DNA from: Microcaldota archaeon
GTDB taxonomy: Archaea > Micrarchaeota > Micrarchaeia > Micrarchaeales > CABMGC01
Assembly: GCA_021852055.1 (NCBI GenBank)
Contig: JAJZOD010000010.1
Span: forward strand, 1-50,769
Direction of reading: 5' to 3'
Length of the DNA stretch: 50,769 nucleotides
A program made the translations under genes and the position numbers. Positions 1 to 50,769 of the stretch are shown one piece after another; positions within the stretch are counted from its first letter, which is position 1; each line of letters opens with the position of its first letter. The notes under the pieces are model-generated. The model was not told the origin of the DNA. It did not search any database and saw nothing but the letters and a program-made list of their open reading frames with translations.

Positions 1-111
1 AATGTCAGTAACAACAATAACATGAACCATACTTTCGATTGGGGCGCAGTTGGTGGTAAGACAGGCGTTACATACTGGATTCAGCAATACGTCAATAACA
101 ACCACCGGTAA
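1..111 (+). CDS. 3' end of an unknown gene (partial)
   Basis: The first reading frame is open from the window edge to a TAA at 109-111 and gives the last 36 residues of a protein. They are rich in Asn and aromatic residues and include a Gly-Gly-Lys-Thr-Gly turn. The composition fits the secreted Asn/Ser/Thr-rich proteins that follow on the same strand, so this is probably the tail of another surface protein. That is inference; the family cannot be recognised from so short a piece. Confidence 0.45.
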   Translation, partial: NVSNNNNMNHTFDWGAVGGKTGVTYWIQQYVNNNHR

Positions 112-126
112 ACAAGAGTTGTCGGT

Positions 127-720
127 GTGTGCGAAAAGTGCAAATACATTCAAAGCTCTGTAAAAGCACAGTCCGCAATGGAGTATCTGATGACTTATGG
201 GTGGTCGATACTACTCATATCTGTTGCACTTGCAGCACTTTACGAACTCGGCGTGTTCAACAATTTCGGCGGTGCATCTGCATGTGTTGCGCAGTCAGGT
301 TTTTTATGCACTAACATATTTGCAGATGCAAATGTTTTGAATAGCGCTGGGGAACCAAGTATAAATGTCACAATAGGCGAAGTTGGTAGCACCTGGACAA
401 ATGTTTATGTTATATCGGTACCACAAGGAATAATATTAAATAACACCACCCCCGGGAAAGTATGCAATACCTGTTTTTACTATTGGGGTGAAGTGGTTGG
501 TACATACGGTATTATGCCACAGCTGACTTCTGGCGAAGAAAAGCAGATAAGATTCTGGGTAAAATACACAGATCCTGGGGTTTCAGGCCCTTACGGCGAA
601 TTGGGTGAAAGGTTTACAGGAACAATATGGGCTATGTACTCTGTTCCAGGAGCGACGAATACATTGGCTGAGTTAGGTACATACATAGTTACTGCAACGT
701 CAAATACACTGCCGAATTAG
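127..720 (+). CDS. pilin-like protein with class III signal peptide
   Basis: A 197-residue secreted protein starting at GTG 127. Residues 13-44 hold a short basic leader (KAQ), the motif QSAMEYL with the Glu found at +5 of mature pilins and archaellins, and a hydrophobic helix. This is the layout of archaeal class III signal peptides cut by an archaellin/prepilin peptidase. The rest is a Cys-containing beta-rich ectodomain with several N-glycosylation sequons. It is probably assembled as a pilus subunit or held at the surface by its N-terminal helix. The DNA right after the stop (720-928) encodes a broken beta-propeller in another frame, so this may be the surviving front part of a longer pilin-propeller protein. 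The secretion ATPase at 33303 is a plausible partner. Confidence 0.7.
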   Translation: MCEKCKYIQSSVKAQSAMEYLMTYGWSILLISVALAALYELGVFNNFGGASACVAQSGFLCTNIFADANVLNSAGEPSINVTIGEVGSTWTNVYVISVPQGIILNNTTPGKVCNTCFYYWGEVVGTYGIMPQLTSGEEKQIRFWVKYTDPGVSGPYGELGERFTGTIWAMYSVPGATNTLAELGTYIVTATSNTLPN

Positions 721-928
721 TCATATTTCCAGAAGAGCAAGCATTAGAAGGCACAATAACTGCCGGTTTATCTCAGCCTTCAGGCATAGCAATAAGCTCA
801 TCAGGCTATGCGTATGCAGCAAATTTCTGTTCAAGCAATGTTGTATAATAAATACACCTACAGGTTCAGTAGTCGGGCAATTAGGTGCAAGTTCTGGTGT
901 TGCAGAACCATTTGGAATAGCCATATGA
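720..928 (+). pseudogene. beta-propeller (YVTN/NHL-like) remnant, frameshifted
   Basis: From 720 one frame reads through a propeller blade (LSQPSGIAISSSGYAYAANF, then NVV) to tandem stop codons near 846. Shifting by one base continues the same blade (IINTPTGSVVGQLG), and the next blade begins (EPFGIAI) before a stop at 926-928. The two frames together make one typical YVTN/NHL repeat unit, so a single-base change has broken it. It follows the pilin stop with no gap and may be the lost C-terminal part of that protein. No gene is seen between 929 and about 1086. Confidence 0.55.
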
Positions 929-1236
929 AGATATCTCTGTTTTATGCTGGATATGCGCGAAGAAGGCGCCATATGTAACTTATATTACAGTCTCAAACTC
1001 TGCACGCCTTACCTCTATGTTTTTGGGTAGTGAAGTATCCATCCTCACTTGGAGGAAAGTCGGATGTACTCCATCCTGTTTCATAGATGTCTGCCGCTTC
1101 AAGTCCCTACGAGATGCTTCAAAAGCAATGTTTTTATTGTTTCACATTCAATTCTTGGATTATGCTAAAACCCCCAGCATATCTAAGAAAGCAGGCACAA
1201 TGCCAAAAGAAATGCTTAGAATCTTCTAGGGATGTT

Positions 1237-2868
1237 TTGACTGCAGAGAAGAAAGGCTTCGGTTTTGCTGAGAGCAGATATTCACAAAAAGCGCAGAGCG
1301 CAATGGAATATCTGATGACTTATGGATGGTCGATACTGGTCATTGCAGTAGTGATAGGTGTGCTGTTCGAACTCGGAGTGTTCAACAGCGGAGGCAATGC
1401 GCTGCCAAATGCGTGCATTCCACAGTCAGGTTACATGTGCTCAAATCCGCAGCTTAGCAGCACAGGCAATCTTCTTATTACCTTTGGGCAGGCGTACGGC
1501 AGTGTGATTACTGTAACCGGAACGGGGTGCTCCGGCAGCACTGCACAACCATCAACATTCTCAAGCACTGATTTATCCTTTGCATCAGGAGCTGAGAACA
1601 GTTTGGTTTTCAGCTGCCCTACAACTTCAAATGCAATGGGCACAGAATTCCACGGCACTTTATGGATAGAGTACACAAAGAATAATGTCCCAGGCATAAT
1701 AAGCCAGGTTGCAGAGATAACTGCAAAGGCCACTACCACCAACAGTTTTGCAGGCTCCGGCAGCGGAAGTCTACAAACGTCGTATTATGTGCCAATAACT
1801 CTTTCAAACCAACAAAGTTCTGGCACTGCAGCAAACTTCCAGCAGATGGTTTTCTTCAATCCATCATTGTCGCAGTATTCGCAGTACGAAGCATCAAACC
1901 TAAGCAACATCGAGTTCACATCAGGTGCGCCTGCAGGGCAAGCAGGCAGTACGCCCATGTATGCATGGTTAGAAAGCGGTGCGTCTACTGCAGCGACAAA
2001 TACAGTCGCATGGGTAAATCTGGGCAGTAGTACACTCGGTGCTGCTGGTTCAGGCAGCAACACGCTTACAATCTACATGAACTTTATGCCAAACAATGCG
2101 CCAGTTACGTCCCATTACACAGGCTACGCACCGCAGCTGTGGTGTGCATCTGGATGCTTCCAGACTTCGTACGCGCAGTATGATGATGGCGCAAGCGTGT
2201 TTTCGATATATAATAATTTTATTGGAAATACGTTAAGCTCTTCATGGACATACTCACTTTTAAGCAATCCTTCTGGAGCAACAGGTAGTTATTCTGTAAG
2301 TAATAGCTTAACCGTATATAATTCAAATGGTATTGATCTTTGGCAGAATGATTATATGATAACACTTATTTATTACAATACTCCAATAACTGGAAATTAT
2401 ATAATTCAAACTTTACTAAATTCATTATCAGCCGCAGATACTTGGACTAAAGCTGGAATATTATCACAATCAAGCATTACAGATACTTCGACATCAAATG
2501 GTGAGGCATACATGACTGCAACTGGAGGTCAAGGATACTCATTTCAAACCCAAGCATGTAATGGTGATATAGCAGGTTGTTCTTATATGGCAGGTGGTAG
2601 TATAACTTACCCTACGGTTTTAGATTTACAGTTTGATGGAAATAATTATGGTGGATATACAGGTTCTACCTTAGAACAGCTTACTAGTGGAGGAATGGGT
2701 GGCAGTGTATCTCAACCAATAGGAACAACATCAAATCAATATTTTAGTATTTTTATAACCTCACATGCAAGCCCAGGTACTTCTTATGGAACATTTCAAT
2801 ACATATTAGTTCGTTCATATCCTCCAAATGGAGTAATGCCAAGCGTAAGCTTTGGAAGCGTGTCGTGA
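1237..2868 (+). CDS. pilin-like surface protein with DUF2341 domain
   Basis: The frame is open from an ATG at 1087, but the first 50 residues would be Cys-rich and unlike a signal peptide. I prefer TTG 1237, six bases after AGGG, which leaves a basic 20-residue leader before QSAMEYLMTYGW and a hydrophobic helix (class III signal). Residues about 55-175 resemble the pilin ectodomain of the upstream gene. Residues about 180-320 match the DUF2341 pattern (YYVPITL near the start, YDDGASVF and YNNF near the end). Residues about 322-541 look like the lectin-like beta sandwich that often follows DUF2341, ending in YPPNGVMP, a phrase also present in the 1605-residue protein at 12004. The DNA from about 2200 on is clearly more AT-rich than the first part, so the C-terminal half may have been acquired separately. 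Probable role: adhesive minor pilin or surface protein. Confidence 0.7.
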   Translation: MTAEKKGFGFAESRYSQKAQSAMEYLMTYGWSILVIAVVIGVLFELGVFNSGGNALPNACIPQSGYMCSNPQLSSTGNLLITFGQAYGSVITVTGTGCSGSTAQPSTFSSTDLSFASGAENSLVFSCPTTSNAMGTEFHGTLWIEYTKNNVPGIISQVAEITAKATTTNSFAGSGSGSLQTSYYVPITLSNQQSSGTAANFQQMVFFNPSLSQYSQYEASNLSNIEFTSGAPAGQAGSTPMYAWLESGASTAATNTVAWVNLGSSTLGAAGSGSNTLTIYMNFMPNNAPVTSHYTGYAPQLWCASGCFQTSYAQYDDGASVFSIYNNFIGNTLSSSWTYSLLSNPSGATGSYSVSNSLTVYNSNGIDLWQNDYMITLIYYNTPITGNYIIQTLLNSLSAADTWTKAGILSQSSITDTSTSNGEAYMTATGGQGYSFQTQACNGDIAGCSYMAGGSITYPTVLDLQFDGNNYGGYTGSTLEQLTSGGMGGSVSQPIGTTSNQYFSIFITSHASPGTSYGTFQYILVRSYPPNGVMPSVSFGSVS

Positions 2869-2951
2869 TTGTTGCGCGATGAAGGCGCCATTATGGCAGG
2901 CACCAGCACAACCGGCATAATGTACAAAACGTCAGGCGTCTTACCACTCCT

Positions 2952-2959
2952 TTTATATA
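2952..2959 (+). promoter_or_regulatory. TATA box for the S19e-PDCD5 transcript
   Basis: TTTATATA preceded by a C-rich stretch. An archaeal start of transcription would fall near 2980-2985, giving a short 5' leader before the S19e start at 3030. Confidence 0.5.
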
Positions 2960-3029
2960 CATTTTGTTGCAAAATATGTGTAGAATATAAGCATGTTCAT
3001 CTTTGATGAGATGCATTTTGCGTGTAAAC

Positions 3030-3446
3030 ATGTCAAACATAAACGAGGCAGACAGCACAATGCTGATAAGCAAGGTCGCAGAGAAGCTTAAAAGCATGAA
3101 CGTTCATGCACCTGGCTATGTAAGCTATGTCAAAACAGGACCAGGAAAGGAGCGCGTTCCAAGCGATCCGAATTTCTGGTATGTGAGATGCGCTTCAGTG
3201 CTAAGGCAGACATACCTGAACGGGCCGATAGGCATCTCAAGGCTCAGGATAAGATACGGCACAAGAAAAAGGCATGTAGTTCATAAGCACCATTCATACA
3301 GATCAGGCGGCAGCGCCATAAAAGACGCATTCGATGCGCTTGAAAAGCTTGGTTATGTTAAAAAAGGGAAAAGAGGGCGCACAATAACACCACAAGGCCG
3401 TTCTTTCCTGGACAAAACTGCCGGAGAGGTGCTCAAAGGTGCATAG
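3030..3446 (+). CDS. rps19e: 30S ribosomal protein S19e
   Basis: A 138-residue basic protein with the S19e winged-helix pattern: N-terminal ISKVAEKLK, the core PNFWYVRCASVLRQTYLNGP, then ISRLRIRYGTRKRHV and the C-terminal GRTITPQGRSFLDK. S19e is a component of the archaeal/eukaryotic small subunit needed for 30S maturation. The frame opens at TTG 3003, but ATG 3030 gives the usual N-terminus, about 20 residues before the conserved helix. Length is normal for the family. The stop codon directly abuts the next gene, the PDCD5 homologue, a common archaeal pairing, so the two are almost certainly co-transcribed. Confidence 0.95.
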   Translation: MSNINEADSTMLISKVAEKLKSMNVHAPGYVSYVKTGPGKERVPSDPNFWYVRCASVLRQTYLNGPIGISRLRIRYGTRKRHVVHKHHSYRSGGSAIKDAFDALEKLGYVKKGKRGRTITPQGRSFLDKTAGEVLKGA

Positions 3447-3752
3447 ATGCCTGACCAGCAGGGAAGCGAGGAAGACAAGTACAGAAAAGAGATGGCCAAG
3501 CGCATAAAAGCGATGCAGGCGGAGCAGCAGAAACGCGAGATAGCAAAAAAATTCCTTACCAATGAAGCATACGAACGGCTGATGAATGTGCGCATATCCA
3601 ACAGGGATCTGTACACGCAGCTTATAAGTCTTATAATCCAGATGGCGCAGAGCAGCAGGATACAGGGCAAACTTACAGATGAGCAGCTAAAGAGTCTGCT
3701 TGCACGGCTTACATACAGGCCGGAGCCGACAATAGAGTTCAAGCATAAATAA
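3447..3752 (+). CDS. PDCD5-family DNA-binding protein
   Basis: A 101-residue, highly charged helical protein. The first 40 residues are a long charged helix (KEMAKRIKAMQAEQQKREIA), followed by the helical core with FLTNEAYERLMNVR, LISLIIQMAQSSRIQGKLTDEQLK and a C-terminal LTYRP. This is the PDCD5/TFAR19 pattern, also called DUF122 in archaea, a three-helix nucleic-acid-binding fold. ATG 3447 follows the S19e stop without a gap. Its function in archaea is not settled; the linkage to S19e suggests a ribosome or RNA-related role (inference). Confidence 0.93.
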   Translation: MPDQQGSEEDKYRKEMAKRIKAMQAEQQKREIAKKFLTNEAYERLMNVRISNRDLYTQLISLIIQMAQSSRIQGKLTDEQLKSLLARLTYRPEPTIEFKHK

Positions 3753-3870
3753 GATGTTCAAAGCAAAATCACAGACCAAATCAAAAATGCTAAAAATGCA
3801 ACAGTTCAAATAAGTATACAAACAAGGTATACAAACAACACACGACACGTTTAAAAGGTGCAACGGCATA

Positions 3871-3882
3871 AATTATATATTA
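3871..3882 (+). promoter_or_regulatory. TATA box upstream of rpl39e
   Basis: AATTATATATTA lies about 65 bases before the L39e start in a 196-base gap. The same gap holds two adjacent copies of GTATACAAACAA (about 3815-3841) of unknown meaning. A second AT-rich candidate, TTTAAAAG, is at about 3850. Confidence 0.45.
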
Positions 3883-3948
3883 AAGCAAGGCATCGCTTAT
3901 AGCAGGCATGCAAAAAGGAAAAATAGTAAATAGGATTATGGTGTTTAT

Positions 3949-4107
3949 ATGGGAAAGAAGAGTCAACTTAAAAAAGCCAGGCTTGGCAAAAAACTGAAAC
4001 AGAATAGGCGCGTTCCTGTGCTTGCTACATTAAGGACGCACAGGCGTGTCCAGTACAACAGGATGCAGCGCGACTGGCGCAAGAGGAAGCTTAAGTTCAA
4101 GGAGTGA
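3949..4107 (+). CDS. rpl39e: 50S ribosomal protein L39e
   Basis: A 52-residue, strongly basic protein. It starts MGKKSQLKKARLGKKLKQN, continues with RRVPVLATLRT and ends with the QYNRMQRDWRKRKLK stretch. This is the L39e family at normal length, a small protein lining the peptide exit tunnel of the archaeal/eukaryotic large subunit. It is followed after five bases by L31e, the standard archaeal order rpl39e-rpl31e-eif6. The identification is secure despite the small size. Confidence 0.95.
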   Translation: MGKKSQLKKARLGKKLKQNRRVPVLATLRTHRRVQYNRMQRDWRKRKLKFKE

Positions 4108-4112
4108 TTTTT

Positions 4113-4580
4113 ATGGCAACTACTATAACAAGGACTGTTAGTCTGCGAAAGAGGCTTGTGCGCATTCATACAACGCGCAGGCTGAAGAAGTCTGTAGACT
4201 ACTTGAGGGAGGACATAGCACGCCATGCAAAGGTAAATGTCAGTGCAGTAAAGCTCAGCCAGGAGCTTGGCAGTTATGTGGTAAGCAGGGTTTCAAGGAG
4301 AATGGTTCCTGTAAAGATAACAGTTGAAAAAAGCGGAGACATAGTAAAGGCTGATCTTGCCCAGGAGCTTAAGCGCAAGCCCAAAGCTGCACCAGCGCCT
4401 GCCGGCAAATCTGCCGCAGAACAGAAAAGGCAGGCTCCAGCTGCCAATGCCGCAGCGTCGCAACCTTCAAAAGGCACAGCAAAGCAGACAGATGCATCAA
4501 AGAAGGCAGCATCCACTCCTCAAAAACCTGCAGGCGGCAAAACGGCACCTACAGGGAGCACTGACAAGAAGGTCAGTTAA
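4113..4580 (+). CDS. rpl31e: 50S ribosomal protein L31e with low-complexity C-terminal tail
   Basis: Residues 1-85 form the L31e domain (ITRTVSLRKRLVRIHTTRRL, then ARHAKV, VKLSQELGSYVVSRVSRRMV). This subunit sits near the exit of the peptide tunnel. Residues about 90-155 are an Ala/Lys/Pro/Gln-rich, probably disordered tail that most L31e proteins lack; the normal length is about 80-95 residues. The tail is encoded without interruption and the stop abuts aIF6, so it is not a sequencing artefact by appearance. I chose ATG 4113; the frame extends only nine bases upstream. Confidence 0.94.
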   Translation: MATTITRTVSLRKRLVRIHTTRRLKKSVDYLREDIARHAKVNVSAVKLSQELGSYVVSRVSRRMVPVKITVEKSGDIVKADLAQELKRKPKAAPAPAGKSAAEQKRQAPAANAAASQPSKGTAKQTDASKKAASTPQKPAGGKTAPTGSTDKKVS

Positions 4581-5249
4581 ATGCCGGTAGCAAAGCTGAA
4601 CATTCTCGGCAACGATTATATCGGAGCATTTGCACTTTCAGCAGATTCCTTTTCGCTTATAGCAAGAGGCGCAACAAAAGGCGAGCACATCGCGTTGCAA
4701 CGAGATCTCGAGGCACCTGTCCACAGCACAACTGTCAACGGATCCGACCTTATAGGCATATATGCCACATGCAACTCCAATTCTGTGCTACTTCCTGAAA
4801 TGGCATACTCAAACGAGGTGCGCCAGCTGAAAAAGGCGCTTCCCAATGTAAGCGTGCATGTACTGGACACGGATCTAAATGCACTAGGGAACAACATACT
4901 CGCAAACGACACCATTGCAATAATCAATCCTAACTATTCTTCAAAAGAGGCCAAGCACATATCCGACCTGCTCGGCGTTGAGGTGATAAGGATGGGCATA
5001 GGCGGTTTTGAGACGGTCGGCGCAAACAATATTCTAACAAACAAAGGCATAGTGCTGAACAATGCTGTCAGCGAGAAGGAGGAGGAAGAGCTGAAAGGCA
5101 TCTTCAAGTCCGTATCGCAGTCAACAGCAAACATGGGGGCTCTGAGCATAGGCCTCTGTGCAGTCGCAAATTCAAAAGGCGTAGTCGTAGGCAAATCAAC
5201 TACAGGGTACGAGCTTGCCAATATATCGGACGGCCTTGCAGTTGATTAG
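4581..5249 (+). CDS. eif6: translation initiation factor 6 (aIF6)
   Basis: A 222-residue protein with the IF6 pentein fold pattern: repeated modules such as GNDYIGAFA, GSDLIGIYATCNSNSVLLP, LGNNILANDTIAIINPNYS and GANNILTNKGIVLN. aIF6 binds the large ribosomal subunit and blocks premature joining with the small subunit. It starts at the base after the L31e stop, so translation is probably coupled. In most archaea the next genes would be LX/L18a, prefoldin alpha and ftsY; here they are interrupted, and pfdA-ftsY appear only at 26033. Confidence 0.95.
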   Translation: MPVAKLNILGNDYIGAFALSADSFSLIARGATKGEHIALQRDLEAPVHSTTVNGSDLIGIYATCNSNSVLLPEMAYSNEVRQLKKALPNVSVHVLDTDLNALGNNILANDTIAIINPNYSSKEAKHISDLLGVEVIRMGIGGFETVGANNILTNKGIVLNNAVSEKEEEELKGIFKSVSQSTANMGALSIGLCAVANSKGVVVGKSTTGYELANISDGLAVD

Positions 5250-5379
5250 TCTGCATACCTGCTGCAATATGCAACATAATAGACGGCGACAGCTGCGTTG
5301 TCGAATCTGCATTTCTTTGCATGCTTTCTGATCTGCGAAATCCTTTTAAGCATTGCCGTTATTATAACCATGTAATAAA

Positions 5380-6174
5380 ATGGCCGACCTTATGAGCATT
5401 GCACTAAACAGCGCAACGCTTCTTCAGAGTGTCCCAGGATACGCAGCTGCAAATTCAACAACATACCTTAATGCAGCCACTATCTACACAGAGAACACAA
5501 TTGCGGTAATGCTGACGCTGCTCACCATACTTGCAATATCAATACAGGTTGCAAGAGGCTACTTCCTCAGGGTCCTCAAGAAATTCACGCTCAGGGTAGC
5601 CGCAGATGTATGGTGGCTGATATACGTAATACTCAGGGATGCAAGCATATTCCTTGTAGTGTTTTTGGGGTTCATGCTTTTTTATCCGGGAATATATCAG
5701 GACTTTCCAATAGCAGTGCCATTCATGCCTCTCGCAGTAGACTTCTTTGCCATAGCCCTGGTAATAATGCTAATTAAAGATACTGACGAAGACATAAAGT
5801 ACAACAATGTGCTTACAATACTTATAGCAGTCGGCACGTTCCTTTACATCTTCGGCACAATATTTGTAACAGAGAGCGCAACTCAGCTCGCAAACCTGCC
5901 GCCAACTGTATCTAATTCAGCTTCAAACATCTGGGGATTCGTAAACACCTACTTCAACTCGATGAACAATCCTGCGTTATCAATATACTCTTTCTACATA
6001 TGCTTCGGCATTCTAGTAATTGCAGGCATAGTCGCGCTGAGGTACGGGCTTGAATTCGGCATACCGCGCAGCAGCGTGATAACCAACCCGAATCCAATAA
6101 TCAAGCAGACAGGGCAGCCGCAGAATCCGCCAAAGGAACAGGCACAGGAGCAGAGGCCTTCAGTGCCTAGGTAG
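5380..6174 (+). CDS. multi-spanning membrane protein, unknown function
   Basis: 264 residues with about five or six hydrophobic segments: roughly residues 37-60, 80-105, 112-135, 142-165 and 205-225. There is a short extracellular-type loop with Asn and Ser between the last two. The C-terminal 35 residues are Pro/Gln-rich and soluble. A TTTTAAG element about 35 bases before ATG 5380 suggests a nearly leaderless transcript. The ferredoxin gene starts 11 bases after its stop, so the two are probably co-transcribed, which raises a membrane redox role as a possibility. I do not recognise the family. Confidence 0.75.
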   Translation: MADLMSIALNSATLLQSVPGYAAANSTTYLNAATIYTENTIAVMLTLLTILAISIQVARGYFLRVLKKFTLRVAADVWWLIYVILRDASIFLVVFLGFMLFYPGIYQDFPIAVPFMPLAVDFFAIALVIMLIKDTDEDIKYNNVLTILIAVGTFLYIFGTIFVTESATQLANLPPTVSNSASNIWGFVNTYFNSMNNPALSIYSFYICFGILVIAGIVALRYGLEFGIPRSSVITNPNPIIKQTGQPQNPPKEQAQEQRPSVPR

Positions 6175-6185
6175 TAGCTGAGCAT

Positions 6186-6620
6186 ATGCCTTTCGAATAC
6201 ACATTCGATAAAAACGTTTGCATACAGTGCGGCATATGCGGCGACGTGTGCCCCGTCAATGCACTCGACTTCACACGTGCAGTGCACAAAAATCCCGAAG
6301 ATGCAAAAACGGTATCTGACAAAGAAGAGGATATGACCGAGTTCCCCATTCAAGTAGACAAATGCATAGGCTGCATGATATGCCCTGAAGAGTGTCCTGT
6401 ATCATGCATAACTATACTCAAAGCCGACAAGGAGCCCAAATACGCAGAAAAACAGGGACCCATGCTTACAGAAGAGCCTGTAAAAGATGAGTTTGCTCTT
6501 TCAAAATACACCAAGGTGCGCCCTACAAGGGTAAAGACAAAGGATCCATGGGGTAAGGTGTACATATACAGGCCGAGGCGCAGGAAGTCGCAGACAGGAA
6601 CATGGGAGGGCATGCAGTAG
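6186..6620 (+). CDS. 2[4Fe-4S] ferredoxin with basic C-terminal extension
   Basis: 144 residues. Two cluster motifs are clear: CIQCGICGDVCP at about 12-23 and CIGCMICPEECP at about 60-71, each with three clustered Cys and the Cys-Pro that serves the other cluster. A 30-residue charged insertion lies between them. The last 36 residues form a basic tail (TRVKTKDPWGKVYIY, then RPRRRKSQTG). Related C-terminally extended ferredoxins accompany oxidoreductases in Thermoplasma-like archaea; the partner here is unknown. The coding sequence of the tail and the DNA behind it occur again at 23571, on the far side of the surface-protein island. Confidence 0.88.
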   Translation: MPFEYTFDKNVCIQCGICGDVCPVNALDFTRAVHKNPEDAKTVSDKEEDMTEFPIQVDKCIGCMICPEECPVSCITILKADKEPKYAEKQGPMLTEEPVKDEFALSKYTKVRPTRVKTKDPWGKVYIYRPRRRKSQTGTWEGMQ

Positions 6621-6768
6621 CTGTGCTGTACGCAACTTTATCCTGTATTCGCTTAACACCGCGAGCTGGAAATCCCGCACTGTTTATGGGTTGGTAGATG
6701 CCATCAACGGCAGCAATGAGATGAATGTACAAATCCCATAACAACTGACAAGGATTTGAATATATACC
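6507..6768. repeat. direct repeat copy 1 (ferredoxin 3' end and downstream DNA)
   Basis: Bases 6507-6657 align with 23571-23716 at high identity over about 150 bases, with only point differences and one short indel. The similarity resumes at about 6725-6768 (CCCATAACAA, then AATATATACC) against 23744-23782, after an extra segment of about 60 bases present only in this copy. Copy 1 includes the real end of the ferredoxin gene and a promoter-like AT-rich block that now faces transposon debris. Confidence 0.85.
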
Positions 6769-6850
6769 AACCTCTTCATAACACAGGAGGTTATGCCACA
6801 TTAATCTGTTAAAACTCATTTTGAAGCAAAAAAGCGATAAAGTCAACTTA
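6769..6850 (-). pseudogene. tiny transposase C-terminal remnant
   Basis: Read on the minus strand this stretch encodes MWHNLLCYEEVG, close to the GIWHNLLVL ending of the degraded transposase at 10820-11500. The matching DNA, about 34 bases carrying AACCTC and GAGGTT as an inverted pair, is similar at 6769-6801 and 10812-10846. It is probably the end of a second, nearly erased copy of the same element. It is short, so the call is tentative. Confidence 0.4.
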
Positions 6851-6908
6851 TTCTCATCTCAATTTTACGCGATAGGTGAATAAAACCAAGAAGTTTGTTA
6901 TTCCTCAA

Positions 6909-7116
6909 CTACAAGTTTAGGCATGCTGCCTTGACTGGTGTTTTCTCGCAGAGACTATTATGCGGTGTCATATAATTATAGATAAATCTAAAGAAAATAA
7001 GTTTCGATAACGCACTTCATGTGTTTGGAAAACACAAACAGCGCCGATTTTTTTCCGATTTCCTTGTTATATCTCCCTATCGGATTGTTGCTGTGCCTCA
7101 AATCATTTCCTACAGC
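6909..7116 (-). pseudogene. DDE (rve/IS6-like) transposase C-terminal remnant
   Basis: On the minus strand, from 7116, one frame reads a phrase with HSNNPIGRYNKEIGKKSALF up to a stop after IETYFL. A one-base shift continues FIYNYMTPHNSLCEKTPVKA to a stop at 6909. The NN-x-I-x-R-x-N block followed by YN-x-M-x-PH-x-SL-x-x-KTP is the classic end of an integrase-core transposase of IS6-like type. Only this C-terminal part is left, with a frameshift and no start. Confidence 0.6.
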
Positions 7117-7205
7117 CAAACCTGTCTATGGGAAACGTACCTATCACTATATTAAAAAGAAAGAATAGAGAAATAGAATTTATAAGACCCTAAAGTTTAT
7201 AATTT

Positions 7206-7266
7206 GTCAGGTTCCTAACAATTAGACATAGGGGACGGCGTTTTTACATAAATGTCAGGTTCCTAA
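7206..7266. repeat. paired TGTCAGGTTCCTAA repeats before the pilin-TIGR03790 gene
   Basis: TGTCAGGTTCCTAA occurs at 7206-7219 and again at 7253-7266. A degenerate relative, TTTGCCAGATCCCTAATTT, is at about 9449-9467, on the other side of the gene. They may be ends of insertion sequences; the first lies next to the IS6-like remnant. Confidence 0.5.
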
Positions 7267-7269
7267 TAT

Positions 7270-7277
7270 GTTTATAA
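7270..7277 (+). promoter_or_regulatory. TATA box for the pilin-TIGR03790 gene
   Basis: GTTTATAA lies about 30 bases before GTG 7300 and about 35 before ATG 7309, the spacing expected for a leaderless or near-leaderless archaeal mRNA. Confidence 0.5.
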
Positions 7278-7308
7278 TGGTTTGTGCCGTTGTATAACAG
7301 TGAATAGA

Positions 7309-9138
7309 ATGCGATTAAGGTTGCAATCTGCAATGGAGTATCTGGCTACATACAGCTGGGAGATATTGATAATTGCTATAATCTTGGTTGCTATGTTTGA
7401 GCTCGGCCTGTTCTCCGGATTTCAGTTGCCTTCAAGCTGTGTAGCTCAACCTGGTTTTCTATGCATTTCAACTAATCTTGTAACAAATGGATTGCTATAC
7501 GCTACTATAGGATCTATCTCAGGCACGATAACCTTATCAGGAACAGCATGCTCAAATAATATATCTACTCCTCCACAGATAAGCAGCTATGTACCTATGC
7601 ATGGGACTCTTTCATCAGATTACGGGAGTGTGCTTACATTTCACTGTAATCTCAAATCAAATACATTGGGCACGTACTTTCATGGTACATTGTGGATATT
7701 GTATACAAGTGGAAATGTAGAGTCACAGATAGAAGTTGGATCTATTTCAGCAGATGCGAGTTCAGTAGGGCTAACAACCACCTCCACACTGCCTTCAACA
7801 ACATCATCAACCATTACTGCTTCAACAAGCACAACTTCAACAACACTATCAACATCTACTTCCTCAAGCACAACCTCAACAATGCCATCAACATCTACTT
7901 CCTCAAGCACAACTTCCTCAAGCACAATCTCGACAACGTCATCAACATCTACTTCCTCAAGCACAACCTCAACAAGCACAACTTCAATAACGTCATCAAC
8001 ATCTACCTCCTCAAGCACAACCTCAACAAGCACAACCTCGACAACGTCATCAACTACGACCATTCCACCATCCAATCCCACCAAATCATTTAATCCCACC
8101 ACCTACTACAGCTATTCTGATGTTTTGCTCGTATGCAATCCTGCGAGCCAGATAAGTCTTGACGTTTGCACATACTTTACCAATCAACGCATATCTGAAG
8201 GGTTTAATGCATCGCATATACTAAATCTTTCAGGAATATCAACCTCTGAATATGTCAATGATACAGTAACGCAGAATATTCTGTCTCAGGTAAAGGCAAA
8301 GATAACCTCCATAGGCCTGGGAAAAATAGACTACATAGTTACCACTTACGGAACTCCATTAGTGGATAGTGGAAACGGTTATTCGATAGATTCATTTATG
8401 GCGGATAACCTTACTGATGCTGCCGATGGCGGTATTAACAATCCATATTACTACCTTGGAAATTCTTCACATATCGCCGTCAATACTACAACTACTTACC
8501 TTCAGAATCATACATTTTCATGGAACCGGTATCACATGTATGAAGTGACAAGGCTTGATGGGCCCACGCTACAGAGTATATATAACCTTATAAATGATGC
8601 AAACAACGCGGGTGATGCATTAAACACTGGATATGTACTGCTGGACAGCAACACTCTTTCCATTAACTACGCTTCCTATGATGAATTCAACCAAACCAAT
8701 ACTATACTGACAAATATGGGGGTAAATAACCGTTTAGTAAGCACAAGTTTTGAGACAGGTGTGCATGGTCTTAGCGGCTATGCTTCCTGGGGCTCAAACT
8801 GCGACTGCACTGCGGGGCAGAACTCAAGTGAATGGAATCTTACGTTTGTACCAGGAGCAATAGGTGAAACATTTGTATCTACAAGTGCGAGAACCCTTAT
8901 CCAGCATCCATGGGACGGGGGGCAGTCTCTTATAGATGATTTAGTGATGTACAACATAACCGGAATAAGTGGGTATGTAAGCGAGCCTTATCTTAGTGGA
9001 ACAGAGACTATTAATGTTCTATTCCCTCTATACTTTAGCGGCATGACACTTGCTGACAGCTACTACGCAGCAATGCCTGAAATACAGTGGAAGAGCGTAG
9101 TAATAGGAGATCCCAAGGCTCATCTGAAAAGCATGTAA
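7309..9138 (+). CDS. pilin-type signal, Ser/Thr-rich stalk and TIGR03790-like domain
   Basis: 609 residues from ATG 7309; the frame opens at TTG 7282, but the TATA box position favours 7300 or 7309. Residues 1-30 are a short basic leader, QSAMEYL and a hydrophobic helix, the class III signal. Residues about 40-150 resemble the pilin ectodomains at 127 and 1237. Residues about 158-252 are an almost pure Ser/Thr tract of TSSSTTS-type repeats, likely O-glycosylated. Residues about 268-604 match the TIGR03790 pattern: DVLLVCNP, KIDYIVTTYGTPL, MYEVTRLDGPTL, a central SWGSN, then FVPGAIGETFVSTSARTL, GISGYVSEPYL and the final VVIGDPKAHL. TIGR03790 has no known function; its ending recalls gingipain-like peptidases, which is only an inference. 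It is a stalked surface protein bracketed by transposon remnants. Confidence 0.8.
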   Translation: MRLRLQSAMEYLATYSWEILIIAIILVAMFELGLFSGFQLPSSCVAQPGFLCISTNLVTNGLLYATIGSISGTITLSGTACSNNISTPPQISSYVPMHGTLSSDYGSVLTFHCNLKSNTLGTYFHGTLWILYTSGNVESQIEVGSISADASSVGLTTTSTLPSTTSSTITASTSTTSTTLSTSTSSSTTSTMPSTSTSSSTTSSSTISTTSSTSTSSSTTSTSTTSITSSTSTSSSTTSTSTTSTTSSTTTIPPSNPTKSFNPTTYYSYSDVLLVCNPASQISLDVCTYFTNQRISEGFNASHILNLSGISTSEYVNDTVTQNILSQVKAKITSIGLGKIDYIVTTYGTPLVDSGNGYSIDSFMADNLTDAADGGINNPYYYLGNSSHIAVNTTTTYLQNHTFSWNRYHMYEVTRLDGPTLQSIYNLINDANNAGDALNTGYVLLDSNTLSINYASYDEFNQTNTILTNMGVNNRLVSTSFETGVHGLSGYASWGSNCDCTAGQNSSEWNLTFVPGAIGETFVSTSARTLIQHPWDGGQSLIDDLVMYNITGISGYVSEPYLSGTETINVLFPLYFSGMTLADSYYAAMPEIQWKSVVIGDPKAHLKSM

Positions 9139-9167
9139 CGCCTCCAAACTGGCTGCGCATATTGTCT

Positions 9168-9358
9168 CGCGGAGATAAGAAAAACAAACAGGATAAGTGG
9201 AGAAAAAAGACCAACCATAGTAACAGATGGGCCATCGAAGGGTTTTAGTCACGCTTCAAGAGGCAATTGGTGAATACCTATTTTCAAAGAAAATAGACAA
9301 CATAGAAAAAGAAACCATTATGAAGGCAAACATGCTGAGTACTTTTATAACAATATAA
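9168..9358 (+). pseudogene. IS4/IS5-type transposase C-terminal remnant
   Basis: The plus strand reads NRWAIEGF, an in-frame stop, then SRFKRQL. After a one-base shift it continues EYLFSKKIDNIEKETIMKAN and MLSTFITI to a stop at 9356-9358. Joined, this is the usual end of IS4/IS5-like transposases, an RW-x-x-E-x-x-F-x-x-FKR-x-x-GEY block followed by a conserved helix. It is inactive by a stop and a frameshift. The rest of the 9139-9526 gap is AT-rich and shows nothing else. Confidence 0.6.
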
Positions 9359-9526
9359 ATTTTCAATATATGAAAAGTGTTAGATTTAAGCAGATTGATT
9401 TTTATCTATTTATTGAACACAGCATATAAAACAAGAAGTTATTTAATTTGCCAGATCCCTAATTTAGCGTATATATTTTATGAAAGAGGTATTGCGTAAT
9501 TATTAAATATAAACTATAGAATATAT

Positions 9527-10726
9527 TCATGAATGAAGGCCGAACCATCTTTCATTTCCATATATTTCACATAATTTATCAAGATCCTTTTGAGGCTTTT
9601 CTGGAAGGAACCCGGATAAGAGCTGTGCAAATATAAAATCAAAACGGCTCCAGGAATTTGGATTTTTTGAAAAGTAATGTTCGTATATCGGAATTGTGAT
9701 ATCTTCTGGAAGTTTCTTTTTTATACCAAATCTGATTCCTGAAAGAAATGCTGCACACATGTGTTTAGTTGTTTTATGAATTATTGGATTAGAAGGATTT
9801 TGGAGATCTAAATCTATTATTGCTGTAATTGTTTTCTTTGCAAAGACATCGGATGACCGGCTAGAAGCGCCTATTTTTTTAATTATATGCCGCATAGCAT
9901 ATCCCATTGAATGTGTAAATGCTTCATTATGATCAAAGTAGTCTGATCCTGCTATATCAACATAGAGTATTGCAGCTTTTAAGTACGTAGAATAAGCATC
10001 CAGGAAGGCTTTTTTATCTGCAGAGTCGTTAGAATATAATGCATTTACAAAGTATCTGCCAATATTTAAAAGGGCCTTGGGATTGTGTTTTTTAACATCA
10101 GAGTTAAATACATCTGCGTATTTATTACCATATAAATTATCCGAGTATATTATTATATTAAGAATTTTTGCTTTTTCTTCTGTAGACGCAGGTTTGAACA
10201 GATCAAAAATCTGTTCTTCGGTAGGCCAGTTATGTTTAGGTAATTTAATTGCATTAACTCTTGAAAGTTTAGATAAATTTTTCATTAAAAATTTTAATAT
10301 TTCCGGTTCGTAATATAGAACGTTAGTCTTTTTTTTAATAATTTCTGTTTTTATTCCTTGTTTTACTGCTTCTTCTAAAAGTTTTTTAAGTAATAAATTA
10401 CTGGAACGTGGATTTCCTAGATTTAATTCACGTTTTATTTCGTACTCTGAAAGCCATCCCTCCGAAGGTTTAAGTTTTAAATCGCGTAAATAAGATTGGA
10501 TCAGTTCTACAAATTTATAATCGTACCGAGGATTGCCGTTAGTTCCCGTATAAATCATTCTTCTGGCGTCAGGATCGGATTTTTTTAAGACATCTATATG
10601 AGACCTTAACGTATATCCATGAGTGCGTATTAATGAACATAACTCTACAAATGTAAGAGTATTAGATTTATGAGATATATCGGCATGATTTCCGGTATTT
10701 ATTGAAACGGTTGTTTTTTGTTTCAT
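9527..10726 (-). CDS. unknown AT-rich gene in the island
   Basis: A 399-residue, Lys- and Asn-rich soluble protein with no signal peptide or membrane segment. It starts at ATG 10726 with about 25 Ser/Asn/Thr-rich residues. A region near residues 75-130 (LKLKPSEGWLSEYEIKRELN, then SSNLLLKKLLEEAVKQG) looks like a winged-helix DNA-binding segment (inference from pattern). The C-terminal 230 residues seem all-helical. Base composition is much more AT-rich than the housekeeping genes, and it lies between two transposase remnants on the opposite strand to the surface genes. I do not recognise the family; a transferred regulator or element-borne protein is possible. Confidence 0.7.
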   Translation of the reverse strand: MKQKTTVSINTGNHADISHKSNTLTFVELCSLIRTHGYTLRSHIDVLKKSDPDARRMIYTGTNGNPRYDYKFVELIQSYLRDLKLKPSEGWLSEYEIKRELNLGNPRSSNLLLKKLLEEAVKQGIKTEIIKKKTNVLYYEPEILKFLMKNLSKLSRVNAIKLPKHNWPTEEQIFDLFKPASTEEKAKILNIIIYSDNLYGNKYADVFNSDVKKHNPKALLNIGRYFVNALYSNDSADKKAFLDAYSTYLKAAILYVDIAGSDYFDHNEAFTHSMGYAMRHIIKKIGASSRSSDVFAKKTITAIIDLDLQNPSNPIIHKTTKHMCAAFLSGIRFGIKKKLPEDITIPIYEHYFSKNPNSWSRFDFIFAQLLSGFLPEKPQKDLDKLCEIYGNERWFGLHS

Positions 10727-10796
10727 ATAATCAAATATTACAAAACTAGTCGAATCGTATATTTTTTAAGATTAATATGTTTTACTATTTTAGAGG

Positions 10797-11513
10797 GATT
10801 GGGACATAAGTCAACCTCTTCACAACACGAGGAGGTTGTGCCAGATGCCTTTACACATAATTGCTGTCGCAATCCTGTCAAAACGCCTCTGTTATATGTT
10901 CCAACCATTTGACTTCTTGTAAGAGGCAAAACCACTCTCGGAACTCTCAAGTCTATAATACTCCTCCAGAAAGACCCTTGTGTCTCTCATAAGGTCTTTC
11001 CATGTTTCGTGCCATTTCTTGCTGCAGTTCACCGTCGTATTTGTCTTTGGTAGAATGTAGAATCGTGTGTATGTCCCGATTTTCTTCACTGTCGACTTCT
11101 ATTCCGAGTGAGCTCATCATCTGCTTCGCGCTGTAGAACGCCTCCTTCTCTGACCTCATTCCAGTGCCGTAACCGACATACATGTTCGTCTTCAAGTCGA
11201 TGAATGCAAATGCATAAGCAAACATCTTCTTCTTTTCGTTATTCTTCTTGACGTTGGATGCATTGTGTTTCTTTATGGTGGGGTTGTATCCTCTTCCGTC
11301 TCCGGACATATCGACATGCTTTATTCCCTTCCTTCGCACCATGATCACGAACATGTTGTGAAGAACCATCGATACCAAAGTTTCGGAATATGATCTTTCA
11401 ACAGTCTTGTAAGAAGTCTCGGTGTTGTGCAATTTACCGAATAGTGGCAACAGGTTTGCGGTTTTCCTGTTGCTTGTGTCGAAAATGTCTTGACCAGAAC
11501 TTATGTCTCAATC
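10797..11513 (-). mobile_element. degraded insertion sequence with terminal inverted repeats
   Basis: The left end GATTGGGACATAAGT (10797-10811) and the right end ACTTATGTCTCAATC (11499-11513) are inverted copies with one mismatch. They enclose a broken transposase read on the minus strand. The total of about 717 bases is short for a transposase of this type, which agrees with internal loss. No clear target duplication is visible at the borders. Confidence 0.7.
10820..11500 (-). pseudogene. DDE transposase, frameshifted and internally deleted
   Basis: Minus strand from about 11500: an open frame without a proper start reads DIFDTSNRKTANLLPLFGKL, SETLVSMVLHNMFV, the catalytic-region phrase VDMSGDGRGYNPTI, then FAYAFAFIDLKTNMYVGYGT and MRSEKEAFYSAKQMMSSLGI. 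Near 11070 it shifts frame and continues FYILPKTNT, KKWHETWKDLMRDTRVFLEE, SESGFASYKKSNGWNI, a stop, then QRRFDRIATAIMCKGIWHNL to a stop at 10820. The segment that normally joins the two halves, with the second catalytic Asp, seems missing. The order of motifs is that of a DDE transposase common in Thermoplasmata and ARMAN; I cannot fix its IS family (IS5- or ISNCY-like). It cannot be active as it stands. Confidence 0.72.
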
Positions 11514-11676
11514 TCAAAAAGGAAAGTATTTATATAACACGGTTCTAATCATTTATGATTTGGTATTAACTTGAAGAGTCTCGGCGTGGATGTCGAGCCT
11601 TACATTATTAGTTTTCGTCTACGGAAAGCAAAAATATCAACTCTAATTATATTTAAAGAAAGATTTGAAAAACCGT

Positions 11677-11682
11677 GGAGGT
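11677..11682 (+). promoter_or_regulatory. strong Shine-Dalgarno site
   Basis: GGAGGT seven bases before ATG 11690. It settles this start over the upstream GTG 11675. Such strong sites are rare in this window, where most starts rely on a nearby TATA box instead. Confidence 0.6.
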
Positions 11683-11689
11683 AACTTCA

Positions 11690-11989
11690 ATGGAGAGTAA
11701 AGGAATTTTGAGGAATAAAGGAGCATTTTTTGCAATGCCTCTGCTGAACGTAATGTTTATTGGCGTTGTAAGTGCTAATTCAGTTTCATTTAATTCTATC
11801 AGTACACTCTCTAATTCATTTGAAGTTGGCCAAACAATAAACCGTAAGATATCAATCTCCGGAAATACAATAACCGGAATTAGTTCCTTTGCACCTCCAA
11901 ATCTAATCTTTACCTCAAATTCTCCTGATGTAATCAATGCAATAACTTCTTGTTCAAAAGATTATTCAACGTCGTCACTCAAAACTTAA
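11690..11989 (+). CDS. short secreted protein, probably a truncated surface protein
   Basis: 99 residues. After a charged start come a hydrophobic segment (residues about 14-30, AFFAMPLLNVMFIGVVSANS) that looks like a signal peptide and a beta-type stretch (SNSFEVGQTINRKISISGNT). That stretch resembles the start of the giant protein at 16928, where a similar secreted N-terminus is followed by IDVGQSTQITING. The last 25 residues lose that character and the frame stops 14 bases before the next gene. It is probably the 5' remnant of a third large surface protein. It has a good ribosome-binding site and may still be translated. Confidence 0.5.
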   Translation: MESKGILRNKGAFFAMPLLNVMFIGVVSANSVSFNSISTLSNSFEVGQTINRKISISGNTITGISSFAPPNLIFTSNSPDVINAITSCSKDYSTSSLKT

Positions 11990-12003
11990 TTGGTTTGGAT
12001 ATT

Positions 12004-15000
12004 ATGATTAAGACTAAAACAATTTTATTTTTGTTATTTTTATTTTTGTTTCCTTCTATATCTTATGCGTCATCTGCTTGTCCTAATTCTCCACAGGGCG
12101 CTATTTACTGTCAAGCAATCTTAATACAAAATACTGCTAATAGTTCAATAGTCCAAGGTACCCAGATACCAATAACTTACAATGCACTAGCGTACTCTTC
12201 TTATCTAGCTTCGAACCTTCAAAATATAGTATTCTACAATTCTGCTAATGGTTCAATAATTACATCCTGGCTCGAGGGAAATCTTTCCAATGAGCTTCAG
12301 AACTCAAATCTTCAGTTATCAAGTAACATACTAATATGGATAAAGGTCCCGACAAATATTCCTGCAAATTATAATTACAGTAGTATCTACATAGCCTACT
12401 TTCCAAACAATGTTAGCGAGTTAAATAATATAACTACCGGTGAAGCTCCGCAGTTATCTCCTTTGTATGCCCAATACGACAACGGAGCATTGCTTTTCAA
12501 TTCATATCAGAATTTTGCAGGTACTTCAACTCCTTTAGGTTGGCATATTTTTAAAACGGGAACATCATATATAAAACAAGACAACGGCCTAAGCACCAAT
12601 GGCTCATACAGTTATGGTGTTTATGCTGTAATAACAAACTCAACCAATTACGGATTGAACTCAAGCAGAGTACTCGACGCTTTAGAAAGCGTCGAAAATA
12701 GCAGCAGCCTATATAATTATTATCTTGGAGTAGGATACACTAATGGATACGGTACAGCTTACGGCTATAGAAATTCTACATTTGTGGGCTGGAGCAATGA
12801 GTATGGTCGCTCTCCAATTTCTCCTTTTTCAGCATCAAGTTCTGAAGGCGGAGTTACTATGGGTAACTTTACTCCAGGATATCTAACCGGCATCTTTAGC
12901 ACATACTGGCCTTCAATATCAAAAGCTCAGTTTTATTTAAATTACAATTACTCTGAAACAATTAACGCCACCATACCCAAAAATACATTATCTCTGGGAA
13001 TTGCAGGAAGAACTAGTGGAAATCTAATAAAACTGTACTGGATAAGAGAGCGGAATTATCTAGCTAATAAAAGTATACCTGGCATTTATTTTGATAAAAT
13101 TACTTCTATAAACAACACAACAACACCCCCTTCAAACATCTCTTCAAACAGTCCCACTTCATATGATCAAATTGTCTCTTTTAATCCTTCATTATACTCT
13201 AATTATGAATCATACAATCTAGGAAATATCCGATTTTACAATGGAAATTCAGAGCTCCATTCATGGTGCGAATCAGGATGCAACTCCTCTTCAACAAATG
13301 CTACATTCTGGATAAAAACTATCAAGGGGGCTAGCTTTATATCTATAATATTTCTTAATACTACCGTTCAATACGACGGCATATACGCCGGAGAAGCTCC
13401 TGAGTTAAGTCTAATATATGGCCAGTATGATAATGGGGCAAGGGTCTTTCCACTATACGACAACTTTATTGGAAGTACATTAAATGCCTCTAAATGGTAC
13501 TTTTCAGAATGTCCTTTATCTTATAAAGTAAATAATGGGCTTGAGGTAAATACAACATATTGCGGCTATTATAACCCAATTCCCGGCACAACATCTATTG
13601 ATCCATCAAACGGTATAATGGGTGCATACATAACAAATGCCAGCATCAGAGGTTCAGGTTTTGTGTTTTGTTGGCTGCATACTGGTGGTTATTGTTCTCC
13701 TGCAGCAGGCGTTAGAAACGGAACAACACTCTTATACAGTGATAAATCTGGACAGGACAACACAGGTTACTTCATAGACTCTGTAACAAATAACGATTCC
13801 ACATTCAAAATCGATTGGGCATTTATTGCTACGTATCCTCCAAACGGAGTCATGCCTAATATTACTATTATACGATCCCTATCCCCTGAAGTATCCTACG
13901 CCTCTGCTGAAAACACATCAGTATCGATTTTCGGCACTTCCACTCCTAAAACTATAAAAAAAGGCCAAACTTATGAAATGCACTCATTAGTATCTGGAAT
14001 AACTGCCCCAGTTATTTCTTATCAATGGTTTGAAAAAACTCCAACGTCATCATTTTATTTTCTTATACCTGGCGGTTTCTATTCATATCATAATTTTACA
14101 ACAAATACCTCAACAGTTCAAGGAAATTATAGCTTTAAACTCAGAATCGTAGCAAATCAACTAATCCTCTTTTCAGTTCCGTTTTCAATATCTGTATTAA
14201 ACTCTACATATATTCCAAATGTTGTTAAAGGCCTTAACAATCCTTCTGGAGTATCAGTATCATCAAACGGTGCATATGTATATGTTGAAAATTACGGCAA
14301 TAACACAATAAGCATAATTAACTCCTCGACAAATAAAATATTAAAAAGCATAAAGAGATCATACGAACCATCAGGAATGGCTATCTCACCAAATGGTGAA
14401 TATTTATATGTTTCCAACACAGGAAACAATACAATCAGTATACTAAACTCATCAAGCCTTTCTGTAGTAAAAACCATCTATCATTTATTTGGGCCTAACG
14501 GAGTAATACCTTCGTTAAATGGAGCTTATTTATATGTTACAAATTTTTATAACAATTCTATAAGCATAATAAATCTTTCTACATTGGATAAGGTTTATAC
14601 AATTCATGGCCTGAATGGCCCTGATGGAATAGCGTTATCGCAGAACGGTACTGTTGTTTATGTATCTAATGAATATAACAACTCTTTATCTATAATAAAT
14701 ATTAAATCAAGAAAAATAATTAATACAATTACTGGATTAGATGTGCCCTCCGATGTGGCTACTACTCCTGATTACTCTTATGTATACGTACCTAATTATG
14801 GGAACAGCACGCTAAGCATAATAAATACCACTACTGACAGCATAGTTTGGACAATTTCTAAGTTAAATTTACCGCAGAATATCGCTTTTTCATTAAATGG
14901 AAATTATGTATATATAGCAGAATCAGGCAATAATACTCTAAGTGTTGTAAATCTTACAAACATAAATATGAATTTACCAAATATGCTTAAATTATCACAA

Positions 15001-16821
15001 CTCCATTCCACCTCTCAGCTTGTAATACAAGATCAATCAGCAACTATATTCTCAGCTGGTGCTTTCGGCGGAACAAAACCGTATCATTACACATGGTATG
15101 AGCGTCTTCCTGGTGAGCAGTCATATAACTCCATTTACAGTTCAGATTCAAGTTATTACACCTTTATTACATCTAATATGACAGAACTCGGTAGCCACCT
15201 ATTTGAGCTATCTGTATCTAATCAATCAGCAACTGTGTTTTCAACCCCTATTTTAGTTCAGGTAATTCCGCGTCTTACACTTTCAACATCAGCTACCACA
15301 CAAAATATTGATTTTGGACAACACATAACTTTGGCTGCCATTGCAAAAGGCAGCACTGGAAGTTATTCTTATATTTGGTATAATGATACTTCTGGAGTTC
15401 CTATTAAAATTTCAGGGGCAATATCAAATACACTCTATTTAGATGGAACCTCCTTGTCAAAAACATCTACTTTCCCTACCGTAGCCGTAGGAAGCAATTT
15501 AATTGATGGGCTTTATACTGTAAAAGTCAATAATATTACTGGCTATTCATCAACTGTAACTCTGTCAGTTTATTATAACGGAGTCTTAACAAACAAGAGC
15601 ATAATCAATGCCTATGTCCTTCCATCTGTTTCTTCTTTTAATGCCGCAGGACATTTGTTAAAATTAATTATAAATAAACTAAACGGCAATATAGTAAATC
15701 CAACATTGAATGTTACGATAATTACGCCATTTCAATATACAGTTAATGCGATAGGCACAAGTGTTTTAAACATAAGCTCTTTAGACTCGGCAAACTCCTC
15801 TTACTTTAATATATTTGTAAATCCTAAATTGGTATTTGAGGATCCTTTAAATAATACAGTAACAGATTCTGGACTATCTACCTTTCCTTATACTATGTTT
15901 ATAACCGGCGGAACACCACCATATAAATTTTTAAATACTACAATTACTGGCAATAGCCCTTCAGATTTTGGATCTTTGCAACTAACGGACAATATAGAGC
16001 CGTGTGGGGGCTTTAGCAATCCAGAAGGCTTTAACTCCGTTCAGTGTTCATTAAGCGTAGCTTCAGATGCAACTCCTGGAAAATACACTATACCTATTAC
16101 ACTGATTGATTCATCAAATGGTCTTCCAATATCAAACTCAACGTATGATATGCACATACAAGTCAATCCACCGCTTAATGCTATTAGTACCGGCTTTAGC
16201 AAGAATGTAATACTAGATGTAAATCAGCAGTACACCTATGCTATAAACGCCTTTAATGGAACCCAGCCTTATCTGTACTCTTGGGAATGGTCTCAAGGCG
16301 TAGGTGGAAATACAAATACTGGTACAATGAGGCAATTTTTCAATATTACTGTACTGTCTGGTTGTTCTGCATACACAGGAAAAGGACCATTGAATAGTAG
16401 CTGCATCTTTAAAGCCATAAGTAAAAATCTAACCAATACTCGCATATACGGCTCTGTATTAGATAGTGCATTAGATGGTCCAGGCTTTTCAGAACAACCA
16501 AAAGAATTCAATTCAAATTTAACTATACACCCGGATCCTACACTATCACTAAATACAATTAAGCAAATTATAGGCACAAACCAGTATGAAAATCTCACTA
16601 TCTCAGTAAATGGCGGTGTTGGGCCTTTCAATATAAAACTGTACAACCTTACGGGTAACGATATCGTTAAAAACATAACCCTTCAAAGCGGAGAGAGTAA
16701 CACTATACCTATTTACACATCAGGATTAGGGAACTTTACCTATGAAGCAATAGGAACAGATATGGGAACTACAATTCCATACTATTTTAATTCATCAAAG
16801 CTTTCAATAACTATCACTTAG
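12004..16821 (+). CDS. giant modular surface protein with DUF2341 modules and beta-propeller
   Basis: 1605 residues from ATG 12004, which gives a clean signal peptide (MIKTKTILFLLFLFLFP, cut after SYA); the upstream ATG 11950 in the same frame would bury it. Modules in order: DUF2341 plus lectin-like sandwich at about 36-362 (YDNGALLF inside), a second such pair at about 383-628 (YDNGARVF, ending YPPNGVMP), an Ig-like region at 640-732, six YVTN-type blades at 738-995 (for example NGEYLYVSNTGNNTISILNS), then several Ig-like regions to the end. N-glycosylation sequons are very frequent. There is no C-terminal membrane segment, so it is secreted or held by other surface proteins. The DNA is strongly AT-rich compared with the housekeeping genes. 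Probable role: adhesion or cell-envelope structure (inference). Confidence 0.8.
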   Translation: MIKTKTILFLLFLFLFPSISYASSACPNSPQGAIYCQAILIQNTANSSIVQGTQIPITYNALAYSSYLASNLQNIVFYNSANGSIITSWLEGNLSNELQNSNLQLSSNILIWIKVPTNIPANYNYSSIYIAYFPNNVSELNNITTGEAPQLSPLYAQYDNGALLFNSYQNFAGTSTPLGWHIFKTGTSYIKQDNGLSTNGSYSYGVYAVITNSTNYGLNSSRVLDALESVENSSSLYNYYLGVGYTNGYGTAYGYRNSTFVGWSNEYGRSPISPFSASSSEGGVTMGNFTPGYLTGIFSTYWPSISKAQFYLNYNYSETINATIPKNTLSLGIAGRTSGNLIKLYWIRERNYLANKSIPGIYFDKITSINNTTTPPSNISSNSPTSYDQIVSFNPSLYSNYESYNLGNIRFYNGNSELHSWCESGCNSSSTNATFWIKTIKGASFISIIFLNTTVQYDGIYAGEAPELSLIYGQYDNGARVFPLYDNFIGSTLNASKWYFSECPLSYKVNNGLEVNTTYCGYYNPIPGTTSIDPSNGIMGAYITNASIRGSGFVFCWLHTGGYCSPAAGVRNGTTLLYSDKSGQDNTGYFIDSVTNNDSTFKIDWAFIATYPPNGVMPNITIIRSLSPEVSYASAENTSVSIFGTSTPKTIKKGQTYEMHSLVSGITAPVISYQWFEKTPTSSFYFLIPGGFYSYHNFTTNTSTVQGNYSFKLRIVANQLILFSVPFSISVLNSTYIPNVVKGLNNPSGVSVSSNGAYVYVENYGNNTISIINSSTNKILKSIKRSYEPSGMAISPNGEYLYVSNTGNNTISILNSSSLSVVKTIYHLFGPNGVIPSLNGAYLYVTNFYNNSISIINLSTLDKVYTIHGLNGPDGIALSQNGTVVYVSNEYNNSLSIINIKSRKIINTITGLDVPSDVATTPDYSYVYVPNYGNSTLSIINTTTDSIVWTISKLNLPQNIAFSLNGNYVYIAESGNNTLSVVNLTNINMNLPNMLKLSQLHSTSQLVIQDQSATIFSAGAFGGTKPYHYTWYERLPGEQSYNSIYSSDSSYYTFITSNMTELGSHLFELSVSNQSATVFSTPILVQVIPRLTLSTSATTQNIDFGQHITLAAIAKGSTGSYSYIWYNDTSGVPIKISGAISNTLYLDGTSLSKTSTFPTVAVGSNLIDGLYTVKVNNITGYSSTVTLSVYYNGVLTNKSIINAYVLPSVSSFNAAGHLLKLIINKLNGNIVNPTLNVTIITPFQYTVNAIGTSVLNISSLDSANSSYFNIFVNPKLVFEDPLNNTVTDSGLSTFPYTMFITGGTPPYKFLNTTITGNSPSDFGSLQLTDNIEPCGGFSNPEGFNSVQCSLSVASDATPGKYTIPITLIDSSNGLPISNSTYDMHIQVNPPLNAISTGFSKNVILDVNQQYTYAINAFNGTQPYLYSWEWSQGVGGNTNTGTMRQFFNITVLSGCSAYTGKGPLNSSCIFKAISKNLTNTRIYGSVLDSALDGPGFSEQPKEFNSNLTIHPDPTLSLNTIKQIIGTNQYENLTISVNGGVGPFNIKLYNLTGNDIVKNITLQSGESNTIPIYTSGLGNFTYEAIGTDMGTTIPYYFNSSKLSITIT

Positions 16822-16927
16822 ATATTCTATGTTTTTTGATAATTCTAATAAGCTTAAATAGTTCATCAGTAATATGCATAAGCAATATGATAAGATAAGT
16901 ATACATCAATCCATAACTGTTGTTTCT

Positions 16928-19900
16928 ATGTTTAGAAAAATAACCTTAATTTGTATTATGTTGCTCATACCCTATTTCTTATCTACCTTTGTTCTATCTG
17001 CTTCAACTGTATCATGCAGTGGAAATTCACAGATACTCTGTTCCAGCATAGCAGTAACCAACAAGACAATAGATGTTGGACAATCAACTCAGATAACTAT
17101 AAACGGCATAAGCAGTTCTACAAATCTTATGTCTGGTAATTGGTTATTCTCTGGAACAAACATAACTTCCTATAGAACATCTACCTTTAACCTTAATGCT
17201 TCGTATCTAGGAAATTGGGAAAAGCAGAATACATATCCTCTCAACTGGAACATAACAAATGGCCAAAGTTGTAATATAATCTCCAATACCATCTACTGTA
17301 TTGGCGGATATAATTATAATCTAAATACTGTTGTAGGCAATGTTCTTTATTCTGAAATAACTTCCTCTGGTTTGTCACAATGGAACTCTTCAGGTTATAG
17401 CAATTATCCAACGGCAGTTTTGTACCCTGCATGCACTTCTTATAACGATTTTATGTACTGCGTTGGCGGCAATGAAAAAGATTCCCAAATTAATGGCCCA
17501 TATTCGATTAATGAATTATATTATTCAAATGTTTCCGCGACCTCTAAAAGCTGGTCTTCAGGACCTCATTATCCTGAAGATATATATGGATCCTATTGCG
17601 GCGCATACGCCTCTGTAATATACTGTGTTGGAGGAGTAAATGAAACTAGTAACATAATCACTTCAGGAAATCAGAATTATACTAACTATTATTATCATAA
17701 TACTAACTACTCTTATTACAGTAAGTTAAATCCATCGGGCGTTCCTGAATCATGGAACAGCACAACAAACTTCCCGGCAAACATACTTCTTTCATCAATA
17801 CCCTCCTGCATAATTTATAGTTCAAACATCTATTGTTTTGCTCAAATATACAAAAATTATATCCCTAAAAATATAGCTTATTATGCATCATTAAGCTCAA
17901 ATGGCATAGGAACATGGAAGCCAACAACTCCATACCCTGAAAATATCTCTAAAGAGTCATGCACTGCGCTTAACAATACAATTTACTGTATTGGCGGCTT
18001 ATCAGAAGCATCTCAACAAGTATCAGCTTCGTTTTCAGTCCCTATAACCTCAAATGGAATAGGAAATTGGAGCATAGGCTCTCAGCTTGTAGTTTACAAT
18101 AGCACGGTAGGACTAACTACCTTAGCCTTAAACACTCCGTGCAACTTTTATTCCAACACGCTTTACTGCGTAGACGGATCAATAGATGATTATTCCATAC
18201 CTTTGAATTATGTATACACAGCCAATATAATAAAACCGAATCTTACTATGCTGATTTATGCATATTCCTCAAACCAATTAAACATCACTTTCGGGAGAGG
18301 AGTTACTGCATTTATACCTAGAACCTCTAATGTATTTTCAAATCAAAATTTTGGAAACATATCTCTTTCTGCTACGATAAACAACACCATAAATAGTATT
18401 CTGATAAATGGAATACCAACAATAACAATAACAAATAAGCCTACAGCCTCTATAATTCCTACAAATACTATTCTCGATTATGGACAAAGAGAAACGTACG
18501 CCATAGCTGAAAAAGGGGGCGTTGGCCCCTTTTATATTACGTTATATAATTATTCTTCTTATATTGGAAAATCATTAATATATGGAACTAACACTATAAA
18601 CCAAGGCCAAACTGCATACTTTTCATTTACTCCAGACATGCTAAACAATAACAATAATTATTTTTCTTCAAATCTAATAGATAAGGGCTCTGAAGATTAT
18701 GCTTTTAATACATCAGTAAACGAAATAATTTTAAACAATGATCCTAATGTCACATTAATTCCAATAACCCAAAACGTAATTTCAGGAGAAAACGGTACCT
18801 ACTCCGTTTCTGTTTCTAATGGAGAAGGACCATTTACTGCAGAACTTTATAACACAAACTCTAATTCTAAGGTGGGCAGTAATGTTATAATCTATTCGTC
18901 TATGGCACCTCAGAACACAGTAACTGTAGGAACCGATCCTTATTCAGTCGCAATAAATCGTTTAGGAACCATAGCATATGTGTCTAATAATCAAAGTAAC
19001 TCAGTAAGCGTAATAAACCTTGCAACAAACACAGTAACAAATACTATTACCGTTGGCTCAAATCCTGTATCTTTAAGATTAAACCCATCAGGATCCTTCT
19101 TATATGTAGCAAATTATGGTAGCAATAACGTTGACGTAATTAACACAACTACAAACACAGTCTCAAATACTATAAACACAGGTCAAGGCCCTGATTACAT
19201 AGCATTTAATCCTTCAGGTACCTTTGCTTATGTCTCAAATTCAAAAAGCAATAACATATCTGTAATATCCTTATCAAGCAATACTGTAAGTCTAAGCATA
19301 CCTGTTGGCAGTATTCCGAAGTCAATAGCGTTTAACCCGTCCGGCACTTTTGCATATGTTGCCAATAGTGGCAGCAACACAATTAGTATTATCACTACAG
19401 CAACAAACTCTGTGGCAAGCTCAATAAACGTTGGCATTAATCCTACTTCTGTAGCGATAAATCCATCCGGCACTTTAGCGTATGTGACAAATTACGGCAG
19501 CAATAATTTGAGCATAATAAGTACCGCTACTAACACAATAATAAAAAGTATCTCATTAGCTTCTTCTATCTATCAACCTACGGGTCCTTTTTATGTAACC
19601 TTCAATCCTACCGGTACATTCGCATATATTGCAGAGTATTTAAACAGCACCATCAGTGAGATAAATCCATCAACAAATACGGTAGTTTCCATATTCTCAG
19701 CTTATTCTTATCCTACTTCATTAGCATTTAACCCTTCAGGTTCATTTCTATATATAACTTCTAGTTTTTATAATGAATTAATATCAAAAAACACAGGAAC
19801 AAATATTATTTCATTTCCAATCAGCAATACTGGTACATTAACATATAATGCAATAATTACTGATTTGGGCACTACAATGCCATTTACCGTTTCATCTGCT

Positions 19901-22900
19901 TATAATTCCATATATTCGTCCGCAGGATCTGCAGCAACAGTCTCAATTACTCCATCAAATCAAACTCTAGACAGTGGCCAGTACGAAACCCTAACAGCAA
20001 CAATAAATGGCGGTTCCGGTTCTTTCAATGTAGAGTTCTACAATATCTCCGGCTCAAAGCAAATAGGATCGAGTATACTTATAAGCTCTGGAAATTCGAA
20101 TTCAATTACTTTTAAATCAGGAAATACTGGCTCTTACACATTCAATGCAATAGCATCTCAAAGCGGAAATACTATCTCATCATTTCCTACTACAATAACT
20201 GTAAATCCTTCTTTATCTTCTTTATCAATATCACCTTCAACAGAAATATTGGACAGTGGACAACAGGTTACCTTAACCTCATCAATATCCGGCGGTTCAA
20301 CTCCTTATCATTACACTTGGTATAGCGGAACCTCATCAACATGCAGCTCTGATGCTTCTATAGTAGGGACTTCATCATCATATTCTGCATCTCCTACTTC
20401 ATCAACTTATTATTGCTTAAAGGTTCTAGACAGTGCATCTACACAAGAATCTTTAGTTTCTTCTACTTCATATTTTTTAGTAAATCCTACTCCTGCTATC
20501 TCAATAACTCCTTCAAACTCTATCCTGGATAGTGGCCAATATGAAAACTACTCCTTTTCAATTTCAGGAGGAACTGGTCCATTTACCGGAGAACTTATAA
20601 ATAAGACCTCAGACAAACAAATACTCTCAAATATTACCATTTCAGAGCCTGGCCATCTTGGTTCGCTACTTTATCAAATATTCAATACCGGAAGCTACAA
20701 TTATAATGCTATATTTACTGATACTGGAACAACAACACACTACGTATTTTCTTCTTCAAGTAACAGCATATTTGTAAATTCACAGTTGCTTTTTACTTCA
20801 TTTTCATTAAATGCAAATGCAGTAAACATAAATCAACCTATAACAATCTCATCAACAATCTCTGGAGGCTCTCCAGATTATAACTACACATTTTATGTTT
20901 ACAATATGTCTAATGCCTTGATAACTAAACGAACTTATATCTCTTCATCCACTACTAACTCCTTTATATTTACTACCGGGACAGCAGCACAGTATTATGC
21001 CAATGTCATAGTGTCTGATAGTGCTTCAACCAAAGAGCATGTAAACGCTACAAAACAAAGTTTTGTGGTTTTAGAGAACGGTGCACTTTCAGTTAAAAAT
21101 CCTACCTCTACATATTCATCATTGGATCAAGGACAATCAACAACAATTTTGTCATCTGCTTCTGGCGGTATAGGCCCCTTTTCATATCAATGGTATGAAA
21201 AAATCCCTGGTTCTGGATCTTATGTAGCAATATCTAATGCAAACAGCGTTTCTTATCTATTTTCAACCTCTTCTTCTACTACCCCTCCAGGTACATATAG
21301 TTTTAAACTTCAAGTTACAGATACAGGTCAGACAACAAATAACGTAGCAAACTCTACCTCAATAAATATTCCTTTAGCTTCTACGTTACAAATTACTTCT
21401 TCAGAAATATCATCAAATGCAATTAGTACTTCTGGAGTTCTTACTATCTCTTCATCTATTTCCGGTGGAATTCCTCCGTATACATATAACTATTCGGTTT
21501 ATAACTCAATATCTAATACGCTTTATTCATCAAGCAAAGTTCTTTCATCTTCAACATCTAACTCATTTTCATTTTCAGGACCTGCAGGATCTTATTATGC
21601 TAAAATCAAAGTAACCGATTCGGCTTCAGTCACAACCTCTCAAAGTTCGTCTAACTATAATTTTATCATATATATTCCTTTTAGTGTAACATCTATTTCA
21701 GGAAATACTATAATTGATAATCTTCAATCAACTACTCTATCAGCTACAAAGATAGGCGGCATAGGCCCCTTTTCATATCAATGGTACCAAAAAATAACTG
21801 GCTCTACATCTTTCTATTCTATACCTGGCGCAACTAGCAATACATATACATTTAATTCATTCTTCACTGATTCATTAAACGGATATCCACAAACATATTA
21901 CTTTAAACTTCAAGCTGCAGACAATGGAGAAAGTTCTGATAATATACTAAACTCAACTCCAGCTGAATTAACTATAAACCCACAGTTTATTCAACCTATA
22001 ATTTCTCTTAATGGCAATAACATAAATAACGGCAACGTTATTGACGTATATGCTACGTTAGGTGGTGGTACGGGACCATACGAATATAAGTATGGAATAT
22101 ATAACAGCGTTACCAACGCTATAATAGCATCAGAAACATATATTTCCTCATCTGCCTCAAATACATTCGGTTATCTAACCTCGCAAGCTGGATCATTCTA
22201 CGCTAATTTTACTGCAATCGACTCGGCTAATTTACCGGAGTCTAAAAACAGCACAAAGGCATTCTTCACGGTAAATAACGTTTCAAGTATCATAACGACT
22301 CCGTCTGTCGGGGGCGGCGGCGGAAGTGGCGGCGGTGCAAGCAGCGGCGGTTCTGCAGGAGCTGGGGGTGGGCTTCCTCATCCAACTGTTACTCCAACAT
22401 CTTACGGCTATATAATTTCTAACTTTGGAGTACATGCGTCATTTACATTTGATTTCTGCAATAAACAGATATATAGCATGCTTAATTTTATAAGTCCTGA
22501 TGCGGCAGGAATATCACTTAACAATGTGCCTTATACTCTGTCTTTGTCTGCTGCACCAACAAACCTTACTGATCTAGCCGGTTGCTCTATGCAGCTTTAT
22601 AATGTTTCATATATTCCTTTACAGCAGACTGTCAAGATAAAGTTTTTTGGCAAGAATAATCTTACTAATTCAGTCACTTCAAATAGTAGCAGCACTTCTG
22701 GAAGTCGAAATACAACTCAAAATTCAACAATATCAAATAGTGTTTTGCCTCAAAACCTAAGTTTTATAATATCAAAACCATACTCAAGCAATATAATACT
22801 GTCCACAAAAGTATTGAACACTACGCTAAACATTTCAAAATCACAACCCACTACAATTTATGTAGAAAGGAACGGTATTTCAATATCCTTAACTTCCACT

Positions 22901-23557
22901 CAAGAAACACAAGCATCTATAAAGTTTTCAATACCTTCATCAATATCTTATGCAAAGCCTAAAAATTACTCTACTATAATCTCAATCTTCAACTTCTCTA
23001 TAAAATCAAATTCATCAAGTACACTGTCACAAAGAATAAATGTTTCTTATTCTTGCAATATACCTTCGAATACTATAAAACCGTTTATCCTCAGAAATAC
23101 TTCTTGGTACTTAATAACAAACTTCACTACAAACTCTCAAAAATGCAGTATTTCATTCAATACATCTTTTGATCCTACGGTAGGTGTTTTTTCTTCATAT
23201 TCTAACAAAATTAAAGCTACAAACACTTCAAATACCTCTATAATTACTAACACTTCATTTACTACAACAACGACCCATGAAACAACTCAGCAAGTAACTA
23301 CCGAATCAGCTTCAATATCCCAAAATAATACTGCAAAAGCAACGCAAAGTGAAAATTATTCAATAATCATATATATTTTAGTAATCATATTTGTGATTAT
23401 TATTCTTTATCTGTTATTCAAAATAAAGAAAATCAAAATAAAGAAAAAACCAGAAAACAACCCAATTAATGGAAATGATGCAGTAAATCAAAAACTTCCG
23501 GTCGTTGAAAATAATGAACAAACCCAAAGTAGTGAACAACCCACAAATATTCAATAA
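16928..23557 (+). CDS. giant anchored surface protein: kelch-like, propeller, Ig-like repeats
   Basis: About 2209 residues from ATG 16928, which starts a signal peptide (MFRKITLICIMLLIPYFLST); ATG 16874 lies upstream in frame. Modules: kelch-like repeats at about 95-437, each with NTIYCIGG-type strands and paired Cys; an Ig-like region at 500-657; seven YVTN blades at 660-965 (LNPSGSFLYVANYGSNNVDV and relatives); six or more Ig-like repeats at about 1000-1790 with the recurring phrases LDSGQ and GGIGPFSYQWY; a Gly/Ser linker at about 1794-1817; a C-terminal Cys-containing domain; a Thr-rich stalk; one membrane helix at about 2145-2166; and a Lys-rich cytoplasmic tail. It is clearly an outward-facing, membrane-anchored fibre. 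Composition is AT-rich. It shares architecture with the gene before it, suggesting duplication and module shuffling. Confidence 0.82.
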   Translation: MFRKITLICIMLLIPYFLSTFVLSASTVSCSGNSQILCSSIAVTNKTIDVGQSTQITINGISSSTNLMSGNWLFSGTNITSYRTSTFNLNASYLGNWEKQNTYPLNWNITNGQSCNIISNTIYCIGGYNYNLNTVVGNVLYSEITSSGLSQWNSSGYSNYPTAVLYPACTSYNDFMYCVGGNEKDSQINGPYSINELYYSNVSATSKSWSSGPHYPEDIYGSYCGAYASVIYCVGGVNETSNIITSGNQNYTNYYYHNTNYSYYSKLNPSGVPESWNSTTNFPANILLSSIPSCIIYSSNIYCFAQIYKNYIPKNIAYYASLSSNGIGTWKPTTPYPENISKESCTALNNTIYCIGGLSEASQQVSASFSVPITSNGIGNWSIGSQLVVYNSTVGLTTLALNTPCNFYSNTLYCVDGSIDDYSIPLNYVYTANIIKPNLTMLIYAYSSNQLNITFGRGVTAFIPRTSNVFSNQNFGNISLSATINNTINSILINGIPTITITNKPTASIIPTNTILDYGQRETYAIAEKGGVGPFYITLYNYSSYIGKSLIYGTNTINQGQTAYFSFTPDMLNNNNNYFSSNLIDKGSEDYAFNTSVNEIILNNDPNVTLIPITQNVISGENGTYSVSVSNGEGPFTAELYNTNSNSKVGSNVIIYSSMAPQNTVTVGTDPYSVAINRLGTIAYVSNNQSNSVSVINLATNTVTNTITVGSNPVSLRLNPSGSFLYVANYGSNNVDVINTTTNTVSNTINTGQGPDYIAFNPSGTFAYVSNSKSNNISVISLSSNTVSLSIPVGSIPKSIAFNPSGTFAYVANSGSNTISIITTATNSVASSINVGINPTSVAINPSGTLAYVTNYGSNNLSIISTATNTIIKSISLASSIYQPTGPFYVTFNPTGTFAYIAEYLNSTISEINPSTNTVVSIFSAYSYPTSLAFNPSGSFLYITSSFYNELISKNTGTNIISFPISNTGTLTYNAIITDLGTTMPFTVSSAYNSIYSSAGSAATVSITPSNQTLDSGQYETLTATINGGSGSFNVEFYNISGSKQIGSSILISSGNSNSITFKSGNTGSYTFNAIASQSGNTISSFPTTITVNPSLSSLSISPSTEILDSGQQVTLTSSISGGSTPYHYTWYSGTSSTCSSDASIVGTSSSYSASPTSSTYYCLKVLDSASTQESLVSSTSYFLVNPTPAISITPSNSILDSGQYENYSFSISGGTGPFTGELINKTSDKQILSNITISEPGHLGSLLYQIFNTGSYNYNAIFTDTGTTTHYVFSSSSNSIFVNSQLLFTSFSLNANAVNINQPITISSTISGGSPDYNYTFYVYNMSNALITKRTYISSSTTNSFIFTTGTAAQYYANVIVSDSASTKEHVNATKQSFVVLENGALSVKNPTSTYSSLDQGQSTTILSSASGGIGPFSYQWYEKIPGSGSYVAISNANSVSYLFSTSSSTTPPGTYSFKLQVTDTGQTTNNVANSTSINIPLASTLQITSSEISSNAISTSGVLTISSSISGGIPPYTYNYSVYNSISNTLYSSSKVLSSSTSNSFSFSGPAGSYYAKIKVTDSASVTTSQSSSNYNFIIYIPFSVTSISGNTIIDNLQSTTLSATKIGGIGPFSYQWYQKITGSTSFYSIPGATSNTYTFNSFFTDSLNGYPQTYYFKLQAADNGESSDNILNSTPAELTINPQFIQPIISLNGNNINNGNVIDVYATLGGGTGPYEYKYGIYNSVTNAIIASETYISSSASNTFGYLTSQAGSFYANFTAIDSANLPESKNSTKAFFTVNNVSSIITTPSVGGGGGSGGGASSGGSAGAGGGLPHPTVTPTSYGYIISNFGVHASFTFDFCNKQIYSMLNFISPDAAGISLNNVPYTLSLSAAPTNLTDLAGCSMQLYNVSYIPLQQTVKIKFFGKNNLTNSVTSNSSSTSGSRNTTQNSTISNSVLPQNLSFIISKPYSSNIILSTKVLNTTLNISKSQPTTIYVERNGISISLTSTQETQASIKFSIPSSISYAKPKNYSTIISIFNFSIKSNSSSTLSQRINVSYSCNIPSNTIKPFILRNTSWYLITNFTTNSQKCSISFNTSFDPTVGVFSSYSNKIKATNTSNTSIITNTSFTTTTTHETTQQVTTESASISQNNTAKATQSENYSIIIYILVIIFVIIILYLLFKIKKIKIKKKPENNPINGNDAVNQKLPVVENNEQTQSSEQPTNIQ
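18905..19820 (+). repeat. tandem propeller-blade repeats inside the giant gene
   Basis: Seven imperfect units of about 125-130 bases encode YVTN-type blades; each has an AAxAxxPSGxxxYVxN core. The similarity is visible at DNA level, for example in the recurring CCTTCAGG and CCATCCGGCAC segments. This makes the stretch prone to unit gain or loss. Confidence 0.7.
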
Positions 23558-23570
23558 TCTAAATTTAATA

Positions 23571-23782
23571 TACACAAGGCGCGCCCTACAATGGTAAAGA
23601 CAAAGGATCCATGGGGTAAGGTGCACATATACGGACCGAGGCGCAGGAAATCGCAGACAGGAACATGGGACATGCAGTAGCTGTACTGCAATGCATTTAT
23701 TCTGCATCTGCTTAACTGCAGCAGATGCGAAACAAGCGTATAAATTCCATAACAATGAAAATAGACAAAGGTATATATATGT
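23571..23782. repeat. direct repeat copy 2 (ferredoxin tail fragment)
   Basis: A second copy of the ferredoxin 3' end and its downstream DNA. In the plus frame it still encodes the tail (TMVKTKDPWGKVHIY, then GPRRRKSQTGTWDMQ) up to the same TAG, but no Cys motifs precede it, so it is a gene fragment. It begins 14 bases after the stop of the giant protein. Its downstream part carries the TATA box of the next gene. Confidence 0.85.
23770..23782 (+). promoter_or_regulatory. TATA box for the surface protein at 23877
   Basis: GGTATATATATGT. Transcription would start near 23803-23810. A related AT-rich block sits at the same place in repeat copy 1 (6757-6768), so the promoter was part of the duplicated DNA. 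Confidence 0.5.
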
Positions 23783-23876
23783 ATATTAAAAGTATTATAC
23801 CATTCATTAATCATTAAACAAGCTGAAGTGGAGTTCGGGCTTGATAATGCAAAAAGTTATACTAAACGTGATAAGA

Positions 23877-25589
23877 ATGAATAATATGGCACACAAATTG
23901 GGATTCTGGATTTTTGCTACGGCGTTTATTGCCGGTATATTCGGTGCATTTGCATCCAGCACGGTCATGGCCGGTGGAACTAGCAATGCTTTATCGCTTT
24001 CTGCATGTCTCACAAATAACGTAGCTTCTTTGGCTTGCAACAATAATATAACTGTAGACAAAGGTGCTTTAGTATCACTATATGGTTCTTATACTGATAA
24101 TGGTGTATCACCTTATACTACATCTCTTACTTCGAACTCGGCAGCACATCCACCAACAAACTGCAACTTTCCATTTACTTTTGCAAACGATATGTACACC
24201 TGCAATGTAAATACAGCTATTCCAGCTGGCACCTACTATTATGAAATTAAGACATCTGACAGTGCAGGCAATTCAATTACAATAACTACGAATTTAATTA
24301 TAACAAATCCACTAAGCACTGTTACACTTTCAGAGGCAAACAATGCGCTGTATCAGGCTCAAAGCCAATCCCTTACTGCAAATGCAGTAGGTGGTGCAGC
24401 TGATAATGTTACTTTTTATATATATAACTCATCAGGCAGCATTGTAAACACTACTACTTTTGTAATGACATCAAATTCATACACATACTCATTCGTACAG
24501 AGCGAATCGTGGGGCACAGGCACATTTACTGCAAACGCAGTAGTAACCGATACAACCAATGGTGATGTTGTAAGCAGCAAAACTGTTACTTACACAGTAT
24601 ACAGCAATGCTCCTGTAATAACACTAACACTGCCTGCATCAAATACTACTACGTATGATGGACAGCAGTATGGTCTAATAACGGCGTCGCTGCCTACTGT
24701 TGGCAACCAGCTTGTGCTTACTGTTAAAGTTACTGGTAACTACTTCAACGGCACAGTAATCAAGTCAGTAACATACACCACTAACTCCCTGCAGAACTGG
24801 ACATCATTTTATGTAGGTCCACAGGCAGGAAACTATGTAATAACAGCAACCACCACAGGAAACGGCAACTATCTTATAACACAAACAGTAAACAACAACA
24901 CAGTTTCGTACAGCCCTGTAAGCAATACGGTTGTAATAAACCCTGCGACTCTCAGCGCTACAGACTTGATAAGCCCTGCCACGTACCCTACGCCTTCAAC
25001 TGCAACGTTTAATGGCGTGCCTACGTTTGACAATCAGAGCGCATGGACATTGTACGTAAACGGTGCACCTACAATAACAACAGCTTCACTTGCAACGTAT
25101 ACCACAGTAGTTGCGACAACGTACTCGCTGCTGTTCTCAAACCATGGGAACAACAACTACTACCCATTCAACATAACCGCAAGCATGAAGGAATCATACA
25201 ACAACCCAGGTTCAGGTATTCCGTCAAGTCCACCGGCTGTAACAACAACTATCGCGCCGCTAGTGCCTGCAAACAACACAAAGAAGACAGTAAATACCAA
25301 CACGCCTTCGAATACCATAAACATAACGGCAAACAACACAAAGAAAACAACTACAGTTAACACGACCAACACAACAGTAAAGCAGGTGGCAACTACTGTA
25401 GCAACAACTACTGTAGCACCTACAAATAAAGGCACTATCAACACATCTGCTGCTGCAGCTGCAGTTTCAGCTCCGGCATCAGGCAGTACAACAATATGGA
25501 TTATAATACTGATAATAATCATAATCCTGTTGCTGTTGCTCTGGCTGTATGTAAGGTCCAAGAGCAAGAAGGGGTCTAAGAAAAGCTGA
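23877..25589 (+). CDS. membrane-anchored S-layer-like surface protein
   Basis: About 570 residues. The frame opens at TTG 23841, with ATG at 23847, 23877 and 23886; 23877 gives the most compact signal peptide, with hydrophobic core LGFWIFATAFIAGIFGAFA. The ectodomain has two or three Ig-like beta modules with sequons, opening with a Cys pair (SACLTNN, LACNNN). Residues about 450-534 are a Thr/Asn-rich stalk containing repeats of NNTKKT. A single helix at about 539-559 (WIIILIIIIILLLLLWLYV) and a short basic tail anchor it. Its composition is closer to the housekeeping genes than that of the giant proteins. The layout suits an S-layer or other abundant envelope protein (inference). Confidence 0.78.
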   Translation: MNNMAHKLGFWIFATAFIAGIFGAFASSTVMAGGTSNALSLSACLTNNVASLACNNNITVDKGALVSLYGSYTDNGVSPYTTSLTSNSAAHPPTNCNFPFTFANDMYTCNVNTAIPAGTYYYEIKTSDSAGNSITITTNLIITNPLSTVTLSEANNALYQAQSQSLTANAVGGAADNVTFYIYNSSGSIVNTTTFVMTSNSYTYSFVQSESWGTGTFTANAVVTDTTNGDVVSSKTVTYTVYSNAPVITLTLPASNTTTYDGQQYGLITASLPTVGNQLVLTVKVTGNYFNGTVIKSVTYTTNSLQNWTSFYVGPQAGNYVITATTTGNGNYLITQTVNNNTVSYSPVSNTVVINPATLSATDLISPATYPTPSTATFNGVPTFDNQSAWTLYVNGAPTITTASLATYTTVVATTYSLLFSNHGNNNYYPFNITASMKESYNNPGSGIPSSPPAVTTTIAPLVPANNTKKTVNTNTPSNTINITANNTKKTTTVNTTNTTVKQVATTVATTTVAPTNKGTINTSAAAAAVSAPASGSTTIWIIILIIIIILLLLLWLYVRSKSKKGSKKS

Positions 25590-25702
25590 TAGCTTTTATT
25601 TTAGCATTTTAGCCTTTGTTTTATTTAGTTTTCTTTTATTTTCCTTCTTTTTACTTAAGTTCGCCACATTGAGTAGTGAAGAGTCTATCCTTCTGACCTA
25701 AA

Positions 25703-25972
25703 TCAATTGGAATGCCTGTGCTTTTTCGCCTTTTCGATAAGTTCGTCGCCTTTTGCCATCCTCTTACTGAACTTCAAGTCCTTCTTGTGCAACTGGCCCT
25801 CGCAGAGTTTCTTCGAGAAATAGATGTACAGGAATTCGCCAGGACGTTTTGATGGTTTCTTCGTATACAAGCAATTGGAAAAGCTTATTAGTAGAAATGA
25901 TAAAGAGACTTCGCCCCTTGCCGGTATGCCAGATGCAGCTGTCAATCTACCCAGATAAATAGCGTTTGCCAT
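25703..25972 (-). CDS. small basic protein, unknown
   Basis: 89 residues from ATG 25972; GTG 25990 would add six. There is a short hydrophobic stretch (SLSFLLISFSN) and a Lys-rich C-terminal half (KKPSKRPGEFLYIYFSKK, then LHKKDLKFSKRMAKGDELIE). A TATA-like CTTTTATAAT on the minus strand lies about 28 bases upstream, the right place for a leaderless transcript, which is the main reason to accept the gene. It is divergent from pfdA. I do not recognise it, and it is not the missing ribosomal protein LX by pattern. Confidence 0.45.
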   Translation of the reverse strand: MANAIYLGRLTAASGIPARGEVSLSFLLISFSNCLYTKKPSKRPGEFLYIYFSKKLCEGQLHKKDLKFSKRMAKGDELIEKAKKHRHSN

Positions 25973-25995
25973 GCTAAATGCAACTATCACAAAGT

Positions 25996-26006
25996 ATTAT
26001 AAAAGT
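25996..26006. promoter_or_regulatory. shared divergent promoter of pfdA and the small minus-strand gene
   Basis: ATTATAAAAGT reads as a TATA box in both directions. It is about 28 bases from the minus-strand ATG 25972 and about 30 from the plus-strand ATG 26033, so both transcripts could be leaderless. Confidence 0.4.
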
Positions 26007-26032
26007 AAAAAACATAAGGATAATGTGGTTAA

Positions 26033-26476
26033 ATGCCGGCTGAAAATAATCAACAGAACAGCGATGAAAGTGCATATGCGCAGCTCAGGTACATGCAGAA
26101 TGTATACTCGCAGCAGTATGAGCTAATAGAGGAGCAGATAGCGTCATATTCGGTATCACTGGATGCTGTGAGGAAAGGCGCAGCGTTCCTCGGAAGCAGC
26201 AAACAGGCAAACAAGTCAAAGACGCTTATAAGCGTAGGTGGCGGCGCTTACATAGAGGCAACGCTGCCTGAGATAAAAACAACCCTTGTCTATATAGGCT
26301 CCGGTTATCTTGTTGAAAAGAGCGTATTAGAGGCAAAGGAGTTCATAGAGGCAAACCAGAAAAACCAGGAGGTGATGCTTAACAAGCTTGATGCAGAGCG
26401 CAAAAAGCTCCAGAACGAGCTGATAAGCATAGCCTATAAAATGGAATCGATGCAGCAGGGCAGGCAGCAGGTATAA
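26033..26476 (+). CDS. pfdA: prefoldin alpha subunit
   Basis: 147 residues. Two coiled-coil arms (residues about 12-50 and 105-143) flank a beta-hairpin core with LISVGGGAYIEATLPEIKTT and VYIGSGYLVEKSVLEAKEFI, the alpha-class prefoldin pattern. It hands unfolded proteins to the thermosome. The gene is two bases from ftsY, the standard archaeal neighbour. It is now far from aIF6, its usual upstream partner. Confidence 0.95.
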   Translation: MPAENNQQNSDESAYAQLRYMQNVYSQQYELIEEQIASYSVSLDAVRKGAAFLGSSKQANKSKTLISVGGGAYIEATLPEIKTTLVYIGSGYLVEKSVLEAKEFIEANQKNQEVMLNKLDAERKKLQNELISIAYKMESMQQGRQQV

Positions 26477-26478
26477 TT

Positions 26479-27906
26479 ATGTTTGAAGGGCTTAAGAAGA
26501 AGTTTTCAAATTTTGTATCGGGTCTTGCAAAAAAGGAAGAAGAAAAGATGCAGGAGCCCGAAGCAGGGGTGCAGGCAGACGCAAGTCCGCCGAAGGAGGC
26601 CAAGGAAGCCGCACCGGCCAAGCTTCAGGATGCAGGCAAGGCAGAGCAGCATCGTAATCCTGTGGCTCCGGAGCATGTGCATCATGAAAACAATGCTCCA
26701 AAGCAACAGCCGGTGCAGGAGCATCATGGATCTGCAGTCTCAGATCTTCAGCATGAATCCGATAAGCCAGGCCATAAAAATCAAACTGGGCATCATCCTG
26801 CGCACGCTCCAAAAGAAGATGAGGATAATGATGCTGCAGTCAAAGGTAAAATCCAAGAGCCTTATCAGAAAAACGACACTGCTATAAATAAGCGCACCAG
26901 CGCCGAAATCCCCGAACATCATAATGAGCTCTCAAGTGCTTCTGAAAAACTGCATACGGGAAAAATCAATGCAGCTAATGAGCCGGAACGCAGGGAGCAG
27001 CCACGCGTCACAACTGCAACAAGGATAAAAGGCATCTTCCTACGCGAGATAAAGGTAAAAGATGAAGATATAGAGCCTTTTCTGGATGATCTCCGTACTT
27101 CGCTGCTGCAGTCTGATGTAAACTACGAGGCAGCGGAGAAGATACTCGAAGGCATAAGGAAAGGGTTGGTCAACAGGCCTTTAAACTCAAAGAATGCAGA
27201 ACAGCAGATAAGCCTTGCGATACGCAGCTCAATTGCCGATATACTCAACAGAAAGCAGAGAATCGATATCATAAACATCGCCAAGGCAAAACGCCAATCC
27301 AATGAACTGCCTTTGAAAATACTGTTTATAGGGCCTAACGGTGCAGGCAAGACAACGACAATGGCAAAGATCGCACATTTGTTTATTAAGAACGGCTTCA
27401 CATGCGTTCTATCTGCAAGCGATACCTTCCGTGCTGCAGCCATAGAGCAGACTGCAATACATGCAGGCAAGCTCGGAATCGGTGTTATAAAAGGCGCCTA
27501 CGGGGCTGATCCAGCAAGCATAGCGTTTGATGCAATAGCACATGCAAAGGCGCATAAAATAGATGTTGTTCTGATAGACAGTGCAGGCCGCCAGGAGACA
27601 AACAAAAGCCTCATGGACGAGGTCAAGAAAATGGTGCGCGTGGCGAAGCCAGACCTAAAAGTATTCGTAGGCGAGAGTATATCCGGTAACACGCTGCTCA
27701 ACCAGGTAAGCGAGTTCAATAAAGCAGTAGGACTCGATGGTGTCATACTGACTAAACTCGACTGTGATGCAAAAGGAGGCAATACACTCTCAATAATAAG
27801 CGAAGCCGATGTCCCAGTACTGTATTTCGGTCTTGGCGAAGGCTACGATGACCTTATGCCGTACAATCCGGAATTTATACTAAACAACATAACTCAAAAC
27901 AACTAA
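26479..27906 (+). CDS. ftsY: signal recognition particle receptor FtsY
   Basis: 475 residues. Residues 1-170 are a long charged tail rich in Glu, Lys, His and Gln, likely the membrane-binding A domain. A four-helix N domain follows (EIKVKDEDIEPFLDDLRTSL), then the GTPase domain: P-loop GPNGAGKTTTMAKI at about 284, DTFRAAAIEQ at about 315, DSAGR at about 366 (the usual form is DTAGR), TKLD at about 424 and the closing GLGEGYDDLMPYNP. FtsY receives ribosome-SRP complexes at the membrane. The tail is longer and richer in His than in most archaeal FtsY proteins. Confidence 0.95.
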   Translation: MFEGLKKKFSNFVSGLAKKEEEKMQEPEAGVQADASPPKEAKEAAPAKLQDAGKAEQHRNPVAPEHVHHENNAPKQQPVQEHHGSAVSDLQHESDKPGHKNQTGHHPAHAPKEDEDNDAAVKGKIQEPYQKNDTAINKRTSAEIPEHHNELSSASEKLHTGKINAANEPERREQPRVTTATRIKGIFLREIKVKDEDIEPFLDDLRTSLLQSDVNYEAAEKILEGIRKGLVNRPLNSKNAEQQISLAIRSSIADILNRKQRIDIINIAKAKRQSNELPLKILFIGPNGAGKTTTMAKIAHLFIKNGFTCVLSASDTFRAAAIEQTAIHAGKLGIGVIKGAYGADPASIAFDAIAHAKAHKIDVVLIDSAGRQETNKSLMDEVKKMVRVAKPDLKVFVGESISGNTLLNQVSEFNKAVGLDGVILTKLDCDAKGGNTLSIISEADVPVLYFGLGEGYDDLMPYNPEFILNNITQNN

Positions 27907-27964
27907 ATTCAAGTCATTCAGATGCAATGCCTGCAGATGCATGTGCTATATACAACTCAACTAT

Positions 27965-28201
27965 TCAGTGCCTTAATGCCTGAAGCATGACCGCGTTATC
28001 TACAATTGCAACATCGCCTAATCGCCGTAGGTGTGCGAGAACCTCGTTCATGTACGTTTCCGCACCTGTCATCGTGCTACTCTTTACAACTACTGTGGTC
28101 TTTCTATCATCTCCGTGTGTAAACACAGTAGTAGCCGTATGCATTTTTCCTTTCATTCCATCTTGCATCCTGTTTTTCAATTTGCTGGTTGGATTGGTCA
28201 T
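27965..28201 (-). CDS. small soluble protein, unknown
   Basis: 78 residues with a mixed alpha/beta look: a strand-like TATTVFTHG, then RKTTVVVKSS, a helix ETYMNEVLAHLRRLGD and a final VAIVDNAVMLQALRH. A TATA box on the minus strand (28219-28229) lies about 20-25 bases before ATG 28201, typical of a leaderless gene, which supports it being real. It is convergent with ftsY and divergent from sdhA. The fold could be a small nucleotide- or metal-binding unit, but I recognise no family. Confidence 0.5.
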   Translation of the reverse strand: MTNPTSKLKNRMQDGMKGKMHTATTVFTHGDDRKTTVVVKSSTMTGAETYMNEVLAHLRRLGDVAIVDNAVMLQALRH

Positions 28202-28218
28202 TTAATCACTGGTCGCGC

Positions 28219-28229
28219 TATAAATAAGT
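28219..28229 (-). promoter_or_regulatory. TATA box of the small gene at 27965-28201
   Basis: CTTATTTATAG on the minus strand, just over 20 bases before the start codon. Confidence 0.4.
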
Positions 28230-28338
28230 CCAAAAGCATTTTATTACTGCTTGAAAATGATTAATAGTGGAATACTATCCAATACAGGCACTCTGTACGC
28301 CCTGACAAAGCACTATGGCGCTGAATTATAATCTTTGC

Positions 28339-28350
28339 ATATATTTATTA
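28339..28350 (+). promoter_or_regulatory. TATA box of the sdh operon
   Basis: ATATATTTATTA about 40-45 bases before the sdhA start. No other promoter-like sequence is seen between sdhA and the 54-residue gene, so the four genes probably form one transcript. Confidence 0.45.
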
Positions 28351-28389
28351 GGATTCTGTTTCACTGTATAATTGCAACTAAGTGAATAA

Positions 28390-30114
28390 ATGGAGTATGA
28401 TACTTATTCGTGCGATGTTCTTATTTTAGGCTCGGGTGGAGCAGGACTGCGCGCGGCTCTTGCAGCTCTCGATTCGAATTGTTCAGTCATAATTATCTCA
28501 AAATCGCTTCTTGGGAAAGCGCATACAGTAATGGCGGAAGGAGGCATAGCCGCATCTGTAGCAAATGTTGACACAAAAGACAACTGGAAGGTCCATTTCG
28601 CTGATACTATAATAGAGGGCGATTACATAGGCAATTGGCAGATGGCGGAGATACTTGCAAAAGAAGCTCCTGATGCAGTTTACGAGCTGGAGCGGATGGG
28701 CGCACTTTTTGACAGAACGCAAGACGGCAAGATAATGCAGCGCGCTTTCGGTGGGCACACATACAAAAGGCTGTGCCATGTGGGCGACAAAACAGGGCTT
28801 GAAATCATACGGACACTTGAAGACGGCATACTACACAGGAAGGCAGTTATCTTTGATGAGACATTGGCAACAACCCTGACAAAAGATGATGAAAGCGGCA
28901 GGATCACAGGTGCGGTAGGTCTGCATATGCGAAGCGGCCGTTTTGCGGCATTCATCGCAAAGAGTGTTGTAATTGCAACCGGTGGCCTCGGACGCATATA
29001 TAAGGTAACGTCCAATTCATGGGAAAGCACCGGAGATGGCATAGCCCTTGCTTTCAAGTCAGGGGCAGAGCTCTCCGACATGGAGATGGTGCAGTTTCAT
29101 CCTACTGGTATGGTCTGGCCCAATGCAGCGCGTGGATTGCTTGTGACGGAAAGCGTAAGGGGCGAGGGTGGTCTGCTGTACAACAGCAAAGGCGAGCGAT
29201 TCATGCTGAAATACTCCCCTGAAAAAAAGGAGCTTGATGCGCGTGATGTTGTTGCCCGTTCTATATACTACGAAATACAAAAAGGAAATTGCACTGAGCA
29301 CGGTGGAGTATACCTTGACATAATGCACAAGGGCCCTGACTTTATAAAGAAAAAACTGCCCGGCATGTATACGCAGTTCATGGAGTTTGCAAATGTAGAC
29401 ATAACAAAAGAGCGCATGGAGGTTGCGCCAACAGTACACTACTTCATGGGAGGCATACGCACTGATCCGGAGAGCTGCATGACAAACATAAGCGGCCTTT
29501 TTGCTGCAGGAGAGGCTGCAAGCGGGCTTCACGGAGCAAACAGGCTTGGCGGCAACTCGCTGGCAGACATACTAATCTTCGGCAGGAGAGCAGGGACGCA
29601 TGCAGCCGAATACGCTAAACAGGCTGAAATGCCTGAAATAAAAAGCAGTACTATAATTTCAGAAATAAAACGCGTAAAAGAATTTCTTGCTGATGGCAGG
29701 AATGAAGCGGGCCCATATTCGCTTCTGGATAGGTTGCGTGATGCAATGCAGCAGCATCTTGGCATAATCCGCGAAGAAAAAAGCATGAAGGAGGGCCTTG
29801 AGAAAGTTCGCAGCATAAGGTCTGAACTCAAAAAAGTAAAAACCTCAGGCACAACCTCCTTTAACCATGGCCTAATGGAGTGCATAGCATTGGAAAATAT
29901 GGCACTGCTTGCCGAATGCATGTTCCTCAGCGCAATAGAGCGGAAAGAGAGCCGCGGCGCACATACAAGGAGCGACTATCCGAAAAAGAGCATAAAGTGG
30001 AAGCTTAATATTCTGTGCAGCAACAAATCCGGCAGCATAAAGCTCTCGCACAGCAGTCTAAGCCTGATGCCAAAAGAACTTTCAGAAATAATAGGTGAAG
30101 AGCATTACAACTGA
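28390..30114 (+). CDS. sdhA: succinate dehydrogenase flavoprotein subunit
   Basis: 574 residues. The FAD-binding N-terminus (LILGSGGAGLRAALAA) is followed by KAHTVMAEGGIAAS, whose His is the residue that carries covalent FAD in the family. Then come QRAFGGHTYKRLCHVGDKTG, VQFHPTGMVWP, the active-site region TESVRGEGGLLYN, VHYFMGGI and the C-terminal FAD loop GLFAAGEAASGLHGANRLGG. It oxidises succinate to fumarate and passes electrons to the iron-sulphur subunit. Length is normal. The last 20 bases overlap the start of sdhB, indicating coupled translation. The fumarase-type gene 3 kb downstream would use its product. Confidence 0.95.
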   Translation: MEYDTYSCDVLILGSGGAGLRAALAALDSNCSVIIISKSLLGKAHTVMAEGGIAASVANVDTKDNWKVHFADTIIEGDYIGNWQMAEILAKEAPDAVYELERMGALFDRTQDGKIMQRAFGGHTYKRLCHVGDKTGLEIIRTLEDGILHRKAVIFDETLATTLTKDDESGRITGAVGLHMRSGRFAAFIAKSVVIATGGLGRIYKVTSNSWESTGDGIALAFKSGAELSDMEMVQFHPTGMVWPNAARGLLVTESVRGEGGLLYNSKGERFMLKYSPEKKELDARDVVARSIYYEIQKGNCTEHGGVYLDIMHKGPDFIKKKLPGMYTQFMEFANVDITKERMEVAPTVHYFMGGIRTDPESCMTNISGLFAAGEAASGLHGANRLGGNSLADILIFGRRAGTHAAEYAKQAEMPEIKSSTIISEIKRVKEFLADGRNEAGPYSLLDRLRDAMQQHLGIIREEKSMKEGLEKVRSIRSELKKVKTSGTTSFNHGLMECIALENMALLAECMFLSAIERKESRGAHTRSDYPKKSIKWKLNILCSNKSGSIKLSHSSLSLMPKELSEIIGEEHYN

Positions 30115-30874
30115 AAAAAATGGCACTGCAACATTCAAGATATTCAGGAAAGACCCGAGCAGAGATAGCGAGGGCAGATATGATGAATTTGAGGTGCCGG
30201 TAGAGGAGGGCATGTCTGTTCTCGATGGCGTAAATTACATAGTTGAGCATATTGATCCGACACTGTCTGTGCGCTGGAACTGCAAGGCTGCACGATGCGG
30301 TTCGTGCGCAGCTGAGATAAACGGCTATCCAAAGCTAATGTGCAAAACACACATCTCGGACCTACCCAGTCAGATAAAGCTGGATCCAATGGGTGCCTTC
30401 CCGCTTGTAAAAGATCTTGTGGCTGATGTATCGTCAAACTTTGATATTGACAGGAGAATACCAGGTTTTTCACCAAGGAAAACATCAGAAAAGCCGTGGG
30501 TAATGTACGACATAGATGTTGCAAGGTCGCAGGAGTTCAGGAAGTGCATAGAGTGCTTCCTGTGCCAGGACGTTTGCCATGTAGTCAGAGACCACAGCTC
30601 CAAGTACATAGGCCCAAGGCATGTTGTGAAGGCGGCTGCGCTGGACATGCATCCAATGGATACTGCAGACAGGTCTGTACTGCTTACAAAAGAGAAGGGG
30701 CTTGGATTATGCAACGTAACGAAGTGCTGCCAGGAGGTATGCCCGGAGCATATAGCCATAACAGACAACGCCATAATACCCGAGAAGGAGCGCGCAGCGG
30801 ACAAGCTGTATGATCCGGTGTTATCCCTCTTGGATAAGTTCCTAAACAGAACAGGCAAGCAAGGAGAGAAGTGA
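30095..30874 (+). CDS. sdhB: succinate dehydrogenase iron-sulphur subunit
   Basis: 259 residues from GTG 30095. Three cluster sites are visible: the plant-type [2Fe-2S] site CKAARCGSCAAEINGYPKLM followed by C, the CIECFLCQDVCHV motif for a [4Fe-4S] cluster, and the C-terminal CNVTKCCQEVCPEHI, with the Cys positions of the remaining cluster. The spacing fits SdhB. It carries electrons from SdhA to the membrane part. It overlaps sdhA and is followed, after a 43-base gap, by the membrane anchor gene. Confidence 0.94.
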   Translation: MKSITTEKNGTATFKIFRKDPSRDSEGRYDEFEVPVEEGMSVLDGVNYIVEHIDPTLSVRWNCKAARCGSCAAEINGYPKLMCKTHISDLPSQIKLDPMGAFPLVKDLVADVSSNFDIDRRIPGFSPRKTSEKPWVMYDIDVARSQEFRKCIECFLCQDVCHVVRDHSSKYIGPRHVVKAAALDMHPMDTADRSVLLTKEKGLGLCNVTKCCQEVCPEHIAITDNAIIPEKERAADKLYDPVLSLLDKFLNRTGKQGEK

Positions 30875-30917
30875 TGTCACGGAGATAACCCTCACACGCT
30901 ATGTCCCAGAAGAATTA

Positions 30918-31583
30918 TTGGAGTATAATCCACGCTTATATGCATTCATTGCGCTTCTGCTTTTGTCAGTGGCAGCGTTTGTCATATTCCCTGTAAAGGA
31001 GCTGAACGGTTACATAGATCCATTTTACTCTCCAACTATACTGCTGCTTCCGTTTATAGGGTTGTACAGGCTAACATGCTATGCTTATAGGAAAGACTAC
31101 AACCGGCACATATTCAAGCACCCGATTGCATGCCCCGTCATAAACAGGGCCGACTCAAAAAGCAGGGGTTATACTGGTGAGACCAGTGCGCTGTTCAAGA
31201 TAGAGAACCTGCACAGGTACTTTTTGTATATAGCCATACTGATACTGCCGTTTTTCTATTATGACTTCTATTTCTCTGTAATGTACACTGGCGTATTCAT
31301 GCTGCGGTTGGGCAGCCTTATACTCCTTGCTAATGCAGTACTGCTTACATTGTATGTATTCTCATGCCACTCCCTCAGGAGCCTTATAGGGGGCAGGAAG
31401 GACTGCTTCAGCTGCATGCGCCTTGGCAAAGGCGTAAAAAGCTTATATGATAAGCAGTCATGGCTAAATGCGCACCATGAGGAGCTCGCATGGATAAGCC
31501 TTATATTTATAATATTCGTAGATCTGTATCTGAGGGGTCTCGCAGCAGGCATGCCCCTTGATTTCAAATTCTTGGTGCTGTGA
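30918..31583 (+). CDS. membrane anchor of succinate dehydrogenase (SdhC-like)
   Basis: 221 residues with about five membrane segments, at roughly 7-27, 35-55, 95-113, 122-150 and 190-208. Conserved-looking loops carry His and Cys: YRLTCYAYRKDYNRHIF, ENLHRYFLY, FSCHSLRSLIGGRKDCFSCM and LNAHHEELAW. The paired His residues could bind haem or quinone (inference). It does not look like the classical SdhC/SdhD or the Cys-rich SdhE type, but I recall similar proteins beside sdhAB in Thermoplasma-like archaea and actinobacteria. No ATG or GTG precedes the first residues in frame after the upstream stop at 30843, so TTG 30918 is the only visible start. Its stop overlaps the next start (ATGA). Confidence 0.7.
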   Translation: MEYNPRLYAFIALLLLSVAAFVIFPVKELNGYIDPFYSPTILLLPFIGLYRLTCYAYRKDYNRHIFKHPIACPVINRADSKSRGYTGETSALFKIENLHRYFLYIAILILPFFYYDFYFSVMYTGVFMLRLGSLILLANAVLLTLYVFSCHSLRSLIGGRKDCFSCMRLGKGVKSLYDKQSWLNAHHEELAWISLIFIIFVDLYLRGLAAGMPLDFKFLVL

Positions 31584-31747
31584 TGAAACGCATGCCTTCT
31601 GTGTACAGGTTCCCACTGTTCTTTATCGGCGTTATGATAATAATCACCTCAGGGATCCTCAATAAGCTCTCCCTGATAAATGTAGGCTATGTCGAAGATG
31701 CTGCTGTATTGGGCTTTGCCATTATCGTCTTATCCATCGCCGGATAA
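31583..31747 (+). CDS. 54-residue membrane peptide of the sdh operon
   Basis: ATG 31583 overlaps the TGA of the anchor gene in ATGA, and TAA lies at 31745-31747. The peptide has a basic start (MKRMPSVYR), one hydrophobic helix (FPLFFIGVMIIITSGIL), a short polar turn and a second helix (AAVLGFAIIVLSIAG). Two helices and tight coupling suggest a small extra anchor subunit of the dehydrogenase. I know no family for it. Confidence 0.6.
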   Translation: MKRMPSVYRFPLFFIGVMIIITSGILNKLSLINVGYVEDAAVLGFAIIVLSIAG

Positions 31748-31763
31748 AGCATAAAAGCGCACA

Positions 31764-33152
31764 TCAAACATTGCCAAATTCGTTTTCTGGATCAAGAAGC
31801 CTGTCGAGTGTTTTTCTGTCAAGCACTTCGCGCTCTATGCACACCTGCTTTATACTTTTGCCTTCCTTAAGCGCTATATTTGCAATCTTTGCTGCTTTTG
31901 CATAGCCTATATGTTGGTTAAGCGCAGTGGCGAGCTCCAGGTCCATCTCAAGGTGCTGTTTGATTACTGAAGTGTTGGCTTTTATCCCTCTTATGCAATG
32001 CTCGTTGAAAGCGCGCACTGCATTGGAGAGTATTTTTATAGAGTAGATAAGGTCGTAGGATATTACCGGAGTAAATACATTCAGCTCCAGCTGAGCACCG
32101 GCAACAGCATTTCTTATTGTATGTGCATTGCCCATAACCTGCAGGCACACCATGTTCAGCATCTCGGCCATGCTCGGGTTCACCTTGCCTGGCATTATCG
32201 AGGATCCGGGCATTACGGCTGGGAGCGTGATCTCGGAGATTCCTGCGCGCGGCCCAGAGGCAAGAATTCGCAAATCGTTTGCTGTCTTAGTCAGCGCAAC
32301 TGCGCATTCATCAAGCGCATTTGCCATGCCCAACTGCTCCAGTCTGAAGGACATGTCGGTGAAATCTGCCTTTGGCGTTTTCACTGAAAATCCGAGCTCC
32401 CTAGCAAGTTCCTTTTTTACTGCTTGAGTATAACTGCTGCCTGCGTTCAGGCCTGTTCCTACGGCAGTTCCGCCTATTGGCACTTCAAGAAGCGCCTCTG
32501 CCGCCCTGCTTACCGAGCCCATGCACTTGTCTACTGCGCCTGCGTAAGCCCCGAACTCATCGCCAAGCCTTATCGGCACCGCATCCTGCAGGTGCGTGCG
32601 CCCTATCTTGAGCACCCCTGAAAACTCAGACTGCTTCTTCAGCAGGCCTTTCTCAAGCGACTTCAGTGCCGGCAGAAGAGTTTTTATTGCAAGCAGGTAG
32701 CAGGTAATGTTTACTGCTGTCGGATAAGTGTCATTTGTAGACTGCGACATGTTGACGTGGTCGTTGGGATGCACAATTTTATAATTGCCCTTTCTTCCTC
32801 CAAGAATCTCTATGGCCTTGTTTGTTATTACCTCATTGACATTCATGTTGGTGCTAGTGCCTGCGCCTGCCTGAAACACGTCGAGTGGGAACTGCTTGTC
32901 AAGCTCGCCTTTTATAACAGAATCGCACGCTTTTATTATGGCTGCAGCTCTCTTTTTATCAAGTTTTCCGATATGCATATTTGCGTATGCGGCAGATTTT
33001 TTGATCACAGCATATGTGTGTATGAGCTCGCTGCTCACCTTTACCCCGGATATGTTGAACATGTTAAGCCCTCTCTGTGTTTCGCTGCCGTAATAAGACT
33101 CGTTGTCAACTTCAACATATCCAAGCGCATCATGCTCCTTTCTTTTCTTCAT
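31764..33152 (-). CDS. fumarase class II / aspartase family lyase
   Basis: 462 residues from ATG 33152; the frame extends to 33260, but the added 36 residues are Cys-rich and unlike the family. Motifs: QAGAGTSTNMNVNEVI, HPNDHVNMSQSTNDTYPTA, IGRTHLQDAVPIRLG with the catalytic-region Thr-His, and the signature GSSIMPGKVNPSMAEM with the active Ser loop. Both fumarase C and aspartate ammonia-lyase share these. QAGAGTS and MSQSTND lean to aspartase, while the position next to sdhABCD favours fumarase (fumarate plus water to malate). The reaction is therefore left open. It is convergent with the sdh operon, 16 bases apart, and divergent from the ATPase gene. Confidence 0.85.
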   Translation of the reverse strand: MKKRKEHDALGYVEVDNESYYGSETQRGLNMFNISGVKVSSELIHTYAVIKKSAAYANMHIGKLDKKRAAAIIKACDSVIKGELDKQFPLDVFQAGAGTSTNMNVNEVITNKAIEILGGRKGNYKIVHPNDHVNMSQSTNDTYPTAVNITCYLLAIKTLLPALKSLEKGLLKKQSEFSGVLKIGRTHLQDAVPIRLGDEFGAYAGAVDKCMGSVSRAAEALLEVPIGGTAVGTGLNAGSSYTQAVKKELARELGFSVKTPKADFTDMSFRLEQLGMANALDECAVALTKTANDLRILASGPRAGISEITLPAVMPGSSIMPGKVNPSMAEMLNMVCLQVMGNAHTIRNAVAGAQLELNVFTPVISYDLIYSIKILSNAVRAFNEHCIRGIKANTSVIKQHLEMDLELATALNQHIGYAKAAKIANIALKEGKSIKQVCIEREVLDRKTLDRLLDPENEFGNV

Positions 33153-33302
33153 ATGCAACCAACTCAGAGGTACGTAGCAGCAGATGCTGCTAAAATGCCG
33201 TATTGCTGCGTACGCTCTATTAGCACATGCAAGGCAAAGCCTAAAAATGCTTGTGCACAAGATATTACTGCCAATTTGGCATTATAACAAAAAGGGATAA
33301 AG

Positions 33303-34607
33303 ATGGACGATAATGCATTCTACAATTTTGAAGACGAGGTTCTTGACCTGCTTGCGGCCAAGCTCTCAATATACCAGATGCCTGATGATATAAATGCTGC
33401 TGTAGAGCGTGCAGCAAAGACTGTCGATCCGGAGATAACAAAGCCGAATATCGATCGCCTTATAAAGGATATAAACGCGTTTAATCCAATCGATCAGTAC
33501 ATAAACAGTGACGAAATCGAAGACGTAATGGTAAACAACACGTCAAATATATTTGTGTATCATACCAAAAAGGGCAATATAAAAGTGCCCGAGCGCGTAA
33601 AAGACAGGAAGGAGCTGGCTCAGCTTGTAAAGAAGTTCAGGCTTTATGCCACTGCAACGCTTGCAAAGCAGAACATATACGATATACATCTGCCGAATCA
33701 CTCCAGAGTCAATGTTGTCGAGACGCCTATAGGTGCAGACATAACCATACGAAACTTCAAAAGCACAGCGATGAGCGTCATAGACATGATAAATCTTGGG
33801 GAGTTCAGCTACAATCTTGGTGGTAGGCTGTGGCTATATGCAGAAGGTCTTAAGATAAGGCCTGCAAACCTTATGATTGCAGGTATGCCTGCAGCAGGGA
33901 AAACAACGCTTCTGAATTCAATGTTCAGTTTCCTGAGGCCCGAGCAGCGAGTCGTCACAATAGAGGATACTTACGAACTTAATACAGAAACTCAGGACAA
34001 CTGCGTAAGGCTTGAAACAACGCTTGACATATCATTGGCTGAACTTGTCCAAAACGCGCTCAGAATGCGCCCCGACCTGCTAATAGTCGGAGAGGTGCGC
34101 GGTGCCGAGGCAAAGGACATGATGACTGCAATGAACATAGGCAAGATATCCATGAGCACCATACACGCAAGCACAGCAAGGGACGTCGTAACAAGGCTTG
34201 AGCACACCCCAATGAAGGTCGAGCGTGACATAATACCACTCATTGATGCGATTATAGTAATATCGCAGATAAATAATGGTGGAATGTTTACAAGAAAGGT
34301 CACGCAGGTTTCTGAGGTGTCAGGCATAGAAACCCAAGTACTGCTGTCGGACCTTTACAAATATGATTACAAGACAAGCAAAGGCTCCGACATACTTCCA
34401 AGCGTTACATACCGCGATACCTTGTCAAACCTTACCGGCATACCGCCCAGCGAAATAATACAGGAAGAGCACAGGCGCGGCAGGATACTCGAACGCCTTA
34501 ACAACATGGGCATCAGGTCGCTGAAAGAGATAAACGAGTTTTGCAGGGAGTATTACGATAATCCGAATCGTGCAATGAAAAAGATAAACATCAACGACAC
34601 AGTATAA
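33303..34607 (+). CDS. archaellum/pilus-type secretion ATPase (VirB11/GspE family)
   Basis: 434 residues. An N-terminal helical domain (residues 1-110) contains INSDEIEDVMVN, the usual entry of the family. The ATPase core has LPNHSRVNVVETPIGADITI, the P-loop GMPAAGKTTLLNS at about 194, the Asp box VVTIEDTYEL, Walker B LLIVGEVRGAEAKDMMTAM at about 258 and the His box STIHASTARDVVTRLE. It powers assembly or secretion of type IV pilin-like proteins. No membrane platform gene (TadC/FlaJ type) lies next to it. The pilin-like genes at 127, 1237 and 7309 are its likely substrates in this window (inference). Confidence 0.9.
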   Translation: MDDNAFYNFEDEVLDLLAAKLSIYQMPDDINAAVERAAKTVDPEITKPNIDRLIKDINAFNPIDQYINSDEIEDVMVNNTSNIFVYHTKKGNIKVPERVKDRKELAQLVKKFRLYATATLAKQNIYDIHLPNHSRVNVVETPIGADITIRNFKSTAMSVIDMINLGEFSYNLGGRLWLYAEGLKIRPANLMIAGMPAAGKTTLLNSMFSFLRPEQRVVTIEDTYELNTETQDNCVRLETTLDISLAELVQNALRMRPDLLIVGEVRGAEAKDMMTAMNIGKISMSTIHASTARDVVTRLEHTPMKVERDIIPLIDAIIVISQINNGGMFTRKVTQVSEVSGIETQVLLSDLYKYDYKTSKGSDILPSVTYRDTLSNLTGIPPSEIIQEEHRRGRILERLNNMGIRSLKEINEFCREYYDNPNRAMKKININDTV

Positions 34608-34678
34608 TCCTGCGCCTGATATAACATTGTGTTACAGTGCTTCGAAGAGCTTCACTGCAGTTGCAGAGTGGTGTCAAG

Positions 34679-35533
34679 ATGTCTATAAGTTCGGTTGCCG
34701 AAAAGCTTATTGCAGGGAGGTGGGTTGCTGGACCCGAAATAAAAGATGCTTTATTGGCAGCAAAGCGCATCAACTCTGCAGGCATAACTGCAATACTCAA
34801 CTATCTAGGGGAGGATTTTTCTGATGCCGATTCAGTAGAAGACTCACTGGTAGTGTATCTGCAGCTTATATCTGCGATTAAAAGAAACAAGATAAAGGCG
34901 TGCATATCTGTAAAACCGTCGCAGCTGGGGCTTAAGATAAATTACTCAACAGCTCTGGATAACTACTCGAAAATAACAGCCAAGGCAAGAAAGTACGGCA
35001 TATTCACATGGCTTGACATGGAGGCGCATGATGCAGTTGACGATACGATACGCATGTACTGTCATGAGCTGCGCAAAGGTGCAGTCGGAATATGCCTTCA
35101 GTCATATCTCCTTAGAAGCGCAAAAGACGCCAAGGAATTAGCAGCAAAAGGCGCAGTCATAAGGCTTGTAAAAGGCGCTTACTCTGAAGGATCTGACATT
35201 GCATATCAAAACCGCGCATCAACAACAGAGAATTACGCAAGGATTATGCGCTATCTTTTCAGGAAATCTGACAAATTCATGATAGCAACTCACGATCCCA
35301 AAATGATGGATATGGCATTCAAGCTGAGCAGTGCAACAGGAAAAAAGCCGATGTATGCTATGCTGAACGGCATACGGAACAGCTACGCTGCACAGCTTGC
35401 AAAGCATGAGCACGTATTCCTTTACGTGCCTTTCGGCGCGGCATGGCTGCCTTACGCAAGCAGAAGGCTAAGGGAAGAGGGGCATATTCAGCTCATACTG
35501 CGGTCACTTTTTGAAAGGCAGGATCTGGTGTAG
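34679..35533 (+). CDS. proline dehydrogenase
   Basis: 284 residues from ATG 34679. The beta/alpha barrel motifs of ProDH are in order: ISVKPSQLGL, TWLDMEAHDAVDDT, GICLQSYLLRSAKD, VIRLVKGAYSEG, MIATHDPKMM and the C-terminal YVPFGAAWLPYASRRLREE that contacts proline and FAD. It oxidises proline to pyrroline-5-carboxylate and gives electrons to a quinone or other acceptor. Length is that of the short monofunctional enzymes; there is no fused P5C dehydrogenase and none is seen nearby. The alpha/beta hydrolase gene starts two bases after its stop. Confidence 0.9.
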   Translation: MSISSVAEKLIAGRWVAGPEIKDALLAAKRINSAGITAILNYLGEDFSDADSVEDSLVVYLQLISAIKRNKIKACISVKPSQLGLKINYSTALDNYSKITAKARKYGIFTWLDMEAHDAVDDTIRMYCHELRKGAVGICLQSYLLRSAKDAKELAAKGAVIRLVKGAYSEGSDIAYQNRASTTENYARIMRYLFRKSDKFMIATHDPKMMDMAFKLSSATGKKPMYAMLNGIRNSYAAQLAKHEHVFLYVPFGAAWLPYASRRLREEGHIQLILRSLFERQDLV

Positions 35534-35535
35534 TC

Positions 35536-36273
35536 ATGAAGTACGGGGATATGCAAGAGACATATATAAAAACAGACTACGGCAACGTACACTATCTGCT
35601 GCATAAAGGCAGCGCAGATTCGATACTGCTAATCCATGGCCTCGCCGGAAGTTCAAAAAGCTGGTCGAGATTTGTTGATTATCTGCCTGAAAATTATACC
35701 TTATGCATAGTCGACCTCTTAGGGCACGGCAAGTCAGATGCGCCGCACATCAGTTACAACATAGGCGTGCAGGTAAAGATAATAGAGGCTATAATGCGCA
35801 CCGAAGGTCTTGCGGGAGCGTTCATAATGGGTCATTCATACGGTGGATGGATAGCTGCAAAAATAGCAATATCAGATAAAGTATCTGGCCTCATACTCGA
35901 GGATGCTGGCGGCCTTAAGAATTTTTTTGATGAGGTGCGCGGCACTGAAAAGCGCGAGGCATACAAAAAGGAGATAATAAGCAAGGCGCTCTCATTAAAT
36001 GCCAAAGAATATGTGATAAGCAGCATATTTGACGATGAATTTTCCAACAGTGAACTCTCCGCAGATGAGCTCAATTCAATATCCGTGCCCACCCTTATAC
36101 TATGGGGCAGCGACGACAGAGTTATAAGCGCCCGTTTTGCCGAGATATTTCATAAAGAGATACCAGGCAGCGTGCTGCGGATAATAAACAGGTCGAAGCA
36201 CACCTCGCACTATACAAATCCAGAAGAGGTCGCAGGGCTTGTTGTTGATTTTATAAACGGCAGGCTTGTGTGA
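35536..36273 (+). CDS. alpha/beta hydrolase
   Basis: 245 residues. The oxyanion strand ILLIHGLAGSSKSW, the nucleophile elbow GHSYGG (Ser as nucleophile), the acid in LILWGSDDRVI and the late His in SKHTSHYTNPEE form a complete catalytic set. No lid domain of known specificity can be named, so the substrate is unknown; esterase or C-C hydrolase are both possible. It is co-directional and nearly fused to proline dehydrogenase, suggesting one transcript. Confidence 0.88.
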   Translation: MKYGDMQETYIKTDYGNVHYLLHKGSADSILLIHGLAGSSKSWSRFVDYLPENYTLCIVDLLGHGKSDAPHISYNIGVQVKIIEAIMRTEGLAGAFIMGHSYGGWIAAKIAISDKVSGLILEDAGGLKNFFDEVRGTEKREAYKKEIISKALSLNAKEYVISSIFDDEFSNSELSADELNSISVPTLILWGSDDRVISARFAEIFHKEIPGSVLRIINRSKHTSHYTNPEEVAGLVVDFINGRLV

Positions 36274-36369
36274 CATGATGCATAAGTGCATTAAGGCAAG
36301 CACTCGTCACATGTGCTATGCAGTTGCATTGCCGGGCAGAGAGCCTGCGAAGGGCAAAACTCAGAGATT

Positions 36370-37083
36370 CTAGACATCGCGCCTTTTTCCAATGATTGCA
36401 GCGTCAAACTCTGCTTTCAGGATGGCAAGCTCTTCAGTGCAGTAGCTGTTCAGCGATGTGTTGCGGCAAAGGGCATCCAATACGTCGTGTATTCTTGCCC
36501 CAAGCGCGGAATAATACCCCTTTTTTAGGCCGCTGGATGCATCCAGTATGTCTGCCTTGTAAATGTGCACGCCATATTTTCTGATAAAAAATTCCATGCT
36601 GTCTATTATCTCAAGGTGAACTGCCGGACTCATGTTCCTGTCTGCTGCTATGATCTCAGTAATTCCAAAAAAGCCGGCATACCTGCTATTGTTATGCATG
36701 CGGCAATCTACAAGCATAAGAGCAAACGACATCTCATCTCTGTGAAGCCTTTTTACGTACTCCTCATCCGAATTTTTTATTATATCTGCAATGCTGCGCT
36801 TAATGCGCTCCGATTTGTTTTTGTTGTTAGCCAAGCACAGCAATATGTCATTATAACTGCTTCCGCAGATTCCTAAGAAACTGCTGTATCTTTTGAATAT
36901 CGCTTCCTGCACTGGCGGGTATGGCGTAACTATTGCTACAGTAGCAACAACCTCCTGATCCCTGGACATCGAAAGAAGTGCGTGTGTATCCTCCCTTGAA
37001 ATAGGATTGAATGCGAGGTTGAGCTTCACTATCTTAGGTGCTAATTTAACTGCTGCACTTCTTATTGCGGTTTTTACTTCCAT
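36370..37083 (-). CDS. unknown soluble protein
   Basis: 237 residues with no membrane segment, mixed alpha/beta. Features that stand out are VVATVAIVTPYPPVQEAIFK near residue 47, a Lys/Arg-rich helix (NNKNKSERIKRSIADII), a DEMSFALMLVDCRMH strand and YSALGARIHDVLDALCR near the end. It starts three bases after the stop of the upstream gene at 37087, so the two are co-transcribed. I do not recognise either; they may act together. Confidence 0.7.
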   Translation of the reverse strand: MEVKTAIRSAAVKLAPKIVKLNLAFNPISREDTHALLSMSRDQEVVATVAIVTPYPPVQEAIFKRYSSFLGICGSSYNDILLCLANNKNKSERIKRSIADIIKNSDEEYVKRLHRDEMSFALMLVDCRMHNNSRYAGFFGITEIIAADRNMSPAVHLEIIDSMEFFIRKYGVHIYKADILDASSGLKKGYYSALGARIHDVLDALCRNTSLNSYCTEELAILKAEFDAAIIGKRRDV

Positions 37084-37086
37084 ACC

Positions 37087-38268
37087 TCATCTCTTCTCAT
37101 TCTTGAATTCTGACATAGTGAACTGTCCTATGTTAACGGCATCTGCAGAGACAAATGTCCCGGTTACGAATGTCCCGGTTACGTCGCTCCGACGTCTTAC
37201 AACCCCACTGTACTCAATGCGATCGGGTATTCCTCCTATATCCACTGCGCTTTCCATATACTGTTTGACAAAATCAATCCTGCCCTCTGCTGACACACCG
37301 GAAAACTTCGCGCTTCCTATAGTATCCTCTATACGGCCTGCAATCCTGCCGCCATCCCTTTTTTCGATAAACAACTCAAACAATCCCCGTGGAGGAATCC
37401 GTATGTCCCATGTGCCTATAAAGTCCGGGTTTTCATCTGTAATGCGCCCTGTCTTCAAGGCTTTGTAACCTACTCTTAGTCTGTCATCCCGCATAAGCTC
37501 TTGAATATTCGGTACGGCATCCCTCACTAGAGTAGTCTGAATGCTCTGCATACCTACTGACTGAACTGTTGCAATCTCAGGAATGGCTTCTGCAGCATAC
37601 GACTGTACTATTAAGGTGCCATCCCTGCCAATTTTGTTCCTGTCAACTATCGCCTCTGCATTCCCTAAGTTGAGTATCGCCACACCAATATTTCTGCCTT
37701 TAATTACCGCTTCAGTGTTCTCGCCAATTCCTATGTCATGGAAATAATCACATTCAAGGTTTAGCTCGTATGCCTTATTCTCCAGACTCACAACCTCCAT
37801 CCGTCCTATAATACCGGCTTCGTGCATTAAGCCTATGTGTACGGCTCTGCCAATGGCAAGCTCCTTCTCTGTAAACAAGGTAAGATATGTTTTCCATGTA
37901 TTTTCTTCAAGAAGATATACAACCCGCAGTCCATTGTCCTTGCAACATCTTTCTATGCGCAGCCAGTAATCGTCAAAAGCATCAGAAAAAACAGCCACTG
38001 CGTTATTTACATTCCAATTCCTCAGGCGATTCCTGGATTCTGGTGGCATTGCCTCTATTCCTACTACTGTCTGAATAGGCAAAAGAGACAAGTCTGTCAG
38101 GAGCTCGCTGCTAGGACTAAATCGTATAAACTCACGGCGACCGGCGGTTTCTAGGCACATGCCCGTCAATATGCCGTACAACCTTTCCAGGTTATGCCTG
38201 CCTTTATTCGGTTCATTGGGTTCGTTATTTTTGTTTATGTAGTTATTCGGTTCCCTGGTCTTACGCAT
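37087..38268 (-). CDS. unknown protein with Asn-rich start
   Basis: 393 residues from ATG 38268. The first 25 residues are polar and repetitive (NNYINKNNEPNEPNKG). The middle is alpha/beta (LPIQTVVGIEAMPPESRNRL, NNAVAVFSDAFDDYWLRIER). The C-terminal third is beta-rich with FIGTWDIRIPPRGLFELFIE and GRIAGRIEDTIGSAKFSG, a run reminiscent of small beta-barrel lipocalin-like or gyrase-modulator-type modules (weak inference). Near the end, VTGTF occurs twice in a row because of a 15-base tandem duplication. It shares a transcript with the unknown gene downstream. No family recognised. Confidence 0.68.
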   Translation of the reverse strand: MRKTREPNNYINKNNEPNEPNKGRHNLERLYGILTGMCLETAGRREFIRFSPSSELLTDLSLLPIQTVVGIEAMPPESRNRLRNWNVNNAVAVFSDAFDDYWLRIERCCKDNGLRVVYLLEENTWKTYLTLFTEKELAIGRAVHIGLMHEAGIIGRMEVVSLENKAYELNLECDYFHDIGIGENTEAVIKGRNIGVAILNLGNAEAIVDRNKIGRDGTLIVQSYAAEAIPEIATVQSVGMQSIQTTLVRDAVPNIQELMRDDRLRVGYKALKTGRITDENPDFIGTWDIRIPPRGLFELFIEKRDGGRIAGRIEDTIGSAKFSGVSAEGRIDFVKQYMESAVDIGGIPDRIEYSGVVRRRSDVTGTFVTGTFVSADAVNIGQFTMSEFKNEKR

Positions 38269-38369
38269 TAAAACACGGATAGACTGGATACAGCATGATA
38301 TAAATACATTATGCTGTGCGTTTTCAGCAACAGCGTTGCTGCAGGTTTCTGTTCTCTGTTTGTTTCAGG

Positions 38370-39428
38370 TTACAGAAGGCTTCCTATGCTCCCTACAAGG
38401 CTTTGGTATGCTTCGCAAGCAGTCCACGAGCTAGGCTCCTTGCCCTCTTTTATAAGCTTCCTTACCTCGTCAGCTTCTGCACTGCTCCAAATAGGCCCAA
38501 GGTCAAATCCTGTTTTGCGTATGTTGCCTATTACACGGCCCCACATTATCGAAGGATAAACATTTCCATAACTGTCCATGAACAGAGAGGCGTCCAGGCT
38601 TCTACTTTTTACCGGGTTCTTCCCTGTTTTTATATACTGCACAAGCTTTCTGAGGAATGCACCCTCAACTATCGGTATTGCGCCTATCTCAACATGCCTT
38701 TTGCCAAGTACGCTGTTTATCTCCCTTATAAGGGCTTCCTTGTCCGGCCGTATGTCCATCTCACCGTTCTGGTAATACGAGTCTGATATCTGCGCTACGT
38801 TGAGATGGAAATTATTGTATGTAACCTCAGGAAACAGCTCCTTCACGCTGCTGTAGGTTTTTTCGAACATGCCCTGGTTGTACCTGCTCATTGTATAGCC
38901 AAACACAAAAAACAGGTTCGGGTAAAGCATGCGAAGCTCACTGAGCCTTTTATACATATCCATTACCCTGTCAAAGTTGCCCGGTATACCGCGGATCTTG
39001 TCATGCAGTTCCCTGTAGCCATCGAGGCTAAGCGTTATTGAAAGGCGAGGTATGCCTGTCTGGAGCACCTGCGTTATCCTGTTTATAAGCATATCGTGGT
39101 TGCTGAGCGAGTTAGTAGGCATAGTTACTATATAAAGGCCTTTGGACGTTTCCTTAAATGCCTTTACTATCTCCACTATGTCGCTTCTGAGGAAAGGCTC
39201 TCCTCCAGTTATCTCTATCCATTTGAAATGCGGGTTCTTACTTGCAAACTCCTGTATCTCGTGCAACTCTAGTTCGCCCTTAGGCTTTATCTGCCATATG
39301 TTGCATGTCAAGCATCTGCTCTGGCAGCCATATGTTATTGAGAAAGTGAGTTTGTACGGGCGTTCAAGCTTCATAAAGTTACTCTTAAGTGCAGTTAGCC
39401 CAAGACCAGCAATCTTTGATGTGTACAT
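38370..39428 (-). CDS. radical SAM protein
   Basis: 352 residues. The radical SAM site CQSRCLTCNIW (CxxxCxxC) is at about 35-45, followed by the GGEPF motif (ITGGEPFLRSDI), a Ser/Leu-rich barrel strand (LSITLSLDGYRELHDKIRGI) and later EVTYNNFHLNVAQ. The enzyme would cleave S-adenosylmethionine to start a radical reaction. The C-terminal part has only one further Cys (WTACEAY), so a full SPASM cluster domain is absent. The substrate is unknown; pattern and length recall MoaA/PqqE-like proteins. It is divergent from the phosphatase gene. Confidence 0.88.
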   Translation of the reverse strand: MYTSKIAGLGLTALKSNFMKLERPYKLTFSITYGCQSRCLTCNIWQIKPKGELELHEIQEFASKNPHFKWIEITGGEPFLRSDIVEIVKAFKETSKGLYIVTMPTNSLSNHDMLINRITQVLQTGIPRLSITLSLDGYRELHDKIRGIPGNFDRVMDMYKRLSELRMLYPNLFFVFGYTMSRYNQGMFEKTYSSVKELFPEVTYNNFHLNVAQISDSYYQNGEMDIRPDKEALIREINSVLGKRHVEIGAIPIVEGAFLRKLVQYIKTGKNPVKSRSLDASLFMDSYGNVYPSIMWGRVIGNIRKTGFDLGPIWSSAEADEVRKLIKEGKEPSSWTACEAYQSLVGSIGSLL

Positions 39429-39492
39429 CGGAACACTATGTAATGTTTTTATTACTTCTTAGTATAAACTGGTATATAACATTTGTGTTGAC

Positions 39493-40095
39493 ATGCAGCA
39501 GCTAATCGTATTCGTAAGGCATGGCGAGAGCCAGGCTAATGTCCGCGGCATACTCTCCGATTACAAAGACAGGTTTCCACTGACTCGGGAGGGAATACTC
39601 CAGGCAAAAACAACGGCAACGGAATTGCGAAAGCTCCGCCTTACGGCAATATTCTCAAGCCCGGTGCTGCGCGCAAGGCAGACAGCAGGCATAATAAGCA
39701 ACGAGCTTCATCTTCCCATAACAATAGACAAAAGGCTCTGGGAGAGAAGGATGCACAGCCTTAACGGTTCAAAATCCGGTTCTGGCGCGTATGTGTTTGA
39801 ATCTGATGCAAAGTTTGAGAGCACTGCGTCTGTTTACAAAAGAACAGTTGCTTTCGTAAACGACCAAAGCGCGGATTCTATCGTTGCAGTTGCGCACATG
39901 GTGCAGCAGCAAAGTCTGGCATTTAAGAGTTTTGGCTTCAACGAGTTTACAGGATTTCCGTTTAGGCCTTCCTATGCTTCGATGACAATTCTTGTGAAAA
40001 ATGGCAGAAAGCTCCGGATTATTGCAGCAGGCATACCTGAGATAAACAGCAGTGTGCTCAGCAAGATACCAAAGAGATTTATAGCAGAGGTATAA
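39493..40095 (+). CDS. histidine phosphatase (phosphoglycerate mutase-like)
   Basis: 200 residues with the phosphohistidine motif VFVRHGESQANVRG at the N-terminus, then FPLTREGILQAK, FSSPVLRARQTAGII and VAVAHMVQQQSL, which holds the second catalytic His. It removes or transfers phosphate on a small metabolite or protein; the exact substrate cannot be told. Residues 95-120 are unusually Ser/Gly-rich. It lies two bases before a glycosyltransferase gene, so a role in sugar-phosphate or lipid-carrier metabolism is possible (inference). Confidence 0.87.
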   Translation: MQQLIVFVRHGESQANVRGILSDYKDRFPLTREGILQAKTTATELRKLRLTAIFSSPVLRARQTAGIISNELHLPITIDKRLWERRMHSLNGSKSGSGAYVFESDAKFESTASVYKRTVAFVNDQSADSIVAVAHMVQQQSLAFKSFGFNEFTGFPFRPSYASMTILVKNGRKLRIIAAGIPEINSSVLSKIPKRFIAEV

Positions 40096-40097
40096 TC

Positions 40098-40793
40098 ATG
40101 CAACAGAAAAGCACCAAGAGAGCAAGGCCAAAAATCTCCGTAATAATACCGACCCTGAACGAGGAGGGCAATATACGCCAGGTCATACGCCGCATAAGCA
40201 GCGTCCTCAGCGGCATGAGCTACGAGATACTTGTTGTAGACGGCTACTCAGAAGATAGAACTGCACGGATTGCGGCAGACATGGGCGCAAGGGTGCTGTA
40301 CGACAACAAAGGCAAGGGCTCTGCGCTTATAAAAGGCTTCAAGGAAGCCAGGGGCAGCATACTCGTTTCCATAGACGCAGATCTATCAAACGAGCCAAAG
40401 GAGATGAAGCTACTTATAGACAGCATAGATATAGGCTATGACATATGCATGGGCTCGCGTTTCATCACAGGTGGTGGAACTCAGGACATGCCGTTTGTAA
40501 GGCGCATCGGCAACAGGTTTTTCGTAATACTCGTAAACCTGTTCTTCAATGCAAATTACTCGGATTTATGCTACGGCTACAGGTCTTTCAGGAAGGACAA
40601 GATAAAACTGCTTGCGCTCAAGCAGAACCGGTTTGCCATAGAGACCGAGATAAGCATAATGGCTGCAAAGAGGCATCTTAAGGTAATAGAGATACCGAGC
40701 GTTGAGAAAAAGAGGGATAGCGGCCAGGGAAAACTGCGCACGGTCTCCGATGGATGGAGCATTCTGTGCACAATACTCGAGAATCTTCGCTGA
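40098..40793 (+). CDS. family 2 glycosyltransferase (dolichol-phosphate sugar synthase type)
   Basis: 231 residues of GT-A fold: ISVIIPTLNEEGNIRQVIRR at the N-terminus, EILVVDGYSEDRTARIA, GKGSALIKGFKEARG, the metal-binding ILVSIDADLSNEP, then GSRFITGGG and the acceptor region LCYGYRSFRKD with ETEISIMAAKRHL. It has no C-terminal membrane helices. The likely activity is transfer of a sugar from a nucleotide to a polyprenyl phosphate for N-glycosylation, which would suit the heavily sequon-rich surface proteins in this window (inference). Confidence 0.9.
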   Translation: MQQKSTKRARPKISVIIPTLNEEGNIRQVIRRISSVLSGMSYEILVVDGYSEDRTARIAADMGARVLYDNKGKGSALIKGFKEARGSILVSIDADLSNEPKEMKLLIDSIDIGYDICMGSRFITGGGTQDMPFVRRIGNRFFVILVNLFFNANYSDLCYGYRSFRKDKIKLLALKQNRFAIETEISIMAAKRHLKVIEIPSVEKKRDSGQGKLRTVSDGWSILCTILENLR

Positions 40794-40849
40794 GAAAGGC
40801 ATTTATACCTGTGGGTTGACATATTATCCTAATTCTAAAGGGTATAAAC

Positions 40850-42214
40850 ATGCAGGCTGCGCCACGCACTGTTAAAAACATAAGCGAATTTATAGTTTTA
40901 GAAAAATTGCTGAGAGTCATACCGGAGGATGCAAGGGCAGCAGCGGTACTTAATCTCTATCGATCCGGAATTTTAAACCGCGACGACTCCGTTCAGTCGC
41001 GTATCGCAATCGGTGTTCTTACAAGTAAAAATATAAGTCCTGAAAATCTCCCGGCACGATACGCTCTTGCCATAGATCTTGCGTCAAGACTTGGGGATGT
41101 TGGGAAAAAAACAGAGCTATACGAAGAATGGGCAAAAGAAATGAAGTCCACATACAGATATCGTGAAGCTGCTGATGTTCTTGCACATACCGATAACAAA
41201 AAAGGCGCAATCGACTGCTATGTCGCTGCCGGGGACTTTGCGTCAGCTGCTGCCATGGCCAGAGCCAATGGCCTTGTTGAATATTCAAATGCTATTTTCG
41301 ACAGGCAGGTACGTGAATTCCAGGTGCAAAAAAAATTCATCGAGGCAGGAACTCTTCAGATGTCACGTGCAAAAGAACTGTTTGAAAACATCAACAGCCT
41401 CAAGGCATTTATTGACGTATTTTCTGATAAGCTCAATTTAACACAGGTGCAGTCATTGCACGAGAAGATGGCCAGTATAAAAAATTCGAAGGATAAAGAT
41501 AGCGAAGAAGACAGGCTAAAACTGCAAAAGCTTTTAATTCTGGCCGGTAATGCATTTGAATTTTTTGGGAAGGCATCACGTGAAGACCTGCAGGCAAAAG
41601 CCTATGTATTGTTACTACAAGAGGATAACGGCAGGGATCTTCAAGCAGAGAGGCATGTAGCGCAGGTAGTAAACCGGCTCAATGAAATCTATGCAAAAGG
41701 TTTAAGATCTCAGGGCAAATACGGCAGCGCAGGAATATTTGAAATGACATTTGGTTCAAAAGTCAGAGCAATTGCCGATTTTATAACTGCAGGCAAACTC
41801 GGAGAAAAATATACGGGCGATAATCACGGTTGGTTTAACGAAGCTGCACTCCTGTGCAACGGCGACCATGCGCGTGCGTTGGAGCTTAGGGCCAAGCAGT
41901 ATATAACAGAGCAGAAGCGCATACGTTCAGAAAATAAGCTTCATCTAAAAGAACTGATAAGGTGCAACAGCAAAGACGCGGCACCTCTTGCAGAAGATCT
42001 CGGGTATCCAAGGCTGGCACGAAGTATTTTTCTCGGAAACGGACAGTATGCCGATGCTGCAAGGATAAGCGGCGACCTGGGCCAACATGATATTGCAGAG
42101 CAGTTATTCCTTGCAGCTGGCATGCCAAATAGTGCTGCTGCAGAAGCAAGTGCCAGAGGCGACAGCAAACGGGCCATTGAACTTTATACTCTGTCCGGTG
42201 TCCTAAGCGATTAG
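40850..42214 (+). CDS. alpha-solenoid (TPR-like) repeat protein
   Basis: 454 residues, almost wholly helical and soluble. Degenerate 30-40-residue helix pairs recur, for example YREAADVLAHTDNKKGAIDC, YVAAGDFASAAAMARANG, RLARSIFLGNGQYADAARIS, HDIAEQLFLAAGMPNSAAAE and GDSKRAIELYTLSG, the pattern of TPR/Sel1-like scaffolds. It probably binds partner proteins; the partner is unknown. A TATA-like CATTTATACC at about 40800 precedes it by about 45 bases. It ends one base before the convergent peptidase gene. Confidence 0.7.
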   Translation: MQAAPRTVKNISEFIVLEKLLRVIPEDARAAAVLNLYRSGILNRDDSVQSRIAIGVLTSKNISPENLPARYALAIDLASRLGDVGKKTELYEEWAKEMKSTYRYREAADVLAHTDNKKGAIDCYVAAGDFASAAAMARANGLVEYSNAIFDRQVREFQVQKKFIEAGTLQMSRAKELFENINSLKAFIDVFSDKLNLTQVQSLHEKMASIKNSKDKDSEEDRLKLQKLLILAGNAFEFFGKASREDLQAKAYVLLLQEDNGRDLQAERHVAQVVNRLNEIYAKGLRSQGKYGSAGIFEMTFGSKVRAIADFITAGKLGEKYTGDNHGWFNEAALLCNGDHARALELRAKQYITEQKRIRSENKLHLKELIRCNSKDAAPLAEDLGYPRLARSIFLGNGQYADAARISGDLGQHDIAEQLFLAAGMPNSAAAEASARGDSKRAIELYTLSGVLSD

Positions 42215-42215
42215 C

Positions 42216-43421
42216 CTAGCCGAGCGCCATTCTGGCAAAAATCTTTGCATCCTCTATAATATTATCAATCCTGGCGTACTCATTGGGCTGGTGCGCCATG
42301 CCGCTTAATGTAGCCCAGACAACGGCTTGCATGCCCCTCTTCCTGAAAAATGCAGCGCATGTGCCTCCTCCGATGCCGACCTTCGATGGTATTATGCCTC
42401 TGGACGAACTTATGGCCTTTTCAAGCAGTGCAACTACTTCGGAATCTGCGTCAAGCTGCGGCGCCGGATCCTCCCTGTTAAAAACTTCAACATCAACTTT
42501 TACATCCCTGAATGCCTTGCTCTTTGAAATCTTCACTACATCTTTTATGACATCATCCAGCCTGTAGCACGGAAGGACCCTGCAATCAATGTAAAATATA
42601 TCTGTGCCTGGCACAATGTTTATGCTGTCTACATTCTTTTCATGTTTTGTCATCTCGAATGTAGAAGAGGAAGGCTCGAATATACTGTCTTTTCTGCTGT
42701 ACTTCCTATGGAGCGCATTATCAAGCTCAAGAACTAGCTGCGAGGAGTATCTGTACGCGTTAACGCCCTCTTCAGGAACGCTTGCATGGGCCTGCTTGCC
42801 AGTTACCTTAAACCTCAGCCACAGCATGCCTTTCTCGGCTATTTCTATCTCATCGCCTCTGCTGTTTCCCCAATCTGGCACAAGGAACAGGTCACTGCTA
42901 TCGAATATCTTTTCATCGAGCAGTTTTTGTATGCCATATCTGCTTCCAAGCTCTTCGTCTGCTACAAGAGCTATTCCAAAATTGTACCGAAGCCCGATAC
43001 CTGATCTTTGAAGTGCTTTTAGTGCAAAGATTGCAGACACTATTCCTTGCCCATTGTCATCTGTGCCTCTGCCATAAATCCTATCTTTGCTAACATATGC
43101 CTTGAATGGGTCTGTCTTCCACAGCGTAATGTCGCCTTCCGAGACGGTGTCCATATGGGCAACTATCCACAACGTTCTTGCATGCTCGCCTATTCTGCAT
43201 ACAATATTCGGGCGCTGTACCCCATGGCTATCCGTATAATTATACCTTTTGCATTCCACACCGGTTGCGCTTATCTCTTTCTCAAGAAAATCTGCACGCA
43301 ACCCTTCCCCCTCCCCTCCTGCTTCAGGCGACACCGATTTTATTTTTATGATATTTGACATCAGTTTGATAATGCTATCCCTGTATCCGTCAATTATCCC
43401 GTCAAGTTCTGCAGCCTCCAT
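42216..43421 (-). CDS. M20-family peptidase/deacylase (ArgE/DapE type)
   Basis: 401 residues from ATG 43421; the frame reaches 43460, but the extra 13 residues add nothing typical. Metal ligands are visible: WIVAHMDTVSEGD (His and Asp), GRGTDDNGQG (bridging Asp), VADEELGSRYG (catalytic Glu pair), LVPDWGN (Asp) and the final SGMAHQPNEY (His). The dimerisation domain holds TGKQAHASVPEEG. It hydrolyses an amide or peptide bond with two metal ions; candidates are succinyl-diaminopimelate desuccinylase, acetylornithine deacetylase and dipeptidase. The gene is divergent from argS, separated by 58 bases that must hold both promoters. Confidence 0.88.
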   Translation of the reverse strand: MEAAELDGIIDGYRDSIIKLMSNIIKIKSVSPEAGGEGEGLRADFLEKEISATGVECKRYNYTDSHGVQRPNIVCRIGEHARTLWIVAHMDTVSEGDITLWKTDPFKAYVSKDRIYGRGTDDNGQGIVSAIFALKALQRSGIGLRYNFGIALVADEELGSRYGIQKLLDEKIFDSSDLFLVPDWGNSRGDEIEIAEKGMLWLRFKVTGKQAHASVPEEGVNAYRYSSQLVLELDNALHRKYSRKDSIFEPSSSTFEMTKHEKNVDSINIVPGTDIFYIDCRVLPCYRLDDVIKDVVKISKSKAFRDVKVDVEVFNREDPAPQLDADSEVVALLEKAISSSRGIIPSKVGIGGGTCAAFFRKRGMQAVVWATLSGMAHQPNEYARIDNIIEDAKIFARMALG

Positions 43422-43479
43422 GAATATATCCTGCAGAATAAATCTAAATAAACATTCCATCCAAATAAGTCACGAGTGC

Positions 43480-45363
43480 ATGAACATAAAGAGTACTGCC
43501 AAAGACGAATTTGCAAGGCTCATACGCATAAGCATAGAAAAAACCTTTCCGGATATAGCAATATCAGAGAAGGATTTGGCGCGCACCATATCCTATTCAA
43601 AGGGAACTGATTGGGACATAAGCTCGTCTATAGCGCTAAGGATGGCAAAGCAGGCAAAATCACAGCCTTCAGCAATCGCCGAATCGATTGCAAAGAGCGC
43701 AGACAACAGCGTACTTATATACAATATAACGCAGCTAAACGGCTACATAAATGCAAAGATAAACGAGAAAGAGCTGTCAAGGCTTGTCATAGGTGCAGTG
43801 CTTGAGCAGCGTGAGAAATACGGCAGTTCTGACATAGGTGCTAAAAAACGCGTGCTTGTTGAGTTTCCATCAATAAATCCGAATAAGCCTCTTCATGTCG
43901 GGCATCTCCGCAACCCTCTGCTGAGCGATGCAGTTTGCAATATACTCTCCTTCTGCTCCTATACCGTCGAGCGGATTGATTACATAGATGATCTTGGCCT
44001 GCAGATGGCTGAGATACTGTGGGGCACTAAAAACATCCCCTGGGACCAAAAAGGCAGGAAGTACGACCAGTTTCTGGGTGAGGAGTATGTCGAGATTAAC
44101 CGGCATCTCAAGAATCCTGGGGTAGAGGACAGCATAAAATCGCTGCTGAAACGCATGGAGCTGCATGGCAGCCCGGAGTATGCTGCAACACGGGAGATAG
44201 CGTCACAGTGCGTCAGGGCGCAGTACGAGACTCTGTTTGCGTACAACATATACCACGACGCAATGATATGGGAAAGCGACATAATGCATATTAATCTGCT
44301 TGACACTGCAATGGAGCTTTTGAAGAAGCGCAACATAGCAAGGCTGGAGACCGAGGGCAAGTACAAGGGATGCCTTGTAGTTCTTAAAAAAGGCATTGCC
44401 GAGGGCGATGACAGCGCCAAGGTGCTTATAAGGAGCACAGGCGCTGCAACATACATAGCAAAGGACATAGCATTCCATATGTGGAAGATAGGGCTGATAC
44501 AAGCCGATTTCAAATTCTCTAAGTTCATAAAGCAGCCTAACGGCAAATACGTCATGTCATCCGCAGATTCAGGGGAAAGCATAGAGTTTGGAAATGTTGA
44601 TACTGCCATTACAGTTGTGGGCTCTGCGCAGAACATGCAGCAGGCAATTCTGAGGGATGTAATACGCGAGATAGATCCTAATTCAGTAAACAAGCTGTAC
44701 CATCTGTCATACGGAGAGATAAGCCTCGCAGAGGGAAAGATCAGCGGCAGGGCGGGCACATGGCTGGGAGGTTCAAAGAACTATACTGCAGATGACCTGC
44801 TGCGCGAGGTGAAGGCAAAGGCTCTTGATATCGTAAAGAGCAGCAATAGGGCAGGCATGGAGATTAGCCAGGATGAAATAGCCGGCAAGGTCACCCTTGC
44901 AGCCATAAAGTTCGATTTCTTAAGGGTGGAGCCGTCAAGGAAGCTTGTGTTCGACTGGGAGCGCGCCCTAGACTTCAATTCAAACAGTGGGCCTTACTGC
45001 ATGTATATGTATGCGCGCGCTTCGCGCATACTTGAAAAAAGCGGCGCAGGATTCACTGGCAGTATGCCGCAGCTCACTGCCGATGACTACTCCAAAATGA
45101 CCCGAGGCTGCGAATTTGAGCTTATTAAGCGTATTTCTGAGTGCCGTGAAACAGTCGAGAAGGCGTGCGCAGAATACAAGCCAAGCATGATAGCAGAATA
45201 CGTGCTTGACATTTCTCTGCTTTTTTCAAAATTTTATCAGAGCACAGATGTCCTGAAATCTGGAGATTCAAGAAACCTCCGTCTATACATTGTAATGGCT
45301 GCAAGGCAAATTATATATAACATGCTTTGCTTATTAGGTATACAAACAGTTGAAAGAATGTGA
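43480..45363 (+). CDS. argS: arginyl-tRNA synthetase
   Basis: 627 residues from ATG 43480; the longer frame from 43249 runs antisense through the peptidase gene and is rejected. The N-terminal additional domain is followed by the HIGH-type motif SINPNKPLHVGHLRN, then LLSDAVCNIL, IDYIDDLGLQM and AATYIAKDIAFHMWK. The KMSKS counterpart is GKISGRAGTWLGG. The C-terminal anticodon-binding domain includes SGPYCMYMYARASRI and FYQSTDVLKS. It charges tRNA-Arg. The stop codon is immediately followed by a tRNA-Arg gene, an unusually direct linkage of enzyme and substrate. Confidence 0.95.
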   Translation: MNIKSTAKDEFARLIRISIEKTFPDIAISEKDLARTISYSKGTDWDISSSIALRMAKQAKSQPSAIAESIAKSADNSVLIYNITQLNGYINAKINEKELSRLVIGAVLEQREKYGSSDIGAKKRVLVEFPSINPNKPLHVGHLRNPLLSDAVCNILSFCSYTVERIDYIDDLGLQMAEILWGTKNIPWDQKGRKYDQFLGEEYVEINRHLKNPGVEDSIKSLLKRMELHGSPEYAATREIASQCVRAQYETLFAYNIYHDAMIWESDIMHINLLDTAMELLKKRNIARLETEGKYKGCLVVLKKGIAEGDDSAKVLIRSTGAATYIAKDIAFHMWKIGLIQADFKFSKFIKQPNGKYVMSSADSGESIEFGNVDTAITVVGSAQNMQQAILRDVIREIDPNSVNKLYHLSYGEISLAEGKISGRAGTWLGGSKNYTADDLLREVKAKALDIVKSSNRAGMEISQDEIAGKVTLAAIKFDFLRVEPSRKLVFDWERALDFNSNSGPYCMYMYARASRILEKSGAGFTGSMPQLTADDYSKMTRGCEFELIKRISECRETVEKACAEYKPSMIAEYVLDISLLFSKFYQSTDVLKSGDSRNLRLYIVMAARQIIYNMLCLLGIQTVERM

Positions 45364-45469
45364 GGGTCCGTAGCTCAGCTTGGATAGAGCGATGCCGTCC
45401 TAAGGTTAAATCACCCGTGGTGATGCCGTTCTAAGGCAAAGGCCGCGGGTTCAAATCCCGCCGGACCCG
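45364..45469 (+). tRNA. tRNA-Arg with a 31-base intron (anticodon CCT or TCT)
   Basis: The acceptor stem GGGTCCG pairs with CGGACCC (45462-45468), followed by discriminator G. The D stem is GCTC/GAGC with loop AGCTTGGATA, including the A20 typical of tRNA-Arg, and the T arm is GCGGG-TTCAAAT-CCCGC. About 31 extra bases lie in the anticodon region. GATGCCGTCCTAAGG (45391-45405) and GATGCCGTTCTAAGG (45422-45436) are direct copies 31 bases apart, each containing a full seven-base anticodon loop, GTCCTAA or GTTCTAA. Splicing after the first loop yields anticodon CCT; removing the first copy yields TCT. Both read Arg codons (AGG, AGA). The excess DNA contains the hairpin ATCACC-CGT-GGTGAT. I could not build a perfect bulge-helix-bulge for either choice. 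Confidence 0.9.
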
Positions 45470-45485
45470 TATGATAGTTGATGCA

Positions 45486-46565
45486 ATGGCAAAAATCTCA
45501 AGAAAAACAAAAACCAGCGTTTCGCCAGGCCCGGTAAAGGAGCCCAGCGTTGTAGTGAAGCCACTCGGCAAGCTTGGCGGTCTAGACGGGATACATCTGT
45601 CGCTGATAGCCCTTGTTGTCATAATGGCTGCACTGCTCTTCGTTGTTTCAGGCGGCAGCCGAGTTCAGGCAACCAACTCTACTACAACAATACAGCAAAA
45701 TTGCCAGTACTCCGAATCAAATGGCACATGCCTGGTGCCACTGCACAACGCATCACAGATTCGCTTGGACATTGAGAAGTTCATAGCAAGCTACGCATAC
45801 CTTAATACATCCTATTCGCTGCTTCCGTACATAACAGACGTGAATGCAATGAATATATCATATGTTGCATCAGGGCATATCTGGTACGTCACAGTTCCGG
45901 TAAAAAGCCTTTCAGGAAACAGCACCGTATATCTGGGCTTCAGTGTCAATGACAAAAACTCAAGCATAACGCCATTCATACAGTCAATAACCCCCTCGCT
46001 GTCAACACCAGATTACGTAAAGTCATATGGCGTTGTTGAGCTTGCAGGCAAAGCCGCATGCAGTACAAGCCTTCCTGTATCAGTATATTGGTTCATCGAC
46101 CCTTACTCGCCAGGCAGCATAAGCAGCCTTGCACAGCTTAATTCGATCAATTCCAAATTTAAGGGCAGCGTGCAGACGCATATTGAGATATTATATACGC
46201 AGTACTCTGCACAGGTAGCCGCAAGCCATGGCATAAACAACACACAGGCACTGGGCAAGTACCTCTTTTGTGCGTCTCAGCAACCTTCATTCCCTGAGTT
46301 TGCCAGCACACTAAACAGCACCTATGATGGTCAGTATGTGTCGCCTTCATTCCTGGCAGCGATGTCCAAAAATTCGGGGCTCAACTCAACGCAACTGGAC
46401 GCGTGCATGAATAATTCTTCAGCAATAATAAGCAGGCAGTCAGTGCTTGCACAGTATTATAACGTCACATCAACTCCGCTTGTTGTGACAGACTGCCAGT
46501 TTCAATCGATACCGCAAACAACGCAGTATGCGCTGTGCATTGCAAACAGCACCCTGTGCAAATAG
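45486..46565 (+). CDS. membrane-anchored thioredoxin-fold-like protein lacking CxxC
   Basis: 359 residues from ATG 45486; ATG 45471, one base after the tRNA, is in the same frame. A basic cytoplasmic start is followed by one helix at about 40-60 (LIALVVIMAALLFVVSGG), then an extracellular domain with many sequons. The segment VSVYWFIDPYSPGSISSLAQ looks like the DsbA/DsbG entry strand and active-site loop, but CxxC is replaced by PYSPGS. The late phrase VTSTPLVVTDCQFQ resembles the cis-Pro strand of the same fold. It may be a non-redox chaperone or sugar/peptide-binding relative of disulphide isomerases (inference). Isolated Cys residues occur elsewhere in the ectodomain. Confidence 0.65.
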   Translation: MAKISRKTKTSVSPGPVKEPSVVVKPLGKLGGLDGIHLSLIALVVIMAALLFVVSGGSRVQATNSTTTIQQNCQYSESNGTCLVPLHNASQIRLDIEKFIASYAYLNTSYSLLPYITDVNAMNISYVASGHIWYVTVPVKSLSGNSTVYLGFSVNDKNSSITPFIQSITPSLSTPDYVKSYGVVELAGKAACSTSLPVSVYWFIDPYSPGSISSLAQLNSINSKFKGSVQTHIEILYTQYSAQVAASHGINNTQALGKYLFCASQQPSFPEFASTLNSTYDGQYVSPSFLAAMSKNSGLNSTQLDACMNNSSAIISRQSVLAQYYNVTSTPLVVTDCQFQSIPQTTQYALCIANSTLCK

Positions 46566-46572
46566 TAATTCA

Positions 46573-47055
46573 ATGAAGCATATAGTTGTAGGAGTAGATA
46601 CTGGCAAGACATGCGCAGTTGCATGCGTTGACCTTAATGGCAATATAGTATCGCTTAAGACAAAGCGCTTTGCAGGCCTTAACTGGATTGTACAGGTCGT
46701 AACAGAGGCCGGTTCTCCTGTTGTTGTGGCAAGCGACAAAAAACATGCAAATACGCAGCTTGCAAAGCTCGCGGCGATATTCGATGCTGCGCTGTTCACG
46801 CCTAAAGACGACATAAGCGTAAGCAGGAAGAAGGAGTTCATGCTTCCAAAAAAGGCTGCCAACCTTCATGAGCGTGATGCCCTTACTGCAGCCATGTCGG
46901 CTTACAATGCATACTCTAGCAAGCTCAATCAGATAGAGCACCTTGCGCGCGAGAAAGGCGTGGATGACATTGATGGAGTCAAGGCTCTTGTAGTTAAAAA
47001 GCACTCTTTTCATGAAGCGGTAACAGGGAAAAAGACAGGCAGGTTCGTAAGGTAA
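46573..47055 (+). CDS. DUF460 RNase H-like protein
   Basis: 160 residues from ATG 46573, which lies just past the stop of the previous gene; the longer frame would overlap it. HIVVGVDTGKTCAVACVDLN opens an RNase H-like fold with the first catalytic Asp. VVVASDKKHANTQLAKLAAI and ERDALTAAMSAYNAY supply the other expected acidic positions. This matches COG2433/DUF460, predicted nucleases of archaea. Only the nuclease core is present; many homologues carry a long coiled-coil and a second domain, so this is a short form. Confidence 0.8.
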   Translation: MKHIVVGVDTGKTCAVACVDLNGNIVSLKTKRFAGLNWIVQVVTEAGSPVVVASDKKHANTQLAKLAAIFDAALFTPKDDISVSRKKEFMLPKKAANLHERDALTAAMSAYNAYSSKLNQIEHLAREKGVDDIDGVKALVVKKHSFHEAVTGKKTGRFVR

Positions 47056-47084
47056 ATATAAGCAAAACAAAGAATCCAAGAGAG

Positions 47085-47093
47085 GGTTTATAG
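47085..47093 (+). promoter_or_regulatory. TATA box of the aminotransferase gene
   Basis: GGTTTATAG about 36-40 bases before ATG 47129. Confidence 0.4.
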
Positions 47094-47128
47094 ATTTGCC
47101 TTCATAATTTATTGCAAAAGGTCAAAAA

Positions 47129-48343
47129 ATGTCATTCATATCAGATGCCTGCAGTGGCATAGAGAATCCCATACTCGAGCAGGGCATGCTAGCACGGGAG
47201 ATGGAAAGGAACGGCAGCAAGCTCATAAAGATAAACATAGGCGATCCTGCCGGGTACTTTCAGCTGCAGAAGAACATAGCGTGGGCGTACAAAAAAGCTA
47301 TAGACGATGGCCATACAAACTATGCAGAAGAGCAAGGCCTCCTGGAGCTGCGTGAAGAGGTGTCAAGAAGGTACTCAAAGATGTACGGTGTGGGTTTTCA
47401 TGGAGATGATGTTATTGTAACCCAGGGCGTGAGCGAGGCGCTTTCATTCCTTAATCAAAGCCTTATAAACAGCGGCGACTCTGCCGTAATATTCAAGCCG
47501 TTTTTCACAGAGTACCTTACATACCTTAAATTATCCGGGGGCAATGCAGTCATGCCTGCACTCGACGAGAAGAATTACTGGGATATAAACATAACCGAAC
47601 TTGAAGACCAAATGCGCGCCAACAAATCCAAAAAGCTGAAGTATATGCTTATTACAAATCCAAACAATCCAACTGGAACAACGCTGACTGAAAAGTCTAT
47701 GCGCGAAGCCATAGAGATAGCGAAGGACAACGACATTTTCATAGTATCAGATGAGGTATATGATGAATACCTGTATAACGGCGCAGATTTCATCAGCGTA
47801 GGGAAGCTGGCAAAGGGCATACCGCACATCCTCCTCAATGGCGCTTCAAAGAACTACATGGCCACTGGGCTGCGTGTAGGCTTCGCCATATTCCCTGAGA
47901 GCGATAAAAAAACGCAGGAGCTTAAACGGTCTTTCTTAGGCCTTGCAGGTGCGCGCCTGTCTGCAAATACGCCATCACAGTATGCTGTTCTCGAAGGCAT
48001 AAAAAACAGGGAGAAGCACAAGCAGTTCATGGATGAGAAAGTGCTGCAGATATCCAGGCAGGCAAACCTCGCCTCGCACCTTATAAACGAAACGGGCTTT
48101 TTCACAGCAGTGCAGCCGAACAGCGCATTCTACCTTTTTGCAAAGATACATTTTGATAAGCTTGACATAAAGAATGACAAGGAGTTTACCGAACTTCTGC
48201 TTAAAGAGCAAAAAGTGCAGCTTACAAGGGGATCAGGATTCGGAATGCCGGGATTCATACGCATTGTTACACTGCCAAGCGAGGCAGTGCTGAGAAGCGC
48301 AATAGAGAGAATAAAGAAGTTCTGCGAAGCGCACAAGAGATAG
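47129..48343 (+). CDS. class I/II aminotransferase
   Basis: 404 residues with the fold type I PLP signatures: KINIGDPAGYF near the N-terminus, HTNYAEEQGLLELREEVSRR, VTQGVSEALSFLNQSL, LITNPNNPTGTTL (Asn and substrate loop), IVSDEVYDEYLYNG (PLP-binding Asp and Tyr), the PLP Lys in NGASKNYMATGLRVGF and the C-terminal Arg in PGFIRIVTL. The overall pattern is closest to archaeal aspartate/alanine aminotransferases; the donor and acceptor cannot be fixed. It could link amino acid nitrogen to the dicarboxylic acids made by the TCA genes in this window. Confidence 0.9.
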   Translation: MSFISDACSGIENPILEQGMLAREMERNGSKLIKINIGDPAGYFQLQKNIAWAYKKAIDDGHTNYAEEQGLLELREEVSRRYSKMYGVGFHGDDVIVTQGVSEALSFLNQSLINSGDSAVIFKPFFTEYLTYLKLSGGNAVMPALDEKNYWDINITELEDQMRANKSKKLKYMLITNPNNPTGTTLTEKSMREAIEIAKDNDIFIVSDEVYDEYLYNGADFISVGKLAKGIPHILLNGASKNYMATGLRVGFAIFPESDKKTQELKRSFLGLAGARLSANTPSQYAVLEGIKNREKHKQFMDEKVLQISRQANLASHLINETGFFTAVQPNSAFYLFAKIHFDKLDIKNDKEFTELLLKEQKVQLTRGSGFGMPGFIRIVTLPSEAVLRSAIERIKKFCEAHKR

Positions 48344-48386
48344 TGCTAATAATCTAAACGTCAGATTTAGGTATGTTATTCTGAAG

Positions 48387-48457
48387 GGAGGCATCGTCTA
48401 ATGGTAGGACATGACCCTTACACGGTCAGAGCCTGGGTTCGATTCCCTGTGCCTCCA
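48387..48457 (+). tRNA. tRNA-Val (anticodon TAC)
   Basis: The acceptor stem GGAGGCA pairs with TGCCTCC, followed by discriminator A. The D arm contains GTC-TAATGGTA-GGAC, the anticodon arm is TGACC-CTTACAC-GGTCA with TAC at positions 34-36, and the T arm is CTGGG-TTCGATT-CCCTG. There is no intron, and CCA is not encoded. It reads GTA and other valine codons. Confidence 0.94.
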
Positions 48458-48474
48458 TATTACTCAAAGGCTTA

Positions 48475-48731
48475 TTCCCCACTATAGTTCTATAAATAAT
48501 TGCTTTTATATAGATGGCAAGGTCTGTTATCTACAAATAGGCACACAGGACCTGGAATCAACAATAAACAGCGCCCCGTGCGATATCGTGATTTCGGCAA
48601 CGCCGACAGACATCAACCGCATACTAAAGGCGAACAAGTCCATAATACGCATCAATTATGAGCTTTCACCTGTTGATGCCACGCTGGATTTGCGCCTCGA
48701 CTGCTTCGCCCGCGAGCACTCCGGAAAGTAA
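48475..48731 (+). pseudogene. C-terminal fragment resembling COG2403 GTPases
   Basis: The frame from the tRNA-Val end reads FYIDGKVCYLQIGTQDLEST, then CDIVISATPTDINRILKANK and SIIRINYELSP before a stop at 48729-48731. The ATP-x-D-x-x-R-x-x-x-x-K-x-x-x-R-x-x-YEL ending matches what I know of the C-terminus of COG2403 proteins (cyclic 2,3-diphosphoglycerate synthetase-like GTPases). No start codon exists in frame between the tRNA and the conserved part, and the GTPase domain is missing. It is probably a leftover of a gene truncated at the tRNA. Confidence 0.45.
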
Positions 48732-48773
48732 CAAGCCGAAAGGAAGCTATGGCCGCCTGCAATTACTGATAGG

Positions 48774-49925
48774 CTAATCCATCTCCCCCTCGCCAAGCTC
48801 TCCGATAGTGCCCTCCTTTTTCTTTTCCATTTTCTCGATTCGCTTCTCCTTCTTTATCTCTGCTTTTGTGCCTTCTACCGGAAACAGCCTCCTTATTTTT
48901 CCCTCGAGCTTGATGTATGCTACAGAGACCACTGGTTGAACTATCCTCAGAAGTGCAGGTGGCACGAGCGCGCCTGGTATCGCAGTCACTATCGCAATTG
49001 CCGCTGATATGTTTAGGTTTTTGGCCATCGATATTATCGTTACTGCCTGCTGCTGCTCGTACGAGAATTTCATGCGCATGTCGATAAGGGTGGCCAGCAC
49101 AATCACGGCCAACATTATGACAAGCTGGAAGCCTATCAGGAGACCAACAGTTACCGGGTGCATTACTATCTCGTTTGCCTCGTTCTCCACCATAAGGAAG
49201 ATCATGAAGAACATAGCAATCATCGTAATTAAAGTAAGGTATGGGCGTATACCCTTGTTTATGAACGCCTCACCCTTTTTCTTGTAGATAACCTTCCGCG
49301 TTATCTGGCCCAACACAAGCGGTACGACCAGCACGTAGAATATAGATTCCAGTACAGGTACGAGCGGTATCGCAGTACCTGTCATGCTGTAAATCCCAAG
49401 GAATATCGGCATCAAGAGCACGGCGGCGGAAAGGCTGGCAATCGTTATCACGGTTGCCATCTCTATGCTGCCTCCGACTATCAAGACATATCCCAATGCG
49501 CTGCTTGAGGCCGGCACTATGTTCGTTATGAAGAATCCGGTTCCAATTCCACTGCCAAGATACGGCCCCAAGAAAAAGGCCATAACTGGGGCGACTACAA
49601 ATATGTACGCAAGTGCAGCGACAATTACCTTCCATGACTTGAATGCACGCATCAAATGCTCGCCTTCGGTCCTCAGCTGCATCATTGACGGATATATTAT
49701 CATTATCGCAAAAAAGAGAAGCAGATAATAGAACAGCGAAGTGTGGCTAGCATTAAATCCGCGTAGCATATAGCCCACGGGTATCGCAATCAGTATGATT
49801 ACTATGGTATAGGCCAGCAGGTACTTCCTCAGATGCCCCTCTGCGGCAAGCAAAGCGCTTCCGTGCTGCCTTTCCACACTCTCGCCTCTCTTTCTATGCG
49901 TGCGCGCTCTTTCGTCGTTGCCCAT
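48774..49925 (-). CDS. ACR3/bile-acid-sodium-symporter-type transporter
   Basis: 383 residues. After a charged, His-containing start of about 30 residues come roughly nine or ten membrane helices, then a long Lys/Glu-rich cytoplasmic tail (EIKKEKRIEKMEKKKEG). Family features are MIIYPSMMQLRTE in an early loop, NIVPASSSALGYVLIVGGSI in the middle helix pair and the late AVTIISMAKNLNISAAIAIV, which has the Asn-rich crossover pattern of ACR3 and BASS transporters. The canonical ACR3 Cys is not obvious, so arsenite specificity is doubtful; organic anion or sodium-coupled transport are alternatives. It is last in an apparent operon with OsmC and a ferredoxin. Confidence 0.8.
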   Translation of the reverse strand: MGNDERARTHRKRGESVERQHGSALLAAEGHLRKYLLAYTIVIILIAIPVGYMLRGFNASHTSLFYYLLLFFAIMIIYPSMMQLRTEGEHLMRAFKSWKVIVAALAYIFVVAPVMAFFLGPYLGSGIGTGFFITNIVPASSSALGYVLIVGGSIEMATVITIASLSAAVLLMPIFLGIYSMTGTAIPLVPVLESIFYVLVVPLVLGQITRKVIYKKKGEAFINKGIRPYLTLITMIAMFFMIFLMVENEANEIVMHPVTVGLLIGFQLVIMLAVIVLATLIDMRMKFSYEQQQAVTIISMAKNLNISAAIAIVTAIPGALVPPALLRIVQPVVSVAYIKLEGKIRRLFPVEGTKAEIKKEKRIEKMEKKKEGTIGELGEGEMD

Positions 49926-49927
49926 TT

Positions 49928-50362
49928 TTACATCTCCTTGCCTGATCTTTCAATCGTACCGGAAATCTCCACGGAATCTTTAAGCGTGTTGTACGTGGTA
50001 CTGTACTTCAGTGCCCTCTCATTAAGGGCTTTTAATTTTTCGTCATCGGCTCCCGTGCCTACCAAGAAAACGTATTCCAGCTTTGTTATCCTCGGCACTC
50101 CTTCATCGCGGTATATCTTGACCTTTATCTCCATGCTCGAGAAATCAATTCCAAGCACTGGGGCCATCTTCTGCGCATTTATCAGAATGCACGACGCAAG
50201 CGCGCTTCCGATCGTCTCCGCCGGAGAGAACCCATAAGGGTGCTTTGCCTCTGTGCCTACGTCAGAAATCACTCTTACGTCCCGTGCGCTCGATACGGCA
50301 ATCCATTTTCCAGCCAGTTTTTCGTCTACTTCAAATACCATCATCTTATCGCCACACATCAT
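49928..50362 (-). CDS. OsmC-like protein with one catalytic Cys
   Basis: 144 residues. The OsmC core is visible as YGFSPAETIGSALASCILIN, with the peroxidatic-position Cys in a helix, then VKIYRDEGVPRITKLEYVF. At the place where typical members have the second Cys (a C-x-V-x-x-TL region), this protein has YSTTYNTLKDSVEI, with Thr instead. Classical peroxide reduction through two Cys is therefore unlikely without an external thiol. Its start overlaps the stop of the ferredoxin gene by four bases (ATGA), so they are translationally coupled. Confidence 0.82.
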   Translation of the reverse strand: MMCGDKMMVFEVDEKLAGKWIAVSSARDVRVISDVGTEAKHPYGFSPAETIGSALASCILINAQKMAPVLGIDFSSMEIKVKIYRDEGVPRITKLEYVFLVGTGADDEKLKALNERALKYSTTYNTLKDSVEISGTIERSGKEM

Positions 50363-50718
50363 TTGTTGGGCTTTGCCTCAAGGCTCAGCCTTCTGTCGTT
50401 CAGTTCCTTTTTCACCTTTATGAGCATCATTGTTTCCTTCACTATGTGCTGCGCTTTCTGCTTAGTTGTTTCGCCTTCATCAGTAAAATGTATTGTCTCT
50501 GAAGGGCACATATTGGCGCACGTCTGGCATCCGACAAGACAGTTCTTTGGATTGGCCACGAAAGACCTGCCCTTCTCATAGTCAAACGCATACACATTTC
50601 TGCCACATGAAGTCACACACAACCCGCAGCCTATGCATTTGTCTGTGTTGACAAAGAGCTGCCAGTCGATGCTGTTTCTGTCAATCCCGTGCCATTGCGA
50701 GAATTTCTCGTCTGCCAT
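50359..50718 (-). CDS. 2[4Fe-4S] ferredoxin-like protein
   Basis: 119 residues from ATG 50718. Two Cys clusters are present: CIGCGLCVTSCGRNVY at about 28-43, with Gly where ferredoxins usually have Pro after the fourth Cys, and CLVGCQTCANMCPSE at about 60-74, with one extra residue between the first two Cys. The N-terminal 25 residues and a Lys-rich C-terminal helix are extra. It would pass electrons to an unknown partner; linkage to OsmC and a transporter suggests a redox or detoxification unit (inference). Confidence 0.85.
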   Translation of the reverse strand: MADEKFSQWHGIDRNSIDWQLFVNTDKCIGCGLCVTSCGRNVYAFDYEKGRSFVANPKNCLVGCQTCANMCPSETIHFTDEGETTKQKAQHIVKETMMLIKVKKELNDRRLSLEAKPNK

Positions 50719-50749
50719 GCTATACGCCGATTATTCTATTGTAAATCCT

Positions 50750-50759
50750 AAATATATAC
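50750..50759 (-). promoter_or_regulatory. TATA box of the ferredoxin-OsmC-transporter operon
   Basis: TGTATATATT on the minus strand, about 32-40 bases before ATG 50718, fits a nearly leaderless transcript. No promoter is seen between the three genes. Confidence 0.5.
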
Positions 50760-50769
50760 AAATACAAAT

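Follow-up and report, generated by a model that had tools for sequence, protein, structure and literature searches.

Of 68 mapped thaumarchaeal elements, 14 sit in the 3′-distal ends of protein-coding genes, and the attachment (att) sites of such elements measure 29–69 nt in crenarchaea, with a median of 17 nt in thaumarchaea (PMC6563490). An ARMAN-2-related archaeon, Ca. Mancarchaeum acidiphilum Mia14, has a 36.5-kb island with an associated XerD-family integrase that splits the gene for pyruvate-formate-lyase-activating enzyme (PMC5498576). The locus described here resembles the thaumarchaeal elements (PMC6563490) in the layout of its direct repeats, one of which belongs to an intact gene, but it lacks recombinase and mobile-element genes, and its repeat is far longer, decayed and inclusive of promoter-side DNA. 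Like the Mia14 island (PMC5498576), it is a large insertion at a protein-coding gene; in contrast to the split gene and XerD-family integrase of Mia14, the ferredoxin gene here is intact, its tail is duplicated and no integrase accompanies it. Mia14 also has strain-specific surface-layer proteins with PKD, beta-propeller and Kelch domains (PMC5498576), which are very large and of the same general domain types as those found here, whereas at the present locus several such proteins are encoded in a single IS-rich block that reaches from eIF6 to prefoldin.

The window, that is, the whole stretch of DNA analysed, comprises 50,769 nt of contig JAJZOD010000010.1 from the draft genome of a Microcaldota archaeon. 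The organism is tiny and acid-loving. The features of the locus are as follows.

4581–5249, forward strand: eIF6 gene (PF01912, E = 5.7e-50), left flank of the lineage-specific block; adjoins prefoldin/FtsY in relatives.
5380–6174, forward strand: TM5380, gene of a multi-pass membrane protein that forms a pair with the ferredoxin gene and lies immediately 5′ of it in 17 of 17 relative loci compared.
6186–6620, forward strand: FER, intact ferredoxin gene with two 4Fe-4S motifs (Fer4 / Fer4_7 domains).
6507–6751, forward strand: repeat copy A, the 3′ end of FER and about 130 nt beyond it (pairwise alignments, shuffle and control tests, IS terminus).
6751–6801, reverse strand: IS remnant, a recognisable end with the transposase C-terminus, 80% identical over 51 nt to 10796–10846; terminus taken from four other copies.
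7282–9138, forward strand: S7282, surface/pilin-like gene with a TIGR03790 domain (E = 3.7e-28) and a Ser/Thr-rich stalk.
9138–9345, forward strand: second transposase, a C-terminal remnant with frameshifts and stops, judged by eye from the six-frame translation.
9527–10726, reverse strand: X9527, ORFan of 399 aa, 32% GC.
10793–11489, reverse strand: IS remnant of the same family as at 6751, with a frameshifted DDE-like transposase (IS copy alignments).
11950–16821, forward strand: S11950, AT-rich surface-protein gene with beta-propeller and Ig-like repeats (domain scan; GC3 0.27).
16874–23557, forward strand: S16874, AT-rich giant surface-protein gene with Kelch, beta-propeller and Ig-like repeats and a C-terminal TM (domain scan).
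23571–23765, forward strand: repeat copy B, a decayed 3′ end of FER with the DNA that follows it, about 14 nt past the S16874 stop (pairwise alignments, shuffle and control tests).
23841–25589, forward strand: S23841, surface-protein gene after copy B, weakly similar to the surface gene that occupies this site in the congener G005.
26033–27906, forward strand: prefoldin subunit (PF02996) and putative FtsY genes, the latter named from sequence; right flank of the block, syntenic with eIF6 in relatives.

The ferredoxin encoded by FER shares 92% amino acid identity with a congener's protein, while TM5380 matches no Pfam family. The content between the two repeat copies is roughly as the initial annotation described it, comprising three transposase remnants, one ORFan (9527–10726) and surface genes; further debris may extend beyond the remnant ending at 6801, up to about 7250. 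An intact relative of the IS at 10793–11489 shows a weak match to PF01609. X9527 belongs to no family in Pfam, NCBIfam and PHROGs scans and has no relative in 60 genomes, being seen in this genome only; its predicted structure is of low confidence (mean pLDDT 51). Scans of viral contigs with FER, X9527 and S23841 revealed no relatives. The domain types of S11950 and S16874 are widespread across the archaeal order, and the block genes carry the beta-propeller, Kelch and Ig/PKD-like domains that mark ARMAN-type surface layers. The GC3 values of these two genes are 0.25–0.27, as compared with about 0.52 for the eIF6, TM and ferredoxin genes. The pilin-like family of S7282 has 17 matching places in the genome, S7282 counted. 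Separately, the 186-kb contig carries a pilin-like surface gene at either end, as an 876-nt inverted copy with 95.5% identity (1327–2202 and G000:C13:185547–186422). In G005, an open frame contains a long run of a QTS-type short-period repeat (L162:3077–3439); it lies at the end of a contig, close to an IS copy. Among sampled stretches of one genus (L034, L036, L038, L088 and L089), GC content ranges from 30% to 54%.

A direct repeat of the ferredoxin gene end had been proposed at 6507–6768 and 23571–23782. Alignment of the two copies (BLASTN, 6400–7300 versus 23500–24000) confirmed the homology, with 86% identity over 159 nt (E = 4e-48), although copy A proved to end at 6751, where the IS begins, and not at 6768. 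The ungapped core (6512–6607 / 23575–23670) is 94% identical over 96 nt; the copies differ there by 6 substitutions and one codon, and their longest exact match is 31 nt. After the stop codon, the similarity continues in two stretches, 6621–6658 / 23683–23716 and 6709–6751 / 23717–23765, each of which outscored all of 2000 dinucleotide shuffles and 692 control windows of real sequence. The repeat extends about 130 nt beyond the FER stop codon and reaches the upstream region of S23841, so that both copies share non-coding flanking DNA outside the gene. To the left of 6507, the similarity between the copies is not significant (P = 0.65). To the right of 6752, a candidate extension of the match with copy B scored P = 0.04 against shuffles, but it fell within the range of real-sequence controls and the IS remnant explains the match. 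The homology of copy A stops at 6751, exactly at the terminus of the IS remnant, which was placed by alignment with four further copies, of which this genome and congeners contribute two each. Because of this coincidence, the copy A tract was probably once longer. Searching the whole genome (1.02 Mb) revealed two copies of the repeat only, as well as a short match at 10796–10843 that belongs to the insertion sequence, and, repeats inside surface genes aside, the 186-kb contig has no other long direct duplication of a gene fragment of this kind. Within 4500–27000 there are no Rfam matches, and no tRNA lies near the block.

Copy B has decayed as a coding sequence: its frame reads KARPTMVKTKDPWGKVHIYGPRRRKSQTGTWDMQ, whereas copy A reads KVRPTRVKTKDPWGKVYIYRPRRRKSQTGTWEGMQ. 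Relative to residues conserved in the family, copy B shows R/K to M and Y to H changes and has lost one codon. Among the changed positions are the R/K preceding the VKTKD stretch and, in the VYIY motif, the first Y. Both are kept in most relatives, indicating that copy B is free of coding constraint. Because the coding differences are mostly amino acid changes, several of them at conserved positions, they probably arose after inactivation and not between working alleles. The losses at conserved residues are as would be expected of a pseudogene. Substitutions occupy 6 of 106 coding-derived positions but 7 of 36 post-stop positions (Fisher P = 0.02), the post-stop DNA being the more diverged. 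This difference hints weakly that copy B derives from a functional gene of greater length, or that gene conversion took place. We also observed that copy B contains a 29-aa open frame starting with ATG (23592–23682) that copy A lacks, probably by chance.

The eIF6–prefoldin junction was compared with that of relatives. In G002, G003, G007, G009, G022 and G026, eIF6 is separated from prefoldin by at most about 230 nt and FtsY follows; G011 has a gap of about 360 nt, and G008 apparently one of about 610 nt, the latter measured to a partial eIF6 hit. Ferredoxin is absent between eIF6 and prefoldin in up to eight relatives with both genes. In G004, the junction contains a single surface gene; contig 18 of G005 starts about 140 nt ahead of the corresponding surface gene, and the DNA preceding prefoldin in the right flank matches that of G005. 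Every relative possessing the TM–ferredoxin pair has it at another locus, with varying neighbours. In G001–G003, for instance, the downstream neighbour is a convergent gene of methylthiotransferase type, a family judged from its sequence; the corresponding gene of the present genome lies on contig C12 without ferredoxin. Three genomes that are 58–81% complete (G004, G005 and G006) have neither TM nor ferredoxin. The pair (5380–6620) is preserved at 17 loci of relatives, yet the genes beside it differ between genera, as if it were moving as a unit. Since relatives carry eIF6–prefoldin without ferredoxin and TM–ferredoxin elsewhere, the presence of the pair at this junction is lineage-specific, as is that of the surface genes, and the whole eIF6-to-prefoldin block is, by gene order, a lineage-specific insertion. 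The ferredoxin gene had been taken as a fixed host locus; by this comparison, the TM–ferredoxin pair is itself a newcomer at the site. A search for ferredoxin directly followed by S23841, which the initial annotation had proposed, found this arrangement in no available genome, and ferredoxin occurs at this site in no relative.

We consider it probable that a segmental duplication, tandem or unequal, left the two repeats as its scar in a surface-gene hotspot that was later filled by IS elements and surface genes. The initial annotation had offered two mechanisms, and the better fit is unequal duplication with subsequent insertion, given that about 130 nt of the repeat is non-coding and that an IS end truncates copy A. 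This explanation is favoured because the homology continues beyond the stop codon into the S23841 upstream region, because it ends in copy A exactly at the IS terminus, because copy B departs from family-conserved residues, and because relatives have eIF6–prefoldin without ferredoxin and keep TM–ferredoxin elsewhere. Against it we count that no relative retains the ferredoxin–S23841 order expected before the duplication, and that S16874 is no clear paralogue of S23841 (no mutual BLASTP match at 1e-4; surface genes diverge fast), so that a second duplicated gene is not seen. The stronger divergence of the post-stop DNA is not predicted by a simple one-step duplication.

The repeat and its extent, the IS boundary, the decay of copy B and the lack of the block in relatives are observed; from them we infer the following order of events and recombination route. 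The TM–ferredoxin pair would have moved, in this lineage, to the eIF6 / prefoldin–FtsY junction beside a surface gene, and a tract from inside the ferredoxin gene through intergenic DNA toward that surface gene would have been duplicated; in a variant, a whole extra ferredoxin copy would have been made and truncated later. An IS may then have inserted at 6751, straight after the copy A downstream DNA, and further IS copies, the ORFan and AT-rich surface genes would have piled up between the copies. Copy B would have turned into a pseudogene fragment, now merely upstream DNA of S23841.

A single homologous crossover, by which DNA of another strain (a ferredoxin tail plus surface genes) entered the ferredoxin locus and left homology at both ends, seems rather unlikely. 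A foreign origin is suggested by the AT-richness of the surface genes as compared with a GC3 of about 0.5 in household genes, and coding-derived sequence is better conserved than intergenic sequence, as between alleles of two strains. However, the amino acid changes in copy B, several at conserved positions, point to an origin after inactivation, and no donor locus was found.

Site-specific integration, with the ferredoxin 3′ end as the attachment site, the repeats as attL and attR and the integrase since lost, is quite unlikely. The intact gene at one end with its tail at the other is the geometry that integration produces, the island genes are AT-rich and one of them is an ORFan, and both integration into the 3′-distal part of protein-coding genes (PMC6563490) and the splitting of such a gene by an island in Mia14 (PMC5498576) have precedents in archaea. 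The evidence from the locus itself nevertheless leaves this reading, also put forward initially, unsupported. No integrase was found in the window by a PF00589 search of the whole genome, the matches of which lie on contigs C10 and C3, or in the block genes by Pfam, NCBIfam and PHROGs scans, in agreement with the earlier remark that none was visible. Nor did we recognise replication or structural mobile genes in the block. No relative has ferredoxin directly before S23841, so integration is unconfirmed by an empty site. Finally, the repeat, at about 195–245 nt and with promoter-side DNA, exceeds the published archaeal att sites. A recombinase, an empty site and a matching repeat length are thus all missing. 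Casposons, too, can insert at the 3′ ends of genes, but the Pfam, NCBIfam and PHROGs scans gave no match of a block protein to a family pointing to one. That the block is a decayed, integrase-less mobile element of Micrarchaeota, which attached at the 3′ end of a ferredoxin gene and had giant surface-protein genes as its cargo, we regard as distinctly improbable.

An assembly artefact is very unlikely: although the draft genome is in 14 contigs, could have been misjoined in repetitive surface genes, and congener contigs break beside such genes (G005 contig 18), the 6 substitutions and the codon by which the repeat cores differ mean that they are not one sequence assembled twice, and the right-flank DNA ahead of prefoldin agrees with that of G005. 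Least credible is the suggested reversible surface-antigen cassette, for although surface genes flanked by direct repeats could in principle recombine out, a crossover in the 31-nt exact match would leave the ferredoxin with the damaged tail of copy B (Y to H, R to G and EG to D, some of them family-conserved positions), and the repeat copies are decaying, not maintained.

Taken together, the region appears to bear the scar of an old duplication among fast-changing surface genes, and not to be a working mobile element. Were the mobile-element reading true, it would add a further route for the spread of surface genes among such symbionts. The locus offers a well-bounded case of surface-gene rebuilding in host-dependent archaea with small genomes, in which one otherwise conserved junction has gathered IS elements, giant adhesin-like genes and a housekeeping pair that moved there.
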